Source: an uncultured Gammaproteobacteria bacterium (lineage in GTDB: Bacteria > Pseudomonadota > Gammaproteobacteria > PS1 > Pseudothioglobaceae). Taken from it: a stretch of 46,654 nucleotides of DNA. The stretch lies in contig CAJWTP010000007.1 of assembly GCA_913047325.1 (NCBI GenBank), positions 1-46,654 of the forward strand, written 5' to 3'. Under the pieces are notes generated by a model that did no database searches, was not told where the DNA came from, and worked only from the letters and a program-made list of their open reading frames with translations. The position numbers and the translations under genes were made by a program. Shown in pieces: positions 1-46,654 of this stretch. Within the stretch, counting starts at the first letter, position 1. Each line of letters begins with the position of its first letter.

Positions 1-475
1 TAGATGAAGATTCAAAAATTGTAACGTCATGTCCAAACAGTCTGAGATGGTAAGCACAAGCAAGACCAGCCATACCGGCACCAACAATCATTATTTTTTT
101 GCCACTAGATTTTCCAGGTTCAACTTTCCATTGATTGATTAAAGCTTGGTCTCCAAGAAAACGCTCTACAGAGTTAATGCCAACCGGGTCGTCAAGGTGT
201 ACACGATTACAGGCATCTTCACAACTGTGATAGCAGACACGTCCCATAACAGCTGGGAAAGGATTGTTTTTCATGATTTCTAGCCATGCTCTTTTATATT
301 CTCCATTCTCAGCGTGGTAGAGCCATTGCTGTATATTTTCACCTGCTGGGCAGGTGTCGTTACATGGTGGCAAGCGGTCCAAATAAACAGGGCGCTCGGT
401 ACGCCAAGAGCCAGTTTTGTTCAGTAGGCTTCCACCAACATCAAGTGTAATTGCAAAAGGTTTAGTGTCATTCAT
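1..475 (-). CDS. GltD-like FAD/NAD(P)-dependent oxidoreductase, N-terminal part only (partial at window edge)
   Basis: The frame starts with ATG at 475 and runs off the window start, giving about 158 residues. The N-terminal half carries cysteine clusters (CNDTCPAG near residue 40, then CYHSCEDACNR near residue 90) typical of the 4Fe-4S domain of glutamate-synthase small-subunit-like proteins. A Rossmann FAD motif (IVGAGMAGLACAY) follows near residue 135. It begins 5 bases after the beta subunit of the oxidoreductase operon, so it is almost certainly co-transcribed with it. A role passing electrons between NAD(P)H and the ferredoxin oxidoreductase is inferred from this position. No separate ferredoxin-like delta subunit is visible in the operon; one could be fused to the unseen C-terminus. 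Confidence 0.85.
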   Translation of the reverse strand, partial: MNDTKPFAITLDVGGSLLNKTGSWRTERPVYLDRLPPCNDTCPAGENIQQWLYHAENGEYKRAWLEIMKNNPFPAVMGRVCYHSCEDACNRVHLDDPVGINSVERFLGDQALINQWKVEPGKSSGKKIMIVGAGMAGLACAYHLRLFGHDVTIFESSS

Positions 476-480
476 TGGTT

Positions 481-1503
481 TCACTCCTGCTCCTCAAGTA
501 GGCCAAATTTACGAATATTGCGATCAGCAATTTCTTGTACAACATTTAACGTTTCGGGATTTTTTACTACATGTGCAAAACGACGCTGAGGCTTTAAATA
601 TTCTTCTACAGGAACTTTTTTTCGAATCTTTGTGACTGAAGTAATTTCGCCATTCTCTCCTTCAAAAAGCGGCCAAATTCCAGATTCTACTGCCAGACGT
701 GCAAGATTAACGGTCTGTGCAGGTGCTGAGCCCCAGCCTAGAGGACAAGGGACAAAAATTTGAATGTATCTAGCTCCGCGTATACTCATTGCCTTTGTTA
801 CTTTTGCCTCAAGGTCATGGAGACGATCTATGCTTGCTGTTGCAACATACGGGATGTCGTGAGCCATAGCAATTAAAGGGACATTTTTGCCCTTATCAAA
901 ATCCGCTCCTGGTTCAGGACCAACAGGCATAGTGGTAGCAGTGCGGGCACCTCCTGGAGTTGCAGAAGAGCGCTGTACACCAGTATTCATATAACCTTGG
1001 TTGTCGTAACATATGTACAACACGTCATCGTTACGTTCGAACATGCCTGAAAGGCAGCCAAAACCTATGTCCGTAGTTCCGCCATCTCCCCCTTGTGCTA
1101 TAACTCGAACATCCTCTTTACCTTTAACTTTCATGGCAGCTGCAATTCCAGTTCCAATAGCAGCAGCATTACCAAAAAGTGAATGTATCCATGGCATTGT
1201 CCAGGATGATTCGGGATATGGAGTGGTGAACACTTCCAGACATCCTGTTGCGTTTGCAGCAATTAGTTTGTTATTGGTCGCCCTCATTGCAGAGTCAATA
1301 GCATAACGTGCGCCCAGAGCTTCTCCACAACCCTGGCATGCTCGATGACCAGAGTCAAGAGAGTTTGAGCGGTCAATAGTAGCCTGGACCGTTCGCTGTT
1401 CTGCGTCAAGAAGACGGTTACCTACGGTCAATGTTCCGGTTTGATAAAATTTAACTTGTTGATGTGACAATATTCTTCTCCCGTTAAGTAGTTTTGGCAG
1501 CAT
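481..1503 (-). CDS. porB: 2-oxoacid (pyruvate-type):ferredoxin oxidoreductase, beta subunit
   Basis: This is the thiamine-diphosphate-binding subunit of a 2-oxoacid:ferredoxin oxidoreductase, which converts a 2-oxoacid and CoA to acyl-CoA, CO2 and reduced ferredoxin. Evidence is the CQGCGEALGARYA segment near residue 57, the TPP motif GGDGGTTDIGFG and the YDNQGYMNTG segment. Its length of 340 fits the family. The ATG at 1503 overlaps the alpha gene by 20 bases. A TTG at 1470 preceded by GGGAGAAG would remove the overlap and begin just before the conserved QVKFYQTGTLTVGNRL stretch, so the true start may be 1470. The substrate is probably pyruvate, but other 2-oxoacids cannot be excluded. Confidence 0.9.
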   Translation of the reverse strand: MLPKLLNGRRILSHQQVKFYQTGTLTVGNRLLDAEQRTVQATIDRSNSLDSGHRACQGCGEALGARYAIDSAMRATNNKLIAANATGCLEVFTTPYPESSWTMPWIHSLFGNAAAIGTGIAAAMKVKGKEDVRVIAQGGDGGTTDIGFGCLSGMFERNDDVLYICYDNQGYMNTGVQRSSATPGGARTATTMPVGPEPGADFDKGKNVPLIAMAHDIPYVATASIDRLHDLEAKVTKAMSIRGARYIQIFVPCPLGWGSAPAQTVNLARLAVESGIWPLFEGENGEITSVTKIRKKVPVEEYLKPQRRFAHVVKNPETLNVVQEIADRNIRKFGLLEEQE

Positions 1504-2731
1504 TTACAACGCCACCATCACGAAGTACGTTTTCAGCGACAGAGCCTGATTGAATTAACTGTTTTTCACGTTCAAGTTCACGATCAACGACATCCTTTTT
1601 TAAATCCAAAAAGGTAACATTTTCAAGCTTATCGTTGACTGCATCTTTAAATAGTTTGTGCAATGACTTACGTATTATTGGGCGGCCGCCAAGTCCTCCG
1701 ATCACTTCATAGACTGGAATATTTGTGCCACTCATTGCCATACGTACATTATTTGCCACGATACCGCCAATGCCAACCGCAAAGCACTTTTCAAATACAA
1801 CCACTCTTTTCGCATTTTTTAGCGCCGAACGAATTTCCTCAAGCGGGAATGGACGGAAAGAGCGTATCGTTAAAGCTCCAATTTTCTCATCTTGCTCATC
1901 AAGTGCCTCTTCTATAGTGCCGATTACAGAGCCAAGAGTAACAATGACAGTGTCAGCACCCTCTGTATTAGAGGTTGAGATTAGGCCGCCAGAATCTCTG
2001 CCAAAGATTTTCTTGAACTCTTCATTAATTTGAGGGATTAGTTTTAAAGCCTCTTTCTGTTTTTGGTGAGCAATATAGCGAACCTCTGTGAAAGCTTCTG
2101 GTCCAACCATAGCTCCAATAGATATTGGATCCTCAGGGTCAAGAACTTGACGAGGGACAAATGGAGGCAAAAATTTATCAACTTGTTTCTGCTCAGGCAC
2201 ATCAATGCCTTCAATAGCGTGAGTAAGTATAAAACCATCCATGCAGACCATTACCGGTAAGCTTAATTTTTCAGCAATTTTAAATGCTTGAATGTGTATG
2301 TCTACTGCTTGCTGGTTGTCTTCAACAAACAATTGAATCCAGCCAGCGTCACGCATAGACATAGAGTCGGTTTGATCATTCCATATATTGATTGGTGCAC
2401 CAATAGAGCGATTACCGACAGTCATTACAATGGGCAAACCCAAACCAGATGCGTTATACACAGCTTCCGCCATGAAAAGTATGCCCTGGCTTGCGGTTGC
2501 AGTGTAAGTTCTAGCTCCAGCAGCTGAGGAACCAATACCCACAGAAAGAGCAGCAAATTCTGATTCAACATTGATGTATTCACAGTTTGTTAGTTTGCCG
2601 CTTTTTACTAAGACCCCTAAGTCCTCAACAATATGGGTTTGAGGGGTAATGGGGTAAGCGCAAATAACTTCTGGGCGACATAATGCTACTGCCTCAGCTA
2701 CACCGTGAGAGCCTTCAATTTGTTTTAGCAT
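1484..2731 (-). CDS. porA: 2-oxoacid (pyruvate-type):ferredoxin oxidoreductase, alpha subunit
   Basis: The 415-residue protein has the family N-terminus (GSHGVAEAVALCRPEVICAY, then PITPQTHI), the conserved EYINVESEFAA segment and the TATASQGILFMAEA segment that help bind substrate and thiamine diphosphate. The C-terminal half carries VVVFEKCFAVGIGG and GGLGGRPI, the usual transketolase-C region. It overlaps the gamma subunit by 7 bases upstream and the beta subunit downstream, so the three subunits are translated from one message. Subunit sizes and order (gamma-alpha-beta) match four-subunit type pyruvate or 2-ketoisovalerate oxidoreductases. Such enzymes are oxygen-sensitive in general, which suggests a low-oxygen or versatile lifestyle. 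The exact 2-oxoacid is not determinable here. Confidence 0.9.
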   Translation of the reverse strand: MLKQIEGSHGVAEAVALCRPEVICAYPITPQTHIVEDLGVLVKSGKLTNCEYINVESEFAALSVGIGSSAAGARTYTATASQGILFMAEAVYNASGLGLPIVMTVGNRSIGAPINIWNDQTDSMSMRDAGWIQLFVEDNQQAVDIHIQAFKIAEKLSLPVMVCMDGFILTHAIEGIDVPEQKQVDKFLPPFVPRQVLDPEDPISIGAMVGPEAFTEVRYIAHQKQKEALKLIPQINEEFKKIFGRDSGGLISTSNTEGADTVIVTLGSVIGTIEEALDEQDEKIGALTIRSFRPFPLEEIRSALKNAKRVVVFEKCFAVGIGGIVANNVRMAMSGTNIPVYEVIGGLGGRPIIRKSLHKLFKDAVNDKLENVTFLDLKKDVVDRELEREKQLIQSGSVAENVLRDGGVVNAAKTT

Positions 2732-3303
2732 GTTAATTCCTCTTGATTATTATGTGAGAGCAATTTATAAGCAGACTCAGCAGCCTGTATATTGACATCT
2801 CCTATTTTTCCTGGAAATTTTGAGGCAATAGCTTCAGTAACAGAATCAATCTTTATTACACCAGTAACTGCAGCGAGAGCACCCAACAGAACAGCGTTAG
2901 GAAGTGGTCTTTTAATATATTTAAGAGCAATCTCAGTGGCCGGGACTAGGCGCACTTTATCTTCCGGCAAGTGTATGGCATCAGCAATACCTAGCTCCTC
3001 AATTGAGCGTTTGCTGTTTATTAATAGATAACCATTCTCAGAGAGTCCCGCAAATACATCAATAGCACTAAAGAGCGTGGGATCTTGAACAATTAGGGCG
3101 TCTGGTTCCAGAATAGGCTCGCGTAGTCTTATCGTCTTATCATCAATACGGCAAAAAGCTACCACAGGAGCGCCCATACGTTCAGAGCCAAAACTTGGAA
3201 CTGCTTGCGAATGCTTGCCTTCAATGAAAGCAGCTACAGATAAGATTTCCGCAGCCGAGACTACACCTTGGCCTCCCCTTCCATGTATCCTTACTTGAAA
3301 CAT
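2725..3303 (-). CDS. porG: 2-oxoacid (pyruvate-type):ferredoxin oxidoreductase, gamma subunit
   Basis: The N-terminus VRIHGRGGQGVVSAAEIL and the following FGSERMGAPVVAFCRID segment identify the gamma subunit, which binds the CoA moiety in this family. It has 192 residues, the normal size. It is the first gene of the operon. GAGGAGA lies just upstream of the ATG at 3303, a strong ribosome site, and a plausible sigma70 promoter lies within 60 bases. The last 7 bases overlap the alpha subunit start. Confidence 0.9.
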   Translation of the reverse strand: MFQVRIHGRGGQGVVSAAEILSVAAFIEGKHSQAVPSFGSERMGAPVVAFCRIDDKTIRLREPILEPDALIVQDPTLFSAIDVFAGLSENGYLLINSKRSIEELGIADAIHLPEDKVRLVPATEIALKYIKRPLPNAVLLGALAAVTGVIKIDSVTEAIASKFPGKIGDVNIQAAESAYKLLSHNNQEELTC

Positions 3304-3335
3304 ATAACAGTCTCCTCAAAATAATATAGTTCTAA

Positions 3336-3364
3336 CTAATATACAAATGATTAATTATTGTCAA
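3336..3364 (-). promoter_or_regulatory. Candidate sigma70 promoter of the por operon
   Basis: On the minus strand a perfect TTGACA (3364 to 3359) is followed after 17 bases by TATTAG, or after 15 bases by TATATT. The porG ribosome site is about 20 bases further on. The -35 match is exact; the -10 call is uncertain. Confidence 0.5.
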
Positions 3365-3633
3365 ACCCAGAAGTCTAGTAAAACAAAGGGGGGAGAAAAA
3401 GTATTTCTTATTAACCAGGCTTATAGATTGTTACACTTTTGGTAAAACCTATTATACCTAATTTGAACTATATTGGTAAATTGGTATGACCACTATTATA
3501 CATCAATGTTAATTAAGATGCTATAACAAAATCACTACACAATCTTATTTATAGGTCAATTTCTATGCTGTTGTTTGCAGCAGAATCTTTGCTAAAACTT
3601 TAAATGATTGGCAAGATGAGAATTAAATAAATA
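3365..3633. other. Intergenic stretch without recognizable gene
   Basis: About 270 AT-rich bases separate the por operon promoter from the end of the repair-protein gene. I see only a short hairpin-capable sequence (TGCTG and CAGCA separated by 7 bases, near 3565-3585) without a T run. There is no open frame of interest, tRNA or clear terminator. Confidence 0.4.
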
Positions 3634-3945
3634 TTAGTCTATGTCCATATTATAAAGGATTGATTGAAAGTTGACAATCTTGTTATTTTGAACTTTAACG
3701 CCTTCTTCTTGAAGGCGTTTTATTTTGAGTTTAGATCCGCCTCCAAAGCCACCTAAATCACCATTTGATTTCACTACTCTATGACAAGGAACTTCTGGCG
3801 CAAAGGGGTTTTTGTTCATTGCGGTGCCAACAGCACGGTGTGCTTTAGGCCTACCGATCATGGCAGCAAGCCCACTATAGGTAATAACTTTGCCACTAGG
3901 CACCTTCACTAGTGCTTGATAGCATAGTGACTGAAAGTTTGTCAT
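3634..3945 (-). CDS. Single-domain O6-alkylguanine DNA alkyltransferase (MGMT/ATL family)
   Basis: The 103-residue protein covers only the DNA-binding and active-site domain of O6-methylguanine-DNA methyltransferases. It has the helix-turn-helix region (PSGKVITYSGLAAMIGRPKAHRAVGTAMNKN, residues about 16-46), then PCHRVV with the acceptor cysteine, and GDLGGFGGG. Alkyltransferase-like (ATL) proteins of this length usually replace that cysteine with tryptophan, so this short version with an intact cysteine may still transfer alkyl groups. Its ATG overlaps the stop of kdsC by 4 bases, so it is the last gene of the rpmH-yidC-kdsC cluster. It repairs, or flags, alkylated guanine in DNA. Confidence 0.85.
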   Translation of the reverse strand: MTNFQSLCYQALVKVPSGKVITYSGLAAMIGRPKAHRAVGTAMNKNPFAPEVPCHRVVKSNGDLGGFGGGSKLKIKRLQEEGVKVQNNKIVNFQSILYNMDID

Positions 3946-4475
3946 CTAAGAAATGAACGCATTAGCGCATCATAACGATTATGAGCTTTTAATAGGCAAT
4001 CACAGACTTCTCTAACTGCTCCATTTCCGCCAATATTTTCTGTGACAAGGAGTGCGTGTTCCTTGACAAAGGGATGGGCATTTGCAACCGCTATAGGTAA
4101 GGCTATTTTTTTCATCACTGTCAAGTCAATAACATCGTCTCCAACAAAGGCTACCTGATTGACGTTCAAGGAAAGCTTTTCAAGGAGCTGTTGTAGTGCC
4201 TCGTTCTTATTGGCTTGGTTCTGGTAAAGGTGCCTGACTCCTAGACCTTTCATCCTGTGGGTAACTGAAGGGGTGCTGCGTGCCGATATCACACCAACCT
4301 CAATGCCGGACTCGAGTAGCATTTTAATGCCATGACCATCCAGCGAATTAAATCTTTTAAATTCATTGCCAGAGTCGTCAAAATAAATACCACCATCGGT
4401 TAAAACGCCGTCAACATCTAGAATTAGAAGTTTTACCTTTTTTGCTATCTCAATTGCTGTATCAGTGAATTTCAT
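3942..4475 (-). CDS. kdsC: 3-deoxy-D-manno-octulosonate 8-phosphate phosphatase
   Basis: This HAD-family phosphatase removes phosphate from KDO-8-phosphate, giving KDO for lipopolysaccharide. The HAD motif I LILDVDGVLTDGGIYF is at residues about 17-32, with FNSLDGHGIK after it. Motif II (ISARST) and the terminal FVGDDVIDL motif are present. Its 177 residues and lack of a cap domain match KdsC tetramers. It shows that the organism makes Gram-negative LPS. In many genomes kdsC sits with kdsD and lpt genes; here it sits between yidC and a DNA-repair gene. Confidence 0.92.
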   Translation of the reverse strand: MKFTDTAIEIAKKVKLLILDVDGVLTDGGIYFDDSGNEFKRFNSLDGHGIKMLLESGIEVGVISARSTPSVTHRMKGLGVRHLYQNQANKNEALQQLLEKLSLNVNQVAFVGDDVIDLTVMKKIALPIAVANAHPFVKEHALLVTENIGGNGAVREVCDCLLKAHNRYDALMRSFLR

Positions 4476-4514
4476 GCTGCTATTGTACAGATTAGCTAAA
4501 TAGTCTGAAATTTA

Positions 4515-6146
4515 TTAGGTTTTATTGATCCTTTTATTGATAAACATTTGTTGCCCAATCGAGAGCAAGTTGTTGGTTACCCAGTAAAGCACTAGTCCTG
4601 CCGGGAACCATAAGAAGAATACGGTGAAGATAATTGGCAGCATCATCATAATTTTTGCCTGCATTGGGTCTGCTGGCGGCGGATTAAGACGTTGCTGAAA
4701 CCACATTGAGGCACCCATAATCAGTGGCAGTATAAAGAATGGATCTTTGCTTGAAAGGTCCGGCAAATATAAGAATGCCGTGTGTCTCAGCTCGACCATT
4801 TCTTGGAGCACCCAGTACATTGAAATAAAGACTGGTATTTGAACGAGTATAGGTAGACAGCCTGCCGCAGGATTGACTTTTTCTTGTTTGTAGAGCTCCA
4901 TTGTTTTTTTGCCAACCTTCTGTTTATCGTCTCCATAGGTCTCCTTAATTTTTTGTAGTCTGGGAGCCAATTTTTTCATCCCAGCCATAGAGCGATATGA
5001 TTTTTCAGAAAGTTTATAGAAGGCTAGCTTGATTAGGAAGGTAACGGCAACAATTGACAAAGCCCAGCTGCCGATAAAGCTATTAATCCAGTGTAAAAAT
5101 TCTGAAAGAGGCTTGGCCACGATGTATAGAACGCCATAGTCAACTGTCTTATCCAGTCCAGGCGCGAGCTCTTCAAGCCTCATGTGCTCTTTGGGGCCAA
5201 CATATAGTTGGTTGCTAGCAAGTGTAGTTTGTTCGCCAGGGGCAATGACAACATTTGGGCTAACTGTAGCTAGGAGATGCCTGTCTTGTCTTGTCCTGGT
5301 AGAAAAGGAATGCCTATCATTTGCGCTAGGAATCCATGCGGTAAAAAAGTAGTGTTGAATTATGGAGGTCCAGCCACCTATTGAAGAGGTTTTAGGTTCC
5401 GAATCAAAATCTTCAAAGTCAATTTTTTCGAAGACCCCTTCATTGTCTTCATTGTTAATATAGATCGCGCCACCAGTATAGTTCTGGCTCATAAAACCAG
5501 AGGGGCTTGGCATCATGCTCCTAGAAAGCTGGGTGTAACTTCCAACATTTATCGCGCCGTCACTATTATTTTGTACCTCATAATCTATTTCAACAATATA
5601 GCTGTCTGGCTTGAAGTGAAAATTCTTGGTAACAATCACTCCGTTGGCGCCAGTCCAGGTGAGTGGGACGGTTAGCTCGCTTGCATTTCCCAGAGCATAG
5701 CTAGACTGAGAAGAGCTATAGTTGTCATTATGGGTTGGCATTTCTTTGTCAGGAAGTAACCCGCTCTGGGCGTGAAAAGTCGCGCCTGGCAGGTTGCTCA
5801 GTAGTTGTAATTTGTCTTCAGAGCCAAGCTCATTTGGATACTTGTTTAGGTAGGCGCTTTGTATTGTCCCACCCTTATGGGAAATTTCAACAGTCAATAA
5901 ATCGGTTGTAACCGTTGTATAAGGTCCTTGAGGCAAACTAACATCCATGCTTGGAGTGGAGGCTTGTTCAACATTTACAGTTGCGCTAGGTACATCTTCA
6001 GATTGCTCAGGGGTGTCAGATACGATGCTGGTTTGATTTATTATGTTGCCGTTCTCATCTACCGTCTGTTCAACTTCCCATTTATTCCAAAGAAGCAATA
6101 CAGTTAAGAATATAGCGATTAATAGAAATATTTTTTGAGTATCCAT
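4515..6146 (-). CDS. yidC: Membrane protein insertase YidC
   Basis: YidC inserts and folds inner-membrane proteins, alone or with SecYEG. The 543-residue protein has the Gram-negative layout: an N-terminal membrane segment (IFLLIAIFLTVLLLW), a large periplasmic beta domain (about 60-350) and a C-terminal insertase core. The core begins at YGVLYIVAKPLSEFLHWI and includes the cytoplasmic hairpin KLAPRLQKIKETYGDDKQK, the NPAAGCLPILVQIPVFISMY segment and the final FLWFPAGLVLYWVTNNLLSI segment. It follows yidD by 15 bases, and the order rpmH-rnpA-yidD-yidC is the classic bacterial one. Confidence 0.96.
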   Translation of the reverse strand: MDTQKIFLLIAIFLTVLLLWNKWEVEQTVDENGNIINQTSIVSDTPEQSEDVPSATVNVEQASTPSMDVSLPQGPYTTVTTDLLTVEISHKGGTIQSAYLNKYPNELGSEDKLQLLSNLPGATFHAQSGLLPDKEMPTHNDNYSSSQSSYALGNASELTVPLTWTGANGVIVTKNFHFKPDSYIVEIDYEVQNNSDGAINVGSYTQLSRSMMPSPSGFMSQNYTGGAIYINNEDNEGVFEKIDFEDFDSEPKTSSIGGWTSIIQHYFFTAWIPSANDRHSFSTRTRQDRHLLATVSPNVVIAPGEQTTLASNQLYVGPKEHMRLEELAPGLDKTVDYGVLYIVAKPLSEFLHWINSFIGSWALSIVAVTFLIKLAFYKLSEKSYRSMAGMKKLAPRLQKIKETYGDDKQKVGKKTMELYKQEKVNPAAGCLPILVQIPVFISMYWVLQEMVELRHTAFLYLPDLSSKDPFFILPLIMGASMWFQQRLNPPPADPMQAKIMMMLPIIFTVFFLWFPAGLVLYWVTNNLLSIGQQMFINKRINKT

Positions 6147-6161
6147 GAGTAATTCTAATTA

Positions 6162-6392
6162 TTAATGAAGTGGGTATTTTTTTGGCACGGGGTCAAACTT
6201 TGCTTCAGACCATGGATGACATTTGCTCAATCTTTTAGCGCCTAAGCCCAGGCCTTTTATTGCGCCATGATATTTAACCGCTTCATGGGTATACTCTGAA
6301 CAGGTCGGAATGTGACGGCAGTTACTGCCTAGCAGGGGGCTAATCAGCCACTGATATAGCTTGATGGGGAACAGTACAATATTGCGTATCAT
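6162..6392 (-). CDS. yidD: Membrane protein insertion efficiency factor YidD
   Basis: This small protein of 76 residues has the YidD signature: [28 protein letters not shown] with conserved cysteines, then the [13 protein letters not shown] motif. It helps membrane protein insertion together with YidC. It starts 8 bases after the rnpA stop and ends 15 bases before yidC. Confidence 0.94.
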
Positions 6393-6400
6393 GGCTTGAA

Positions 6401-6739
6401 TTATTGACTCACTTTGCTAAAAAGCGACTGCAGGTCTGCAACCAGCGCCCTATTGTCAGCTTTAGTGTGATTCTTTGTCATGACAACAAGGTCAATGCCG
6501 TTTAAATTGTCTTGATTCAGCCTAAACGCCTCTCTCGCTAATCGTTTAAACAAATTACGATCTACCGCTCGTTTATGAATTTTCTTGGAAACAGCAAGAC
6601 CCAGGCTTGACTTTTTGTTGTCAGAGGAGGTAGATATAATCTGCCAAAATTTTCCTTGGGTATGCGTTCCCTGTCGAAAAATGCGAGCATACTCTCTAGC
6701 TTTTGTTATGCGCGCACTTTGTGGAAGCTTGAGGTTCAT
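6401..6739 (-). CDS. rnpA: Ribonuclease P protein component
   Basis: The protein subunit of RNase P (112 residues) assists 5' maturation of tRNAs. The RNR-like signature appears as [17 protein letters not shown] near residues 60-77, preceded by [14 protein letters not shown]. It starts 4 bases after the rpmH stop, the usual tight arrangement. Confidence 0.94.
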
Positions 6740-6743
6740 TGTA

Positions 6744-6878
6744 TTAGGCTGTTAGGCGTTTGCGTCCTTTTTTTCTGCGAGCGTTGATGATTGCGCGACC
6801 GGAGCGCGTGTTCATTCTCGCCCTAAAGCCATGGTTGCGTTTACGTTTCAGTACGCTTGGTTGAAATGTTCTTTTCAT
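6744..6878 (-). CDS. rpmH: 50S ribosomal protein L34
   Basis: Reading the minus strand from ATG at 6878 gives a 44-residue, arginine- and lysine-rich protein. It begins [20 protein letters not shown] and ends [11 protein letters not shown], an unmistakable L34. It heads the rpmH-rnpA-yidD-yidC cluster. In many gammaproteobacteria dnaA lies upstream of rpmH; here smg and topA occupy that position in divergent orientation. Confidence 0.96.
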
Positions 6879-7022
6879 AATGAATATCTACTTGCAAAAA
6901 AACCGACAATTTTACCATAGTTGTCTTATCGGAGTAGCCATGTTAAATGACACATCTGATAGATGAAATTATGTTCTAAATATAGGTAAATAAATCAAAA
7001 AAAAAGCCTGCAGCAAAAAAGA

Positions 7023-7031
7023 TGTGCATAA
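7023..7031 (-). promoter_or_regulatory. Isolated DnaA-box match
   Basis: TGTGCATAA here reads TTATGCACA on the minus strand, matching the DnaA-box consensus TTATNCACA exactly. It is the only such match I noticed in this intergenic region, so chance is a real alternative. Confidence 0.25.
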
Positions 7032-7073
7032 TAAAGTCAGCAAACTATAAAATGCCTACCATATAAATCAATA

Positions 7074-7106
7074 TAGACCAATCAACTGGTTGAAAAAATT
7101 GGTCTA
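7074..7106. repeat. 9-bp inverted repeat upstream of smg
   Basis: TAGACCAAT (7074-7082) and ATTGGTCTA (7098-7106) are perfect inverted copies separated by 15 bases. The spacer itself contains CAACTGGTTG, another palindrome. It lies about 100 bases before smg. It could be a transcript hairpin or an operator; no T run follows. Confidence 0.5.
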
Positions 7107-7204
7107 AGACCCCAAGTAGTTAGCATAACTGCTATCACTTAAAGTTATGAGAAGGGCAGCAAAGGTATAAACAGATTTATTTAGGTTTAATTTGAAGAGG
7201 GTGT

Positions 7205-7693
7205 ATGACCAATAATATTCTAGACGTGTTGACATTTATGTTTGACTTTTTATTTGAAGCTGCTGAGGAAGACTCCGGTCAAGAGCTTGACGATGACTTG
7301 CTGAAATCACATTTATCTGAGGCCGGCTTTGATTCGGTACGTATCGACAAGGCTTTGAATTGGCTTGAGAATATTGCATCCCTTCAGGATGGAAGAGTAA
7401 CATCATTTAATACTACTCATAATTCTATTCGTGTTTATAGCGACGATGAGCAAGGCAAGCTTGATACAAGGGCTCGTGGTTTTATAATGTTTATGGAGAA
7501 CATGGGCCAGCTAAGCCCAAGCCAGAGGGAAATGGTTATTGACCAGGTGATGTCTCTAGAAGATTCAAAACTAAGTATGGATGACTTGAAATGGGTTGTA
7601 ATGATGGTTATCGGTAATAGTACTGACGCTTCTGTGCCTACTCAATGGCTTGAGTCTATTGTTTTTTACGACGAAAATCCTACCTTGCAGTAG
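7205..7693 (+). CDS. smg: Smg family protein (DUF494)
   Basis: The 162-residue acidic protein matches the Smg/DUF494 family, recognizable from the start (ILDVLTFMFDFLFE), the LSEAGFDSVRIDKALNWLE segment and the C-terminal DLKWVVMMVIGN. The molecular function is unknown; in gammaproteobacteria it commonly lies between dprA and topA. Here topA follows after 7 bases, so the two are likely one transcript, but no dprA is upstream. The ATG at 7205 follows a GAAGAGG ribosome site. Confidence 0.88.
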   Translation: MTNNILDVLTFMFDFLFEAAEEDSGQELDDDLLKSHLSEAGFDSVRIDKALNWLENIASLQDGRVTSFNTTHNSIRVYSDDEQGKLDTRARGFIMFMENMGQLSPSQREMVIDQVMSLEDSKLSMDDLKWVVMMVIGNSTDASVPTQWLESIVFYDENPTLQ

Positions 7694-7700
7694 ATAGCAT

Positions 7701-10049
7701 ATGTCAACAAACCTTGTTATTGTCGAGTCACCGGCGAAAGCAAAAACAATTGAGAAATTTTTAGGTAGCGACTATACCGTTAAGTCCAGTATTGGACACA
7801 TCAGAGACATGCCCAAGAAAGATATGGGTGTCGACCTAGATAATAATTTTAAGCCCACTTACAAAATCAGTAGCGACAAAAGGAAGGTGGTTGCTGAGCT
7901 CAAGAAATCGGTCAAATCTGCAGAAAAAGTCTACCTTGCGACAGATGAGGACCGTGAGGGAGAAGCGATAGCTTGGCATCTACAACAAGCATTGTCGCTA
8001 GCAGAAGATACTCCGAGAATTGTCTTTCACGAGATAACCAAAAGCGCCATCACTGATGCCATAAACAGTCCTAGAACAATCAATACAGATCTTGTGGATG
8101 CACAACAAGCGAGGCGCATCATTGACCGACTGGTTGGATTTGAAATTTCACCTGTACTGTGGCGAAAAATTTCTGGTGCACGTTCAGCGGGAAGGGTGCA
8201 ATCCCCCGTTGTTCGATTAGTGGTTGAAAGAGAACGTGAAATTACGGCACATAGCCCTGTCAGTAGTTATAAAGTTAAGGCAACTCTGGCTGATGAGGAA
8301 AATGAATTGTTTGAGGCGAAGCTAAATGAAGATTTTGCTACCAAAGAAGATGCTCGAGCTTTTGCAGAGGATATGTTAGAAGCTACCATGAAAGTTCTTT
8401 CCGTAGAAACGAAGCCCTCTAAACGTTCCCCTAAGGCCCCTTTTATTACCTCAACTTTGCAGCAAGAGGCATCTCAAAAGTTGGGCTTTTCTGTGAAGCA
8501 GACAATGTCGATTGCTCAGAAATTATATCGTGATGGTGCGATTACTTATATGCGTACTGATTCTTTGAGCTTATCAGAGGAAGCAATAACCGCTGCGCAA
8601 GAAGTCATAGTGTCATCCTATGGTTTAGATTTTCATCAAGCTAGGAGATATAAGAGCAAATCGTCTACTGCTCAAGAGGCGCACGAGGCCATCAGGCCGA
8701 CAGATTTAACCAAGCCAAGTATTTTGGGTTTAGACAATCAATCGGCCAAGCTATATTCTTTGATATATAAGCGCACATTGGCATCCCAAATGAGTGAAGC
8801 ACAATTACAAAAAACCAAAATCAATATCGATATATCAAACCGAAATGAGCACTTTAGCGCCGATGGTGAGGTGTTGTCATTTAGCGGCTTCCTTAAAGTT
8901 TATGACTATATGGCTGCTGAGGATAAGCTACTACCAAGGCTTGATATTGGGGAGTCTTTGTCGTTGGTTGGTTTAATTTCAAGGGAATCGTTCACTCGAG
9001 CAAAGCCGAGATATACAGAGGCATCATTGGTGAAAGAAATTGAGCAGATGGGTATTGGAAGGCCATCCACTTTTGCAACAATGATTACAACGGTGCAAGA
9101 TCGGAATTATGTTGTTAAGGAAACTCGTGAAGGTGTTCAGCGCGATTATCAACAGATTGAGATTGTGGACGGTGTTATTTCAGAGTCAACCCAAAGTGAA
9201 AACACTGGCGCCGAAAAAAACAAGTTATTTCCAACAAGCGTTGCCTATATATTGGTTGACTTTTTATTGAAAAACTTCAGAAATATTATTGGTTATGAGT
9301 TTACTGCTGAACTTGAAAGTGACTTTGACAAAATTGCAGAAAAATCTAAGCCGTGGACTGGTGTTGTTCGAAATTTTTATAATCCATTTCACGAGCAAAT
9401 TGAGCTTGCAAAAGACGTGTCCCGAGATGAAACGCATGGCAAGAGAGAATTAGGTGAAGATCCCACCACCGGTAAAACTGTAAGTGTTCGTTTTGGGCGT
9501 TGGGGGCCATTCGCACAAATTGGTCACCAGGATGATGAAGAGAAGCCGACTTTTGCACCATTGAGAAAAGGGCAAGATATCGAAACTATCACTCTTATCG
9601 AGGCTCTAGAGCTCTTTAAAATGCCAAGAATTTTGGGCGAGACATTTGATGGTGAAACTGTTAAGGCCAACTATGGACGCTTTGGCCCCTACATTCAATA
9701 TGGAAAAAAATACGTCTCTTTGAAAGATGTCTCACCTGAAGAAGTTACATTTGAAACTGCTTTAGAGTTAATTGCTGCTAAAGAGAAGTTTGACGCTGAA
9801 AGGATTATTAAAGTTTTTGATGATTCCGATATACAGGTTCTAAATGGTCGCTTTGGGCCCTATATTTGGAATGGGAAAAAACGCGGAAAAGGACAAAAAA
9901 ACGTCACTGTTGAAAAAGTATTTGGAGACAAGGCGCCAATCGATTTGACCCTTGAAGAGTGTAGAAAAGCTATTGATGGCAAAGTCAAAGCTAAGTCAAA
10001 AAAGCGTAAAAAAGCTAATCCTAATAAATCTAACCCATCAAATCAATAA
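7701..10049 (+). CDS. topA: DNA topoisomerase I (type IA), form without C-terminal zinc fingers
   Basis: This enzyme relaxes negative supercoils through a tyrosine-DNA intermediate. The Toprim domain is at the N-terminus (LVIVESPAKAKTIEKFLG; DEDREGEAIAWHL), and the active-site segment ITYMRTDSLSLSEEA contains the catalytic tyrosine. At 782 residues it is shorter than E. coli TopA (865). Instead of four-cysteine zinc ribbons, the C-terminus has three repeats around RFGRWGPF, NYGRFGPYIQYG and NGRFGPYIWNGKK, followed by a lysine-rich tail. This corresponds to the Topoisom_C_repeat architecture. No cysteine pairs suited to zinc binding appear in that region. Confidence 0.95.
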   Translation: MSTNLVIVESPAKAKTIEKFLGSDYTVKSSIGHIRDMPKKDMGVDLDNNFKPTYKISSDKRKVVAELKKSVKSAEKVYLATDEDREGEAIAWHLQQALSLAEDTPRIVFHEITKSAITDAINSPRTINTDLVDAQQARRIIDRLVGFEISPVLWRKISGARSAGRVQSPVVRLVVEREREITAHSPVSSYKVKATLADEENELFEAKLNEDFATKEDARAFAEDMLEATMKVLSVETKPSKRSPKAPFITSTLQQEASQKLGFSVKQTMSIAQKLYRDGAITYMRTDSLSLSEEAITAAQEVIVSSYGLDFHQARRYKSKSSTAQEAHEAIRPTDLTKPSILGLDNQSAKLYSLIYKRTLASQMSEAQLQKTKINIDISNRNEHFSADGEVLSFSGFLKVYDYMAAEDKLLPRLDIGESLSLVGLISRESFTRAKPRYTEASLVKEIEQMGIGRPSTFATMITTVQDRNYVVKETREGVQRDYQQIEIVDGVISESTQSENTGAEKNKLFPTSVAYILVDFLLKNFRNIIGYEFTAELESDFDKIAEKSKPWTGVVRNFYNPFHEQIELAKDVSRDETHGKRELGEDPTTGKTVSVRFGRWGPFAQIGHQDDEEKPTFAPLRKGQDIETITLIEALELFKMPRILGETFDGETVKANYGRFGPYIQYGKKYVSLKDVSPEEVTFETALELIAAKEKFDAERIIKVFDDSDIQVLNGRFGPYIWNGKKRGKGQKNVTVEKVFGDKAPIDLTLEECRKAIDGKVKAKSKKRKKANPNKSNPSNQ

Positions 10050-10129
10050 GTTGTAGTCATCCGATTGTCTGGTAATTCTTTCTAGGCTGTGGGAAAATCT
10101 CTATTTTAAAAAATAATGCTAGCGAGTTC

Positions 10130-10741
10130 ATGACAAAGGTTAAGATTTGCGGTTTTACGAATGCTGAAAATGCTCAACAAGCGGCATTGGCAGGTGTGGA
10201 TGCTATTGGTCTGGTTTTCTATGCAAAGTCCCCGCGCCATATCGATATAGCCTCGGCTCGTGAAATTGTTGGCGCCCTTCCGCCCTTTGTTAATAGGGTT
10301 GGACTGTTTGTAAATGCAAACCCTAGCCTAATCGATGAAGTGCTCTGTGAAGTGGCTCTTGATACATTGCAATTTCATGGAGACGAAAGCCCCAGCGATT
10401 GCGCCCAATACGAAATGCCCTTCATAAAGGCAATACGCGTTTCGCCAGAAGTAGACTTAAAAAGAACTGCCAATGAATACTCTCAGGCTAGTGCATTGTT
10501 GCTTGATACCTGTCAGCCAGATATCTATGGCGGCAGCGGAAAATCTTTTGACTGGTCATTAGCAAACGTAGAACTGGATTTACCAATAATTCTTGCTGGC
10601 GGATTGACTCCAGACAATGTTTCTGCAGCCATAGATATAGTCCAACCTTATGCTGTTGACGTCTCTAGCGGAGTGGAAAGTGCAAAAGGTGTCAAAGATA
10701 TTGATAAAATACGTGCTTTCATTAGTAACGTTAACTCATGA
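10130..10741 (+). CDS. trpF: Phosphoribosylanthranilate isomerase
   Basis: TrpF catalyzes the Amadori rearrangement in tryptophan synthesis. The 203-residue TIM barrel starts [12 protein letters not shown] with the catalytic cysteine, and carries [39 protein letters not shown] with the catalytic aspartate, and [11 protein letters not shown] with the phosphate-binding glycines. The 4-base overlap with trpB (ATGA) shows translational coupling. No trpA follows trpB here, so the operon is incomplete compared with trpFBA. Confidence 0.94.
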
Positions 10742-11940
10742 GCTATAACCTGCCAGACGACAGAGGTCATTTTGCCCAGTACGGCGGTGTTTTTATTGCT
10801 GAAACACTTATTTCAGCAGTCACAGAGCTCAAACTTGCTTATGAAAAATACAAAGATGACCCTGAGTTCTTAAGAGAATTTGAAGAAGACCTCAAACACT
10901 ATGTTGGTCGTAAAAGCCCTCTATATCACGCAGTAAATTTAAGCGGCCAAGTTGGTGGAGCACAAATTTTCTTGAAACGAGAAGATCTGAATCATACCGG
11001 GGCGCATAAGATTAACAATACCATTGGTCAGGCGCTACTAGCTAAGAGGATGGGCAAAACCCGTATTATTGCTGAAACTGGAGCAGGGCAGCACGGCGTA
11101 GCGGCAGCAACGGTAGCTGCAAGGCTTGGGCTTGAGTGTGTTGTTTATATGGGCGAGGTTGATATCGCTCGGCAGGCACAAAACGTTTATCGCATGAAGT
11201 TACTGGGCGCAGAGGTTGCTCCGGTGACTGCAGGTTCTCGTACCTTGAAAGATGCGCTGAATGAGGCGATGCGTGATTGGGTTACTAATATTGATGATAC
11301 CTTTTATATTATTGGAACCGTCGCGGGGCCGCATCCATACCCAATGATGGTGAGGGATTTCCAGAGCGTGATTGGCAAAGAGACAAAAGAGCAATTTGAC
11401 AACCAGGTCGGCGGTTTGCCAGATGCCTTAGTGGCTTGTGTCGGCGGTGGATCAAATGCGATAGGGCTTTTCCATCCATTCATTGAAGACAGTTCGGTCA
11501 AGATTATCGGTGTTGAGGCGGCAGGTCACGGCATTGACAAGGGGCCTGACGCACATGCCGCTCCTCTATGCGCAGGAAGTGTTGGCGTACTGCATGGCAA
11601 TAGAACTTACCTTATGGAAGATCCAAATGGACAAATAATTGAAGGTCACTCTATTTCTGCCGGGCTAGACTACCCTGGTGTTGGTCCAGAACATGCTTAC
11701 CTAAAAGATACTGGAAGGGCTGAATATGTGTCCATTACGGACAAAGAGGCCCTAGAGGCCTTTCACTTGCTTACAAGGGTTGAAGGCATAATGCCTGCAC
11801 TAGAATCTGCACACGCTGTTGCTTACGCTGTTAAGTTGGCTCAAGAATGGTCAAGTGATAAAAACATAGTCATCAACCTGTCTGGTCGTGGCGACAAAGA
11901 CATGCACACCGTTGGCGAAATTGAGGGCCTCGAATTCTAA
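10738..11940 (+). CDS. trpB: Tryptophan synthase beta chain
   Basis: TrpB condenses indole with serine to tryptophan using pyridoxal phosphate. It has 400 residues, standard for TrpB1. The PLP lysine motif [14 protein letters not shown] is near residue 88, the [11 protein letters not shown] segment binds substrate, and the phosphate-cup motif [12 protein letters not shown] is near residue 235. The C-terminal end has [10 protein letters not shown]. It is coupled to trpF by an overlapping start and stop. A different gene (a transporter) comes next. Confidence 0.96.
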
Positions 11941-12022
11941 CAAGCAGGTTAGATATTAATCAATAATTCTGTCATAATGCTCTAACTCTAGTGATTTTTA
12001 TTAGTGCTTGATAGGAGAAATT

Positions 12023-13321
12023 ATGCAAGAGGAAAAGTCGGTTCTAAGGGAGCGCGCAGGCATCTTTGCTATTTACCTTGTTGTATTGTTTATTAATGCA
12101 TTTGTTGATTTAGGCCACAAAATCATCATTCAGAATACAATTTTTATGATCTATGGCGAGCAAACACAGCTTATTTTAACTGCCATAGTGAATGCTATGA
12201 TTCTTGTTCCTTTTATCCTCCTGTTTACCCTTTCGGGGCACCTTTCCGACAAGTTTGCTAAGCCCCATATAATGCGCTGGAGTGCTTTTGCAGCAGTTTT
12301 AATTACACTGGCGATTACCTATTGTTATTATCATGGATTATATAAATCTGCATTCGGCTTTACACTGCTACTTGCAACTCAGAGCGCTATCTATTCACCA
12401 GCTAAGTATGGCTATATTAGAGAGTGCTTAAAGAAAGCTGGATTGAGTATAGGTAACGCCTACGTTTCTGCAGTCACCCTGACATCAATTTTATTGGGTA
12501 CGGTTTTTTTCTCTTATCTATTCGAGCTCTATCTAGGAGTCAAGCAGTATTCAACGCCAGAGGAAATATTGTTACATATCGCTCCAGTTGGCTGGGTCTT
12601 GGTCGGTCTGTCAATGGTTGAATTTTTAGCAACCTTTGGGGTTCGCTTTTACGCTACTAAATTTAGCGAGGTGAAGTTGTCAATCCAAAAACTGATTACG
12701 CTTCATTACTTAATGAACAATATTCGAGCCATAAAAGGAAACCAGGTCATTTGGTTTTCGATATGGGGAACGGCTATTTTTTGGGGAATGTCTCAAAACC
12801 TTGTCGCAGTTATTCCTGCCCTTGCGAAAGTTAATTTGGGAGTTACAAGTCCGCTTATGGTTAACGCGATGTTGGCACTCTCAATAATAGGAATCATGAT
12901 TGGGGCTTATCTTTCTGCAAGAAAAAGTATCAACTCGGTGAAAGTTAATAACATATACACCGGCTCGACTACGATTACAGTTTGCGCGATTTTGGTGCCT
13001 ATTGTATCCACCTTAGGTTTTATACCAAACTCTACAGCTTTAATAATGGTATCAGCCTTAATCATGGTGTTTGGTATTGGCGCTGGTATGATGCTGGTTC
13101 CGCTCAACGCTCTCATTCAAGCTCACTCAGCTAAGGATGGTTTGGGAAGTGTATTGGCAGGCAAGAACTGGATACAGAACATGGCTATGATCGGTCTATT
13201 ACTGCTTACAGTGCTACTCGCTAAATCTAACGTCAATAGCGTATATATACTTTACTTGAATGCCTTGATAGCGGTAGTTGGATTTACTGTTGTACTTAAA
13301 AGACTAAAAGCGATTCTATAG
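12023..13321 (+). CDS. MFS transporter, lysophospholipid transporter (LplT)-like
   Basis: A 432-residue hydrophobic protein with about 12 membrane segments of the major facilitator superfamily. The loop sequence SGHLSDKFAKPHIMRW is the MFS motif between segments 2 and 3, and the segment TQSAIYSPAKYGYI is typical of LplT and of the transporter part of Aas-type fusions. I use ATG 12023 rather than 12008 because TAGGAGA lies 8 bases before it. The next gene, a PlsC-type acyltransferase, begins 2 bases after the stop. The pair matches the lysophospholipid uptake and re-acylation module (LplT-Aas) in a split form, with no acyl-ACP synthetase domain in the window. Confidence 0.75.
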   Translation: MQEEKSVLRERAGIFAIYLVVLFINAFVDLGHKIIIQNTIFMIYGEQTQLILTAIVNAMILVPFILLFTLSGHLSDKFAKPHIMRWSAFAAVLITLAITYCYYHGLYKSAFGFTLLLATQSAIYSPAKYGYIRECLKKAGLSIGNAYVSAVTLTSILLGTVFFSYLFELYLGVKQYSTPEEILLHIAPVGWVLVGLSMVEFLATFGVRFYATKFSEVKLSIQKLITLHYLMNNIRAIKGNQVIWFSIWGTAIFWGMSQNLVAVIPALAKVNLGVTSPLMVNAMLALSIIGIMIGAYLSARKSINSVKVNNIYTGSTTITVCAILVPIVSTLGFIPNSTALIMVSALIMVFGIGAGMMLVPLNALIQAHSAKDGLGSVLAGKNWIQNMAMIGLLLLTVLLAKSNVNSVYILYLNALIAVVGFTVVLKRLKAIL

Positions 13322-13323
13322 TA

Positions 13324-13905
13324 GTGCGACAAATCGCCGGCTATCTTTTGTTTTTTTGGCGTTATCGGTTAAAGTTAAAAGGCATCGAGAACCTTCCAAA
13401 GGCTGCCCCGGTGTTGCTTTTAGGGAATCATATTAGTTGGATAGATTTCGCTCTAATACAGTGGGCAACCCCAAGAACAATTCGATTTGTAGTGCACGAA
13501 GATTACTACAACATGCTAATTTTTAAGTGGGTTCTGATAGCCGTCGGTGCTGTTCCGATCAGACCATCAAACAGTCGCAATGCAATGCACAATATTGTGA
13601 GTCTATTAAACAAAAATTGTGTCGTTGGTATATTTCCTGAAGGGGAAATTTCTACCAATGGTGAATTGTCTGATTTGAAGAGGGGTTTTGAAAAGATATT
13701 GTCAGAATCAAGGGATGACGTCGTTATGGTCCCTTTTGCAATTAACAATATGTGGGGCACTTTTTTCTCAAAAGCACCAAAAGCAATCAAAAAGAAACAA
13801 AAGTTTTGCTTTAGAAGGGATATTCATATTAATGTTGGACCACCCCTAAATGCTAACGCAACCAGATCCGAAGTCAAGAAGTCTATTAGCGATTTACTCA
13901 TTTAA
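13324..13905 (+). CDS. 1-acyl-glycerol-phosphate acyltransferase family protein (PlsC-type)
   Basis: The 193-residue protein carries the acyltransferase motifs: GNHISWIDFALI (the HX4D catalytic box, near residue 36) and FPEGEIS (substrate binding, near residue 102). It transfers acyl groups to a lysophospholipid or lysophosphatidate. The start is GTG at 13324, 2 bases after the preceding transporter gene. Its similarity in setting to the acyltransferase domain of Aas suggests 2-acyl-lysophospholipid re-acylation; a PlsC role in de novo synthesis is the alternative. Confidence 0.82.
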   Translation: MRQIAGYLLFFWRYRLKLKGIENLPKAAPVLLLGNHISWIDFALIQWATPRTIRFVVHEDYYNMLIFKWVLIAVGAVPIRPSNSRNAMHNIVSLLNKNCVVGIFPEGEISTNGELSDLKRGFEKILSESRDDVVMVPFAINNMWGTFFSKAPKAIKKKQKFCFRRDIHINVGPPLNANATRSEVKKSISDLLI

Positions 13906-13956
13906 TGGTAATATCAGTTCTATTTTCAAAACAATAATTAATTAAAAGGTGGTGAT

Positions 13957-14565
13957 ATGAAAAAGATAATAGTAGTTGGTGCAACAGGCAAACTCGGCAA
14001 AGAGGTTGTTGAAGGCTTGGAAAAAGATTACGAAGTCATCCGTGCCGGACGCTCTGGCCCTGATCTCAAGCTAGATGCCCTTGATTTTTCAAGCGTCAGC
14101 GAAGTGTTTGCCACCGTCGGCACCTTCGATGGGTTGGTGTCTTGTATCGGTGGCACCCCTTTTAAGCCATTTGAGGAGCTTACCATGGAGGATTTTGCTG
14201 CCGGATTTTCGACCAAATGTTTGAGTCAATTAAATTTAGCAAAAGCAGCCATTCCGTTTCTAAGCGAGAACGGGTCAATCACATTAACAAGCGGCATTAT
14301 AGGTGACGAGCCTCTCCTTGCGGGAGCATGCGCCGCTGCCGCGAATGGCGCTCTGAATATGTGTGTATCGACTTTGGCTGCTGAGTATGCAGGCCAGCTA
14401 AGAATCAATATCGTATCGCCATCGATTATTGAAAATTCGGTAGATTATTACGGCATGCTCTTCGATGGCTATGAGCCAACCTCAAAAGAAAGCATCATTC
14501 ATGCATACAGGCGCACCATATCGGCACCAATTACCGGTCGAGTATTACGACTAACAAGGTCATAA
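13957..14565 (+). CDS. Short-chain dehydrogenase/reductase family protein
   Basis: A 202-residue Rossmann protein beginning KKIIVVGATGKLGKEVVEGL, the nucleotide-binding site. The serine segment SITLTSGIIG is present, but the usual YxxxK catalytic pair is not: the matching region reads AGACAAAANGALNM. This resembles the short SDR subgroup that lacks the tyrosine and lysine, so activity as a dehydrogenase is uncertain. The ribosome site AAGGTGGTGAT lies just before the ATG. It stands alone between the acyltransferase and the mttB-like gene. Confidence 0.75.
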   Translation: MKKIIVVGATGKLGKEVVEGLEKDYEVIRAGRSGPDLKLDALDFSSVSEVFATVGTFDGLVSCIGGTPFKPFEELTMEDFAAGFSTKCLSQLNLAKAAIPFLSENGSITLTSGIIGDEPLLAGACAAAANGALNMCVSTLAAEYAGQLRINIVSPSIIENSVDYYGMLFDGYEPTSKESIIHAYRRTISAPITGRVLRLTRS

Positions 14566-14636
14566 AGTAGAATTAAGAGTTTGTTCAAGCTAGCGGCTTC
14601 ATTGAAAATATCTCAACGAAATTCATTTAGATTATT

Positions 14637-14669
14637 CACTTGTTTTTACATATAGCTTGAATTAACATT
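14637..14669 (+). promoter_or_regulatory. Promoter element shared with the gene at 41685
   Basis: A 33-base stretch starting CACTTGTTTT and ending ATTAACATT matches 41619-41651 at 28 of 33 positions without gaps. Within it TTGTTT (14640-14645) and TAACAT (14663-14668) are 17 bases apart and conserved in both copies, so a sigma70-like promoter is plausible. The gene downstream starts 57 bases later. Confidence 0.55.
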
Positions 14670-14725
14670 CGTTTATTCCAGTGCTAATTAATTAATCATA
14701 TTCAGCATATTTTTTTGGAGACCGT

Positions 14726-16264
14726 ATGGCAGAAAATAAAAGGAGAAGGGGCGGAGGGCACTCTGCAAAGATTGCATATAGAGAACAATCCGCACAAATA
14801 GAAGCGCCAACATTTTTGTCGCGCAAAATTCCATGCTATGAATTGCTGAGCGAAGAGGAGTTGGTGCGTATCGAAGATCACGCGGACTGGATTCTTCAAG
14901 AGGTTGGCATTGAGTTTTGGGATGATGAAGAGTCGATAAAACTATTCAAGGATGCAGGTGCAACCGTTAAAGGAAACAGAATATATTTTGACAAGGGACA
15001 CCCTCTAGAATTATGCAAGACTGCTCCGAGGGAGTTTGAAATGCATGCAAGAAATCCTAAAAGGTCAACGATATTTGGGGGCAACAGATTGATTTTTGGT
15101 CCGGCATACGGTTCCCCTTTTGTTTACGATTTAAGGGGAGGCAGAAGGCAGGGCAAGATGGAGGATTTTGACAATCTAGTCAAACTTGCACACATGACTC
15201 CCTGGCTCCATCATACCAGTGGAACTGTTTGTGAGCCCGTTGACATTGCTGTTAATAAGCGCCATTTAGATATGGTTTATGCCCACTTAATTTATTCTGA
15301 CAAGCCCTTTATGGGGTCCGTCACTGCACCTGAGCGCGCTGAGGATTCGATTGAAATGGCGCGGATTGTTTTTGGTGAAGAGTGTATGGAATCAGGCTGT
15401 GTAATCCAGGGAAACATAAATGTTAACTCACCTCTGGTGTATGACAAAACCATGACTGGAGCATTAAAAACCTATGCAAGGGCCAATCAAGGTGTCGTAA
15501 TCACGCCGTTTATTCTCGGTGGGGCGATGTCGCCGGTTACAATGCCGGCTGCTGTCGCTCAAGCGCATGCCGAAACTATGGTGGGTGTCGCCTTAACACA
15601 ATTGATTCGTCCTGGCTCGAGCGCTGTGTATGGTAATTTCTTAACGACCATGGACCTCAAGTCGGGAGCGCCAACTTTTGGCACCCCTGAATCCTCTTTG
15701 GCAACCTTGGCGGTTGGACAAATGGCTAGGAGGTTAGGATTGCCTTTCAGGGCTGGCGGTCATTACACAGCTTCCAAGGTGACTGACGCGCAAGCTATGC
15801 AGGAGTCGGCGGACTCAATGTTTCCGGCATTTTTAGCCGGCGCTAATTTTATCCATCAGGCCGCAGGCTGGTTGGAAGGCGGTTTGGTGGTTGGCTATGA
15901 GAAATTTATTCTTGATTCAGAGCGACTCGGCATTCTTCATCGAATGGGCGATGGAATGGTCATCAATGACAACTCTTTGGCTTTTAGTGCTTATCGTGAA
16001 AACTCTCCAGGGGAGAACTTTTTGGGCACAGAACATACCAGTGAAAACTTTGAGAATGCTAATTTTCGCTCAGAGATGGCTGACAATAATTCTTTTGAGC
16101 AGTGGTCAGAGGACGGCTCCAAAAATGCTGAAGAGCGTGCCTATGAGAAATGGAATAAAATGCTCGTTGAATATGAGCAGCCACCCATTGACCCAGCAAT
16201 AGATGAGGAATTAAAAGACTTTATTCGGCAAAAGAAGGACAGTATGGATGATGAGTGGTATTAA
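14726..16264 (+). CDS. MttB-family corrinoid methyltransferase, non-pyrrolysine (glycine betaine methyltransferase-like)
   Basis: This 512-residue protein belongs to the trimethylamine methyltransferase (MttB) superfamily, which moves a methyl group from a quaternary or tertiary amine to a corrinoid protein. The typical C-terminal segment TASKVTDAQAMQESADSM, followed by AGANFIHQAAGWLEGGL, is near residues 345-390. The frame has no in-frame amber codon, so it is a non-pyrrolysine member; characterized members of that type demethylate glycine betaine or related compounds. The N-terminus is basic (KRRRGGGHSAK). The carnitine genes, which would yield glycine betaine, lie tail-to-tail with it. No corrinoid protein is adjacent; the nearest is at 35002. 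The substrate is inferred. Confidence 0.82.
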   Translation: MAENKRRRGGGHSAKIAYREQSAQIEAPTFLSRKIPCYELLSEEELVRIEDHADWILQEVGIEFWDDEESIKLFKDAGATVKGNRIYFDKGHPLELCKTAPREFEMHARNPKRSTIFGGNRLIFGPAYGSPFVYDLRGGRRQGKMEDFDNLVKLAHMTPWLHHTSGTVCEPVDIAVNKRHLDMVYAHLIYSDKPFMGSVTAPERAEDSIEMARIVFGEECMESGCVIQGNINVNSPLVYDKTMTGALKTYARANQGVVITPFILGGAMSPVTMPAAVAQAHAETMVGVALTQLIRPGSSAVYGNFLTTMDLKSGAPTFGTPESSLATLAVGQMARRLGLPFRAGGHYTASKVTDAQAMQESADSMFPAFLAGANFIHQAAGWLEGGLVVGYEKFILDSERLGILHRMGDGMVINDNSLAFSAYRENSPGENFLGTEHTSENFENANFRSEMADNNSFEQWSEDGSKNAEERAYEKWNKMLVEYEQPPIDPAIDEELKDFIRQKKDSMDDEWY

Positions 16265-17739
16265 TACTTGTCACCCACCGCCCTAGCCAGACCTTCTGGT
16301 TTTTTGAGTTTTTGATGGGCTTCGTGGACGCACTCCACCCTATTGATAACTAGATCGCTAGGAATGCTAGCGCCGCGCGTCTCTAGATTGACATGGATCA
16401 GCATGTGCTCGGCGGTTGCGAGCAATCTTCCGTCGTTATGATATAGGTAATGGAATAGGTGGAGTTTTTTACCGGCGCCATGGATGACTTGGGTTGTGGC
16501 ATAGACCCGCTCTCCGATTAACACCTCATCGAGGTGGCGAATATGTGTTTCCACTGTAAAGTAGGAACCTATGCTTGATATATACTCTTCATCAACCCCA
16601 ACGATTGCCATCATCTCTGTGCTGGCCTCGGAAAAACATTCAAGATAACGTGACTCAGTCATGTGGCCGTTATAGTCGGCCCATTCTTTAAGTACTTTGG
16701 TTTTAAGCGTCAAGAGTGGAGCTGTCAGGTCAAGTTTTGCAAAGTCTGTGCGCTTCTTAGTTTTATTTAGGCGATCTTCAAACTCTTTCAGGGTATTGCC
16801 AGCGCCCCAACGGTTCTCCTTCAAGACCTTTAAAAAATCTACCAAGTTGTCGTCTCGTTTTTTTTCTAATTCGTGAATACTAAATTGTCCAGATTGCTCA
16901 TCAGATTGGTTCGAAACTTTATCCACTAATTCCTCTGTAAACTCAGGAACATCCATTAAATGAGTCCATGGCCACTCAAGACATGGACCAAATTGTGAAA
17001 TAAAATGGCGCATCCCCGCCTCACCTCCCGCTAACCTATAGGTTTCGAATAGGCCCATTTGCGCCCAACGCAAACCAAACCCATAACGGATAGCGTTATC
17101 TATTTCTTCGGTAGTCGCGATATCGTCGTTGACTAGCCAAAGCGCCTCGCGCCAAACCGACTCGAGAAGCCTGTCGGCAATAAACGCGGGAATCTCCTTT
17201 TTGATATGCAAAGGGAACATACCAATTTCAGTAACAATGCGCTTGGCATTTTCAATCGCCTTAGTGGATGTTTTAGAGCCACCTACTAATTCCACCAAGG
17301 GAAGCAGATATACCGGGTTAAATGGATGGGCGACAATGAGCCGATCAGGCGAGCTCATTTCCGCTTGCAACTCGGTCGGTAGAATTCCGGAGGTTGAAGA
17401 GGCAATAATTGCATTGCTCTTTGCGCTGTGCTCAACCTCTTTATATACTGCTTGCTTTACTGAAAGCCTTTCGGGAACAGCTTCGATTATTATGTCGGCA
17501 GATTTTGAGGCTTCCGCAACCGAGTTTTTGAAAACTAAACTGCCTCTTTTTGGTAAATCCGGGGTTAATAATTTTTTGTAGGCTCTTCCAGCATTTTCAA
17601 TGACTTTATCAACATTTTGTGGCGCTTCTTCAGAGGGGTCGTAGACGTAAACGTCAATGCCATTTAACAGCAGGCGCGCTATCCAGCCGCTGCCAATAAC
17701 GCCTGCACCAATAACAGCTGCTGACTTAATCCTTGTCAC
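16261..17739 (-). CDS. L-carnitine dehydrogenase fused to betainyl-CoA thioesterase
   Basis: This two-domain protein oxidizes L-carnitine to 3-dehydrocarnitine with NAD+ and probably hydrolyzes betainyl-CoA. Residues 1-320 form a 3-hydroxyacyl-CoA dehydrogenase fold with VIGAGVIGSGWIARL (9-23), the STSG segment (115-118), HPFNP (138-142) and a glutamate at 150. Residues about 340-492 form a hotdog thioesterase starting LKEWADYNGHM, with the catalytic-type aspartate at 355. The total of 492 matches known fused carnitine dehydrogenases. The start is GTG at 17739, preceded by GGGGATAAG, 1 base after the BKACE gene. Its stop overlaps the stop of the mttB-like gene by 3 bases. Confidence 0.9.
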   Translation of the reverse strand: MTRIKSAAVIGAGVIGSGWIARLLLNGIDVYVYDPSEEAPQNVDKVIENAGRAYKKLLTPDLPKRGSLVFKNSVAEASKSADIIIEAVPERLSVKQAVYKEVEHSAKSNAIIASSTSGILPTELQAEMSSPDRLIVAHPFNPVYLLPLVELVGGSKTSTKAIENAKRIVTEIGMFPLHIKKEIPAFIADRLLESVWREALWLVNDDIATTEEIDNAIRYGFGLRWAQMGLFETYRLAGGEAGMRHFISQFGPCLEWPWTHLMDVPEFTEELVDKVSNQSDEQSGQFSIHELEKKRDDNLVDFLKVLKENRWGAGNTLKEFEDRLNKTKKRTDFAKLDLTAPLLTLKTKVLKEWADYNGHMTESRYLECFSEASTEMMAIVGVDEEYISSIGSYFTVETHIRHLDEVLIGERVYATTQVIHGAGKKLHLFHYLYHNDGRLLATAEHMLIHVNLETRGASIPSDLVINRVECVHEAHQKLKKPEGLARAVGDKY

Positions 17740-17740
17740 C

Positions 17741-18652
17741 TTATCCCCAGCGTTTAACTAGTTTCATTTTGTCGCGCACGTCTTGTGGCCCCATAATGCT
17801 ACAGCCCATTCCTTGTGCGGTTTGTACAGCATTCTCAACCAGCTCTTCGTTGGTTGCAAGGACGCCACGTTTGAGATAGATGTTATCCTCAAGCCCGACA
17901 CGGATGTTGCCACCAGCTAGAACCGCCAAGGCAACATAAGGCAGTTGATTCCTGCTAATTGAGAAGGCTGAAAATGTCCAGTCCTTAGGGACATTTGACG
18001 TCATTGCGAGAAATGTATGGAGATCATCAGGTGCACCCCAGGGTATACCCATACAGAGCTGAATCATCACAGGGTCATCAATCAAACCTTGCTCTTTAAG
18101 CCAAATTGCAAACTGCAAATGACCGGTATCGAAAGCCTCAATTTCAGGTTTAACTCCGAGCGCTTGAACTTGTCTTGTCATTTCTTGCAATACTGAAGTG
18201 GTGTTGGTCATAACGTAATCACCTTGGCCAAAATTCATGGAGCCACAGTCAATGGTACATATCTCAGGAAGTATATTTGTGACATGTTCAAGTCGCTCTG
18301 TTGCGCCAACCATATCGGTTTCTTTGTCATTCAATGCCAGTGGTTCTTCAGCAGAACCAAAAACCATGTCACCACCCATCCCAGTGGTTAGATTCAAAAC
18401 CATATCAACCTTCGACTCTTTAATTAAATTAACAACCTCTACATAAAGAGCCGGGTCACGAGCAGGTGCGCCTGTTTTTGGATCTCTAACGTGGATGTGA
18501 ACAACGGCGGCGCCTGCCTGAGCTGCGCCAATGCAAGAGTCTGCAATTTGCTGAGGCGTAATGGGTATCTTGTCGGATCTCCCTGTCGTGTCTCCAGAAC
18601 CTGTAACTGCGCAAGTAATAAATACATCTCTCGATGGCTGTAGGCTTATCAT
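17741..18652 (-). CDS. BKACE family enzyme (DUF849), probable dehydrocarnitine cleavage enzyme
   Basis: BKACE proteins cleave beta-keto acids with acetyl-CoA. Next to a carnitine dehydrogenase the reaction is very likely 3-dehydrocarnitine plus acetyl-CoA to betainyl-CoA plus acetoacetate. The metal site HIHVRDPKTGAPARDP is visible near residue 47, with the FDTGHLQFA and CMGIPWG segments further on. I use ATG 18652 (303 residues) because GGAG lies 8 bases upstream and the following ITCAVTGSGDTTGRS is the family N-terminus; a longer frame to 18730 would add an unlikely extension. The thioesterase-dehydrogenase gene follows after 1 base. Confidence 0.87.
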   Translation of the reverse strand: MISLQPSRDVFITCAVTGSGDTTGRSDKIPITPQQIADSCIGAAQAGAAVVHIHVRDPKTGAPARDPALYVEVVNLIKESKVDMVLNLTTGMGGDMVFGSAEEPLALNDKETDMVGATERLEHVTNILPEICTIDCGSMNFGQGDYVMTNTTSVLQEMTRQVQALGVKPEIEAFDTGHLQFAIWLKEQGLIDDPVMIQLCMGIPWGAPDDLHTFLAMTSNVPKDWTFSAFSISRNQLPYVALAVLAGGNIRVGLEDNIYLKRGVLATNEELVENAVQTAQGMGCSIMGPQDVRDKMKLVKRWG

Positions 18653-18778
18653 AATAATTTCTCCAGTAGCTATAGTTACCTTATTGTAGACAAAATAAAG
18701 ACAAATTGAAAAGAATATGTTACTGTCCAATAGACGGTATGCTATACTTTTTCCGTCATTAATTCTACATAATACGAA
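18653..18778. promoter_or_regulatory. Divergent promoter region of the carnitine genes and their regulator
   Basis: These 126 bases separate the minus-strand carnitine operon from the plus-strand GlxA-type regulator. Toward the regulator, TATACT (18743-18748) lies 17 bases after TTACTG. Toward the operon, TACAAT lies 17 bases after TTTCAA on the minus strand. GACGG and CCGTC inverted copies (near 18733-18758) flank the regulator's -10. All calls are weak matches. Confidence 0.4.
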
Positions 18779-19750
18779 ATGAGTATATTCCTTAGTACAG
18801 AGACGACACTCAAGGTAACGATACTGGTATTGCCGGAATCCTCTATGTTGGTACTTGCCTCGCTGATAGACCCGATGAGAGCTGCAAACCGACTATCAAA
18901 GAGGCAATGCTTTAACTGGAAGCTTGTTACAACTGACGGTCTGCCGGTTAAATGTACTTGTGGACTTGAAATCACACCAGACGAAAAATTTAGCCCAACC
19001 GACAGAGGCAATCTATTTTTTATAGTTTCTGGTTTTAAACAATTTGAATACATCACTAATGATCAGATTGCGCTAGTAAGAAGGCTTGCATCCAGGTTTG
19101 ATGCTATGGGCGGTGTAGATACAGGCGCTTGGATTTTAGCTAAAGCAGGCCTACTGAACGGGAAATCTGCCACAACGCATTGGGAGGACCTTGAAGACTT
19201 TACAAGTAGCTTCAGAAGAACAAATGTCCAGCCAGACCGCTTTGTTATTGATAAAGATGTTGTTACAATTGGCGGCGCATCGCCAACCTTTGATTTCATG
19301 CTCCATTTAATTAGATCAAGGCTTGGCTACCCTTTAGCTTTAGAGGTGGCAAGTGTTTTTGTTTATGATGAGACACATTTTTCAACTGATGCACAGCCTT
19401 TAGTGTCATTGGGATTGTTGAATGATTTTGAGCCACGTGTGACTAAAGCAATACGTATCATGGAATCACGTCTCGACGAACCAATTTCAGTGGCTGCAGT
19501 TGCAAGAAAGCTATCAATGTCGAGTCGGAGATTGGAAAATCTTTTTCGTCAACATTTACAAACTTCACCAGGGTCATATTATTTGAATTTAAGACTTCAG
19601 CGTGCAAGAAAATATGTCGCTGACACGCTGTTACCTATGCAAGAGATAGCGATAAGGACTGGTTTTAATAGTCTATCAGCGTTTTCAAGATCATTTAAGC
19701 AGAGTTACCATAGTACGCCGAGCGCTTACCGTCAAAAAAATAGTCAATAG
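18779..19750 (+). CDS. GlxA-type AraC-family transcriptional regulator, likely of carnitine catabolism (CdhR-like)
   Basis: The 323-residue protein has an N-terminal DJ-1/PfpI-like ligand domain (VTILVLPESSMLVLASLIDP through the GGVDTGAWILAKAGLL segment, about residues 10-190). A C-terminal double helix-turn-helix of the AraC type follows (ISVAAVARKLSMSSRRLENLFRQHL and MQEIAIRTGFNSLSAFSRSFK, about residues 225-320). Regulators of this architecture control carnitine and glycine betaine catabolism in pseudomonads (CdhR, GbdR). Its divergent position against the carnitine operon makes it the likely activator. It could also act on the mttB-like gene, which is not shown. Confidence 0.85.
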   Translation: MSIFLSTETTLKVTILVLPESSMLVLASLIDPMRAANRLSKRQCFNWKLVTTDGLPVKCTCGLEITPDEKFSPTDRGNLFFIVSGFKQFEYITNDQIALVRRLASRFDAMGGVDTGAWILAKAGLLNGKSATTHWEDLEDFTSSFRRTNVQPDRFVIDKDVVTIGGASPTFDFMLHLIRSRLGYPLALEVASVFVYDETHFSTDAQPLVSLGLLNDFEPRVTKAIRIMESRLDEPISVAAVARKLSMSSRRLENLFRQHLQTSPGSYYLNLRLQRARKYVADTLLPMQEIAIRTGFNSLSAFSRSFKQSYHSTPSAYRQKNSQ

Positions 19751-19763
19751 TTAGAATTATTTC

Positions 19764-19779
19764 TTGCATACGAATGCAA
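19764..19779. promoter_or_regulatory. LacI-type operator, distal copy at the ABC ATPase promoter
   Basis: TTGCATACGAATGCAA is a near-perfect 16-bp palindrome with a central CG, as expected for a LacI-family operator. It lies upstream of the -35 hexamer, with its center 54 bp from the center of the second operator. The likely regulator is encoded at 23542. Confidence 0.8.
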
Positions 19780-19786
19780 ATACTTC

Positions 19787-19814
19787 TTGTAGGGAATAAG
19801 GCCTATGTTATAAT
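19787..19814 (+). promoter_or_regulatory. Promoter of the ABC ATPase-led catabolic operon
   Basis: TTGTAG (19787-19792) and a perfect TATAAT (19809-19814) are 16 bases apart, between two copies of the palindromic operator. The -10 is followed after 3 bases by the proximal operator, so transcription would start inside it. The same layout recurs at 30265. Confidence 0.75.
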
Positions 19815-19817
19815 TAT

Positions 19818-19833
19818 TTGCATTCGTATGCAT
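19818..19833. promoter_or_regulatory. LacI-type operator, proximal copy at the ABC ATPase promoter
   Basis: TTGCATTCGTATGCAT is the same palindrome in the opposite orientation, with one outer base changed. It begins 3 bases after the -10 hexamer and would cover the transcription start, so binding should block initiation. Confidence 0.8.
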
Positions 19834-19878
19834 TCATTTTATATACCATATGCAGCCCACTTAAACTAGGAGAGAGAT

Positions 19879-20931
19879 TTGGCTGAAATTCAATTAAAAA
19901 ATCTGACCAAGCGCTGGGGTAGTTTTGTGGGTGTAGAGGGTTTTAATTTAACTATTGCTGATGAAGAGTTCTTGGTATTGCTTGGACCATCAGGTTGTGG
20001 AAAGACGACCACTATGAGAATGATTGCAGGTCTAGAAGAGGTCACTGAAGGTGAAATAATAATTGATGGAAAAACTGTCAATGAATTAGAGCCAAAGGAC
20101 CGTGATGTTGCAATGGTTTTTCAGTCATATGCGCTCTATCCAAACATGAATGTCTATGAGAATATTCGTTTTCCCCTGAAAGTAAGAAAGGTGGATCGCG
20201 AATTACATGACGAGAAAGTGATGCGTGCATCTGGAATGGTCGAGCTAGACGACTTTTTACATCGCAAGCCGTCTGAACTGTCAGGTGGTCAGCGTCAACG
20301 TGTTGCTTTGGCAAGGGCGATTGTTCGTGAACCCACTGTGTTCTTGATGGATGAACCATTATCGAACCTTGATGCTAAGTTGCGGGTCTCTACTCGTGCA
20401 CAAATTAAGAATCTACAGCATGAGTTACGTGTCACAACCATTTACGTGACCCATGATCAGGTAGAGGCTATGACACTTGCTGATAGAGTGGTGGTGATGA
20501 ATGCTGGCGTTATTCAGCAGATTGGAACGCCAAAAGAAATTTACAATAAACCTGCCAATAGTTTTGTTGCAAGCTTTATTGGTGCTCCTGCTATGAATTT
20601 GATGCATGGTAGCATCAGCAACGGTACCTTTATTGGTGAAAATGTAAAAATCGAAGGACTAAATAAAGAACACTCTGGCGACATAACTTTGGGTTTTCGT
20701 GCCGAAGATGCATCCATAGTTGAAAGTGGAGGTGAGATATCTGGCGCCGCTTTTTCAGTTGAGCTTTTGGGTGATGCGACGATGGTCTCAATAAGGGCTG
20801 GTGGCGAATTAGTTTCAGTCAAATCTGAGAAAAACTACTATGCTGAAATTGGATCTACAGTTATGGCTCACGTTCCCGCGAATCTTTGTCTACTATTTAA
20901 TGAAGAGACTGGAGAAATGATTGACAATTAA
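19879..20931 (+). CDS. Sugar-type ABC transporter ATP-binding protein (MalK/UgpC family)
   Basis: This 350-residue ATPase powers uptake through the permeases at 31772 and 32802. Visible motifs are Walker [10 protein letters not shown] (36-44), Q-loop VFQSYALYP, signature [14 protein letters not shown] (134-147), Walker B FLMDEP, and the switch histidine in [10 protein letters not shown] (192). The C-terminal third is the TOBE-type regulatory domain of MalK-like proteins. The start is TTG at 19879, supported by AGGAGAGA 6-8 bases upstream. It is the first gene of an apparent ten-gene operon reaching 29097 and is the only ATPase of the cluster. A truncated relic of a second copy lies at 34879. 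Confidence 0.92.
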
Positions 20932-21456
20932 ATGCTATATACAAATATCACAACACAAATTAAATTGCACATGAATAAAAACGAAAAATCAAAGGAAACA
21001 TACACAGTAGTTAAGGCTATGGAGGATGCTTTAATTGCTGGCTCAAATGATATGGGCAAGTATTTCCATGAAAAATTTCGTTGGATGGGGAATCAGGGTT
21101 GTGGCACTAAAAATAGCCTTGAAGAGTTTCGAAATAATTGGCAATTGCCCCTTAGGGCTGCTTTTACCGACCGAAAATACAATACAGATAGGTTTTTGGC
21201 GGATGGAGAGTGGGCTGCATGTTTTGGTCATATTGATGCTACCCATAGTGGTGAATTTATGGGTATAGAGCCGACCAACAAACGAGTGAAAATTCACTAC
21301 ACAGATTTTTGGGAAGTTAAAGAAGGACTTATAACTGATAACTGGGTGACAGTAGACTTCCCAAGTGTATTGGCACAACTTGGAGTAGACGTATTTAACG
21401 GTCAAGGCTGGGAGACCTATGATCGAGGTGAAAAAATACCACCAAAGCCCGAATAA
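20932..21456 (+). CDS. SnoaL-like (NTF2-fold) protein, single-domain
   Basis: A 174-residue protein of the SnoaL/ester-cyclase type within the NTF2-like superfamily. The stretch [20 protein letters not shown], then [38 protein letters not shown], matches the C-terminal half of the tandem proteins at 33706 and 29135 (compare FRAAFTDRIFNG and PTGEFMGIP). Its ATG at 20932 follows the ATPase stop directly; an internal ATG at 20971 is the alternative start, and neither has a strong ribosome site. SnoaL-like proteins bind small organic substrates and catalyze cyclization, isomerization or hydrolysis. The substrate is unknown. Confidence 0.75.
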
Positions 21457-21467
21457 ATGAGGACATC

Positions 21468-22778
21468 ATGGCTATTCAGTATTTAAAGAAAGGAAAAAAT
21501 GAAGCAGACCGAGCAGTAGATGATGCGAAAGTCAGAGGGGTTGTTGAAGACACTCTCAAGGCGATTGAAGAGAGAGGCGATAATGCCGTTAGAGAGTACT
21601 CTCAAAAGTTTGATAATTACACGCCAAAATCTTTCAAATTAAGCGCCGATGAAATCGACAGCTTAGTAAAAAAAGTAGCTCCACAGGACTTGGAGGATAT
21701 AAAGTTTGCTCAGTCACAAATAAGGAAATTTGCGCAAGCGCAACGCGACTCTATGCAGGATATAGAAGTTGAAACCATGCCTGGCGTTACCCTTGGGCAT
21801 AAGAACATACCAGTACAGTCTGTGGGTTGCTATGTTCCTGGTGGCAAGTTTCCAATGGTAGCCTCAGCGCATATGTCAATTGTGACAGCAAGTGTTGCAA
21901 AAGTACCCAGAATCATTGCTTGCACCCCACCATTTGAAGGTGAGCCAAATCCAGCAGTGATTGCTGCTATGCACCTCGGCGGTGCCCAAGAGATTTATGT
22001 CATTGGTGGAATTCAGGCAGTCGGCGCAATGGCTCTTGGTACTGAAACGATTGACCCAGTTGATATGCTTGTTGGTCCGGGCAATGCCTATGTTGCTGAA
22101 GCCAAAAGGCAACTATTTGGACGAGTAGGTATCGATTTACTTGCCGGGCCAACAGAAACTATGGTGATAGCTGATGAGACCGTGGATGCTGAATTATGTG
22201 CCACTGATTTACTTGGACAGGCAGAACATGGTTATGATTCTCCAGCCGTTTTGGTGACTAACAAACAAAAACTGGCAGAAGATACCCTCTCTGAGATAGA
22301 GAGAATTTTAAAGATTCTTCCAACAGCGAATACGGCTGCAGTTAGCTGGGAAGAATACGGTGAAGTCATTCTCTGCGATAGTTACGAAGAGATGCTCAAT
22401 GTTGCCAATGATATAGCGTCAGAGCATGTTCAGGTTATGACGGATCGAGACCAATGGTTTTTAGATAATATGCACTCCTATGGCGCGCTATTTCTAGGGC
22501 CTAGAACCAACGTATCAAATGGTGACAAGGTAATCGGGACCAATCACACTTTGCCAACAAAAAAAGCCGGCAAATATACTGGTGGATTGTGGGTTGGCAA
22601 ATTCCTTAAAACGCATAGCTATCAAGAAATAACTACTGATGAAGCGGCCACCAAAATTGGTGAATATTGCTCTCGTTTATGCATGCTCGAATCATTTGTT
22701 GGTCACGCAGAACAAGCGAATATTAGGGTTCGCCGTTATGGCGGAAAAGATATACCCTATGGAGAAGCTGCAGAATGA
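21468..22778 (+). CDS. Histidinol-dehydrogenase-family NAD-dependent alcohol dehydrogenase (HpsN-like)
   Basis: The 436-residue protein belongs to the HisD superfamily, which oxidizes a primary alcohol through an aldehyde to an acid with NAD+ and zinc. Counterparts of the zinc ligands and catalytic pair are present: Q251 and H254 (GQAEHGY), D353 (NGDKVIG), H413 (GHAEQ), and E319-H320 (ASEHVQ). No other his gene is nearby. The segment [20 protein letters not shown] and the start AIQYLKKG resemble sulfopropanediol dehydrogenase HpsN and other catabolic HisD paralogs, so a role in carbon catabolism is far more likely than histidine synthesis. The substrate is not certain. Its last 4 bases overlap the next gene. 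Confidence 0.82.
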
Positions 22779-23542
22779 TTGAACTGCCTAAAACTCCATC
22801 TATGTCACTTCATGGTCGTAAAGCTCTTATTATTGGAGCATCTTCTGGTATTGGTTTAGGTTGTGCCGTAGCTTTGGCTGAAGCAGGAGCGCATGTATGC
22901 TTATCAGCTAGAAACGTCAACAACCTTAATCAGGTCGTTAAAGCTGTTCAAACAAAAGGCTGTAGCGCTGAAGCAATGGTTTTGGATATTTCTGATATTG
23001 AAACTACGCAAGAATCAATTGCAACTAATGGTCCTTTTGATATCTTGGTTAATAGTGCTGGTTTAGGTCGTCATGCGCCATCTCAGGACACCACCAAAGA
23101 GGATTTTGATGAGGTCATGAATGTCAATCTTCGTGGGGCCTATTTTGTGACACAGGCCGTAGCAAATGGTCTAATCAATAGCAACAGGCCCGGCTCTTTA
23201 ATAAATATTTCATCTCAAATGGGACATGTAGGAGGTATTGACAGAGCTGTTTATTCTGCATCCAAACATGCAGTAGAAGGTTTTACTAAAGCTATGGCAA
23301 TTGAGTGGGGCCCTTATCAAATTCGAGTCAATACCATTTGCCCTACGTTTGTTCATACCCCCCTAACACAATCTACTTTCGATAATCCCGAACGTATAAG
23401 ATGGATTAAAGAAAAGATTAAGCTCGGACGGATTTGTGAAGTTGAAGATATTATGGGTGCGGTAGTGTTTCTTGCCTCTGACGCTTCTGCGATGATTACG
23501 GGGTCAGCATTGATGGTGGATGGAGGTTGGACGGCGGATTAA
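22775..23542 (+). CDS. SDR family oxidoreductase
   Basis: A classical 255-residue short-chain dehydrogenase. The cofactor site GASSGIGLG is near residues 21-29, the NSAG segment near 93, the catalytic tyrosine and lysine in YSASK (160-164), and the C-terminal [12 protein letters not shown] typical of FabG-like sugar or polyol dehydrogenases. It begins with ATGA overlapping the preceding dehydrogenase. The two likely act on successive oxidation states of the imported compound. Confidence 0.88.
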
Positions 23543-24555
23543 TGGCAACTAAAAAAATAACCTCATTGGAAGTGGCAAAATTGGCTGGTGTAAGCCAGTC
23601 TGCAGTTTCTCGTGTGTTCACACCTGGCGCCTCTGTTTCAAAAAAAACAAATGAGAAAGTTCGTCGTGCTGCTTCAAAGCTCGGCTATCGTCCAAACATC
23701 TTGGCTCGATCATTAATTACAGGAAAGTCAAGAATCATTGGTCTAGTGGTTTCACATCTAGATAATTATTTTTATCCAGAAGCGTTAGAGCTCCTCTCTA
23801 ATGCTTTGCAAAAAAAAGGCTACCATGTGTTGGTTTTTATGGCCTCAAAAACATCGGGAAATATTGATGATGTTGTGGATGAAATTCTTGATTATCAGGT
23901 TGATAGTATTATTCTAGCTTCTGTTGCAATGTCATCAAATCTTGCCACTAGATGTACTTCTGCGGGGGTTCCTGTAATTTTATTTAACCGAACCCAAGAC
24001 GACAATAGGCTTTCAAGTGTCACTTCAGACAATTTTGCTGGCGGGAAAAAGGCTGCGAGATTCTTGATTGCTGGGGGCCACAAACGCATAGCTTATATAG
24101 CTGGATGGGAAGGAGCTTCGACTCAGCGTGATAGAGAAGCTGGTTTTGTCAAAGAGCTGAAAGAGCACGGAATATCTCTTTATGCTTATGAGGTTGGTAA
24201 TTTTGTTCGAGATGAAGCTCGACAGGCTGCACGGAAAATGTTTACCGCTGATGAAATACCCGATGCGGTTTTTGTAGCAAGTGATGATATGTCATTTGCA
24301 GTAATGGATGTAATTCGTTTTGAGCTTGGGTTAAAGATACCAGAACAAGTTTCTGTTGTTGGTTATGACGATGTTCCTGTTGCATCATGGCCTGCCTATG
24401 ATTTAACAACTGTTAGACAACCAGCAAATCGTATGGTGGCAGAAACTATTTCAATTATTCTTGAGTGTATTGAAGATAAGGAAACTAAGCCACGTCGAAT
24501 ACAAATAGATGGGCCGCTTGTAATACGCGGCTCGGCAAGAATTTCAAATAAATGA
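23542..24555 (+). CDS. LacI-family transcriptional repressor of the cluster
   Basis: The N-terminal DNA-binding domain is clear: ITSLEVAKLAGVSQSAVSRVF, then the hinge region KVRRAASKLGYRPNILARSL, followed by a periplasmic-binding-protein-like ligand domain. I take ATG 23542, which shares its A with the stop of the SDR gene (TAATG), giving 337 residues. Five palindromes with a central CG (TTGCATACGAATGCAA type) occur at this cluster's promoters and are its likely binding sites. As the repressor gene lies inside the operon they control, it would be autoregulated. The inducer is unknown. Confidence 0.9.
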   Translation: MATKKITSLEVAKLAGVSQSAVSRVFTPGASVSKKTNEKVRRAASKLGYRPNILARSLITGKSRIIGLVVSHLDNYFYPEALELLSNALQKKGYHVLVFMASKTSGNIDDVVDEILDYQVDSIILASVAMSSNLATRCTSAGVPVILFNRTQDDNRLSSVTSDNFAGGKKAARFLIAGGHKRIAYIAGWEGASTQRDREAGFVKELKEHGISLYAYEVGNFVRDEARQAARKMFTADEIPDAVFVASDDMSFAVMDVIRFELGLKIPEQVSVVGYDDVPVASWPAYDLTTVRQPANRMVAETISIILECIEDKETKPRRIQIDGPLVIRGSARISNK

Positions 24556-24572
24556 TCTGAATGGAAGGAAGA

Positions 24573-25550
24573 ATGAAAGGATTTGATCCGAAATTTGAAA
24601 ATTTTCCTGATTATATAAATGGCATTACCTACGAGATCTGGGAAGAGGAGTCTGGTGTAGAAAAGTTGCACGAGTATTACGCTTCCGACGTTGTAATGAG
24701 AACCCCTTCGTCCATAATTATTGGCAACGAGAGAGTCATCGCAGCGACTGAAGCCACATTATTAGAGTTCCCAGATAGGAAACTTATTGGTGAAGATGTT
24801 ATCTGGTCAGGCTCCCCTGAAGAAGGCATGTTATCTTCACATCGTATTATATCTACAGCAACGCATTTGGGTGACGGACAGTTCGGTAAAGCAACCGGTA
24901 AAAAGTTGACCTATCGAGTTATTGCCGACTGCCATGCAATTAATAATCAAATCAACGACGAGTGGCTTACACGCGACCGTGGCGCTATGGTCCGTCAAAT
25001 GGGATGGACGCCTGAGAATTTTGCCAGACAGGAAATTGATCATGAAGGAGGTCCAGACAAGTGTGTACGGCCATTTTCACCCTCAATTGATCAGCCCGGA
25101 CCTTATAAGGGGAAAGGCAATGAAAACGAATGGGGCACAAGGTACAGTGATATTCTTAATCGCCTTATGAACTCTGACATATCAGTTATTCACAAAGAAT
25201 ATGACCGAGCCTGTCAATTGGGGTATCCAGGTGGTTTTACAGGTTATTCTTTTTCCGATGCCAAACTCTTTTGGACGGGACTGAGGTCATCCCTGCCAAG
25301 CGCATCTTTTGAAATTGAACATCAGATAGGACGTGATGATCCAATGATGCCACCAAGAGCCGCTCTAAGATGGACTTTAAAAGGAAAACACGATGGTTTG
25401 GGTTTGTTTGGAGAGCCAACAGGTGCGGAGTTATATTTAATGGGTATTTCCCATGCAGAATTTGGTCCATGGGGCCTACGTCGCGAATATGTTGTATTTG
25501 ATGAAACTGCAATTTGGAAACAAATCATTCTAAAAACGGGCCAAGTATGA
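24573..25550 (+). CDS. Tandem SnoaL-like protein (ester cyclase family)
   Basis: Two NTF2-like halves are recognizable: an N-terminal one around YEIWEEESGVEKLHEYYASD and a second around LNRLMNSDISVIHKEYDRAC. Start 24573 is preferred over 24561 because GGAAGGAAGA directly precedes it; that gives 325 residues. It is more divergent than its relatives at 29135 and 33706. The stop overlaps the start of the cupin gene by 4 bases (ATGA), which suggests coupled translation. The substrate is unknown. Confidence 0.7.
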   Translation: MKGFDPKFENFPDYINGITYEIWEEESGVEKLHEYYASDVVMRTPSSIIIGNERVIAATEATLLEFPDRKLIGEDVIWSGSPEEGMLSSHRIISTATHLGDGQFGKATGKKLTYRVIADCHAINNQINDEWLTRDRGAMVRQMGWTPENFARQEIDHEGGPDKCVRPFSPSIDQPGPYKGKGNENEWGTRYSDILNRLMNSDISVIHKEYDRACQLGYPGGFTGYSFSDAKLFWTGLRSSLPSASFEIEHQIGRDDPMMPPRAALRWTLKGKHDGLGLFGEPTGAELYLMGISHAEFGPWGLRREYVVFDETAIWKQIILKTGQV

Positions 25551-26512
25551 CACAACAAGAAATGGAACCACAAATAGTCCGCTTTAATGAATTAAAGCCT
25601 TGCAAAACAGCATTTATTGATGCACACACTCCAGGCTCTAATAAAAAAGATAACTTTTCCATTATCGGTTCAGGGGTTTCAGAAAGTCCTGATCAATTTG
25701 TACATATAACTGAAACACCTGGGTTTAATATTGGTGCAGCTGGACAGCCTCCACAATGCTTTAATTCTCTTCATTACCATAACACCGCGGAGGTTTTCTT
25801 TGTATTAAAAGGCTGCTGGCGCTTCTTTTGGGGTCTCGATGGGAGTGCTGGAGAAGTGATTTTAAATGAAGGCGATATCTTTAATATCCCTACTCATGTT
25901 TTCCGAGGTTTTGAAAATGTTGGCAGAGAATATGGCATGATTATGTCGATTTTAGGAGGTGATGATTCAGGAGGAGGTGTTATTTGGGCGCCACAGGTTT
26001 TGGATGCAGCAAAAGCACACGGTCTAATTCTTAGTGAAACCGGTCTTTTATACGATACTAAAAAAGGACAACAATTACCAGTTGGAGAAAAGCCGATGAC
26101 CAAGTTAACTGAAGAAGAACTACAAGAGATTCCTGAAGTGCCAGTTCATTATGTTGTTCGAGATTATGTTGCTCGTTATTGGGATCTTATGGCTTTGTCA
26201 AAGAATGAACCTTGCTTGGTAATTGGCGAAAAAGGTCTATTGAAAGACAAGCCAGGATTTGAGATTGAATTTATTAGTTCCGAATCATTAACAAAAAAGC
26301 CATACAGTAATAATCGTTTTGAAGTATTAATGCCGATGAAGGGCGGTTGGAGTCTGACTTGGAATAGCGGTGAAACTGTTCTTAATTCTGGTGACACATG
26401 CCTATTGAAACCAAACTTTGAGCATTCATTGATTGCCGTTGATTCACCTGAATCTAGCCTCTATCGTATAACTAATACTGAAGATCCTGCAGGTCCAACA
26501 TGGAGAGGCTAA
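25547..26512 (+). CDS. Two-domain cupin protein
   Basis: A 321-residue bicupin. The first cupin has the metal-binding type motif HYHNTAEVFFVLKGCWRFFWG (near residues 85-105) and NEGDIFNIPTHVFRGFENV. The second, near 265-310, has only a weak motif (MKGGWSLTWNSGE; GDTCLLKPNFEHSL), so one metal site at most is likely. The layout resembles gentisate-dioxygenase-like and other cupin enzymes or sugar isomerases. The ATG at 25547 overlaps the preceding stop, replacing a longer frame from 25514. The role in the pathway is unknown. Confidence 0.75.
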   Translation: MTQQEMEPQIVRFNELKPCKTAFIDAHTPGSNKKDNFSIIGSGVSESPDQFVHITETPGFNIGAAGQPPQCFNSLHYHNTAEVFFVLKGCWRFFWGLDGSAGEVILNEGDIFNIPTHVFRGFENVGREYGMIMSILGGDDSGGGVIWAPQVLDAAKAHGLILSETGLLYDTKKGQQLPVGEKPMTKLTEEELQEIPEVPVHYVVRDYVARYWDLMALSKNEPCLVIGEKGLLKDKPGFEIEFISSESLTKKPYSNNRFEVLMPMKGGWSLTWNSGETVLNSGDTCLLKPNFEHSLIAVDSPESSLYRITNTEDPAGPTWRG

Positions 26513-26579
26513 TCTACAAAAAATCACTAATCAATTTTGAATTAATTTGGATTGTCAAAACTATATTAAGGAGCGATAA

Positions 26580-27713
26580 ATGAGTAGAATTTTAACTACC
26601 CACGTTGGGTCATTGCCAAGAAGCCAAGATGTTGTAGATTTTATTTTTGCCCGTGAAAATAACAAGAGGTACGATAAAACCGAGTTCGACTTATGCATGA
26701 AAAGAAATGTATTAGAAACCGCCGAAAAACAAAGAAAAGCAGGCATAGATATTGTTAGTGATGGTGAAACATCTAAAATATCCTATGCAACTTACGTCAA
26801 AGATAGGTATTCAGGATTTTCAGGCGACAGCCCTCGAAATCCGCCTGGAGATTTAATGTTATTTCCAGGATTTCTTAAAAGGCTTGCTGAAGATGGGGGA
26901 ACTCCACAGTATGCACGACCAATGTGTACGGGCGAAGTTAAATCAAAAGGCCAAGGAGAGCTCCAAAAAGATATTTCTAATTTAAAGGCTGCGATGAATC
27001 ATCACGGCATCGATCGTGGCTTTATGAATGCAGCATCGCCTGGTGTTATTTCTTTATTTTTGCAAAACGATTATTACCCTTCAAGGGACGCCTATCTTGC
27101 AGCCTTAGCAGATGCTATGCGAGAGGAGTATGAAACGATTGTTGCATCAGGATTGGATTTACAGTTGGACTGCCCAGACCTTGCCCTTTCAAGGCACATG
27201 TTGTTCAGTGACTTGTCTGATTCTGAATTTGTCAAAATTGCTGAATCGCATATGGAAGCTTTAAACCATGCACTAATAAATATTCCAGAAGAAAAAGTAA
27301 GAATTCATATTTGTTGGGGAAATTATGAAGGCCCTCACTGTTGTGATATAGACATGACTACCGTTTTTGCCACGTTAATGAAAGCTAAAGCTCGATATAC
27401 TCTATTTGAGACTTCGAACCCGCGGCATGCGCATGAATGGACGGTTTTTCGTGATCGCAAGAATGAGATTCCAGATAACAAGATTCTTGTGCCTGGAGTT
27501 GTCGATACAACTACTAATTTTATAGAACACCCCGAGTTAGTTGCAGAACGTATTGGTAAGTTCGTAAATATAGTAGGAAAAGATAGAGTAATTGCAGGAT
27601 CAGATTGCGGCTTCGGAACTTTTGCGGGTTTTGGTGCAGTAGATCCAGATATTGCCTTTGCTAAATTAAAGACTCTTTCAGAGGGAGCTGAAATAGCAAA
27701 TAAAAGGTTATGA
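26580..27713 (+). CDS. MetE-like zinc methyltransferase / epoxyalkane:coenzyme-M transferase-like protein
   Basis: A 377-residue protein of the cobalamin-independent methionine synthase (MetE C-terminal) superfamily, equal in length to characterized epoxyalkane:coenzyme M transferases. The zinc site of thiol alkyltransferases is kept: H243 and C245 (RIHICWGNYEG) and C343 (GSDCGFG). The N-terminus RILTTHVGSLPRSQ is also typical. It lacks the N-terminal half of MetE, so it is not an ordinary methionine synthase. It probably activates a thiol as nucleophile or releases one from a substrate. AAGGAG precedes the ATG, and the next gene overlaps its end by 4 bases. Confidence 0.8.
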   Translation: MSRILTTHVGSLPRSQDVVDFIFARENNKRYDKTEFDLCMKRNVLETAEKQRKAGIDIVSDGETSKISYATYVKDRYSGFSGDSPRNPPGDLMLFPGFLKRLAEDGGTPQYARPMCTGEVKSKGQGELQKDISNLKAAMNHHGIDRGFMNAASPGVISLFLQNDYYPSRDAYLAALADAMREEYETIVASGLDLQLDCPDLALSRHMLFSDLSDSEFVKIAESHMEALNHALINIPEEKVRIHICWGNYEGPHCCDIDMTTVFATLMKAKARYTLFETSNPRHAHEWTVFRDRKNEIPDNKILVPGVVDTTTNFIEHPELVAERIGKFVNIVGKDRVIAGSDCGFGTFAGFGAVDPDIAFAKLKTLSEGAEIANKRL

Positions 27714-28402
27714 CACCAGTTGTTATGATTCCAGGAATGATGTGTGATGAGCGTATATTTGCACACCAGATAGAAGAGCTTGGCACTGATACTGAGGTAT
27801 ATATTGCAGATATTTCAAAATATTCATCTATACAAGAGTTGGCGTCAGATGTATTAGAAAACTCCCCTCCAAAATTTTTCCTTGTTGGCCACTCAATGGG
27901 AGGCATTGTTGCAATGGAGATGTGTTCACAAGAACCAGATAGAATTGAAAAATTAGTAATTATGGACTCAAACCCTAAGCCTGAACTAGAGGAGACTAAA
28001 CTTAAGCGTGAACCACAAATTAGAGACGTTGTTTCTGGAAATTTAGCACAAGTAATGAAAGAGGAAATGAAACCGAACTATTTGGCAGACTCATACAAGC
28101 AAAAAGACATTTTGAATACCTGTATGGAAATGGCCCTAACTTTAGGTCCAGAAGTTTTTGTTAGACAATCGAGAGCTCTTCAGGGTAGAGATGACCAACA
28201 AAGCACTCTTGAGGATTTGGACATTCCAGTATTGATTATGTGCGGCTCTGAGGATAAATTATGTTCTTTAGAGAAGCACGAATTGATGCATAATATTATC
28301 AATGATTCAAAGTTGGAGGTTGTCATGGGTGCTGGCCATATGCCGACATTAGAACAGCCACAAAAAACTACGGAGGTGATTAAATCATGGCTAATGAATT
28401 GA
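27710..28402 (+). CDS. Alpha/beta-fold hydrolase
   Basis: The 230-residue protein has the nucleophile elbow GHSMGG (residues about 62-67), the oxyanion region MIPGMMCDERIF, an acid in MCGSEDKLCSLEKHELM, and the catalytic histidine in MGAGHMPTLEQP near the end. It should hydrolyze an ester, thioester or related bond. Its ATG overlaps the stop of the MetE-like gene. The substrate is unknown. Confidence 0.82.
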   Translation: MTPVVMIPGMMCDERIFAHQIEELGTDTEVYIADISKYSSIQELASDVLENSPPKFFLVGHSMGGIVAMEMCSQEPDRIEKLVIMDSNPKPELEETKLKREPQIRDVVSGNLAQVMKEEMKPNYLADSYKQKDILNTCMEMALTLGPEVFVRQSRALQGRDDQQSTLEDLDIPVLIMCGSEDKLCSLEKHELMHNIINDSKLEVVMGAGHMPTLEQPQKTTEVIKSWLMN

Positions 28403-29097
28403 TAGATGCGGAACTACTATCACTTCTTCGTTCAGTAGATACGCCTACAGTATGTAACGCTATTGAGGTGGCACAGGGACAAAGAGGGTTTAACCAGTTT
28501 ACTCGCGGAACAATGATTTGCTCTTCAACAAAAAGTGCGCCTATGGTTGGGTTTGCTAAAACTGCAAAAATTGCAGCCCTTTCTCCATCTACAGAAAGTC
28601 AAGAAATAATAAAAAAACGAAGAATGGAATATTACCGTTATATGTCGGATTTTAATGGGCCCGCAGTTGCAGTCATTGAAGATATTGACTATCCAGAATG
28701 TATTGGTGCATATTGGGGGGAAATAAATACTAAAGTGCACAAAGGTTTTGGTTTGACAGGCGCCCTAACAAACGGAGTTGTTCGAGATCTCGGAGATTTG
28801 GCTGAAGATTTTCCTGTAGTTGCAGGTTCTATTGGGCCAAGTCATGGTTTTGTTCATGTTAGTGAAATTGACAGTGAGGTAAATATTTTTGGATTGAGAG
28901 TATCTCCAGGTGATTTAATGCATGCGGATTTGCATGGCGCAGTTGTAATTCCAGTGAATGTAATTAGTAATTTAAAAGAAGCTATCAATAAACTTCTTGA
29001 TTCTGAGAAATTAATTCTTGAGCCTGCTGGGAAAAAAGATTTTAATTTTGATTCTTTCAAAAAGGCATGGGAGGCTTTTGAGAAATCTAGGACATAG
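28387..29097 (+). CDS. RraA-like protein (HMG/CHA aldolase family)
   Basis: The 236-residue protein carries the RraA/4-hydroxy-4-methyl-2-oxoglutarate aldolase fold: TPTVCNAIEVA at the start, then KGFGLTGALTNGVVRDLGDL with the arginine-aspartate pair that binds the metal and substrate, and SPGDLMHADLHGAVVIP near the end. Catabolic operons use such proteins as lyases or decarboxylases of oxo acids; a role in RNase E control is unlikely here. The ATG at 28387 lies 5 bases after a perfect GGAGGTGATT ribosome site inside the preceding gene (16-base overlap). It is the last gene of the operon and converges with the gene at 29135. Confidence 0.83.
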   Translation: MANELIDAELLSLLRSVDTPTVCNAIEVAQGQRGFNQFTRGTMICSSTKSAPMVGFAKTAKIAALSPSTESQEIIKKRRMEYYRYMSDFNGPAVAVIEDIDYPECIGAYWGEINTKVHKGFGLTGALTNGVVRDLGDLAEDFPVVAGSIGPSHGFVHVSEIDSEVNIFGLRVSPGDLMHADLHGAVVIPVNVISNLKEAINKLLDSEKLILEPAGKKDFNFDSFKKAWEAFEKSRT

Positions 29098-29134
29098 GGT
29101 TATTTAGCTTTTATCATTCAGAGAATAAGAAAGA

Positions 29135-30157
29135 CTATTTGCTAATTTCATAAAGTATATCACGACCCAATTGGTGAGCAAGATGAAGCGTATCAACCAT
29201 ACACCAATTTTCAATAATTTTTCCATCTTTGCATCGCCACCAGTCACAATCCCTCATATAAATACGTTTATTGGTTGTATTAATGCCCATGAATGGCTTA
29301 ATATGAATGCCAGTAATTTGAGGCCATCCACTGAGGAAGGCATAATCGCCATCACCGGCTTTGCATTGTGAGCCAACGCCAGTAATGCCTTCACGTGTCC
29401 CATCACCCCAGCCTTCGAAGGTCTGTTCAAAGGGTACCTGAAAAGCTTCGAAAGCATCCTTAGTGAAATAAGAGCCGAAACCGCCGGGTCCGTACCAGAT
29501 CATGTTGTCATCCCAGTATGGGCGCCACGCACAATCAACGGATGTGAGCTCCATAAGCATTGCCTCTACTAAGTCTGCGGTAGCACGTGATTGTGAAGGA
29601 ACGCTGTGTGATAGGACAATGCCATCATGTGTTGCTGGACCGGGCATAACGCCCTCATATCCGCCACTAGAACTAAGTGGCCAAAGTTCCAACTCTATAA
29701 GAAGCTCAGCAATACCAAGAAAGATCTGTGATTGTATAATTTCCCCATCCTGCATTCTATGAAACTCACCATAGCGGATATGCTCTAGTCTTTTACTGGG
29801 TGGAATTCCTAGCCACGGTTTATCAAAATGACCTAGGAAGTATCCAGTTGATGTAACCCATTCACCACCTTGATATTCTCCACCAATTAAAATATTGTCT
29901 CGCCTCTGAAAGCCTTCAAATGAGTGAATCATGGGGCTCAAGATATCGGAAAAGTATCCTTTAGCACCTGTGGTTATATTTACAGGATGAAATGCATCTA
30001 TCTGTGTTTTGGTACTAAAGATATCATTTACCGCATTTTCAATAGTATTAATTTCCCCTGTTTCGAATGCTTGCAGGTATTTGGCATATATATTCTTGTT
30101 TTCGACGGTTTTATCTGTAGCAATACCCATTGGGGGACGAGGCGCTCGTGCTGTCAT
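29135..30157 (-). CDS. Tandem SnoaL-like protein (ester cyclase family)
   Basis: The 340-residue protein contains two SnoaL-like halves: residues about 20-170 with LQAFETGEINTIENAVNDIF and a second from about 200 with WRPYWDDNMIWYGPGGFGSYF. The C-terminal segment KPFMGINTTNKRIYMRDCDWWRCKDGKIIENWCMVDTL parallels those of 33706 and 20932. AAGGAG lies 10 bases before the ATG at 30157. It is transcribed away from the solute-binding-protein gene and shares the intergenic operator pair at 30242-30311. Function unknown. Confidence 0.75.
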   Translation of the reverse strand: MTARAPRPPMGIATDKTVENKNIYAKYLQAFETGEINTIENAVNDIFSTKTQIDAFHPVNITTGAKGYFSDILSPMIHSFEGFQRRDNILIGGEYQGGEWVTSTGYFLGHFDKPWLGIPPSKRLEHIRYGEFHRMQDGEIIQSQIFLGIAELLIELELWPLSSSGGYEGVMPGPATHDGIVLSHSVPSQSRATADLVEAMLMELTSVDCAWRPYWDDNMIWYGPGGFGSYFTKDAFEAFQVPFEQTFEGWGDGTREGITGVGSQCKAGDGDYAFLSGWPQITGIHIKPFMGINTTNKRIYMRDCDWWRCKDGKIIENWCMVDTLHLAHQLGRDILYEISK

Positions 30158-30241
30158 AAATATTTACTCCTTGAATAATCTTTAAATGTAATCATCAAAA
30201 AACATAATCGTTTCATATATTTTTTTTAGTATAACTTTTTA

Positions 30242-30257
30242 TTGCATACGAATGCAT
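30242..30257. promoter_or_regulatory. LacI-type operator, distal copy at the transporter promoter
   Basis: TTGCATACGAATGCAT matches the palindrome at 19764 except for the last base. It lies upstream of the -35 of the transporter promoter and between the divergent genes at 30157 and 30452, so it could also affect the minus-strand SnoaL-like gene. Confidence 0.8.
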
Positions 30258-30264
30258 AAAGTTC

Positions 30265-30292
30265 TTGCAAAGGTGTTTTGCTGTGTTATAAT
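30265..30292 (+). promoter_or_regulatory. Promoter of the ABC transporter operon
   Basis: TTGCAA (30265-30270) and TATAAT (30287-30292) are 16 bases apart. The distance to both flanking operators is identical to that at the 19787 promoter. Confidence 0.75.
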
Positions 30293-30295
30293 AAT

Positions 30296-30311
30296 TTGCA
30301 ATCGTATGCAA
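30296..30311. promoter_or_regulatory. LacI-type operator, proximal copy at the transporter promoter
   Basis: TTGCAATCGTATGCAA starts 3 bases after the -10 hexamer, as at 19818. Its center is 54 bp from the distal copy. Confidence 0.8.
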
Positions 30312-30451
30312 GATTTGATTTCTTGTTTTTTACGATGAAAGACTACTGGGTGAATACCCAGAAAACCTTGATAGTGAGAAATCATGATGTTTTCGTAATT
30401 AACAAGGTTGTAGTGTTAGATTTATAGACTATAAATAACGGGGAGAACTTT

Positions 30452-31681
30452 ATGTTAAATAAGAAGATAGCATTTGCTATAACATTTGCAGCCCTCTCTT
30501 CTAGTGTTTGGGCAGGTTGTGGTATCGACGGAGGACGTGTTAGTATCGTTGGTAATGAATTTCCTGCAATTCAAGCAGTAGGATCAGCGGCAGCAGAATG
30601 CGCAGGTGGTGGTGTTGAGGTTACGAAAAATTTGACCGCAGACCATCAAAAAATAAATGTCCAAGGTATGACCGGCAACCCGGCAGAATATACAACAGCA
30701 ATAATTGCTAATTCATCTATTGTTGCATTAATGGTCGATGATGTCATAAGACCATTAGATGACCTTGTTGCTAAGCATGGGCAAGATATACAGAAACATC
30801 AGTTAGTAACTGTGGATGGCAATATAATGGCTGTAGCCTTTATGGCTAATGCTCAGCACTTGGTTTTCCGTGCTGACATACTTGCAGAAGCTGGCCTAAA
30901 TCCACCAACAACATATGAAGAGATGTTGGTTGCTGCGGCAATAATCCGTGATATGGGTTTAATGCAGAATCCAGTTGGTGGCGCTTACAAGGCGGGCTGG
31001 AATATAGCTGAAGAATTTGTAAACATGTACATTGGACATGGTGGTGAATTCTTTGAGCCAGGTACAGCTAAAGTTTCAATTAACAACCAAGCTGGTGTCG
31101 ATGCATTACACATGATGAAAGCATTGTCTCACTTTATGAACCCTGACTACCTTACACATGATTCAAATGCAACTAGTGCTGAATGGAAAGCAGGTAACGT
31201 TGCTATTATGAATATGTGGGGATCACGTGTTGGTCCACTTAAGAGTGATGAAGTAGCGGCAGAAGTAGCTAGTAATACAGATATAGCTGGACCTATGACT
31301 GTTGGCGGTGGCTCTATTCCGGCTGCAACACTTTGGTGGGATGGTTGGACTGTAGCCAAGAATATTTCTGACGAAGATGCTGAGGCAACATTCCTTGCAA
31401 TGAAGCACGCGGTTCGTCCTGAAATGTTGAATGATGAAACTTCACTTCTAGCTGTATGGTTGATCAAAGGTTATGAGCCAACTACTGCATCTCGTGGTGT
31501 AGTTGCTGCAGCTCAAATGGGCACAAAACCATATCCGATGGTGTCTTATCAAGGTCTACTACATTCAGCGTTAGGTGCTGAGATAATTGACTTTATGATG
31601 GGCAAGGAAGATGCGGCTACTGCTCTAGCTGATGTAGAAGCGGCATATACAGCAGCTGCGAAAGAAAAAGGTTACCTATAA
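30452..31681 (+). CDS. ABC transporter extracellular solute-binding protein (sugar-type)
   Basis: A 409-residue periplasmic binding protein. The signal peptide (NKKIAFAITFAALSSSVWA) is followed by a likely signal-peptidase I site; the adjacent cysteine does not sit in a good lipobox. The mature part resembles carbohydrate-binding proteins of the MalE/UgpB group (segments MANAQHLVFRADILAEAGL and IMNMWGSRVGPL). It is separated from the permeases by a strong hairpin, so it can be made in excess. The ligand is unknown; it should be the compound degraded by the cluster enzymes. Confidence 0.88.
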   Translation: MLNKKIAFAITFAALSSSVWAGCGIDGGRVSIVGNEFPAIQAVGSAAAECAGGGVEVTKNLTADHQKINVQGMTGNPAEYTTAIIANSSIVALMVDDVIRPLDDLVAKHGQDIQKHQLVTVDGNIMAVAFMANAQHLVFRADILAEAGLNPPTTYEEMLVAAAIIRDMGLMQNPVGGAYKAGWNIAEEFVNMYIGHGGEFFEPGTAKVSINNQAGVDALHMMKALSHFMNPDYLTHDSNATSAEWKAGNVAIMNMWGSRVGPLKSDEVAAEVASNTDIAGPMTVGGGSIPAATLWWDGWTVAKNISDEDAEATFLAMKHAVRPEMLNDETSLLAVWLIKGYEPTTASRGVVAAAQMGTKPYPMVSYQGLLHSALGAEIIDFMMGKEDAATALADVEAAYTAAAKEKGYL

Positions 31682-31704
31682 GATTTAGTTAGGTGATTTA
31701 CTCT

Positions 31705-31734
31705 AGAGGGGTGTACACACACCCCTCTTTTTTT
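31705..31734 (+). terminator. Rho-independent terminator/attenuator after the solute-binding protein
   Basis: A 10-bp perfect stem (31705-31714 with 31719-31728, sequence AGAGGGGTGT) and 4-base loop is followed by a run of seven T (31728-31734). It lies between the binding-protein gene and the permeases, so it probably lowers permease transcription relative to the binding protein. Confidence 0.9.
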
Positions 31735-31771
31735 CTGTAATATAGTAACTACATTAATTTTGTAAACTTCG

Positions 31772-32797
31772 ATGAAACACAAGACATTTTTTTGGTTCTT
31801 TTTACCTACTGCCATGGCAATGTTTTTGTTTATAGCCTTGCCACTATTATCAGTGGTATCTCAGTCCTTTCATGTTCCTCACGATAAGGTTTTAATAACT
31901 GTTGAAAACTGTGATCCCTTTGGTTGTACTTCGCAAACGCAAATTGATCACACCTTAACTCAAGAATTGTATGAAGCTGAGCCTTTAGGTCAATGGGCTG
32001 GACTCGGAATCTATTTTGACAGAGGCCACCTTGCAATTAAAGAGGTTGGTGAGATGTGGAGAGGTAGTTCTGACTTGGGTGATTTTTTTTCCACTCTTAA
32101 GAATCTTCCATTTTATCGCGCAATGGGATTTACATTGACGTTCACCTTTGTAGTGACGCCCTTTGTTATATTAGTTGGATTTTTAATTGCTTTAGCTGTA
32201 AATTCACTGCATCAGCGCTTAAAAGGGCTGATGATATTTTTTTCTCTTTTGCCAATGATTGTGACGCCTCTGATTGGTTCACTCATCATGTTTTGGATGA
32301 TCGATTCTAGAGGCATTATTGGAACAGGGCTTCAGGTTTTACTCGATAACCCTGACTTATCCCTAAAAGCCTCTACAGGTTTAACTTGGGTTACATTGAT
32401 TATTTATGGTATTTGGCATTCAGCACCTTTTGCCTTCATTGTTTTTTATGCTGGACTTCAAACTGTGCCAAAGGAGACGCTTGAGTCAGCGATGATTGAT
32501 GGAGCAACACGTTTACAACAGATTATGCATGTCGTTATCCCGCATTTAGTACCATTGGTGGCTTTTGTAGCATTGATGCAGCTGATGGATAATTTCCGCG
32601 TGTTCGAACCTATAATTGGATTTAATGCAGAGGCTCATGCAACCTCCCTTTCTTGGATTATTTATAATGACCTTGGGGGTGAAACACGTCTGCTTTCTTC
32701 AGCAGCAACTACATCAGTTTTAACAATTATTGGCGTCTCGATACTTCTGGCTCCAGTTCTCGTTCGGACTTGGCGCGAATTCAACCCAAAGGGATAA
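31772..32797 (+). CDS. Sugar-type ABC transporter permease (MalF/UgpA-like)
   Basis: A 341-residue membrane protein. The first membrane segment (FFWFFLPTAMAMFLFIALPLL) is followed by a long periplasmic section (residues about 33-112) that contains two close cysteines (C47, C52) able to form a disulfide. The remaining five segments carry the EAA loop as ESAMIDGATRLQQIMHVVIP near residue 237, which contacts the ATPase. The second permease begins 4 bases after its stop. Confidence 0.88.
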   Translation: MKHKTFFWFFLPTAMAMFLFIALPLLSVVSQSFHVPHDKVLITVENCDPFGCTSQTQIDHTLTQELYEAEPLGQWAGLGIYFDRGHLAIKEVGEMWRGSSDLGDFFSTLKNLPFYRAMGFTLTFTFVVTPFVILVGFLIALAVNSLHQRLKGLMIFFSLLPMIVTPLIGSLIMFWMIDSRGIIGTGLQVLLDNPDLSLKASTGLTWVTLIIYGIWHSAPFAFIVFYAGLQTVPKETLESAMIDGATRLQQIMHVVIPHLVPLVAFVALMQLMDNFRVFEPIIGFNAEAHATSLSWIIYNDLGGETRLLSSAATTSVLTIIGVSILLAPVLVRTWREFNPKG

Positions 32798-32801
32798 TTA
32801 T

Positions 32802-33683
32802 ATGTCTTCCACCCAAATAAAAAAACCATTAGGGCTTCAAATATTGATATACGGCTTTGTTCTGCTCTGGTTTATTTTGGCGGCCTTTCCATTTTTGTGG
32901 ACATTTTGGGGCTCGTTCAAGGTAGAGCTTGATTTTTTCTCAAAGGCAGACTGGACAAATGCAATTTCAGGTGTGAGGACACAGGTTGTATATGGTAAAG
33001 CTTTTACGGGTGCAGGCTACGACGGAGCATGGATACAGGAAGAGTTTTGGAGAGCTTTTCGTAATACAAGTATAGTGTGCTTTTTTACGGTACTTACTTC
33101 ATTAACCATTGCGACTCTCGGTGGTTATGCTTTATCACGTTCTGGTTTTCGTTATGCTTTTTGGCTATTAATTATTGCACTTATTTTCCGCGCATTGCCG
33201 CCAATTACATTAGTTTCAGGTTATTTATTGCCATTTTTTCAGTGGAACATTTGGGGAATCCTACCAACTACAATCATTGTTTTAGTTGCAATAAATCAAC
33301 CATTTACCTTGTGGATGCTGCACTCATTTTTTCAAAAAATTCCAAAAGAATTGGATGAAAGCGCTAAAGTGGATGGATGTACTCAATTCCAAGCCTTTAG
33401 GAATGTCATTATTCCCGTAATGTGGCCAGGTGTTGTCACTGCTGGATTGTTTTCATTTCTATTGGCATATAATGACTTTGCTGTCACTGCTATGCTACTT
33501 TCCCAAGATAACCAAACTATGGTTCCTAAAATTGCAAGCTTCATGGGGACTACTCAAACCGAAGGTAATGTGATGTTTGCGGTTGCGGCAGTTGTCTCTG
33601 CTGTAGTGCCGTTATTTATTTTAGTTATGTTTTTTCAGAGACAACTTGTTAGTGGTTTAACGGCTGGTGCCGTTAAGGGATAA
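32802..33683 (+). CDS. Sugar-type ABC transporter permease (MalG/UgpE-like)
   Basis: A 293-residue protein with six membrane segments. The EAA motif reads DESAKVDGCTQFQAFRNVII. The start at 32802 (MSSTQIKKPLG) is chosen because GGGATAAT precedes it and the previous gene stops at 32797; a longer frame would overlap that gene. Like its partner it has an extended first periplasmic loop (about residues 45-85). It works with the ATPase at 19879, about 10 kb away. Confidence 0.88.
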   Translation: MSSTQIKKPLGLQILIYGFVLLWFILAAFPFLWTFWGSFKVELDFFSKADWTNAISGVRTQVVYGKAFTGAGYDGAWIQEEFWRAFRNTSIVCFFTVLTSLTIATLGGYALSRSGFRYAFWLLIIALIFRALPPITLVSGYLLPFFQWNIWGILPTTIIVLVAINQPFTLWMLHSFFQKIPKELDESAKVDGCTQFQAFRNVIIPVMWPGVVTAGLFSFLLAYNDFAVTAMLLSQDNQTMVPKIASFMGTTQTEGNVMFAVAAVVSAVVPLFILVMFFQRQLVSGLTAGAVKG

Positions 33684-33705
33684 TTTTGACGAGGTAAACC
33701 AATAA

Positions 33706-34731
33706 ATGAGCAGCTATCAAGTTGAGAAACAGTTAGTTCTAAATTATTATAAAGAGCTAGATTCAGCAGCAGAAAATAACCTTTCTAAGGTTATGGAACG
33801 ATACCTAGATGATTATTATATCTGGCGTGGTTTTCATCCCTTCAATGAGCAATCTAACGCTAAGGCAGTGTCAGAACTGTTTTGGCAGCCACTACGTCAT
33901 GCTTTTCGTCATATGCAGCGTCGCATGGATATTTTCATGGCGGGTCGGAATGAAATAGATGGCTTTGAGTCTGTATGGGTCACCTCAATGGGCCACTTGG
34001 TTGGCTTGTTTGATAATGAGTGGTTAGGTATTGCTCCGACAGGCAAGATGATTTTTTTGCGTTATTGTGAATTTAACAAAATCGAGCATGGGAAGATAAC
34101 TGAAACGGCAATGTTTTTTGATATTCCTCATCTTATGATGCAGGCGGGTTTACAGCCCTTCCCATCTCAAACTGCAGCACATTTGGTGCAGCCAGGACCA
34201 ATGACGCGTGATGGCTTGATGTTTGAAGGACAAGACCCTAAAGAAGGTGAGAAAACTCTAGCTGCAATAGATTTCATGGTCAATGATATGAGGGATTGGA
34301 AAGATGCAAAAAAGCTACCTCTAGTTGAAGAACTTAGGAGGAGCTGGAATGAAGATATGATCTGGTGGGGTCCTGCAGGTATCGGAGCAACATATACTAT
34401 AGAGCGTTATGCTGAGCAGCACTCGGGGCCGTTTCGCGCTGCTTTTACGGATCGTATATTTAACGGCCATCTTTGTAGATTTGCTGAAGGAAAGTTCGGT
34501 GGCTTTTTTGGCTGGCCAAACCTGACTTTGACACCTACAGGTGAGTTTATGGGAATACCTACAAAAGCCAAACCTATTGACATGCGCGTTATAGACATGT
34601 ATCGCCGAGAAGGAGATAAGTTGACTGAGAATTGGATATTTATCGATTTTTTGTATTTCTGGAATCAACAAGGGGTCGATATTTTAGCTCGTGCTACAGG
34701 GATCGGCATGGAGGATGAGCCTCCCAACTAA
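33706..34731 (+). CDS. Tandem SnoaL-like protein (ester cyclase family)
   Basis: A 341-residue protein of two SnoaL-like halves. The first starts QLVLNYYKELDSAAENNLSK and includes WVTSMGHLVGLFDNEWLGI; the second starts near residue 210 with WNEDMIWWGPAGIGATY and includes FRAAFTDRIFNG, PTGEFMGIP and GDKLTENWIFIDFLYFWNQQ. It is closest in layout to the protein at 29135. It follows the second permease by 22 bases with a GAGG ribosome site, so it is in the transporter operon. A scrap resembling its C-terminal codons is found at 41518. Function unknown. Confidence 0.76.
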   Translation: MSSYQVEKQLVLNYYKELDSAAENNLSKVMERYLDDYYIWRGFHPFNEQSNAKAVSELFWQPLRHAFRHMQRRMDIFMAGRNEIDGFESVWVTSMGHLVGLFDNEWLGIAPTGKMIFLRYCEFNKIEHGKITETAMFFDIPHLMMQAGLQPFPSQTAAHLVQPGPMTRDGLMFEGQDPKEGEKTLAAIDFMVNDMRDWKDAKKLPLVEELRRSWNEDMIWWGPAGIGATYTIERYAEQHSGPFRAAFTDRIFNGHLCRFAEGKFGGFFGWPNLTLTPTGEFMGIPTKAKPIDMRVIDMYRREGDKLTENWIFIDFLYFWNQQGVDILARATGIGMEDEPPN

Positions 34732-34751
34732 TAATGCTTTAGAATTATTTT

Positions 34752-34767
34752 TTGCATACGAATGCAA
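34752..34767. promoter_or_regulatory. LacI-type operator in front of the ATPase relic
   Basis: TTGCATACGAATGCAA is identical to the site at 19764, and the bases before it (TTAGAATTATTT) match as well. The second operator expected 54 bp downstream is degenerate (only TTGCAAT remains at 34803). The site belongs to a copied promoter region. Confidence 0.75.
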
Positions 34768-34770
34768 AAC

Positions 34771-34812
34771 TTGATTTACATCAAGACAAATATTGTTTAA
34801 TCTTGCAATAAT
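34771..34812 (+). promoter_or_regulatory. FNR-type promoter upstream of the corrinoid protein gene
   Basis: TTGATTTACATCAA (34771-34784) matches the FNR/ANR consensus TTGAT-N4-ATCAA perfectly. AATAAT (34807-34812) begins 29.5 bp from the center of the box, the spacing of a class II promoter with the activator at -41.5. The same geometry recurs at 36897 and 41426. Confidence 0.7.
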
Positions 34813-34878
34813 AACTCCTAATGAAAGCTTGGCTTGAGAATCTAATGCCGCGTTTTGCTGTCTTACTCTGAGAGATAT

Positions 34879-34965
34879 TTAGCTGAAATTCAATTAAAAA
34901 ATCTGACCAAGCACTGGGGTAGTTTTGGTGGCTCAGAGAGCTTTAATTTGACTATTGCTGACTAA
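34879..34965 (+). pseudogene. Truncated 5' relic of a second ABC transporter ATPase gene
   Basis: The first 84 bases match the start of the ATPase gene at 19879 closely ([15 protein letters not shown], then a diverged GGSESFNLTIAD). The initiating TTG has become TTA, and similarity stops at 34962, where an in-frame TAA follows at once. The upstream AGAGA ribosome-site region and the operator at 34752 are also copied. It cannot encode a working ATPase and marks the left edge of the 35-41.5 kb island. Confidence 0.9.
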
Positions 34966-35001
34966 GCCACAAAGTTGTGTTTATGAATAGGAATTTGATA
35001 A

Positions 35002-35631
35002 ATGGATTATTTAGATAACATTTATGAAGCCATACTAGATGGCGATATGGGAATCGTTCCCACAAATGTCCAATCCGCCCTTGATGCTGGCATTTCAGTC
35101 TCTGATATTCTTGTCGAAGGCATGATTGCCGCAATGGAAGAAGTTGGACGCCTATTTCAAGAAGGCGAATACTTTGTCCCTGAGATGTTGTTAGCAGCGC
35201 ATTCAATGAAGGCCGGGATATCTGTTTTGCAGCCGCATCTAGTCAACTCTGGTGTCGAGCCGATTGGCAAAGTTGTCCTCGGAAGTGTTGAGGGTGACAT
35301 GCACGATATTGGAAAAAATCTTGTGGCGATGATGCTGGAAGGAGTTGGATTTCAGATAGTCGATTTAGGCACAGATGTTAGTGCCGCACAGTTTGTAGAA
35401 GCTGTTAAAGAAGGCGCTGATATTCTTGGGCTATCCGCTTTGTTGACTACAACACTGCCTAGTATGGAAAGTACGATTCGGGCAATTGAAGCAGCGGGAT
35501 TACGAGAGGACGTTAAGATTATTGTTGGTGGTGCGCCCGTAACGGCAGATTATGCTCATCAAATTGGTGCAGATGGTTATGCAAAAGATGCGAGCCAGGC
35601 AGTGAAGGTAGCAAAATCTTTTATTAATTGA
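35002..35631 (+). CDS. Corrinoid (B12-binding) methyl-carrier protein, MtbC/MttC type
   Basis: The 209-residue protein has a helical cap domain with GEYFVPEMLLAA (residues 56-67), then a B12-binding domain with the ligand motif GDMHDIGKNL (D99, H101, G104), the LSALLTT segment and VGGAPVT. Such proteins carry methyl groups between a substrate-specific methyltransferase and an acceptor methyltransferase. The UroD-family gene follows after 15 bases. The mttB-like gene at 14726 has no other corrinoid partner in the window. Expression is predicted from the FNR-type promoter at 34771, with a leader of about 180 bases spanning the ATPase relic. Confidence 0.92.
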   Translation: MDYLDNIYEAILDGDMGIVPTNVQSALDAGISVSDILVEGMIAAMEEVGRLFQEGEYFVPEMLLAAHSMKAGISVLQPHLVNSGVEPIGKVVLGSVEGDMHDIGKNLVAMMLEGVGFQIVDLGTDVSAAQFVEAVKEGADILGLSALLTTTLPSMESTIRAIEAAGLREDVKIIVGGAPVTADYAHQIGADGYAKDASQAVKVAKSFIN

Positions 35632-35646
35632 ATAGGGAACGTAGCC

Positions 35647-36849
35647 ATGACGATGACACCACGAGAGAATTTTTTCACGGCAATAGGTCACCAGCAGCCA
35701 GAGCGGGTTCTGGTTGATATGGGTAAACATATTGGCTCTATTCATAAGAAAGCCTACGTAAAACTGCAGCACTACCTCAACGATGTGCCCATGGAAAATG
35801 CGGATAAAATACTGGACCGTATGGCACAGACAGTGGTTCCTGACGAGGCACTACTGCAGCGTTTTGGCATCGATTTCCGATGGCTGGTCCCCAACTGGGT
35901 ACAGGTCAAGGAACGCACTGATGTGGATGGTTATATTGACATGTGGGGCGTGCCTTATCGTGCAACAGCGGACCAGGATCATTACGCAATTGATGTACTC
36001 TGTGATGCGCCCTTAAAAACAGCTACCCTGAAGAATCTGGATGATTTTAACTGGCCCGACCCGTATGACCCAGATCAATTCAAGGGGTTGCGTGAACAGG
36101 CCAAGAACCTGTATGAAAACACCGACTACGTTATCGGGGCAGATGCCATCAAAGCCGGTCCCCTGATGACAGCCCTGCAAATGCGAGGCTATGAACAGTT
36201 CTTTATGGATCTGATTGCTGATACTGAATTTGCTGATGCACTGCTGGATAAGATCACCTGGACCCTGAAAGCAATGTGGACCCGCTATATGGAAGAGGTA
36301 GGGCCATATGTTCAGCTTGCTTATGTTACGGATGATTTGGGTTCCCAGACCTCAATGTTGATATCGCCAAAAGTATTTCGCAACCGTCTCAAGCCGAAGA
36401 TGAAAGAGCTGCATGACCATATCAAGGGTCTGGCAGACGTGAAGTTGATGATGCATACAGATGGAGCAGTGTTACCGGTCATTGAAGATATTATCGAAAT
36501 GAATGTGGACATCATCAACCCGGTACAGACCTCGGTTCAGGGTATGGACAATACCCAAGCCCTCAAGCAACAGTTTGGTGATCGACTTGCCTTTCACGGG
36601 GCGATAGATGTACAGCAGTTAATGCCCAATGCCAGCCTTGATCAGCTGCGCTGGGAGGTAGCAAAGAGGATTCATGACCTTGGTCGTAATGGGGGCTATA
36701 TCATTGCACCCTGTCACAATATTGGGTATGACATTTCACCCCAAAATATGGTGACTTTTTTTGACCTGGTAAAACAGTTCGGCGCCTATCCACTGGCGCT
36801 TGATGAAGTTCTTGCCAGCAACCAATCCTACTTTACCAATAACAGCTGA
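35647..36849 (+). CDS. UroD-family corrinoid methyltransferase (MtbA/MtaA superfamily)
   Basis: The 400-residue protein belongs to the uroporphyrinogen decarboxylase superfamily branch used by corrinoid methyltransferases, not to true HemE. The first part of the metal site reads MMHTDGAV (H270, D272), where MtaA-type enzymes have H-x-C; a later cysteine is in APCHNIG (C356). It may move methyl groups from the corrinoid protein to an acceptor, or from an unknown methylated donor to it. ATG 35647 and 35653 are both possible. Base composition is richer in G+C than the preceding host-like genes. Confidence 0.83.
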   Translation: MTMTPRENFFTAIGHQQPERVLVDMGKHIGSIHKKAYVKLQHYLNDVPMENADKILDRMAQTVVPDEALLQRFGIDFRWLVPNWVQVKERTDVDGYIDMWGVPYRATADQDHYAIDVLCDAPLKTATLKNLDDFNWPDPYDPDQFKGLREQAKNLYENTDYVIGADAIKAGPLMTALQMRGYEQFFMDLIADTEFADALLDKITWTLKAMWTRYMEEVGPYVQLAYVTDDLGSQTSMLISPKVFRNRLKPKMKELHDHIKGLADVKLMMHTDGAVLPVIEDIIEMNVDIINPVQTSVQGMDNTQALKQQFGDRLAFHGAIDVQQLMPNASLDQLRWEVAKRIHDLGRNGGYIIAPCHNIGYDISPQNMVTFFDLVKQFGAYPLALDEVLASNQSYFTNNS

Positions 36850-36896
36850 GCAAAGGTTGTGATAGCAGTCAATGTTTAAATGGAGATATCAATGGA

Positions 36897-36938
36897 TTGA
36901 TACAGGTCAATTATTTGTATACCACATACAAATATAAT
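36897..36938 (+). promoter_or_regulatory. FNR-type promoter upstream of the LVIVD gene
   Basis: TTGATACAGGTCAA (36897-36910) matches the FNR consensus at 9 of 10 defined bases. A perfect TATAAT (36933-36938) begins 29.5 bp from its center, which puts the box at -41.5. It drives the short leader frame and the LVIVD gene. Confidence 0.72.
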
Positions 36939-36995
36939 TATTTTTATAACAATATTGAAAAAAATATAATAACTAATAGGAAAGAGGAGAATTTA

Positions 36996-37064
36996 ATGTT
37001 TATTAAAAAAAATATAACTTTAATAGCAATTTTGCTTATTTCAACTAATGCAGGAGAACAATGA
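36996..37064 (+). CDS. 22-residue signal-peptide-only leader ORF
   Basis: From ATG 36996, with GAGGAG just upstream, the frame reads MFIKKNITLIAILLISTNA then GEQ and a TGA. It is a textbook export signal with a cleavage-like site and no mature protein. Its TGA overlaps the ATG of the LVIVD gene, and its end supplies the AGGAG ribosome site for that gene. It is strongly A+T-rich while the next gene is not, so it looks like the severed 5' end of another exported protein's gene. It could still act through translational coupling. Confidence 0.6.
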   Translation: MFIKKNITLIAILLISTNAGEQ

Positions 37065-38314
37065 TGTCCAGTCCTAGTCTTCTCACTCCGGATTTTTCCC
37101 GTAACATGCACATACTCGGTCACTCAGACCAGGGTGGTCGAGCCGACGGTATCCAGGTCATGGTTTCAGGAGGATATGCCTACGTCGGGCATGTATTCAA
37201 TAACGGCTTTTCGGTAATCGATGTACGAGACCCGAAGAAGCCGACATTCGTGCGCCATATACCCCAACCAGCAGGCACCTGGAGCCAGCATTTACAAACC
37301 CATGGCGATATTCTTATCGTCAACAACATGCGTGATATGCTGCAGGCCGAGAACATCGATGCGGGGGAATATTACCAGGGCTCAATTGGCGACAAGATTT
37401 CTCTTGACACTCCCGAGCAGGGTTATTCTGCCGGTATGCGGGTTTACGATATTTCTGATCGTGCCAATCCACGCGAAATTGCTTTCATGGAAGTACCGGG
37501 GCTGGGCGTTCACCGTGTCTGGTACGACGGTGGCAACTGGGCCTATATCTCAGCCCTGCCGCCCGGATTCAGTGACGATATTTTCATGATTGTCGACTTT
37601 AAGAACCCCGAAAATCCCGAGGTGGTAAGCAAGTTGTGGCTTCCTGGAATGAACAGCGCAGCCGGAGAAACTCCAGCCTGGGATGCAAAATACCGCTACG
37701 CGCTGCACCATGCCATCATCAAGGGCGATCTTGCCTGCGGTGCCTGGCGCGACGGTGGCGTCACTACGATGGATGTCAGTGACCGTTACAACCCGGTTAT
37801 CCTGGCACATGATAACCCCTGCCCTCCTTTTTCCGGCGGTACCCATAACACGCTGCCCATCCCGGATCGCAACCTGCTATTCGTGGTTGAGGAATCGGTA
37901 TTTGATAATTGCGAAGATGGTATCAAGCACAACTGGGTATACGACATCAGCAATCCGGCAAATCCTGTAACCATCGCCACCACCCCGATTCCGGACGAGA
38001 TGGATTATCAGGCCAAGGGCGGACAATTCGGCCCGCACAATGTACATGAAAATCGTAGTGAGGGATTCCAGAGTTCCGAGCTGATGTTTGTCAGTTATCA
38101 GAACGCAGGGATCAGAGTCTACGACATTTCCAACCCCTACCGCCCTGAAGAAGTTGCTGCGCTGGTACCACCTGCGCCTCAAAAGCTGATGGATTATCGC
38201 CCCGCCCGCCCGTTGGTTGTTGATACTACCGATGTTTACGTCGATAAACAGGGGCTGATTTACACCACCGACATGAATGCTGGACTTTACATCATAGAAA
38301 TGGAGAATCTCTAA
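37064..38314 (+). CDS. LVIVD-repeat beta-propeller-like protein
   Basis: The protein of about 417 residues is made of LVIVD-type repeats, visible as GYAYVGHVFNNGFSVIDVRD, AGMRVYDISDRANPREIAFM, WAYISALPPG, GVTTMDVSDRYNPV and GIRVYDISNPYRPEEVAAL. Such repeats form propeller-like surface or periplasmic domains of unknown role. I prefer the ATG at 37064 to that at 37061 because AGGAG is 7 bases upstream of it. It has no signal peptide of its own; the leader just upstream is out of frame. The stop overlaps the next start (TAATG). Composition is G+C-richer than the flanks. Confidence 0.78.
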   Translation: MSSPSLLTPDFSRNMHILGHSDQGGRADGIQVMVSGGYAYVGHVFNNGFSVIDVRDPKKPTFVRHIPQPAGTWSQHLQTHGDILIVNNMRDMLQAENIDAGEYYQGSIGDKISLDTPEQGYSAGMRVYDISDRANPREIAFMEVPGLGVHRVWYDGGNWAYISALPPGFSDDIFMIVDFKNPENPEVVSKLWLPGMNSAAGETPAWDAKYRYALHHAIIKGDLACGAWRDGGVTTMDVSDRYNPVILAHDNPCPPFSGGTHNTLPIPDRNLLFVVEESVFDNCEDGIKHNWVYDISNPANPVTIATTPIPDEMDYQAKGGQFGPHNVHENRSEGFQSSELMFVSYQNAGIRVYDISNPYRPEEVAALVPPAPQKLMDYRPARPLVVDTTDVYVDKQGLIYTTDMNAGLYIIEMENL

Positions 38315-39300
38315 TGAGTCGGGTTCTGATTGTGGGGAAAATCCATCCAAAGGGTCTCGCCATTCTTGAGGCTGAGGACGGGCTGGAGATCGAGATGATC
38401 ACTGACCCGGATGCAGAGCTATCGAAGGAAAAACTGGCGACGACGGATGCCTTGCTGATTCGCTATGGAAAAATCAGTGAAGCCGACGCTGAACAAATGC
38501 CAAATCTGCGTATCGTATCGCGCCATGGCGTGGGTTGCGACAACCTGCCGGTAGCAGCTCTAGGTGCCCGCGGCGTGCCGGTGACCATTGTCGGACCGGT
38601 CACCGCGGGGTCGGTCGCCGAGCAGGTGATGGCGATGTTGATGGCACTGATCAAAAAAATCGCCCTTTACGATGCTGCGGTACGCAAAGGCGACTGGGGC
38701 ATTCGTGACTCACTACAGGTCGGAGAATTGGCAGGCCGAACCTTGATGATTCTGGGCTTTGGGCGTATCGGGCGCGAGGTTGCACGCCGGGCATTGGCTT
38801 TTGACATGAAGGTTGCAATCCATGATCCTTTCGTCAGTGCCGATGAAATCCAGGCCGCGGGATATCAGGCAGTCGAGGATTGGCGAGCAACACTGCCCGA
38901 GATGGATGTGATAAGCCTGCATCTGCCTATGACAGCGGAAACCAGGGGCTTGATTGGTGCTGGGGAAATCGCTGCGATGAAATCAACCGCCATCCTGATC
39001 AACGCTGCTCGCGGCGGACTGGTAGATGAAGAGGCGCTCTATACCGCCCTGACTGGACCTATGTCCCGCGGTGGCGCCGGGATGGACTGTTTCGACAGCG
39101 AGCCACCGACCCCGGATCAACCGCTATTGAGCTTGCCTAATGTAGTGCTCAGCCCTCATTCTGCCTCGCTAAGCGAAGAGGCCGCACAACGTATGGGAAT
39201 TGTGGCAGCACAAAACATCTTAGACGGTTTGCATGGCAAACTTAAAGCGGAACTGGTTTTCAACCTGAAGGCATTGCAAGAGGCCGGACATGAGTTATGA
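38314..39300 (+). CDS. D-isomer-specific 2-hydroxyacid dehydrogenase
   Basis: A 328-residue NAD-dependent dehydrogenase of the D-2-hydroxyacid family. The cofactor motif GFGRIGREV is near residue 149. The catalytic arginine is in INAARGGLVDE, the acidic residue in DCFDSEPP and the histidine in LSPHSASLS. Substrates could be D-3-phosphoglycerate, a hydroxypyruvate or another 2-hydroxyacid. It overlaps the preceding and following genes by 1 and 11 bases, and is part of the G+C-rich three-gene block. Confidence 0.87.
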   Translation: MSRVLIVGKIHPKGLAILEAEDGLEIEMITDPDAELSKEKLATTDALLIRYGKISEADAEQMPNLRIVSRHGVGCDNLPVAALGARGVPVTIVGPVTAGSVAEQVMAMLMALIKKIALYDAAVRKGDWGIRDSLQVGELAGRTLMILGFGRIGREVARRALAFDMKVAIHDPFVSADEIQAAGYQAVEDWRATLPEMDVISLHLPMTAETRGLIGAGEIAAMKSTAILINAARGGLVDEEALYTALTGPMSRGGAGMDCFDSEPPTPDQPLLSLPNVVLSPHSASLSEEAAQRMGIVAAQNILDGLHGKLKAELVFNLKALQEAGHEL

Positions 39301-40012
39301 GATTCCGACCGCGAAGTATATCGACTTTCTTGACAAAACCATCGAGATCCACTGGGATTATCATGCCCTGCTGATGTTTGGCATCTGGTTTGTGCTGATA
39401 CCAGCTGCGCTATTATTCATCCGTTTCGGCAAACCTAAACCAACCACCTACGGCATCCCGCTCGGTATCAGCCGGTTCGACCGCAGGCTTTTGTGGTGGA
39501 CGCTGCATTACAGCTTACTTTACCTTGCTATTGCTCTGTCGATTGCCGGGGCTTTGATTGCAATCTGGTTAAGCGGGGGTTTTAGCGGTACGTTACACGC
39601 TTGGTTTGGAAGCGGCACCATCCTGTTGGGTACGCTACAAATTATATCTGCCTGGTTTCGCGGTAGCCATGGCGGAAAGCACGGTGCAGAATCCGATCCG
39701 CAAGACCGTTCAACTTGGAGTGGGGATCATTTTGACATGACCGCAAAACGGCGCTGGTTTGAGGTTTATCATAAAACTGCGGGGTATATCGTAATCGTAA
39801 TGGCTGTTGGCACGGCCGCCTCAGGACTATGGCAATTCTGGATGCCGGGGATTGCTATCGCCTTTATCCTAGTGATGATTGTGGTATTGATTCTGGCCAC
39901 GGCGCTACAGGCTTATGGATTAAATGTTGATACTTACCAGTCAGTATACGGCAACCATCCGGACCATCCTTTCAACAAGAGACGCAGTTCTAAAGGACAA
40001 AGTCCTGACTGA
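39290..40012 (+). CDS. Cytochrome b561-type membrane protein
   Basis: A 240-residue protein with about five membrane segments. Histidines in WDYHALLMFGIW, WWTLHYSLLYL, TLHAWFGSG and YHKTAGYIVIVM are placed as in b561-type two-heme electron carriers. Such proteins pass electrons across the membrane, often with a partner domain outside. With the LVIVD protein and the dehydrogenase it may form an oxidoreductase path, which is inference from the operon only. The C-terminal tail is hydrophilic and charged. Confidence 0.75.
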   Translation: MSYEIPTAKYIDFLDKTIEIHWDYHALLMFGIWFVLIPAALLFIRFGKPKPTTYGIPLGISRFDRRLLWWTLHYSLLYLAIALSIAGALIAIWLSGGFSGTLHAWFGSGTILLGTLQIISAWFRGSHGGKHGAESDPQDRSTWSGDHFDMTAKRRWFEVYHKTAGYIVIVMAVGTAASGLWQFWMPGIAIAFILVMIVVLILATALQAYGLNVDTYQSVYGNHPDHPFNKRRSSKGQSPD

Positions 40013-40081
40013 AGTCATCAGAGTGCAGATTTAATATACGCAGAAATCAATGAAGATCACCCCGAGCTTAGCCACATCGCT

Positions 40082-40843
40082 TTATTTATCCATTACTGCT
40101 TTCAACTCTGTTGCCAGTGCAGATTTCAACAAATTCGCATCGCTATTAGGCACCACAAAATCGAAACCTTGCGTAGCACGTTGGGCAGCGACCTTACCAG
40201 AGGGACAAAAGATACCAGCGTGTTTTCCAGCAGCTTTGGCCCTCTTCAGACAATAATCAATAGAATCACGCACCTCGGCATCTATTGGATCTAAAACTGA
40301 ACCTTTACCCAAACTCAATCCCAAATCCGCAGGTCCGATGAATATACCATCGAGTCCGTCTACGGCACAGATTTCATCGATGGCAGCTAGTCCTTCGTTT
40401 GTTTCGATCATGGCTAAACAAACAACCGTTTTATTAGCGTATTGAGCATAATCAGAACCGCCATAGAGCAGACCACGGGCCGGCCCAAAGCTACGTTGGC
40501 CTATGGGTGGGTATGAAGCGGCATTAACCAGTACTCGTGCGTCATCTGCCGAATTCACCATCGGGCAGATAACCCCATAACTGCCAGCATCGAGTGCTTT
40601 CATGATGACACTAGGTTCAGCGTTAGGAACCCGCACAAAAGGTGTAGCAGGTGTAGTCGAAATGGCCTGTAACATAACTATCATGTCTGAGATATCAGTC
40701 ATTCCATGCTGCAGGTCGATGGTCACACAATCAACTCCACTCATGCCGACAATTTCGGCGCTGTAACTATTGCCTATTGACAACCAGCCAGAAATGGCGG
40801 CTCGTCCTTCTGCCCAGCATGTAAGCACATTATTTGATCGCAT
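40082..40843 (-). CDS. HpcH/HpaI-family class II aldolase
   Basis: The 253-residue protein belongs to the HpcH/HpaI aldolase/citrate lyase family. Typical segments are VTIDLQHGMTD, PFVRVPN, AMIETNEGLAAIDEI with the metal-binding glutamate, and IFIGPADLGLSLG with the metal-binding aspartate. Such enzymes split 4-hydroxy-2-oxo acids to pyruvate and an aldehyde. It lies 41 bases after the VOC gene on the minus strand and converges on the cytochrome gene. The ribosome site is weak. The specific substrate is unknown. Confidence 0.88.
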   Translation of the reverse strand: MRSNNVLTCWAEGRAAISGWLSIGNSYSAEIVGMSGVDCVTIDLQHGMTDISDMIVMLQAISTTPATPFVRVPNAEPSVIMKALDAGSYGVICPMVNSADDARVLVNAASYPPIGQRSFGPARGLLYGGSDYAQYANKTVVCLAMIETNEGLAAIDEICAVDGLDGIFIGPADLGLSLGKGSVLDPIDAEVRDSIDYCLKRAKAAGKHAGIFCPSGKVAAQRATQGFDFVVPNSDANLLKSALATELKAVMDK

Positions 40844-40884
40844 TTTAGCTTCGAAAAGTTAAAGAATTTGTCAAGCTTCGACTA

Positions 40885-41355
40885 TCATACAGGACTGGTC
40901 GGGCTGCCTTCACGCCATTCTGGGACGCCACTGTTTAAGATTAAATCACGAATTGTTTCTAACTTGAATGAATTCAAATCTGCCTCTTCTTCTGGGGCAA
41001 ACTGGATTTCAATATGGTTACCATCCGGATCGAAGATATGGATCTGGCGAATTTCAACATCAGGCACCACAGCAACATGGTAAGGAACTTCATTATCGCG
41101 AAGGTGCTCCAAAAGTTCGGCCATCCTAGATGCACTGAAGGCAACGTGTTCTATCTGGGTATCCTGCACCTTGGGAGGGCTTTCTAGCTCTACCAGGTGT
41201 ACTACCGGAGTTTCACCACAGTACAGCCAGGTTCCGGTTGAAGTGAATGGCGGACGCAGTCCAGCCGTTAATCCCAGTATCCGCGAATAAAAATCCTTTA
41301 AAACTTGGTGATTAACAGTCAGCAGGGTGACATGATTCAGGCCTTCGAGCGGCAT
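40885..41355 (-). CDS. VOC-family protein (glyoxalase/dioxygenase fold)
   Basis: A 156-residue vicinal-oxygen-chelate protein. The metal-site positions are in GLNHVTLLT, IEHVAF and GNHIEIQF. Start 41355 (MPLEGLNHV) is preferred to 41370 because AGGAG lies between the two ATGs at the right distance. It precedes the aldolase gene and is likely its operon partner. A metal-dependent isomerase, lyase or dioxygenase role is possible. Confidence 0.8.
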   Translation of the reverse strand: MPLEGLNHVTLLTVNHQVLKDFYSRILGLTAGLRPPFTSTGTWLYCGETPVVHLVELESPPKVQDTQIEHVAFSASRMAELLEHLRDNEVPYHVAVVPDVEIRQIHIFDPDGNHIEIQFAPEEEADLNSFKLETIRDLILNSGVPEWREGSPTSPV

Positions 41356-41397
41356 GGTGGTACTCCTCATATAGGTTATTGAGTTTCATTACGAAGT

Positions 41398-41439
41398 ATT
41401 ATTGCAATATCAAATAATATGTATCTTGATGTAGGTCAA
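41398..41439 (-). promoter_or_regulatory. FNR-type promoter of the VOC-aldolase genes
   Basis: TTGATGTAGGTCAA (41426-41439) is an FNR-type box with 9 of 10 matches. On the minus strand AATAAT (41403-41398) begins 29.5 bp from its center. On the plus strand TAAAAT (41462-41467) sits at the same distance, so the box could also serve the direction of the gene at 41685. Confidence 0.6.
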
Positions 41440-41454
41440 TTATTGCAAAATATG

Positions 41455-41500
41455 TCCATCTTAAAATAATATATCCATCTTAAATACATATAGCCATATA
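41455..41500. repeat. Short 19-bp tandem repeat
   Basis: Two 19-base units (41455-41473 and 41474-41492) both start TCCATCTTAAA and end ATATA, followed by a partial third copy starting GCCATATA. It leads straight into the gene debris at 41493. Confidence 0.6.
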
Positions 41501-41561
41501 CCGCAACCCGCAGGCACCTGGAATCAAAAAAAGAATCGATATTTTGGCGCGAATTAAATAA
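41493..41561 (+). pseudogene. Chimeric gene debris: LVIVD fragment joined to a SnoaL-like C-terminal fragment
   Basis: Bases 41493-41522 match 37254-37283 of the LVIVD gene at 28 of 30 positions and read HIPQPAGTW; both differences are synonymous. From 41518 the sequence runs TGGAATCAA, a run of seven A (41526-41532), then codes DILAR before a TAA at 41559-41561. WNQ and DILAR match the C-terminal end of the SnoaL-like protein at 33706. The two parts join at a shared tryptophan codon region and are shifted in frame by one base. It is the right edge of the island. Confidence 0.7.
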
Positions 41562-41618
41562 AATGTCAAAAAATTAAGTTTAATAGAAAATATTTCAAAA
41601 AAAATTATTAATATTTTT

Positions 41619-41651
41619 CACTTGTTTTACCAAATAGTTTGGATTAACATT
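41619..41651 (+). promoter_or_regulatory. Promoter element shared with the mttB-like gene
   Basis: This 33-base element matches 14637-14669 at 28 positions. TTGTTT (41622-41627) and TAACAT (41645-41650) are 17 bases apart. The start codon of the dehydrogenase follows 34 bases later. Confidence 0.55.
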
Positions 41652-41684
41652 TTAATTTTCATTTTATTTATTTAGGAATCCATT

Positions 41685-44099
41685 ATGAAAGACCATGCAA
41701 GAGTCGTTGTTATTGGGGGTGGTGTTGTTGGTTGTTCTATACTATTTCACCTTGCAAAGATGGGTTGGAAAGATGTCGTTTTACTTGAAAGGGATGAATT
41801 AACTTCTGGCTCTAGTTGGCATGCAGCTGGCTCATTTCATACAGTTAGTTCTGACCCTAATGTTTCCAAGCTTCAAGACTACACAATCAATTTATATAAA
41901 GAAATTGAAGAGACTTCAGGTCATTCAATTAGTCTGCACAAAACAGGAGGTTACTATCTAGCTTCAAATCAAAGTTGGCATGACTATCTTAAGCGTGAGC
42001 GCTCAAATGCAAGATCATTAGGGCTAGATCAAGAATTCGTGACATTAGATGAAGTCGTAGAAAAGCACCCATTAATCGACCCTAAACATTATGTTGCAGC
42101 ACTTTGGGATCCATCTGATGGCGACCTTGATCCATCTGGTGTTGTTTATGCTTATGCAAAATCAGCACGTGTTCATGGTGCAGAGTTCTTCACTCATACA
42201 CCAGTCATAGAGACCAATCAGAGGCCTGATGGTTCTTGGGATATTGTTACTGAAAAAGGCAATATTCATGCAGAGCATATTGTAAATGCTGGAGGTCTTT
42301 GGGCTCGTGAGCTTGGCCGAATGTCTGGAATTCATTTGCCTGTAGCGCCAATGGAACATCACTATTTAATTACAGATGAAATTGATCAAATTGCTAACCT
42401 TCCAGAAGGTCAGCGCTTGCCAAGCTGTATTGACTTTGAAGCAAATATTTATTTACGTCAAGAAAGCACTGGCATGTTATTAGGAACCTATGAACCCCAA
42501 TCAACTCCATGGTCGCTGGATGGCACGCCACAAAATTTTGGCCATGATTTATTGGAGCCAAATTTGGATCGCATTGCTGACAGACTAGAATTGGCATTTG
42601 AGCGAATTCCTTCACTGGGTAGTGCTGGTATCAAAAATATTATTAATGGCCCATTTGTCTTTTCACCTGATGGTAACCCGATGGTTGGACCTGTTCCGGG
42701 TGTTAAAAACTACTGGACAGCTGTCGGTGTGATGGCTGGCTTTTGTCAAGCTGGTGGAGTTGGAAAGACTCTAGCTGAATGGATGATTGAAGGCGAACCT
42801 TCAGTGGATATTTGGGCAATGGACATTGCACGCTTTGGTGACTTTGCAACGCCTCAATGGGGTGTAATCAAGTCATCTGAAAATTACGAGCGTCGCTTTG
42901 TGATGACCTTTCCTAACGAAACTTTGCCAAAAGGCAGACGCCAAAAAACAACATCGATATATGACCGTTTGACACAGAAAGGAGCAGTATGGCAAGATAC
43001 CTTCGGATTAGAAAATGCGCTTTGGTTTGCCGATTCCCCTGAGGATGCTTATGAAGACCCGACTTTTCATAGATCAAGGTCACATGACTATGTTGCACAG
43101 GAAGTAAAGGCTGTTCGTGAAAACCTTGGAGCAAGTGAAATTGCTAATTTTGCTAATCATAAATTTACTGGCAGTGGGGCTCGGGCTTTCTTGGATCGTA
43201 TTCTTGCAGGTCATATGCCTGAGCGCGGACGAGTCAACCTTTCGCCAATGCTTCTTGAGAGTGGCAAGTTGAATGGCGATCTAACAGTTGCATGTATTGA
43301 TAATGAGACTTACTATTTGTTCGGTTCAAGTGTCGCACAAAATATGCATCTTCGTTGGTTTGAAAAGCATCTCGAGGGCGTTGATGATGTTGAGTACCAA
43401 AATATGACGGACGATTTTCATGGTATTGCAATTTCTGGGCCGAATTCTAGAGAATTATTGTCAAGACTTACTCGAGAAGATGTTAGCTCTGATGCCTTCA
43501 AGTTCCGTGATATTAGAGACACATTTATAGGAGGTGTCCCAGCCTTATGTGTAAGGATCTCCTTTACAGGCGAGCTTGGTTATGAAATATATGTAGCTCC
43601 TCAATATCAGTTGAAGCTATTTGAAGAGATTCAAGAGGCCGGAAAAGATTTAGATGTGAAGTGGTTTGGTGGAAGAGCATTAATGTCAATGAGACTAGAA
43701 AAGAGTTGGGGCGCTTGGACGATGGATTTTAGACCTGACTTTACTTTAATGGAGTCTGGTCTTGATTTTTTCGTGAACTGGAATAAAGACTTTATTGGGA
43801 AAGATGCTGCCTTGATAGAAAAAAAGAATGGCCCAAGTAAACATTTATCAGTCATTGAAATTGAAACAGAAACTGATGTTTGTGGGGACGAAGCAGTGAT
43901 GCATAATGGCAAATGCATCTCCTATATAACTTCAGGTGGTTATGGTCATTCAGTTGAAAAATCTCTTGCAATGACATACTTGCCAGTTGAATTGATTGAC
44001 GAGGATACTGAGCTTGAGGTGGAGATATTAGGTAAGTTTCATCAAGCGAGTGTTGTTATGGACCCGTTATACGATCCAAACGGTTCAAAAATGCGCTAA
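41685..44099 (+). CDS. Dimethylglycine/sarcosine dehydrogenase family protein (FAD- and folate-binding)
   Basis: An 804-residue two-part enzyme that oxidatively demethylates N-methyl amino acids and transfers the one-carbon unit to tetrahydrofolate. The FAD site VVVIGGGVVGCSILFHL (8-24) is followed by SGSSWHAAGS with H46, the residue that binds FAD covalently in this family. The linker domain covers about 380-430. The C-terminal half (about 430-804) is a GcvT-like folate domain with ISGPNSRELLSRLT and FTGELGYEIYV. It could use dimethylglycine or sarcosine. Together with the mttB-like gene and carnitine genes it completes a betaine route. It has a promoter element in common with the mttB-like gene. 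Confidence 0.87.
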   Translation: MKDHARVVVIGGGVVGCSILFHLAKMGWKDVVLLERDELTSGSSWHAAGSFHTVSSDPNVSKLQDYTINLYKEIEETSGHSISLHKTGGYYLASNQSWHDYLKRERSNARSLGLDQEFVTLDEVVEKHPLIDPKHYVAALWDPSDGDLDPSGVVYAYAKSARVHGAEFFTHTPVIETNQRPDGSWDIVTEKGNIHAEHIVNAGGLWARELGRMSGIHLPVAPMEHHYLITDEIDQIANLPEGQRLPSCIDFEANIYLRQESTGMLLGTYEPQSTPWSLDGTPQNFGHDLLEPNLDRIADRLELAFERIPSLGSAGIKNIINGPFVFSPDGNPMVGPVPGVKNYWTAVGVMAGFCQAGGVGKTLAEWMIEGEPSVDIWAMDIARFGDFATPQWGVIKSSENYERRFVMTFPNETLPKGRRQKTTSIYDRLTQKGAVWQDTFGLENALWFADSPEDAYEDPTFHRSRSHDYVAQEVKAVRENLGASEIANFANHKFTGSGARAFLDRILAGHMPERGRVNLSPMLLESGKLNGDLTVACIDNETYYLFGSSVAQNMHLRWFEKHLEGVDDVEYQNMTDDFHGIAISGPNSRELLSRLTREDVSSDAFKFRDIRDTFIGGVPALCVRISFTGELGYEIYVAPQYQLKLFEEIQEAGKDLDVKWFGGRALMSMRLEKSWGAWTMDFRPDFTLMESGLDFFVNWNKDFIGKDAALIEKKNGPSKHLSVIEIETETDVCGDEAVMHNGKCISYITSGGYGHSVEKSLAMTYLPVELIDEDTELEVEILGKFHQASVVMDPLYDPNGSKMR

Positions 44100-44171
44100 T
44101 CCGGTTTAAACTGAAGCGTTACAACTGAATAACCTATCCTGCATAAACATTAATTAGAGAGAGACAAGGGT

Positions 44172-45488
44172 ATGAGCTTTACGAAAAACAAAAGATACCA
44201 GCCAATAATAGGCGCCCAGATAGAGGGCACTGAAGATATTTATAGTCTAAACAGGCATACGTTGGGCCCTGGAGATTTGGCTGAATCAGAATGGAAAGAG
44301 GCCGGCTTGGCTAGCCCAAACATGACCAGTATTCGAGAGTACAGGTTACAAAGGGTGCGCGATAAGCTGAAGAAATTTGATTGCGCTGGCATTCTACTCT
44401 ATGACCCTCTCAATATACGCTATGCGACAGACAGCACAAATATGTCGGCGTGGACGTCACATAACGCTGCACGCTACGCCTTAGTCATGACTGAAGGGCC
44501 TGTGATAGTTTTCGAGTTTGATGGCCATGAGTTTCTCTCGAACCATAACCCATTGATAACGGAGGTAAGGCCAGCTACAACCTATTTGTATTTCACGGCT
44601 GGTGAATTTAGTAAAAATCGAGCCAAAATCTGGGCTGCCGAGATTGCAGAAATTGTAGCCCAGTATGGTTCCGGAAATAAACGACTAGCACTAGATCATT
44701 GTGCGCCCGAAGGCGTCCAAGAACTGCAGAATCATGGTTTCGAACTGGTTAACGGTGAAGAGGTGATGGAGCTGGCAAGGTTGATTAAGTCGGATGATGA
44801 AATCGTTGCGATGAGGCGCTCTATTTACGCTTGCGAAAAATCTATAGAAATGATGCGTGGCCACTTTGAGCCCGGCATTACCGAACAAAAGTTATGGAGC
44901 CTCTTTCAGATGGAGGCTGTCTCCAGAGGCGCTGAATGGATTGAAACGCGCCTGCTTACAGCTGGCCCTAGGGCTAATCCATGGTATCAAGAGTGCTCAT
45001 CAAGAGCCATACAGAGTGGAGAATTGATGAGTTTTGACACCGATCTGGTTGGTGCATATGGCTACTGTACCGATATGTCTCGTTGCTGGTTGTGTGGTGA
45101 TGAAAAGGCAAGCCCTACGCAAAAAGATATCTATACCAAAGCCCACGAACAGGTTAGGCAAAATATTGAGAGACTGCGCCCAGGAATTACCTTTAAAGAA
45201 CTGTCATTTTCGTCCAAAGAGTATCCAAGAGATGAGTTTCGTCATTATTCAATGCTGTATCACGGCATTGGACTGTGTGACGAATACCCTGCCATCCCTT
45301 TTTCATGGGAATGGAATGAGAACAGTTTCGATGGCACAGTCAAACCGGGAATGGTTTTGTGCGTTGAAAGCTATGTTGGCCGACCTGACGGTGGTCCGGG
45401 CGTCAAACTGGAGGAGCAAGTATTAATCACCGAAACAGGTCACGAGATATTAACCAACTACCCTTTCGAATCTGATTTGTTACTTTGA
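44172..45488 (+). CDS. dddP: DMSP lyase DddP (M24-peptidase fold)
   Basis: DddP cleaves dimethylsulfoniopropionate to dimethyl sulfide and acrylate. The 438-residue protein has the family segments YDPLNIRYATDSTNM and EWIETRLLTAGPRANPWYQE. Residues matching the iron ligands described for Ruegeria DddP are all present (D289, D291, D301, H364, E399, E414), and the catalytic aspartate matches D370 in HGIGLCDEYP. Spacings between these are the same as in the described enzyme. This separates it from ordinary M24 creatinase or prolidase members. It begins after a GAGAGAGACAAGG leader and is followed by an oxidoreductase gene. Confidence 0.93.
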   Translation: MSFTKNKRYQPIIGAQIEGTEDIYSLNRHTLGPGDLAESEWKEAGLASPNMTSIREYRLQRVRDKLKKFDCAGILLYDPLNIRYATDSTNMSAWTSHNAARYALVMTEGPVIVFEFDGHEFLSNHNPLITEVRPATTYLYFTAGEFSKNRAKIWAAEIAEIVAQYGSGNKRLALDHCAPEGVQELQNHGFELVNGEEVMELARLIKSDDEIVAMRRSIYACEKSIEMMRGHFEPGITEQKLWSLFQMEAVSRGAEWIETRLLTAGPRANPWYQECSSRAIQSGELMSFDTDLVGAYGYCTDMSRCWLCGDEKASPTQKDIYTKAHEQVRQNIERLRPGITFKELSFSSKEYPRDEFRHYSMLYHGIGLCDEYPAIPFSWEWNENSFDGTVKPGMVLCVESYVGRPDGGPGVKLEEQVLITETGHEILTNYPFESDLLL

Positions 45489-45520
45489 GGTAAACTAAAT
45501 ACTCTTTTTATGGGTATGCG

Positions 45521-46618
45521 ATGATCAATATTCCAACAAAAATGAGTGCAGTCCTAACCACCGGACATGGCGGTTTTGAAGTATTAGAATTTCGTAATGA
45601 TGTTGAAGTGCCTAGTCCTAATTCAGAACAGGTACTGATCAAGGTTTTAGCTGCAGGGGTTAACAATACCGATATCAATACACGCACAGCTTGGTATTCA
45701 AAGTCAGTGACAGGCGAGACCGGCGTTGGTGGCGCTGAAGGTTTCGATGATGCAAAAAATGATGACGGTAGCTGGTCAGGAACACCACTTAGTTTCCCTA
45801 TCATCCAGGGGGCTGATTGTTGCGGCGAAATTGTTGAAGTGGGTGGCCAGATTGGCCGTAGTAGAATTGGCGAGAGAGTTTTAGTGCGAACCATGCAGCA
45901 ATATGCGGTTGACTATCGACCATTCGAGTGCTGGACTCTGGGATCAGAATGTGATGGTGCCTTTGCACAATATATGCTCGCCTATAGTGACGAGAGTTAC
46001 AAGATTGAAAGCGATTGGAGCGATGTTGAATTAGCTTCTATTCCTTGCGCTTATTCAACAGCAGAAAATCTCTTAGAGCGCTCAAACGTGAGCAAAGGTG
46101 AAACTGTATTGGTTACGGGTTCGTCTGGAGGCGTTGGTTCTGCCGCTATTCAATTAGCCAAGAGACGAGGCGCAAAGGTCATAGGTATTGCGGGTAAGGA
46201 CAAAATAGCTGGGGTTCAAAATATAGGCGCTGATATCGTGATTAAGAGGGGAGAAAGTCTAGGTAGCGTTTTGGGTAGCGAATGTGTTGACGTTGTGATT
46301 GACCTTGTGGCTGGAAGTCAGTGGAGTGAGCTGCTCGATGTTCTTAAGAAAGGCGCCAGGTACGCTACCGCTGGCGCCATTGCTGGGCCAATTGTAGAGC
46401 TGGACGTTAGAACGCTCTACCTAAAAGATTTAACTTTGATGGGGTGCACCTTCCAGGACAGTAGGGTTTTTGAAAATTTGATTGGCTATATCGAGCGAAA
46501 TGAAATTAAACCTTTGGTTGTAAAGAGCTATCATCTAAAGGATATCGTGCAAGCACAGGAGGACTTTTTGGCGAAAAAATATGTCGGCAAACTAGTTTTG
46601 GTGCCGCCTGTAGTTTGA
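45521..46618 (+). CDS. MDR-family NAD(P)-dependent oxidoreductase (zinc-less, quinone-reductase-like)
   Basis: The 365-residue medium-chain reductase starts KMSAVLTTGHGGFEVLEF and has the nucleotide site VLVTGSSGGVGSAAIQLAKRRGAKVIG near residues 195-220. The structural four-cysteine zinc loop of alcohol dehydrogenases is missing. It lies 32 bases after dddP. Acrylate, the DddP product, is detoxified by MDR enzymes such as AcuI acting on acryloyl-CoA; this protein is longer and not a clear AcuI. ATG 45521 and 45542 are both possible starts. It is a candidate partner only by position. Confidence 0.75.
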   Translation: MINIPTKMSAVLTTGHGGFEVLEFRNDVEVPSPNSEQVLIKVLAAGVNNTDINTRTAWYSKSVTGETGVGGAEGFDDAKNDDGSWSGTPLSFPIIQGADCCGEIVEVGGQIGRSRIGERVLVRTMQQYAVDYRPFECWTLGSECDGAFAQYMLAYSDESYKIESDWSDVELASIPCAYSTAENLLERSNVSKGETVLVTGSSGGVGSAAIQLAKRRGAKVIGIAGKDKIAGVQNIGADIVIKRGESLGSVLGSECVDVVIDLVAGSQWSELLDVLKKGARYATAGAIAGPIVELDVRTLYLKDLTLMGCTFQDSRVFENLIGYIERNEIKPLVVKSYHLKDIVQAQEDFLAKKYVGKLVLVPPVV

Positions 46619-46620
46619 AT

Positions 46621-46635
46621 AATAGATGATCTATT
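46621..46635. repeat. 15-base palindrome after the oxidoreductase gene
   Basis: AATAGAT and ATCTATT flank a single G. No T run follows, so it is a weak terminator; it could be an operator for a gene beyond the window. Confidence 0.3.
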
Positions 46636-46654
46636 CAATTAAATCTGTTTATTG

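Follow-up and report, generated by a model that had tools for sequence, protein, structure and literature searches.

The segment at 34732-34965 is, as read from the sequence, the 5' region of a gene pair that was acquired horizontally and encodes a corrinoid protein and a URO-D family methyltransferase (35002-36849), located in a stretch of 46,654 nucleotides from an uncultured member of the Pseudothioglobaceae, which at its full length is called the window here. We consider it probable (roughly 70%) that this region is a chimeric promoter and 5' leader of the acquired corrinoid/methyltransferase operon, kept by selection and composed of a LacI operator, an FNR promoter and dead ATPase codons. 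Three resident pieces are joined, i.e., the upstream LacI operator of an ABC transporter ATPase gene, an FNR-type core promoter, and the ribosome-site region of the ATPase gene with its first 28 codons, and the joined sequence continues into the ribosome site of corrinoid gene 35002 (Table 1).

Table 1. Features of the proposed chimeric promoter, its resident sources and the acquired island (positions of the window)
Feature	Position	Strand	Basis
Copied upstream operator of the ATPase gene with flank; LacI-type operator 34752-34767	34739-34772	+	94% over 35 nt to 19751-19785
Copied FNR-type core promoter and leader	34763-34864	+	80% over 105 nt to contig C33, 20035-20139, of the same genome (G000); 81% to 41447-41384
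Dead copy of ATPase ribosome-site area and first codons	34865-34966	+	87/102 identity to 19865-19966
Leader of the corrinoid gene with its AGGAA ribosome site (34989-34993)	34967-35001	+	Common to G018; sequence
Copy source: ATPase promoter and 5' end, gene 19879-20931	19751-19966	+	Operators 19764-19779, 19818-19833; -10 TATAAT 19809-19814
LacI-family regulator, resident, presumed reader of the operator	23527-24555	+	PF00356; VSQSAVSR segment identical in LacIs of related modules elsewhere
Operator pair ahead of solute-binding-protein gene (30452)	30242-30311	+	Operator search; TATAAT 30287-30292 between both
SnoaL-like gene; homology to most relatives stops at ~34687-34692, the left island junction	33706-34731	+	Alignment to relatives
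Corrinoid (B12-binding) protein	35002-35631	+	PF02310, PF02607; MtgC/MtbC-like, below curated cut-offs
URO-D family (MtaA/CmuA-like) methyltransferase	35647-36849	+	PF01208; TIGR01463 below cut-off
LVIVD protein, acquired island	37061-38314	+	
2-hydroxyacid dehydrogenase, acquired island	38314-39300	+	
Protein of unknown type, acquired island	39290-40012	+	
HpcH-type aldolase, acquired island	40082-40843	-	
Glyoxalase-like gene, acquired island	40885-41370	-	
FNR-type promoter of the glyoxalase-like gene, kin to core promoter 34771-34812	41384-41447	-	81% identity
Right island edge: 30-nt LVIVD-gene fragment (41493-41522) joined to old SnoaL-like gene 3' end	41493-41561	+	Aligns with the 3' end of the SnoaL-like gene of relatives

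Composition of the Segment

The alignment of the 3' part of the segment to the 5' end of the ATPase gene is ungapped (85% identity; BLAST E 2.7e-27), and the second-best 102-nt match to this part within the window reaches 48/102. In the ATPase frame the copy starts with TTA GCT GAA, the TTA (34879-34881) occupying the start-codon position, and continues for 28 codons to a TAA at 34963-34965; an earlier note on this DNA had reported both the TTA start and the stop, and they can be read directly in this frame. This part is classified as a truncated pseudogene of a MalK-type ABC ATPase without a remainder. A search of the leader against Rfam matched no known RNA element, and the ATPase codons are best read as passive, presumably non-functional baggage in the 5' UTR. 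The earlier note took the whole region for a copy of the ATPase promoter and 5' end, which is correct for the flank with the operator, the ribosome-site area and the 28 codons, but not for the intervening ~34774-34864, in which the -35 and -10 elements of the ATPase promoter and its second operator (19818-19833) are absent and which is a copy of an FNR-type promoter. Its proposal that a regulated promoter has remained at the relic agrees with the predicted operator and FNR-type core promoter present there.

The Acquired Island and the Search for a Second ATPase Locus

The island extends from 34692 to ~41518 with a G+C content of 0.48 vs. 0.41-0.43 on its flanks, and the ATPase copy sits just inside the left junction (~34692), placing it at the island edge as previously described. 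Of 83 genomes in the family, only that of the window (G000) and G018 contain a close URO-D homologue, and among the relatives the relic together with the B12/URO-D pair is likewise common to G018 only. This narrow distribution, the raised G+C content and a low dS between distant species characterize the downstream genes as acquired, while the piecewise homology to resident promoters characterizes the promoter in front of them as derived from resident DNA. The dS of the B12 and URO-D genes between G000 and G018 is 0.29-0.33, compared to 1.3 or saturation for neighbouring genes, which indicates that the gene pair moved between species recently, after their split. Upstream of the MttB gene at 14726 and of the DMGDH-type gene at 41685, 72 bp are 79% identical (14598-14669 vs. 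41580-41651), apparently another reused promoter.

An alternative, which we regard as unlikely, is that a complete second ATPase gene stood here, perhaps as the start of a tandem repeat of the whole 15-kb operon, and was truncated by arrival of the island and a deletion. The copy begins at the upstream flank of the ATPase promoter, keeps order and frame over 28 codons and is placed after the last gene of the operon, as the junction of a tandem duplication would be. However, no ATPase remainder was found in 34967-46654 or on other contigs, and on the window contig the only ATPase-like sequence besides 19879 is the 30-codon fragment. The right island edge (41493-41561) contains a 3' remnant of the SnoaL gene and the LVIVD-gene fragment instead of an ATPase remainder, and an unrelated tail of ~48 nt, common to G018, lies between the old SnoaL homology and the copy. 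The earlier note had postulated such a second locus and proposed to look for it in relatives between the SnoaL-like gene and the dehydrogenase at 41685; this slot contains an ATPase in none of the mapped relatives, and the complete locus is not upheld. The slot is short and empty in G002, G005, G013, G014, and G026, holds a second MttB-type gene in other mapped relatives, and carries B12-URO-D-glyoxalase-MttB in G018. In relatives the SnoaL-like gene is followed by the DMGDH-type gene either at once or after a second MttB-type gene. Throughout the SUP05/arctic96BD-19 group, the gene cluster that begins with the ATPase and ends with the SnoaL-like gene is conserved and contains one ATPase. Two further candidates were rejected, a simple tandem duplication of the operon, for which the predicted direct junction is absent, and an assembly artefact, since the same structure is present in the independent genome G018.

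The gene content around this locus varies in other respects. In most relatives the second permease and the SnoaL-like gene are separated by a gene of ~1.6 kb (L044:8500-10110) with a start resembling that of a GMC-type oxidoreductase. The window genome lacks this gene, and the two neighbours abut there (33683-33706). Moreover, the SnoaL-like gene at 29135-30157 (- strand) is reversed relative to its positional counterpart in most relatives, a SnoaL-like gene on the + strand with which it shares only 41-42% identity; it is a putative non-orthologous replacement.

The LacI-Type Operator and the Module in Other Proteobacteria

The stretch common to 34739-34772 and 19751-19785 contains the 16-bp palindromic operator TTGCATACGAATGCAA, which is identical at all 16 positions between 34752-34767 and 19764-19779. 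At a threshold of at most one mismatch, operator sites occur genome-wide only at 19764, 19818, 30242, 30296, and 34752. At the resident ATPase promoter the two operators lie 54 bp apart with TATAAT in between, whereas the relic promoter contains a single operator, at about -59.5, instead of the pairs with 54-bp spacing at the resident promoters; LacI bound to this lone operator might repress poorly. The best reading of these similarities is that the 35002 operon was enrolled in the local LacI regulon via the copied operator.

The combination of URO-D protein, LVIVD protein, hydroxyacid dehydrogenase, unknown protein and corrinoid protein recurs in Herbaspirillum, a betaproteobacterial MAG, Hyphomicrobiales, Rhodobacteraceae, and Ruegeria (loci L109-L113), and at each of these five loci in other genomes a LacI gene accompanies the module. 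These LacIs share the VSQSAVSR segment, i.e., the same recognition helix, with the LacI of the window, and the operators of their module promoters are identical to the window operator at 10-15 of 16 positions, several of them at 12-15. Genes for a RACo-type activator, pterin-binding proteins and folate enzymes are found near some of these loci, which suggests that the module may carry out methyl transfer to tetrahydrofolate. The module in the window has no LacI gene of its own, and a resident RACo gene was found elsewhere in the genome. Literature searches for this gene cluster, or for a corrinoid O-demethylase linked to a LacI regulator, returned nothing useful. That the resident LacI took over control of the module through the captured operator would be the simplest account. 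It is also conceivable, though similarly improbable as a complete second ATPase, that the operator is the native LacI operator of the acquired module and that only the downstream 102 nt were copied from the ATPase. This would fit the module's own LacI with near-identical operators elsewhere and a G018 flank that is less alike to the ATPase promoter; in the window, however, the likeness to the ATPase promoter continues for ~11/12 bases past the operator, and it precedes the ATPase copy just as at the resident gene.

The FNR-Type Core Promoter

The core promoter consists of an FNR box, TTGATTTACATCAA, at 34771-34784 (centre 34777.5) and an extended -10 element, AATAAT, at 34807-34812, with a start predicted at ~34819, which places the box 41.5 bases before this start. 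TTGAT-N4-ATCAA at about -41.5 together with a -10 element corresponds to a class II FNR promoter. Its closest kin, the promoter on C33, is divergent from the only full-length Crp/Fnr gene of the genome, whose product contains cNMP_binding and HTH_Crp_2 domains, and an FNR-type box is present at the relic, at the C33 promoter and at the promoter of the glyoxalase-like gene. The pattern TTGAY-N4-ATCAAG occurs 12 times genome-wide (both strands counted), compared to one occurrence of a control pattern. It is also located upstream of hemN-like, U32-peptidase (UbiU/V-like) and NarK-like genes, which are typical FNR targets, and the motif is therefore probably functional in this genome; at hemN the spacing to the -10 element matches that of the relic. 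The sequence of the C33 promoter (L084, end of C33) reaches the contig end, which overlaps the start of C20 (L086) by 55 bases, and very small membrane-type ORFs follow this promoter.

Conservation of the Promoter and Origin of the Copy

Between G000 and G018, operator, FNR box, spacer and -10 element are identical at 60 of 63 positions, compared to 86 of 118 for the leader, the ATPase copy and the B12 leader (Fisher p = 1.4e-4); this is a single pairwise comparison of two species, and its regions were delimited post hoc. With a synonymous divergence of ~0.26 as the reference, the promoter shows constraint (p 1e-5), and the remaining leader/ATPase sequence is compatible with neutral change (p 0.75). 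In G018, ~70 bp between CTCTGAGAG and CTCAGAGAG repeats are deleted, by which most ATPase codons are gone and the promoter is kept. The comparison favours a working promoter with a dead leader, i.e., a captured promoter that may be under selection, within the scope of this one species pair. The earlier note had held that the same short fragment, if conserved in relatives as a functional element, would speak against a lost ATPase gene; this applies by half, as G018 has the element with its promoter conserved and its ATPase codons mostly deleted. The least probable explanation is that the whole segment is dead and that the 35002 operon is transcribed by read-through from the transporter operon or from another start. 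In its favour, the frame and start of the ATPase copy are indeed dead and transcription from upstream is possible; against it, operator, FNR box and -10 element differ between the two species far less than neutral change would predict, and the FNR box shows exact class II spacing.

The copy shares derived bases only with the ATPase gene of this genome, including a T as the first base of the start codon (TTG-type, not ATG), and the ATPase copy retains older states at other sites, so that it was probably made some time ago as a partial duplication within this species' own lineage, a placement drawn from the G000 sequence, since the ATPase gene is missing from the 70%-complete assembly of G018. 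Alternatively, the shared bases could reflect gene conversion that took place later between relic and ATPase gene. After copying, promoter, leader and gene pair would have moved together between species of the genus.

Proposed Regulation

In the proposed mechanism, the resident LacI-family protein (23527) would bind 34752-34767 beside the FNR site and block FNR or the polymerase, and this block would be lifted when the inducer of the transporter operon is present. FNR at -41.5 would activate at low oxygen, which fits the oxygen-sensitive chemistry of corrinoids, and the acquired genes would thereby be co-induced with the uptake operon of a sugar-type regulon. We infer binding, start site and inducer of the 35002 promoter from the DNA sequence. 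More tentatively, and at somewhat less than even odds, pieces of two resident promoters may have been fused into a promoter with two inputs, LacI inducer AND low oxygen, which spread as a unit with the methyltransferase genes between species of the genus and replaced the LacI gene of the module because the resident LacI already recognised this operator class.

Significance and Comparison With Known Systems

The locus offers a base-by-base view of how acquired catabolic genes may join an existing regulon via fused duplicated pieces of resident promoters, in a marine lineage that is abundant and streamlined. The ATPase fossil, being neutral, both marks the event and dates it, and serves as an internal yardstick for promoter constraint. 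Furthermore, in several proteobacterial groups a conserved class of LacI operators appears to go together with a corrinoid methyltransferase module.

Promoter capture and regulatory rewiring are known processes, including horizontal regulatory transfer and promoter reuse, and in the long-term E. coli experiment the Cit+ phenotype reportedly arose by capture of a promoter at rnk-citT. As in such cases, a copy of a resident promoter is placed before another gene and would give it new regulation; here, in contrast, three resident pieces (operator, FNR core, dead 5' codons) are fused, and the fused unit seems to have passed from one species to another along with its genes. The operator is the same as at the ATPase and solute-binding-protein promoters, resembling two-operator repression by the LacI/RbsR family, but in place of two operators on either side of a sigma-70 core promoter there is one, next to an activator site. 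The box position relative to the predicted start and the extended -10 element are those of class II FNR-dependent promoters, unlike which a LacI operator abuts the FNR site upstream. Finally, the acquired genes resemble the URO-D/corrinoid (O-demethylase-like) modules of Rhodobacteraceae, Hyphomicrobiales, and Herbaspirillum in gene content, with 63-76% identity for URO-D, but differ from them in the adjacent LacI gene that those modules carry, for which the resident LacI and the operator appear to be the substitutes here.

Follow-up and report, generated by a model that had tools for sequence, protein, structure and literature searches.

Why does a short reading frame encoding an export-signal-like peptide stand directly before the gene for an LVIVD-repeat protein, and what, if anything, does it do there? 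The first-pass annotation of this window (the whole stretch of 46,654 nucleotides analysed) left a choice between a severed host gene start that now gives translational coupling and a functional leader peptide.

The leader reading frame

36996-37064, + strand: leader reading frame, 22 codons and TGA; open reading frame with signal-like peptide and ribosome site
36985-36989, + strand: leader Shine-Dalgarno AGGAG, read from the sequence

The leader peptide is MFIKKNITLIAILLISTNAGEQ, with its ATG at 36996, sense codons over 36996-37061 and TGA at 37062-37064. Its ribosome site, GAAAGAGGAG, lies 6 nt 5′ of the ATG, so that the frame is a short ORF translatable from a ribosome site of its own, as is looked for in a coupled upstream ORF. 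Among dinucleotide-preserving shuffles of 36946-37050 joined to the real tail, 14 of 20,000 gave a comparable frame (15 codons or more up to that TGA, with a signal-like peptide and a Shine-Dalgarno core), and 7 of 20,000 did so when an ATG start and a cleavage-like site were added. The hydrophobic core scores 3.39, more than in any other of the 15 short signal-like frames listed for the window, the next being 2.77. The clean 22-codon export signal with its own ribosome site that had been annotated here is thus present and rare in shuffles, and the shuffle counts, together with the similarity to substrate-binding-protein genes described below, rule out a chance frame as the main explanation. 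The annotated break in composition is likewise real: GC content rises from 0.16 (36896-36969) and 0.20 (36970-37050) to 0.47 (37051-37110) and 0.54 (37111-37300).

Origin of the leader

36975-37050, + strand: putative captured 5′ end of an ABC substrate-binding-protein gene, taking in its ribosome site and first 18 codons; alignments to L058, L078 and L059

The alignments identify the leader as the start of a gene for an ABC-transporter substrate-binding protein (SBP), severed from the rest of that gene. Searching 83 genomes of the order with the leader peptide returned four weak matches besides the leader itself (E 0.13 to 0.66), one of which, in genome G073 (E 0.41), corresponds to the beginning of a PF01547 protein of 402 residues. 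With this protein as query 24 matches were obtained, and 21 of them were compared (the fragments L076, L077 and L081 were left out). Anchored at the ATG, the leader is identical to this G073 gene (L053/L058) at 43 of 57 bases, to a second G073 gene (L078) at 41 of 57 and to a gene of G012 (L059) at 40 of 57, the latter two being relatives of the first-matched gene and not independent evidence. The three further genes of this six-member group agree at 29/57 bases each, the other 15 SBP genes at 29-33 of 57, and among 216 distinct host gene starts compared the maximum outside SBP genes is 29/57.

Local alignments, which take in the Shine-Dalgarno sequence, score 66 for L058, 57 for L078 and 46 for L059, each equalled in 0 of 2,000 shuffles, counts that overstate the significance because the first SBP match was picked by a peptide search at a poor E-value of 0.41. 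The best of these alignments reaches 37050, leaving 10 bases to the LVIVD ATG. When about 510 kb of host DNA was scanned on both strands, the SBP starts came out on top and other places scored at most 36, apart from L010 (45), L009 (42) and another stretch of the L059 start (37); L007 (58) is a piece of the leader's own locus. Reading L009 and L010, which are short DNA matches to the leader, brought no leader-like gene start to light. Descent from an SBP gene is made persuasive by how far the scores stand apart and by the match falling on the same start codon.

The severed host gene start of the first-pass annotation is accordingly upheld, in that the leader aligns from its Shine-Dalgarno sequence to 37050 with SBP starts of related genomes. 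That annotation would have counted itself refuted by homologues whose leader runs on into an unrelated gene; the SBP genes are such homologues, and they support its severed start and refute its functional leader. Between the leader and its SBP relatives 14-17 of 57 bases differ, distributed over the three codon positions as 4, 6 and 4 in the comparison with L058, and differences at all codon positions speak against a conserved function of the peptide, which is itself most likely without function.

The window's own SBP gene (30452-31681) was rejected as the source, agreeing at 29/57 bases with 177 of 2,000 shuffles doing equally well. The rest of the matching SBP gene was not found in the leader's own genome (about 90% complete), where the only gene recovered at E ≤ 1e-30 was that of the window, belonging to another group (43%).

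The inserted block

36896-40874, no strand assigned: extra block of 3,979 bp, missing from G018 of the same genus, where the flanks adjoin
40082-40843, − strand: HpcH/HpaI aldolase gene within the block (PF03328)

The G018 contig (L029) aligns to window positions 34923-36895 and then straight to 40875-41465, and because the alignment passes directly between the flanks, 36896-40874 is an extra block here relative to G018. G018 is only about 70% complete; its contig nonetheless runs through the empty site. Judged by sequence, the block is a mosaic of a promoter from the same genome, an SBP start and then a foreign operon, and we infer the order of events in its assembly. The aldolase of the block differs from the aldolases that precede LVIVD in homologous loci (29-33% identity).

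Beyond the block, L029 carries a trimethylamine-methyltransferase (MTTB) gene at 13861-15525 where the window has a short spacer (41465-41610) between glyoxalase and DAO/GCV_T genes. Within the spacer that precedes the DAO/GCV_T oxidoreductase gene (41685), thirty bases at 41493-41522 are 93% identical to 37254-37283 of the LVIVD gene and may be read as a relic or partial copy of an LVIVD gene. A 64-base spacer repeat occurs in inverted orientation at 34763-34826 and 41384-41447 (81%), and 41580-41651 resembles 14598-14669 (79%); spacer modules seem to have been copied about in this genome.

The promoter module

36896-36969, + strand: predicted promoter module, 87% identical to contig 34 of the own genome (G000), 18514-18587
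36897-36910, + strand: FNR/ANR-like box TTGATACAGGTCAA, pattern match
36913-36933, + strand: operator-like palindrome ATTTGTAT-N5-ATACAAAT, 8-base arms, 0 mismatches
36933-36938, + strand: TATAAT, candidate -10 element

The contig 34 copy of the module stands before a GntR/FCD regulator gene and also contains the palindrome, and the similarity opens at the insertion edge. It ends at 36969, so that the GntR locus was rejected as the source of the leader beyond that point. The candidate regulator of the box is one that we take to be FNR/ANR; in this genome the box pattern is enriched, with 42 strand matches compared with 6 for the reversed pattern. FNR-activated promoters follow a rule of spacing between box and start point. 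With an assumed start point near 36945, the centre of the box lies 41.5 nt away, and the TTGATNNNNRTCAA box and TATAAT are spaced as would fit a putative FNR/ANR-type promoter (about -41.5), from which the leader and LVIVD may be transcribed.

A promoter common to the relatives' GntR genes was considered and rejected: 17 of 18 GntR loci carry TGTCGACA, and the FNR-like box occurs only in the eighteenth, the own copy. Since the relatives' GntR genes bear a different operator-like site, the promoter is particular to this genome. No such module was seen before the SBP genes. In the window, FNR/ANR-like boxes lie in spacers before several catabolic genes (34771-34784, 36897-36910 and 41426-41439).

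The LVIVD operon

37061-38314, + strand: LVIVD-repeat protein, 417 aa, by similarity foreign; PF08309, 73-83% identity to 15 loci
38314-39300, + strand: D-2-hydroxyacid dehydrogenase of the putative foreign operon; PF02826 and PF00389, adjoining LVIVD in 15/15 loci
39290-40012, + strand: membrane protein, 240 aa, of the putative foreign operon, in 15/15 loci

The distribution and affinities of these genes show, at the level of sequence, an operon of LVIVD, dehydrogenase and membrane protein that was horizontally acquired and has alphaproteobacterial affinity. Fourteen of 15 LVIVD relatives bear alphaproteobacterial titles, the other being titled only Pseudomonadota; the alphaproteobacterial loci are mostly of Rhodobacteraceae in the wide sense, and also of Rhizobiaceae, Roseibium and Geminicoccaceae. 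In the LVIVD tree, the window row joins a Geminicoccaceae row with moderate support (83/78). At E ≤ 1e-20 the other 82 genomes of the order hold no LVIVD protein (1/83, the own genome); at E ≤ 0.001 two of 58 relatives have a match, the own genome included and the other weak (E 1.4e-4), and at E ≤ 1e-40 two of 369 genomes of the class do, the own genome and one at 40%. No LVIVD relative was found in viral contigs. The GC3 of the gene (0.576) lies below that of all 15 homologues (0.62-0.96).

The absence of a signal on the LVIVD protein, noted in the first-pass annotation, was confirmed, and the accompanying hint that the protein needs one proved wrong for its family: the window protein has no signal peptide, and none of the 15 homologues has a signal peptide or an N-terminal extension (0/15). 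LVIVD has therefore lost nothing. The leader as a lost or required signal peptide of LVIVD was rejected on this ground and because the two frames differ.

LVIVD (37061-38314) is predicted to fold as a beta-propeller; among solved structures it is best matched by the phosphotriesterase of Sphingobium sp. TCM1 (5hrm; E 1.2e-15, TM 0.68, 16% identity). The membrane protein (39290-40012) has no Pfam match, and its fold weakly resembles cytochrome b561 (E 0.15). The set of LVIVD, 2-hydroxyacid dehydrogenase and membrane protein is conserved in 15/15 of the homologous loci (L012-L026), near which stand a full-length UROD-type methyltransferase (12/15), an aldolase (12/15) and a corrinoid protein (11/15). 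A narrow literature search found no described function for this conserved set, nor any paper dealing with the LVIVD operon or with a borrowed operon that is preceded by a severed signal-peptide start.

The junction between leader and LVIVD

37051-37066, + strand: LVIVD ribosome site and stop-start overlap ATGATG; comparable CAGGAG...ATGATG in Ruegeria marina (L014)

As had been annotated, the leader TGA overlaps the LVIVD ATG (37061-37063); the two have two bases in common, forming ATGA at 37061-37064. A second ATG at 37064 makes TGATG with the leader stop, and with either start the stop lies at or near the downstream start, as in coupled upstream ORFs. LVIVD also has an AGGAG of its own at 37052-37056, with 4 nt between it and the first ATG and 7 nt to the second. 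Leader and LVIVD are read in different frames.

Twelve homologous loci have an aldolase gene upstream of LVIVD, and in 7 of them its stop and the LVIVD start overlap in the same way; an eighth overlap, in L019, was left out, as its frame was not confirmed as an aldolase. The aldolase C-termini (AGEPQ-stop, TTGET-stop and others) are similar to the leader's AGEQ-stop, a likeness that is suggestive only, because the same bases form the Shine-Dalgarno sequence. From 37051 on the bases look donor-like, and the last leader codons may be descended from a donor gene. Alignment and overlap thus show the two ends of the leader, its homology to an SBP start and its stop within the LVIVD start. As for the annotated proposal that a severed start gives coupling, the severed start stands, and coupling is plausible, with the same overlap seen in those seven loci; translational coupling from leader to LVIVD is what we infer.

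Most probable explanation and its rivals

We consider it probable that the region is a chimeric relic, in which a promoter of the genome's own and an SBP start were joined to an acquired operon and the leader hands ribosomes to LVIVD. The promoter module and the SBP ribosome site with its 18 codons would have been joined just 5′ of the LVIVD ribosome site. On a transcript that probably begins near 36945, ribosomes would load at 36985, read 22 codons and terminate at 37062, and the terminating ribosome, assisted by AGGAG at 37052, would restart at one of the two LVIVD ATGs, 37061 or 37064. The captured piece would in this way supply both transcription and ribosome loading. Several points count against this explanation: LVIVD has its own Shine-Dalgarno sequence and could perhaps do without the leader; half of the six genes in the SBP group agree with the leader at only 29/57 bases, and the own genome has no gene of that group; and L024, the nearest LVIVD relative, has no stop-start overlap.

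A possible alternative, to which we give clearly less weight, is that the SBP-derived leader is inert, LVIVD being translated from AGGAG at 37052 and only the promoter mattering. The short distance from this site to the two LVIVD ATGs is in its favour, as is an RNA fold that does not hide the site unusually (MFE -23.1 compared with a shuffle mean of -21.8, z -0.34, from a single fold computation). Against it, the frame is still open to the LVIVD start despite its base differences from the SBP relatives, and the leader Shine-Dalgarno sequence is strong; ribosomes translating the leader must finish on the LVIVD start.

It is unlikely, taking the proposal as a whole, that UROD, aldolase and the LVIVD, dehydrogenase and membrane protein genes arrived in one transfer as they stand in Rhodobacteraceae, the promoter and leader later replacing the aldolase and G018 losing the remainder; the mechanism of the leader would be unchanged. 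The order of UROD, an intervening element, LVIVD, dehydrogenase and membrane protein matches the homologous loci, the GC3 of the window UROD (0.525) is raised like that of LVIVD, and the leader stop lies in the phase of the aldolase stop. What disfavours one transfer of UROD and LVIVD is that the window UROD shares 64-68% identity with 12 full-length URODs of homologous loci, below the 72.5-88% found among those 12 (66 pairs), while the window LVIVD and dehydrogenase fall within the corresponding ranges. The UROD gene is moreover common to G018, at 92%, being present in 2 of 29 genomes of the genus, the own genome included. We favour a later, separate arrival of the LVIVD, dehydrogenase and membrane protein genes, as these identities suggest; a faster-evolving UROD in this host would look alike.

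A regulatory leader peptide, whose signal-like sequence would control LVIVD expression by stalling or by engaging Sec, is very improbable. A translatable signal-like peptide does stand immediately before the gene, but no second copy was found in the 83 genomes of the order beyond the weak matches, 77 of 200 shuffles fold as well as the leader RNA, and descent from an SBP start accounts for the peptide. An attenuator or stalling leader was also rejected, there being no fold signal over the downstream ribosome site. The functional leader peptide of the first-pass annotation is accordingly not borne out, having neither a conserved copy nor a special fold, and differing from the SBP genes at all three codon positions.

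We give equally little credence to a misjoining of the block or its 5′ junction in a metagenome-type assembly. The assembly is in 93 contigs and about 90% complete, which would allow it, but two false joins would be needed where the flanks continue as in G018, the promoter module belongs to this genome, and the GC3 of LVIVD (0.58) is below that of every homologue. Hardly more credible is that the captured signal start would be retained as an address label on the mRNA, the nascent signal peptide drawing the polysome to the membrane; if true, LVIVD, the dehydrogenase and the multi-pass membrane protein would be made and assembled there. Least likely of all is a sequencing error separating what is really one frame, with LVIVD exported by the leader signal: a single extra base within 37049-37060 would fuse the frames and upstream of its ATG the LVIVD frame stays open for no more than four codons, but none of the 15 homologues has a signal or extension, the ribosome site and ATG at the junction resemble those of homologous loci, and 37049-37060 holds no long homopolymer.

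On the chimeric explanation that we prefer, the locus offers a near base-by-base view of how a foreign operon is wired into a small host genome, by a resident promoter, a severed start giving a ribosome site and an overlap as in donor-type loci. It also raises the question of whether acquired operons outside integrons make use of captured gene starts as landing sites for ribosomes. For annotators, such a frame is not to be taken for the signal peptide of the downstream protein.

Comparison with known systems

The closest known counterpart is ORF-11 of attI1 in class 1 integrons, which, according to PMC8876359, raises translation of a captured gene by coupling, its peptide being unimportant. 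Like ORF-11 (and ORF-17 and ORF-18 of attI1), the leader is a short frame that precedes a captured foreign gene and carries a ribosome site of its own, and like ORF-11 it ends at or near the start of the downstream gene. Unlike ORF-11, the leader is a severed gene start, with no integron or recombination site noticed around it, and coupling, demonstrated for ORF-11, is here deduced. By analogy the leader would act like ORF-11, to which we liken it in mechanism only, without classing it as a member.

The same ATGA overlap is found in the alphaproteobacterial operons of UROD, HpcH, LVIVD, dehydrogenase and membrane protein (7/12 loci with a confirmed aldolase frame). Unlike the junction of aldolase and LVIVD in those operons, a signal-peptide start here takes the place of the aldolase. 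The leader has the ribosome site in common with the starts of the SBP_bac_1 genes L058, L078 and L059, and agrees with them at 40-43 of the first 57 bases. Unlike in those genes, the rest is gone, and what follows is four codons and a stop belonging to the LVIVD ribosome site. The locus also resembles known cases of termination-reinitiation coupling in its -4 nt spacing (NTGA) and in having a short ORF able to deliver ribosomes; PMC12548453 describes the -4 spacing as the commonest and as efficient for translational coupling, and notes that short ORFs serving only ribosome delivery have been proposed. Set beside these systems, the leader is an ordinary result of acquiring genes that happens to be unusually easy to read, and no new kind of system.
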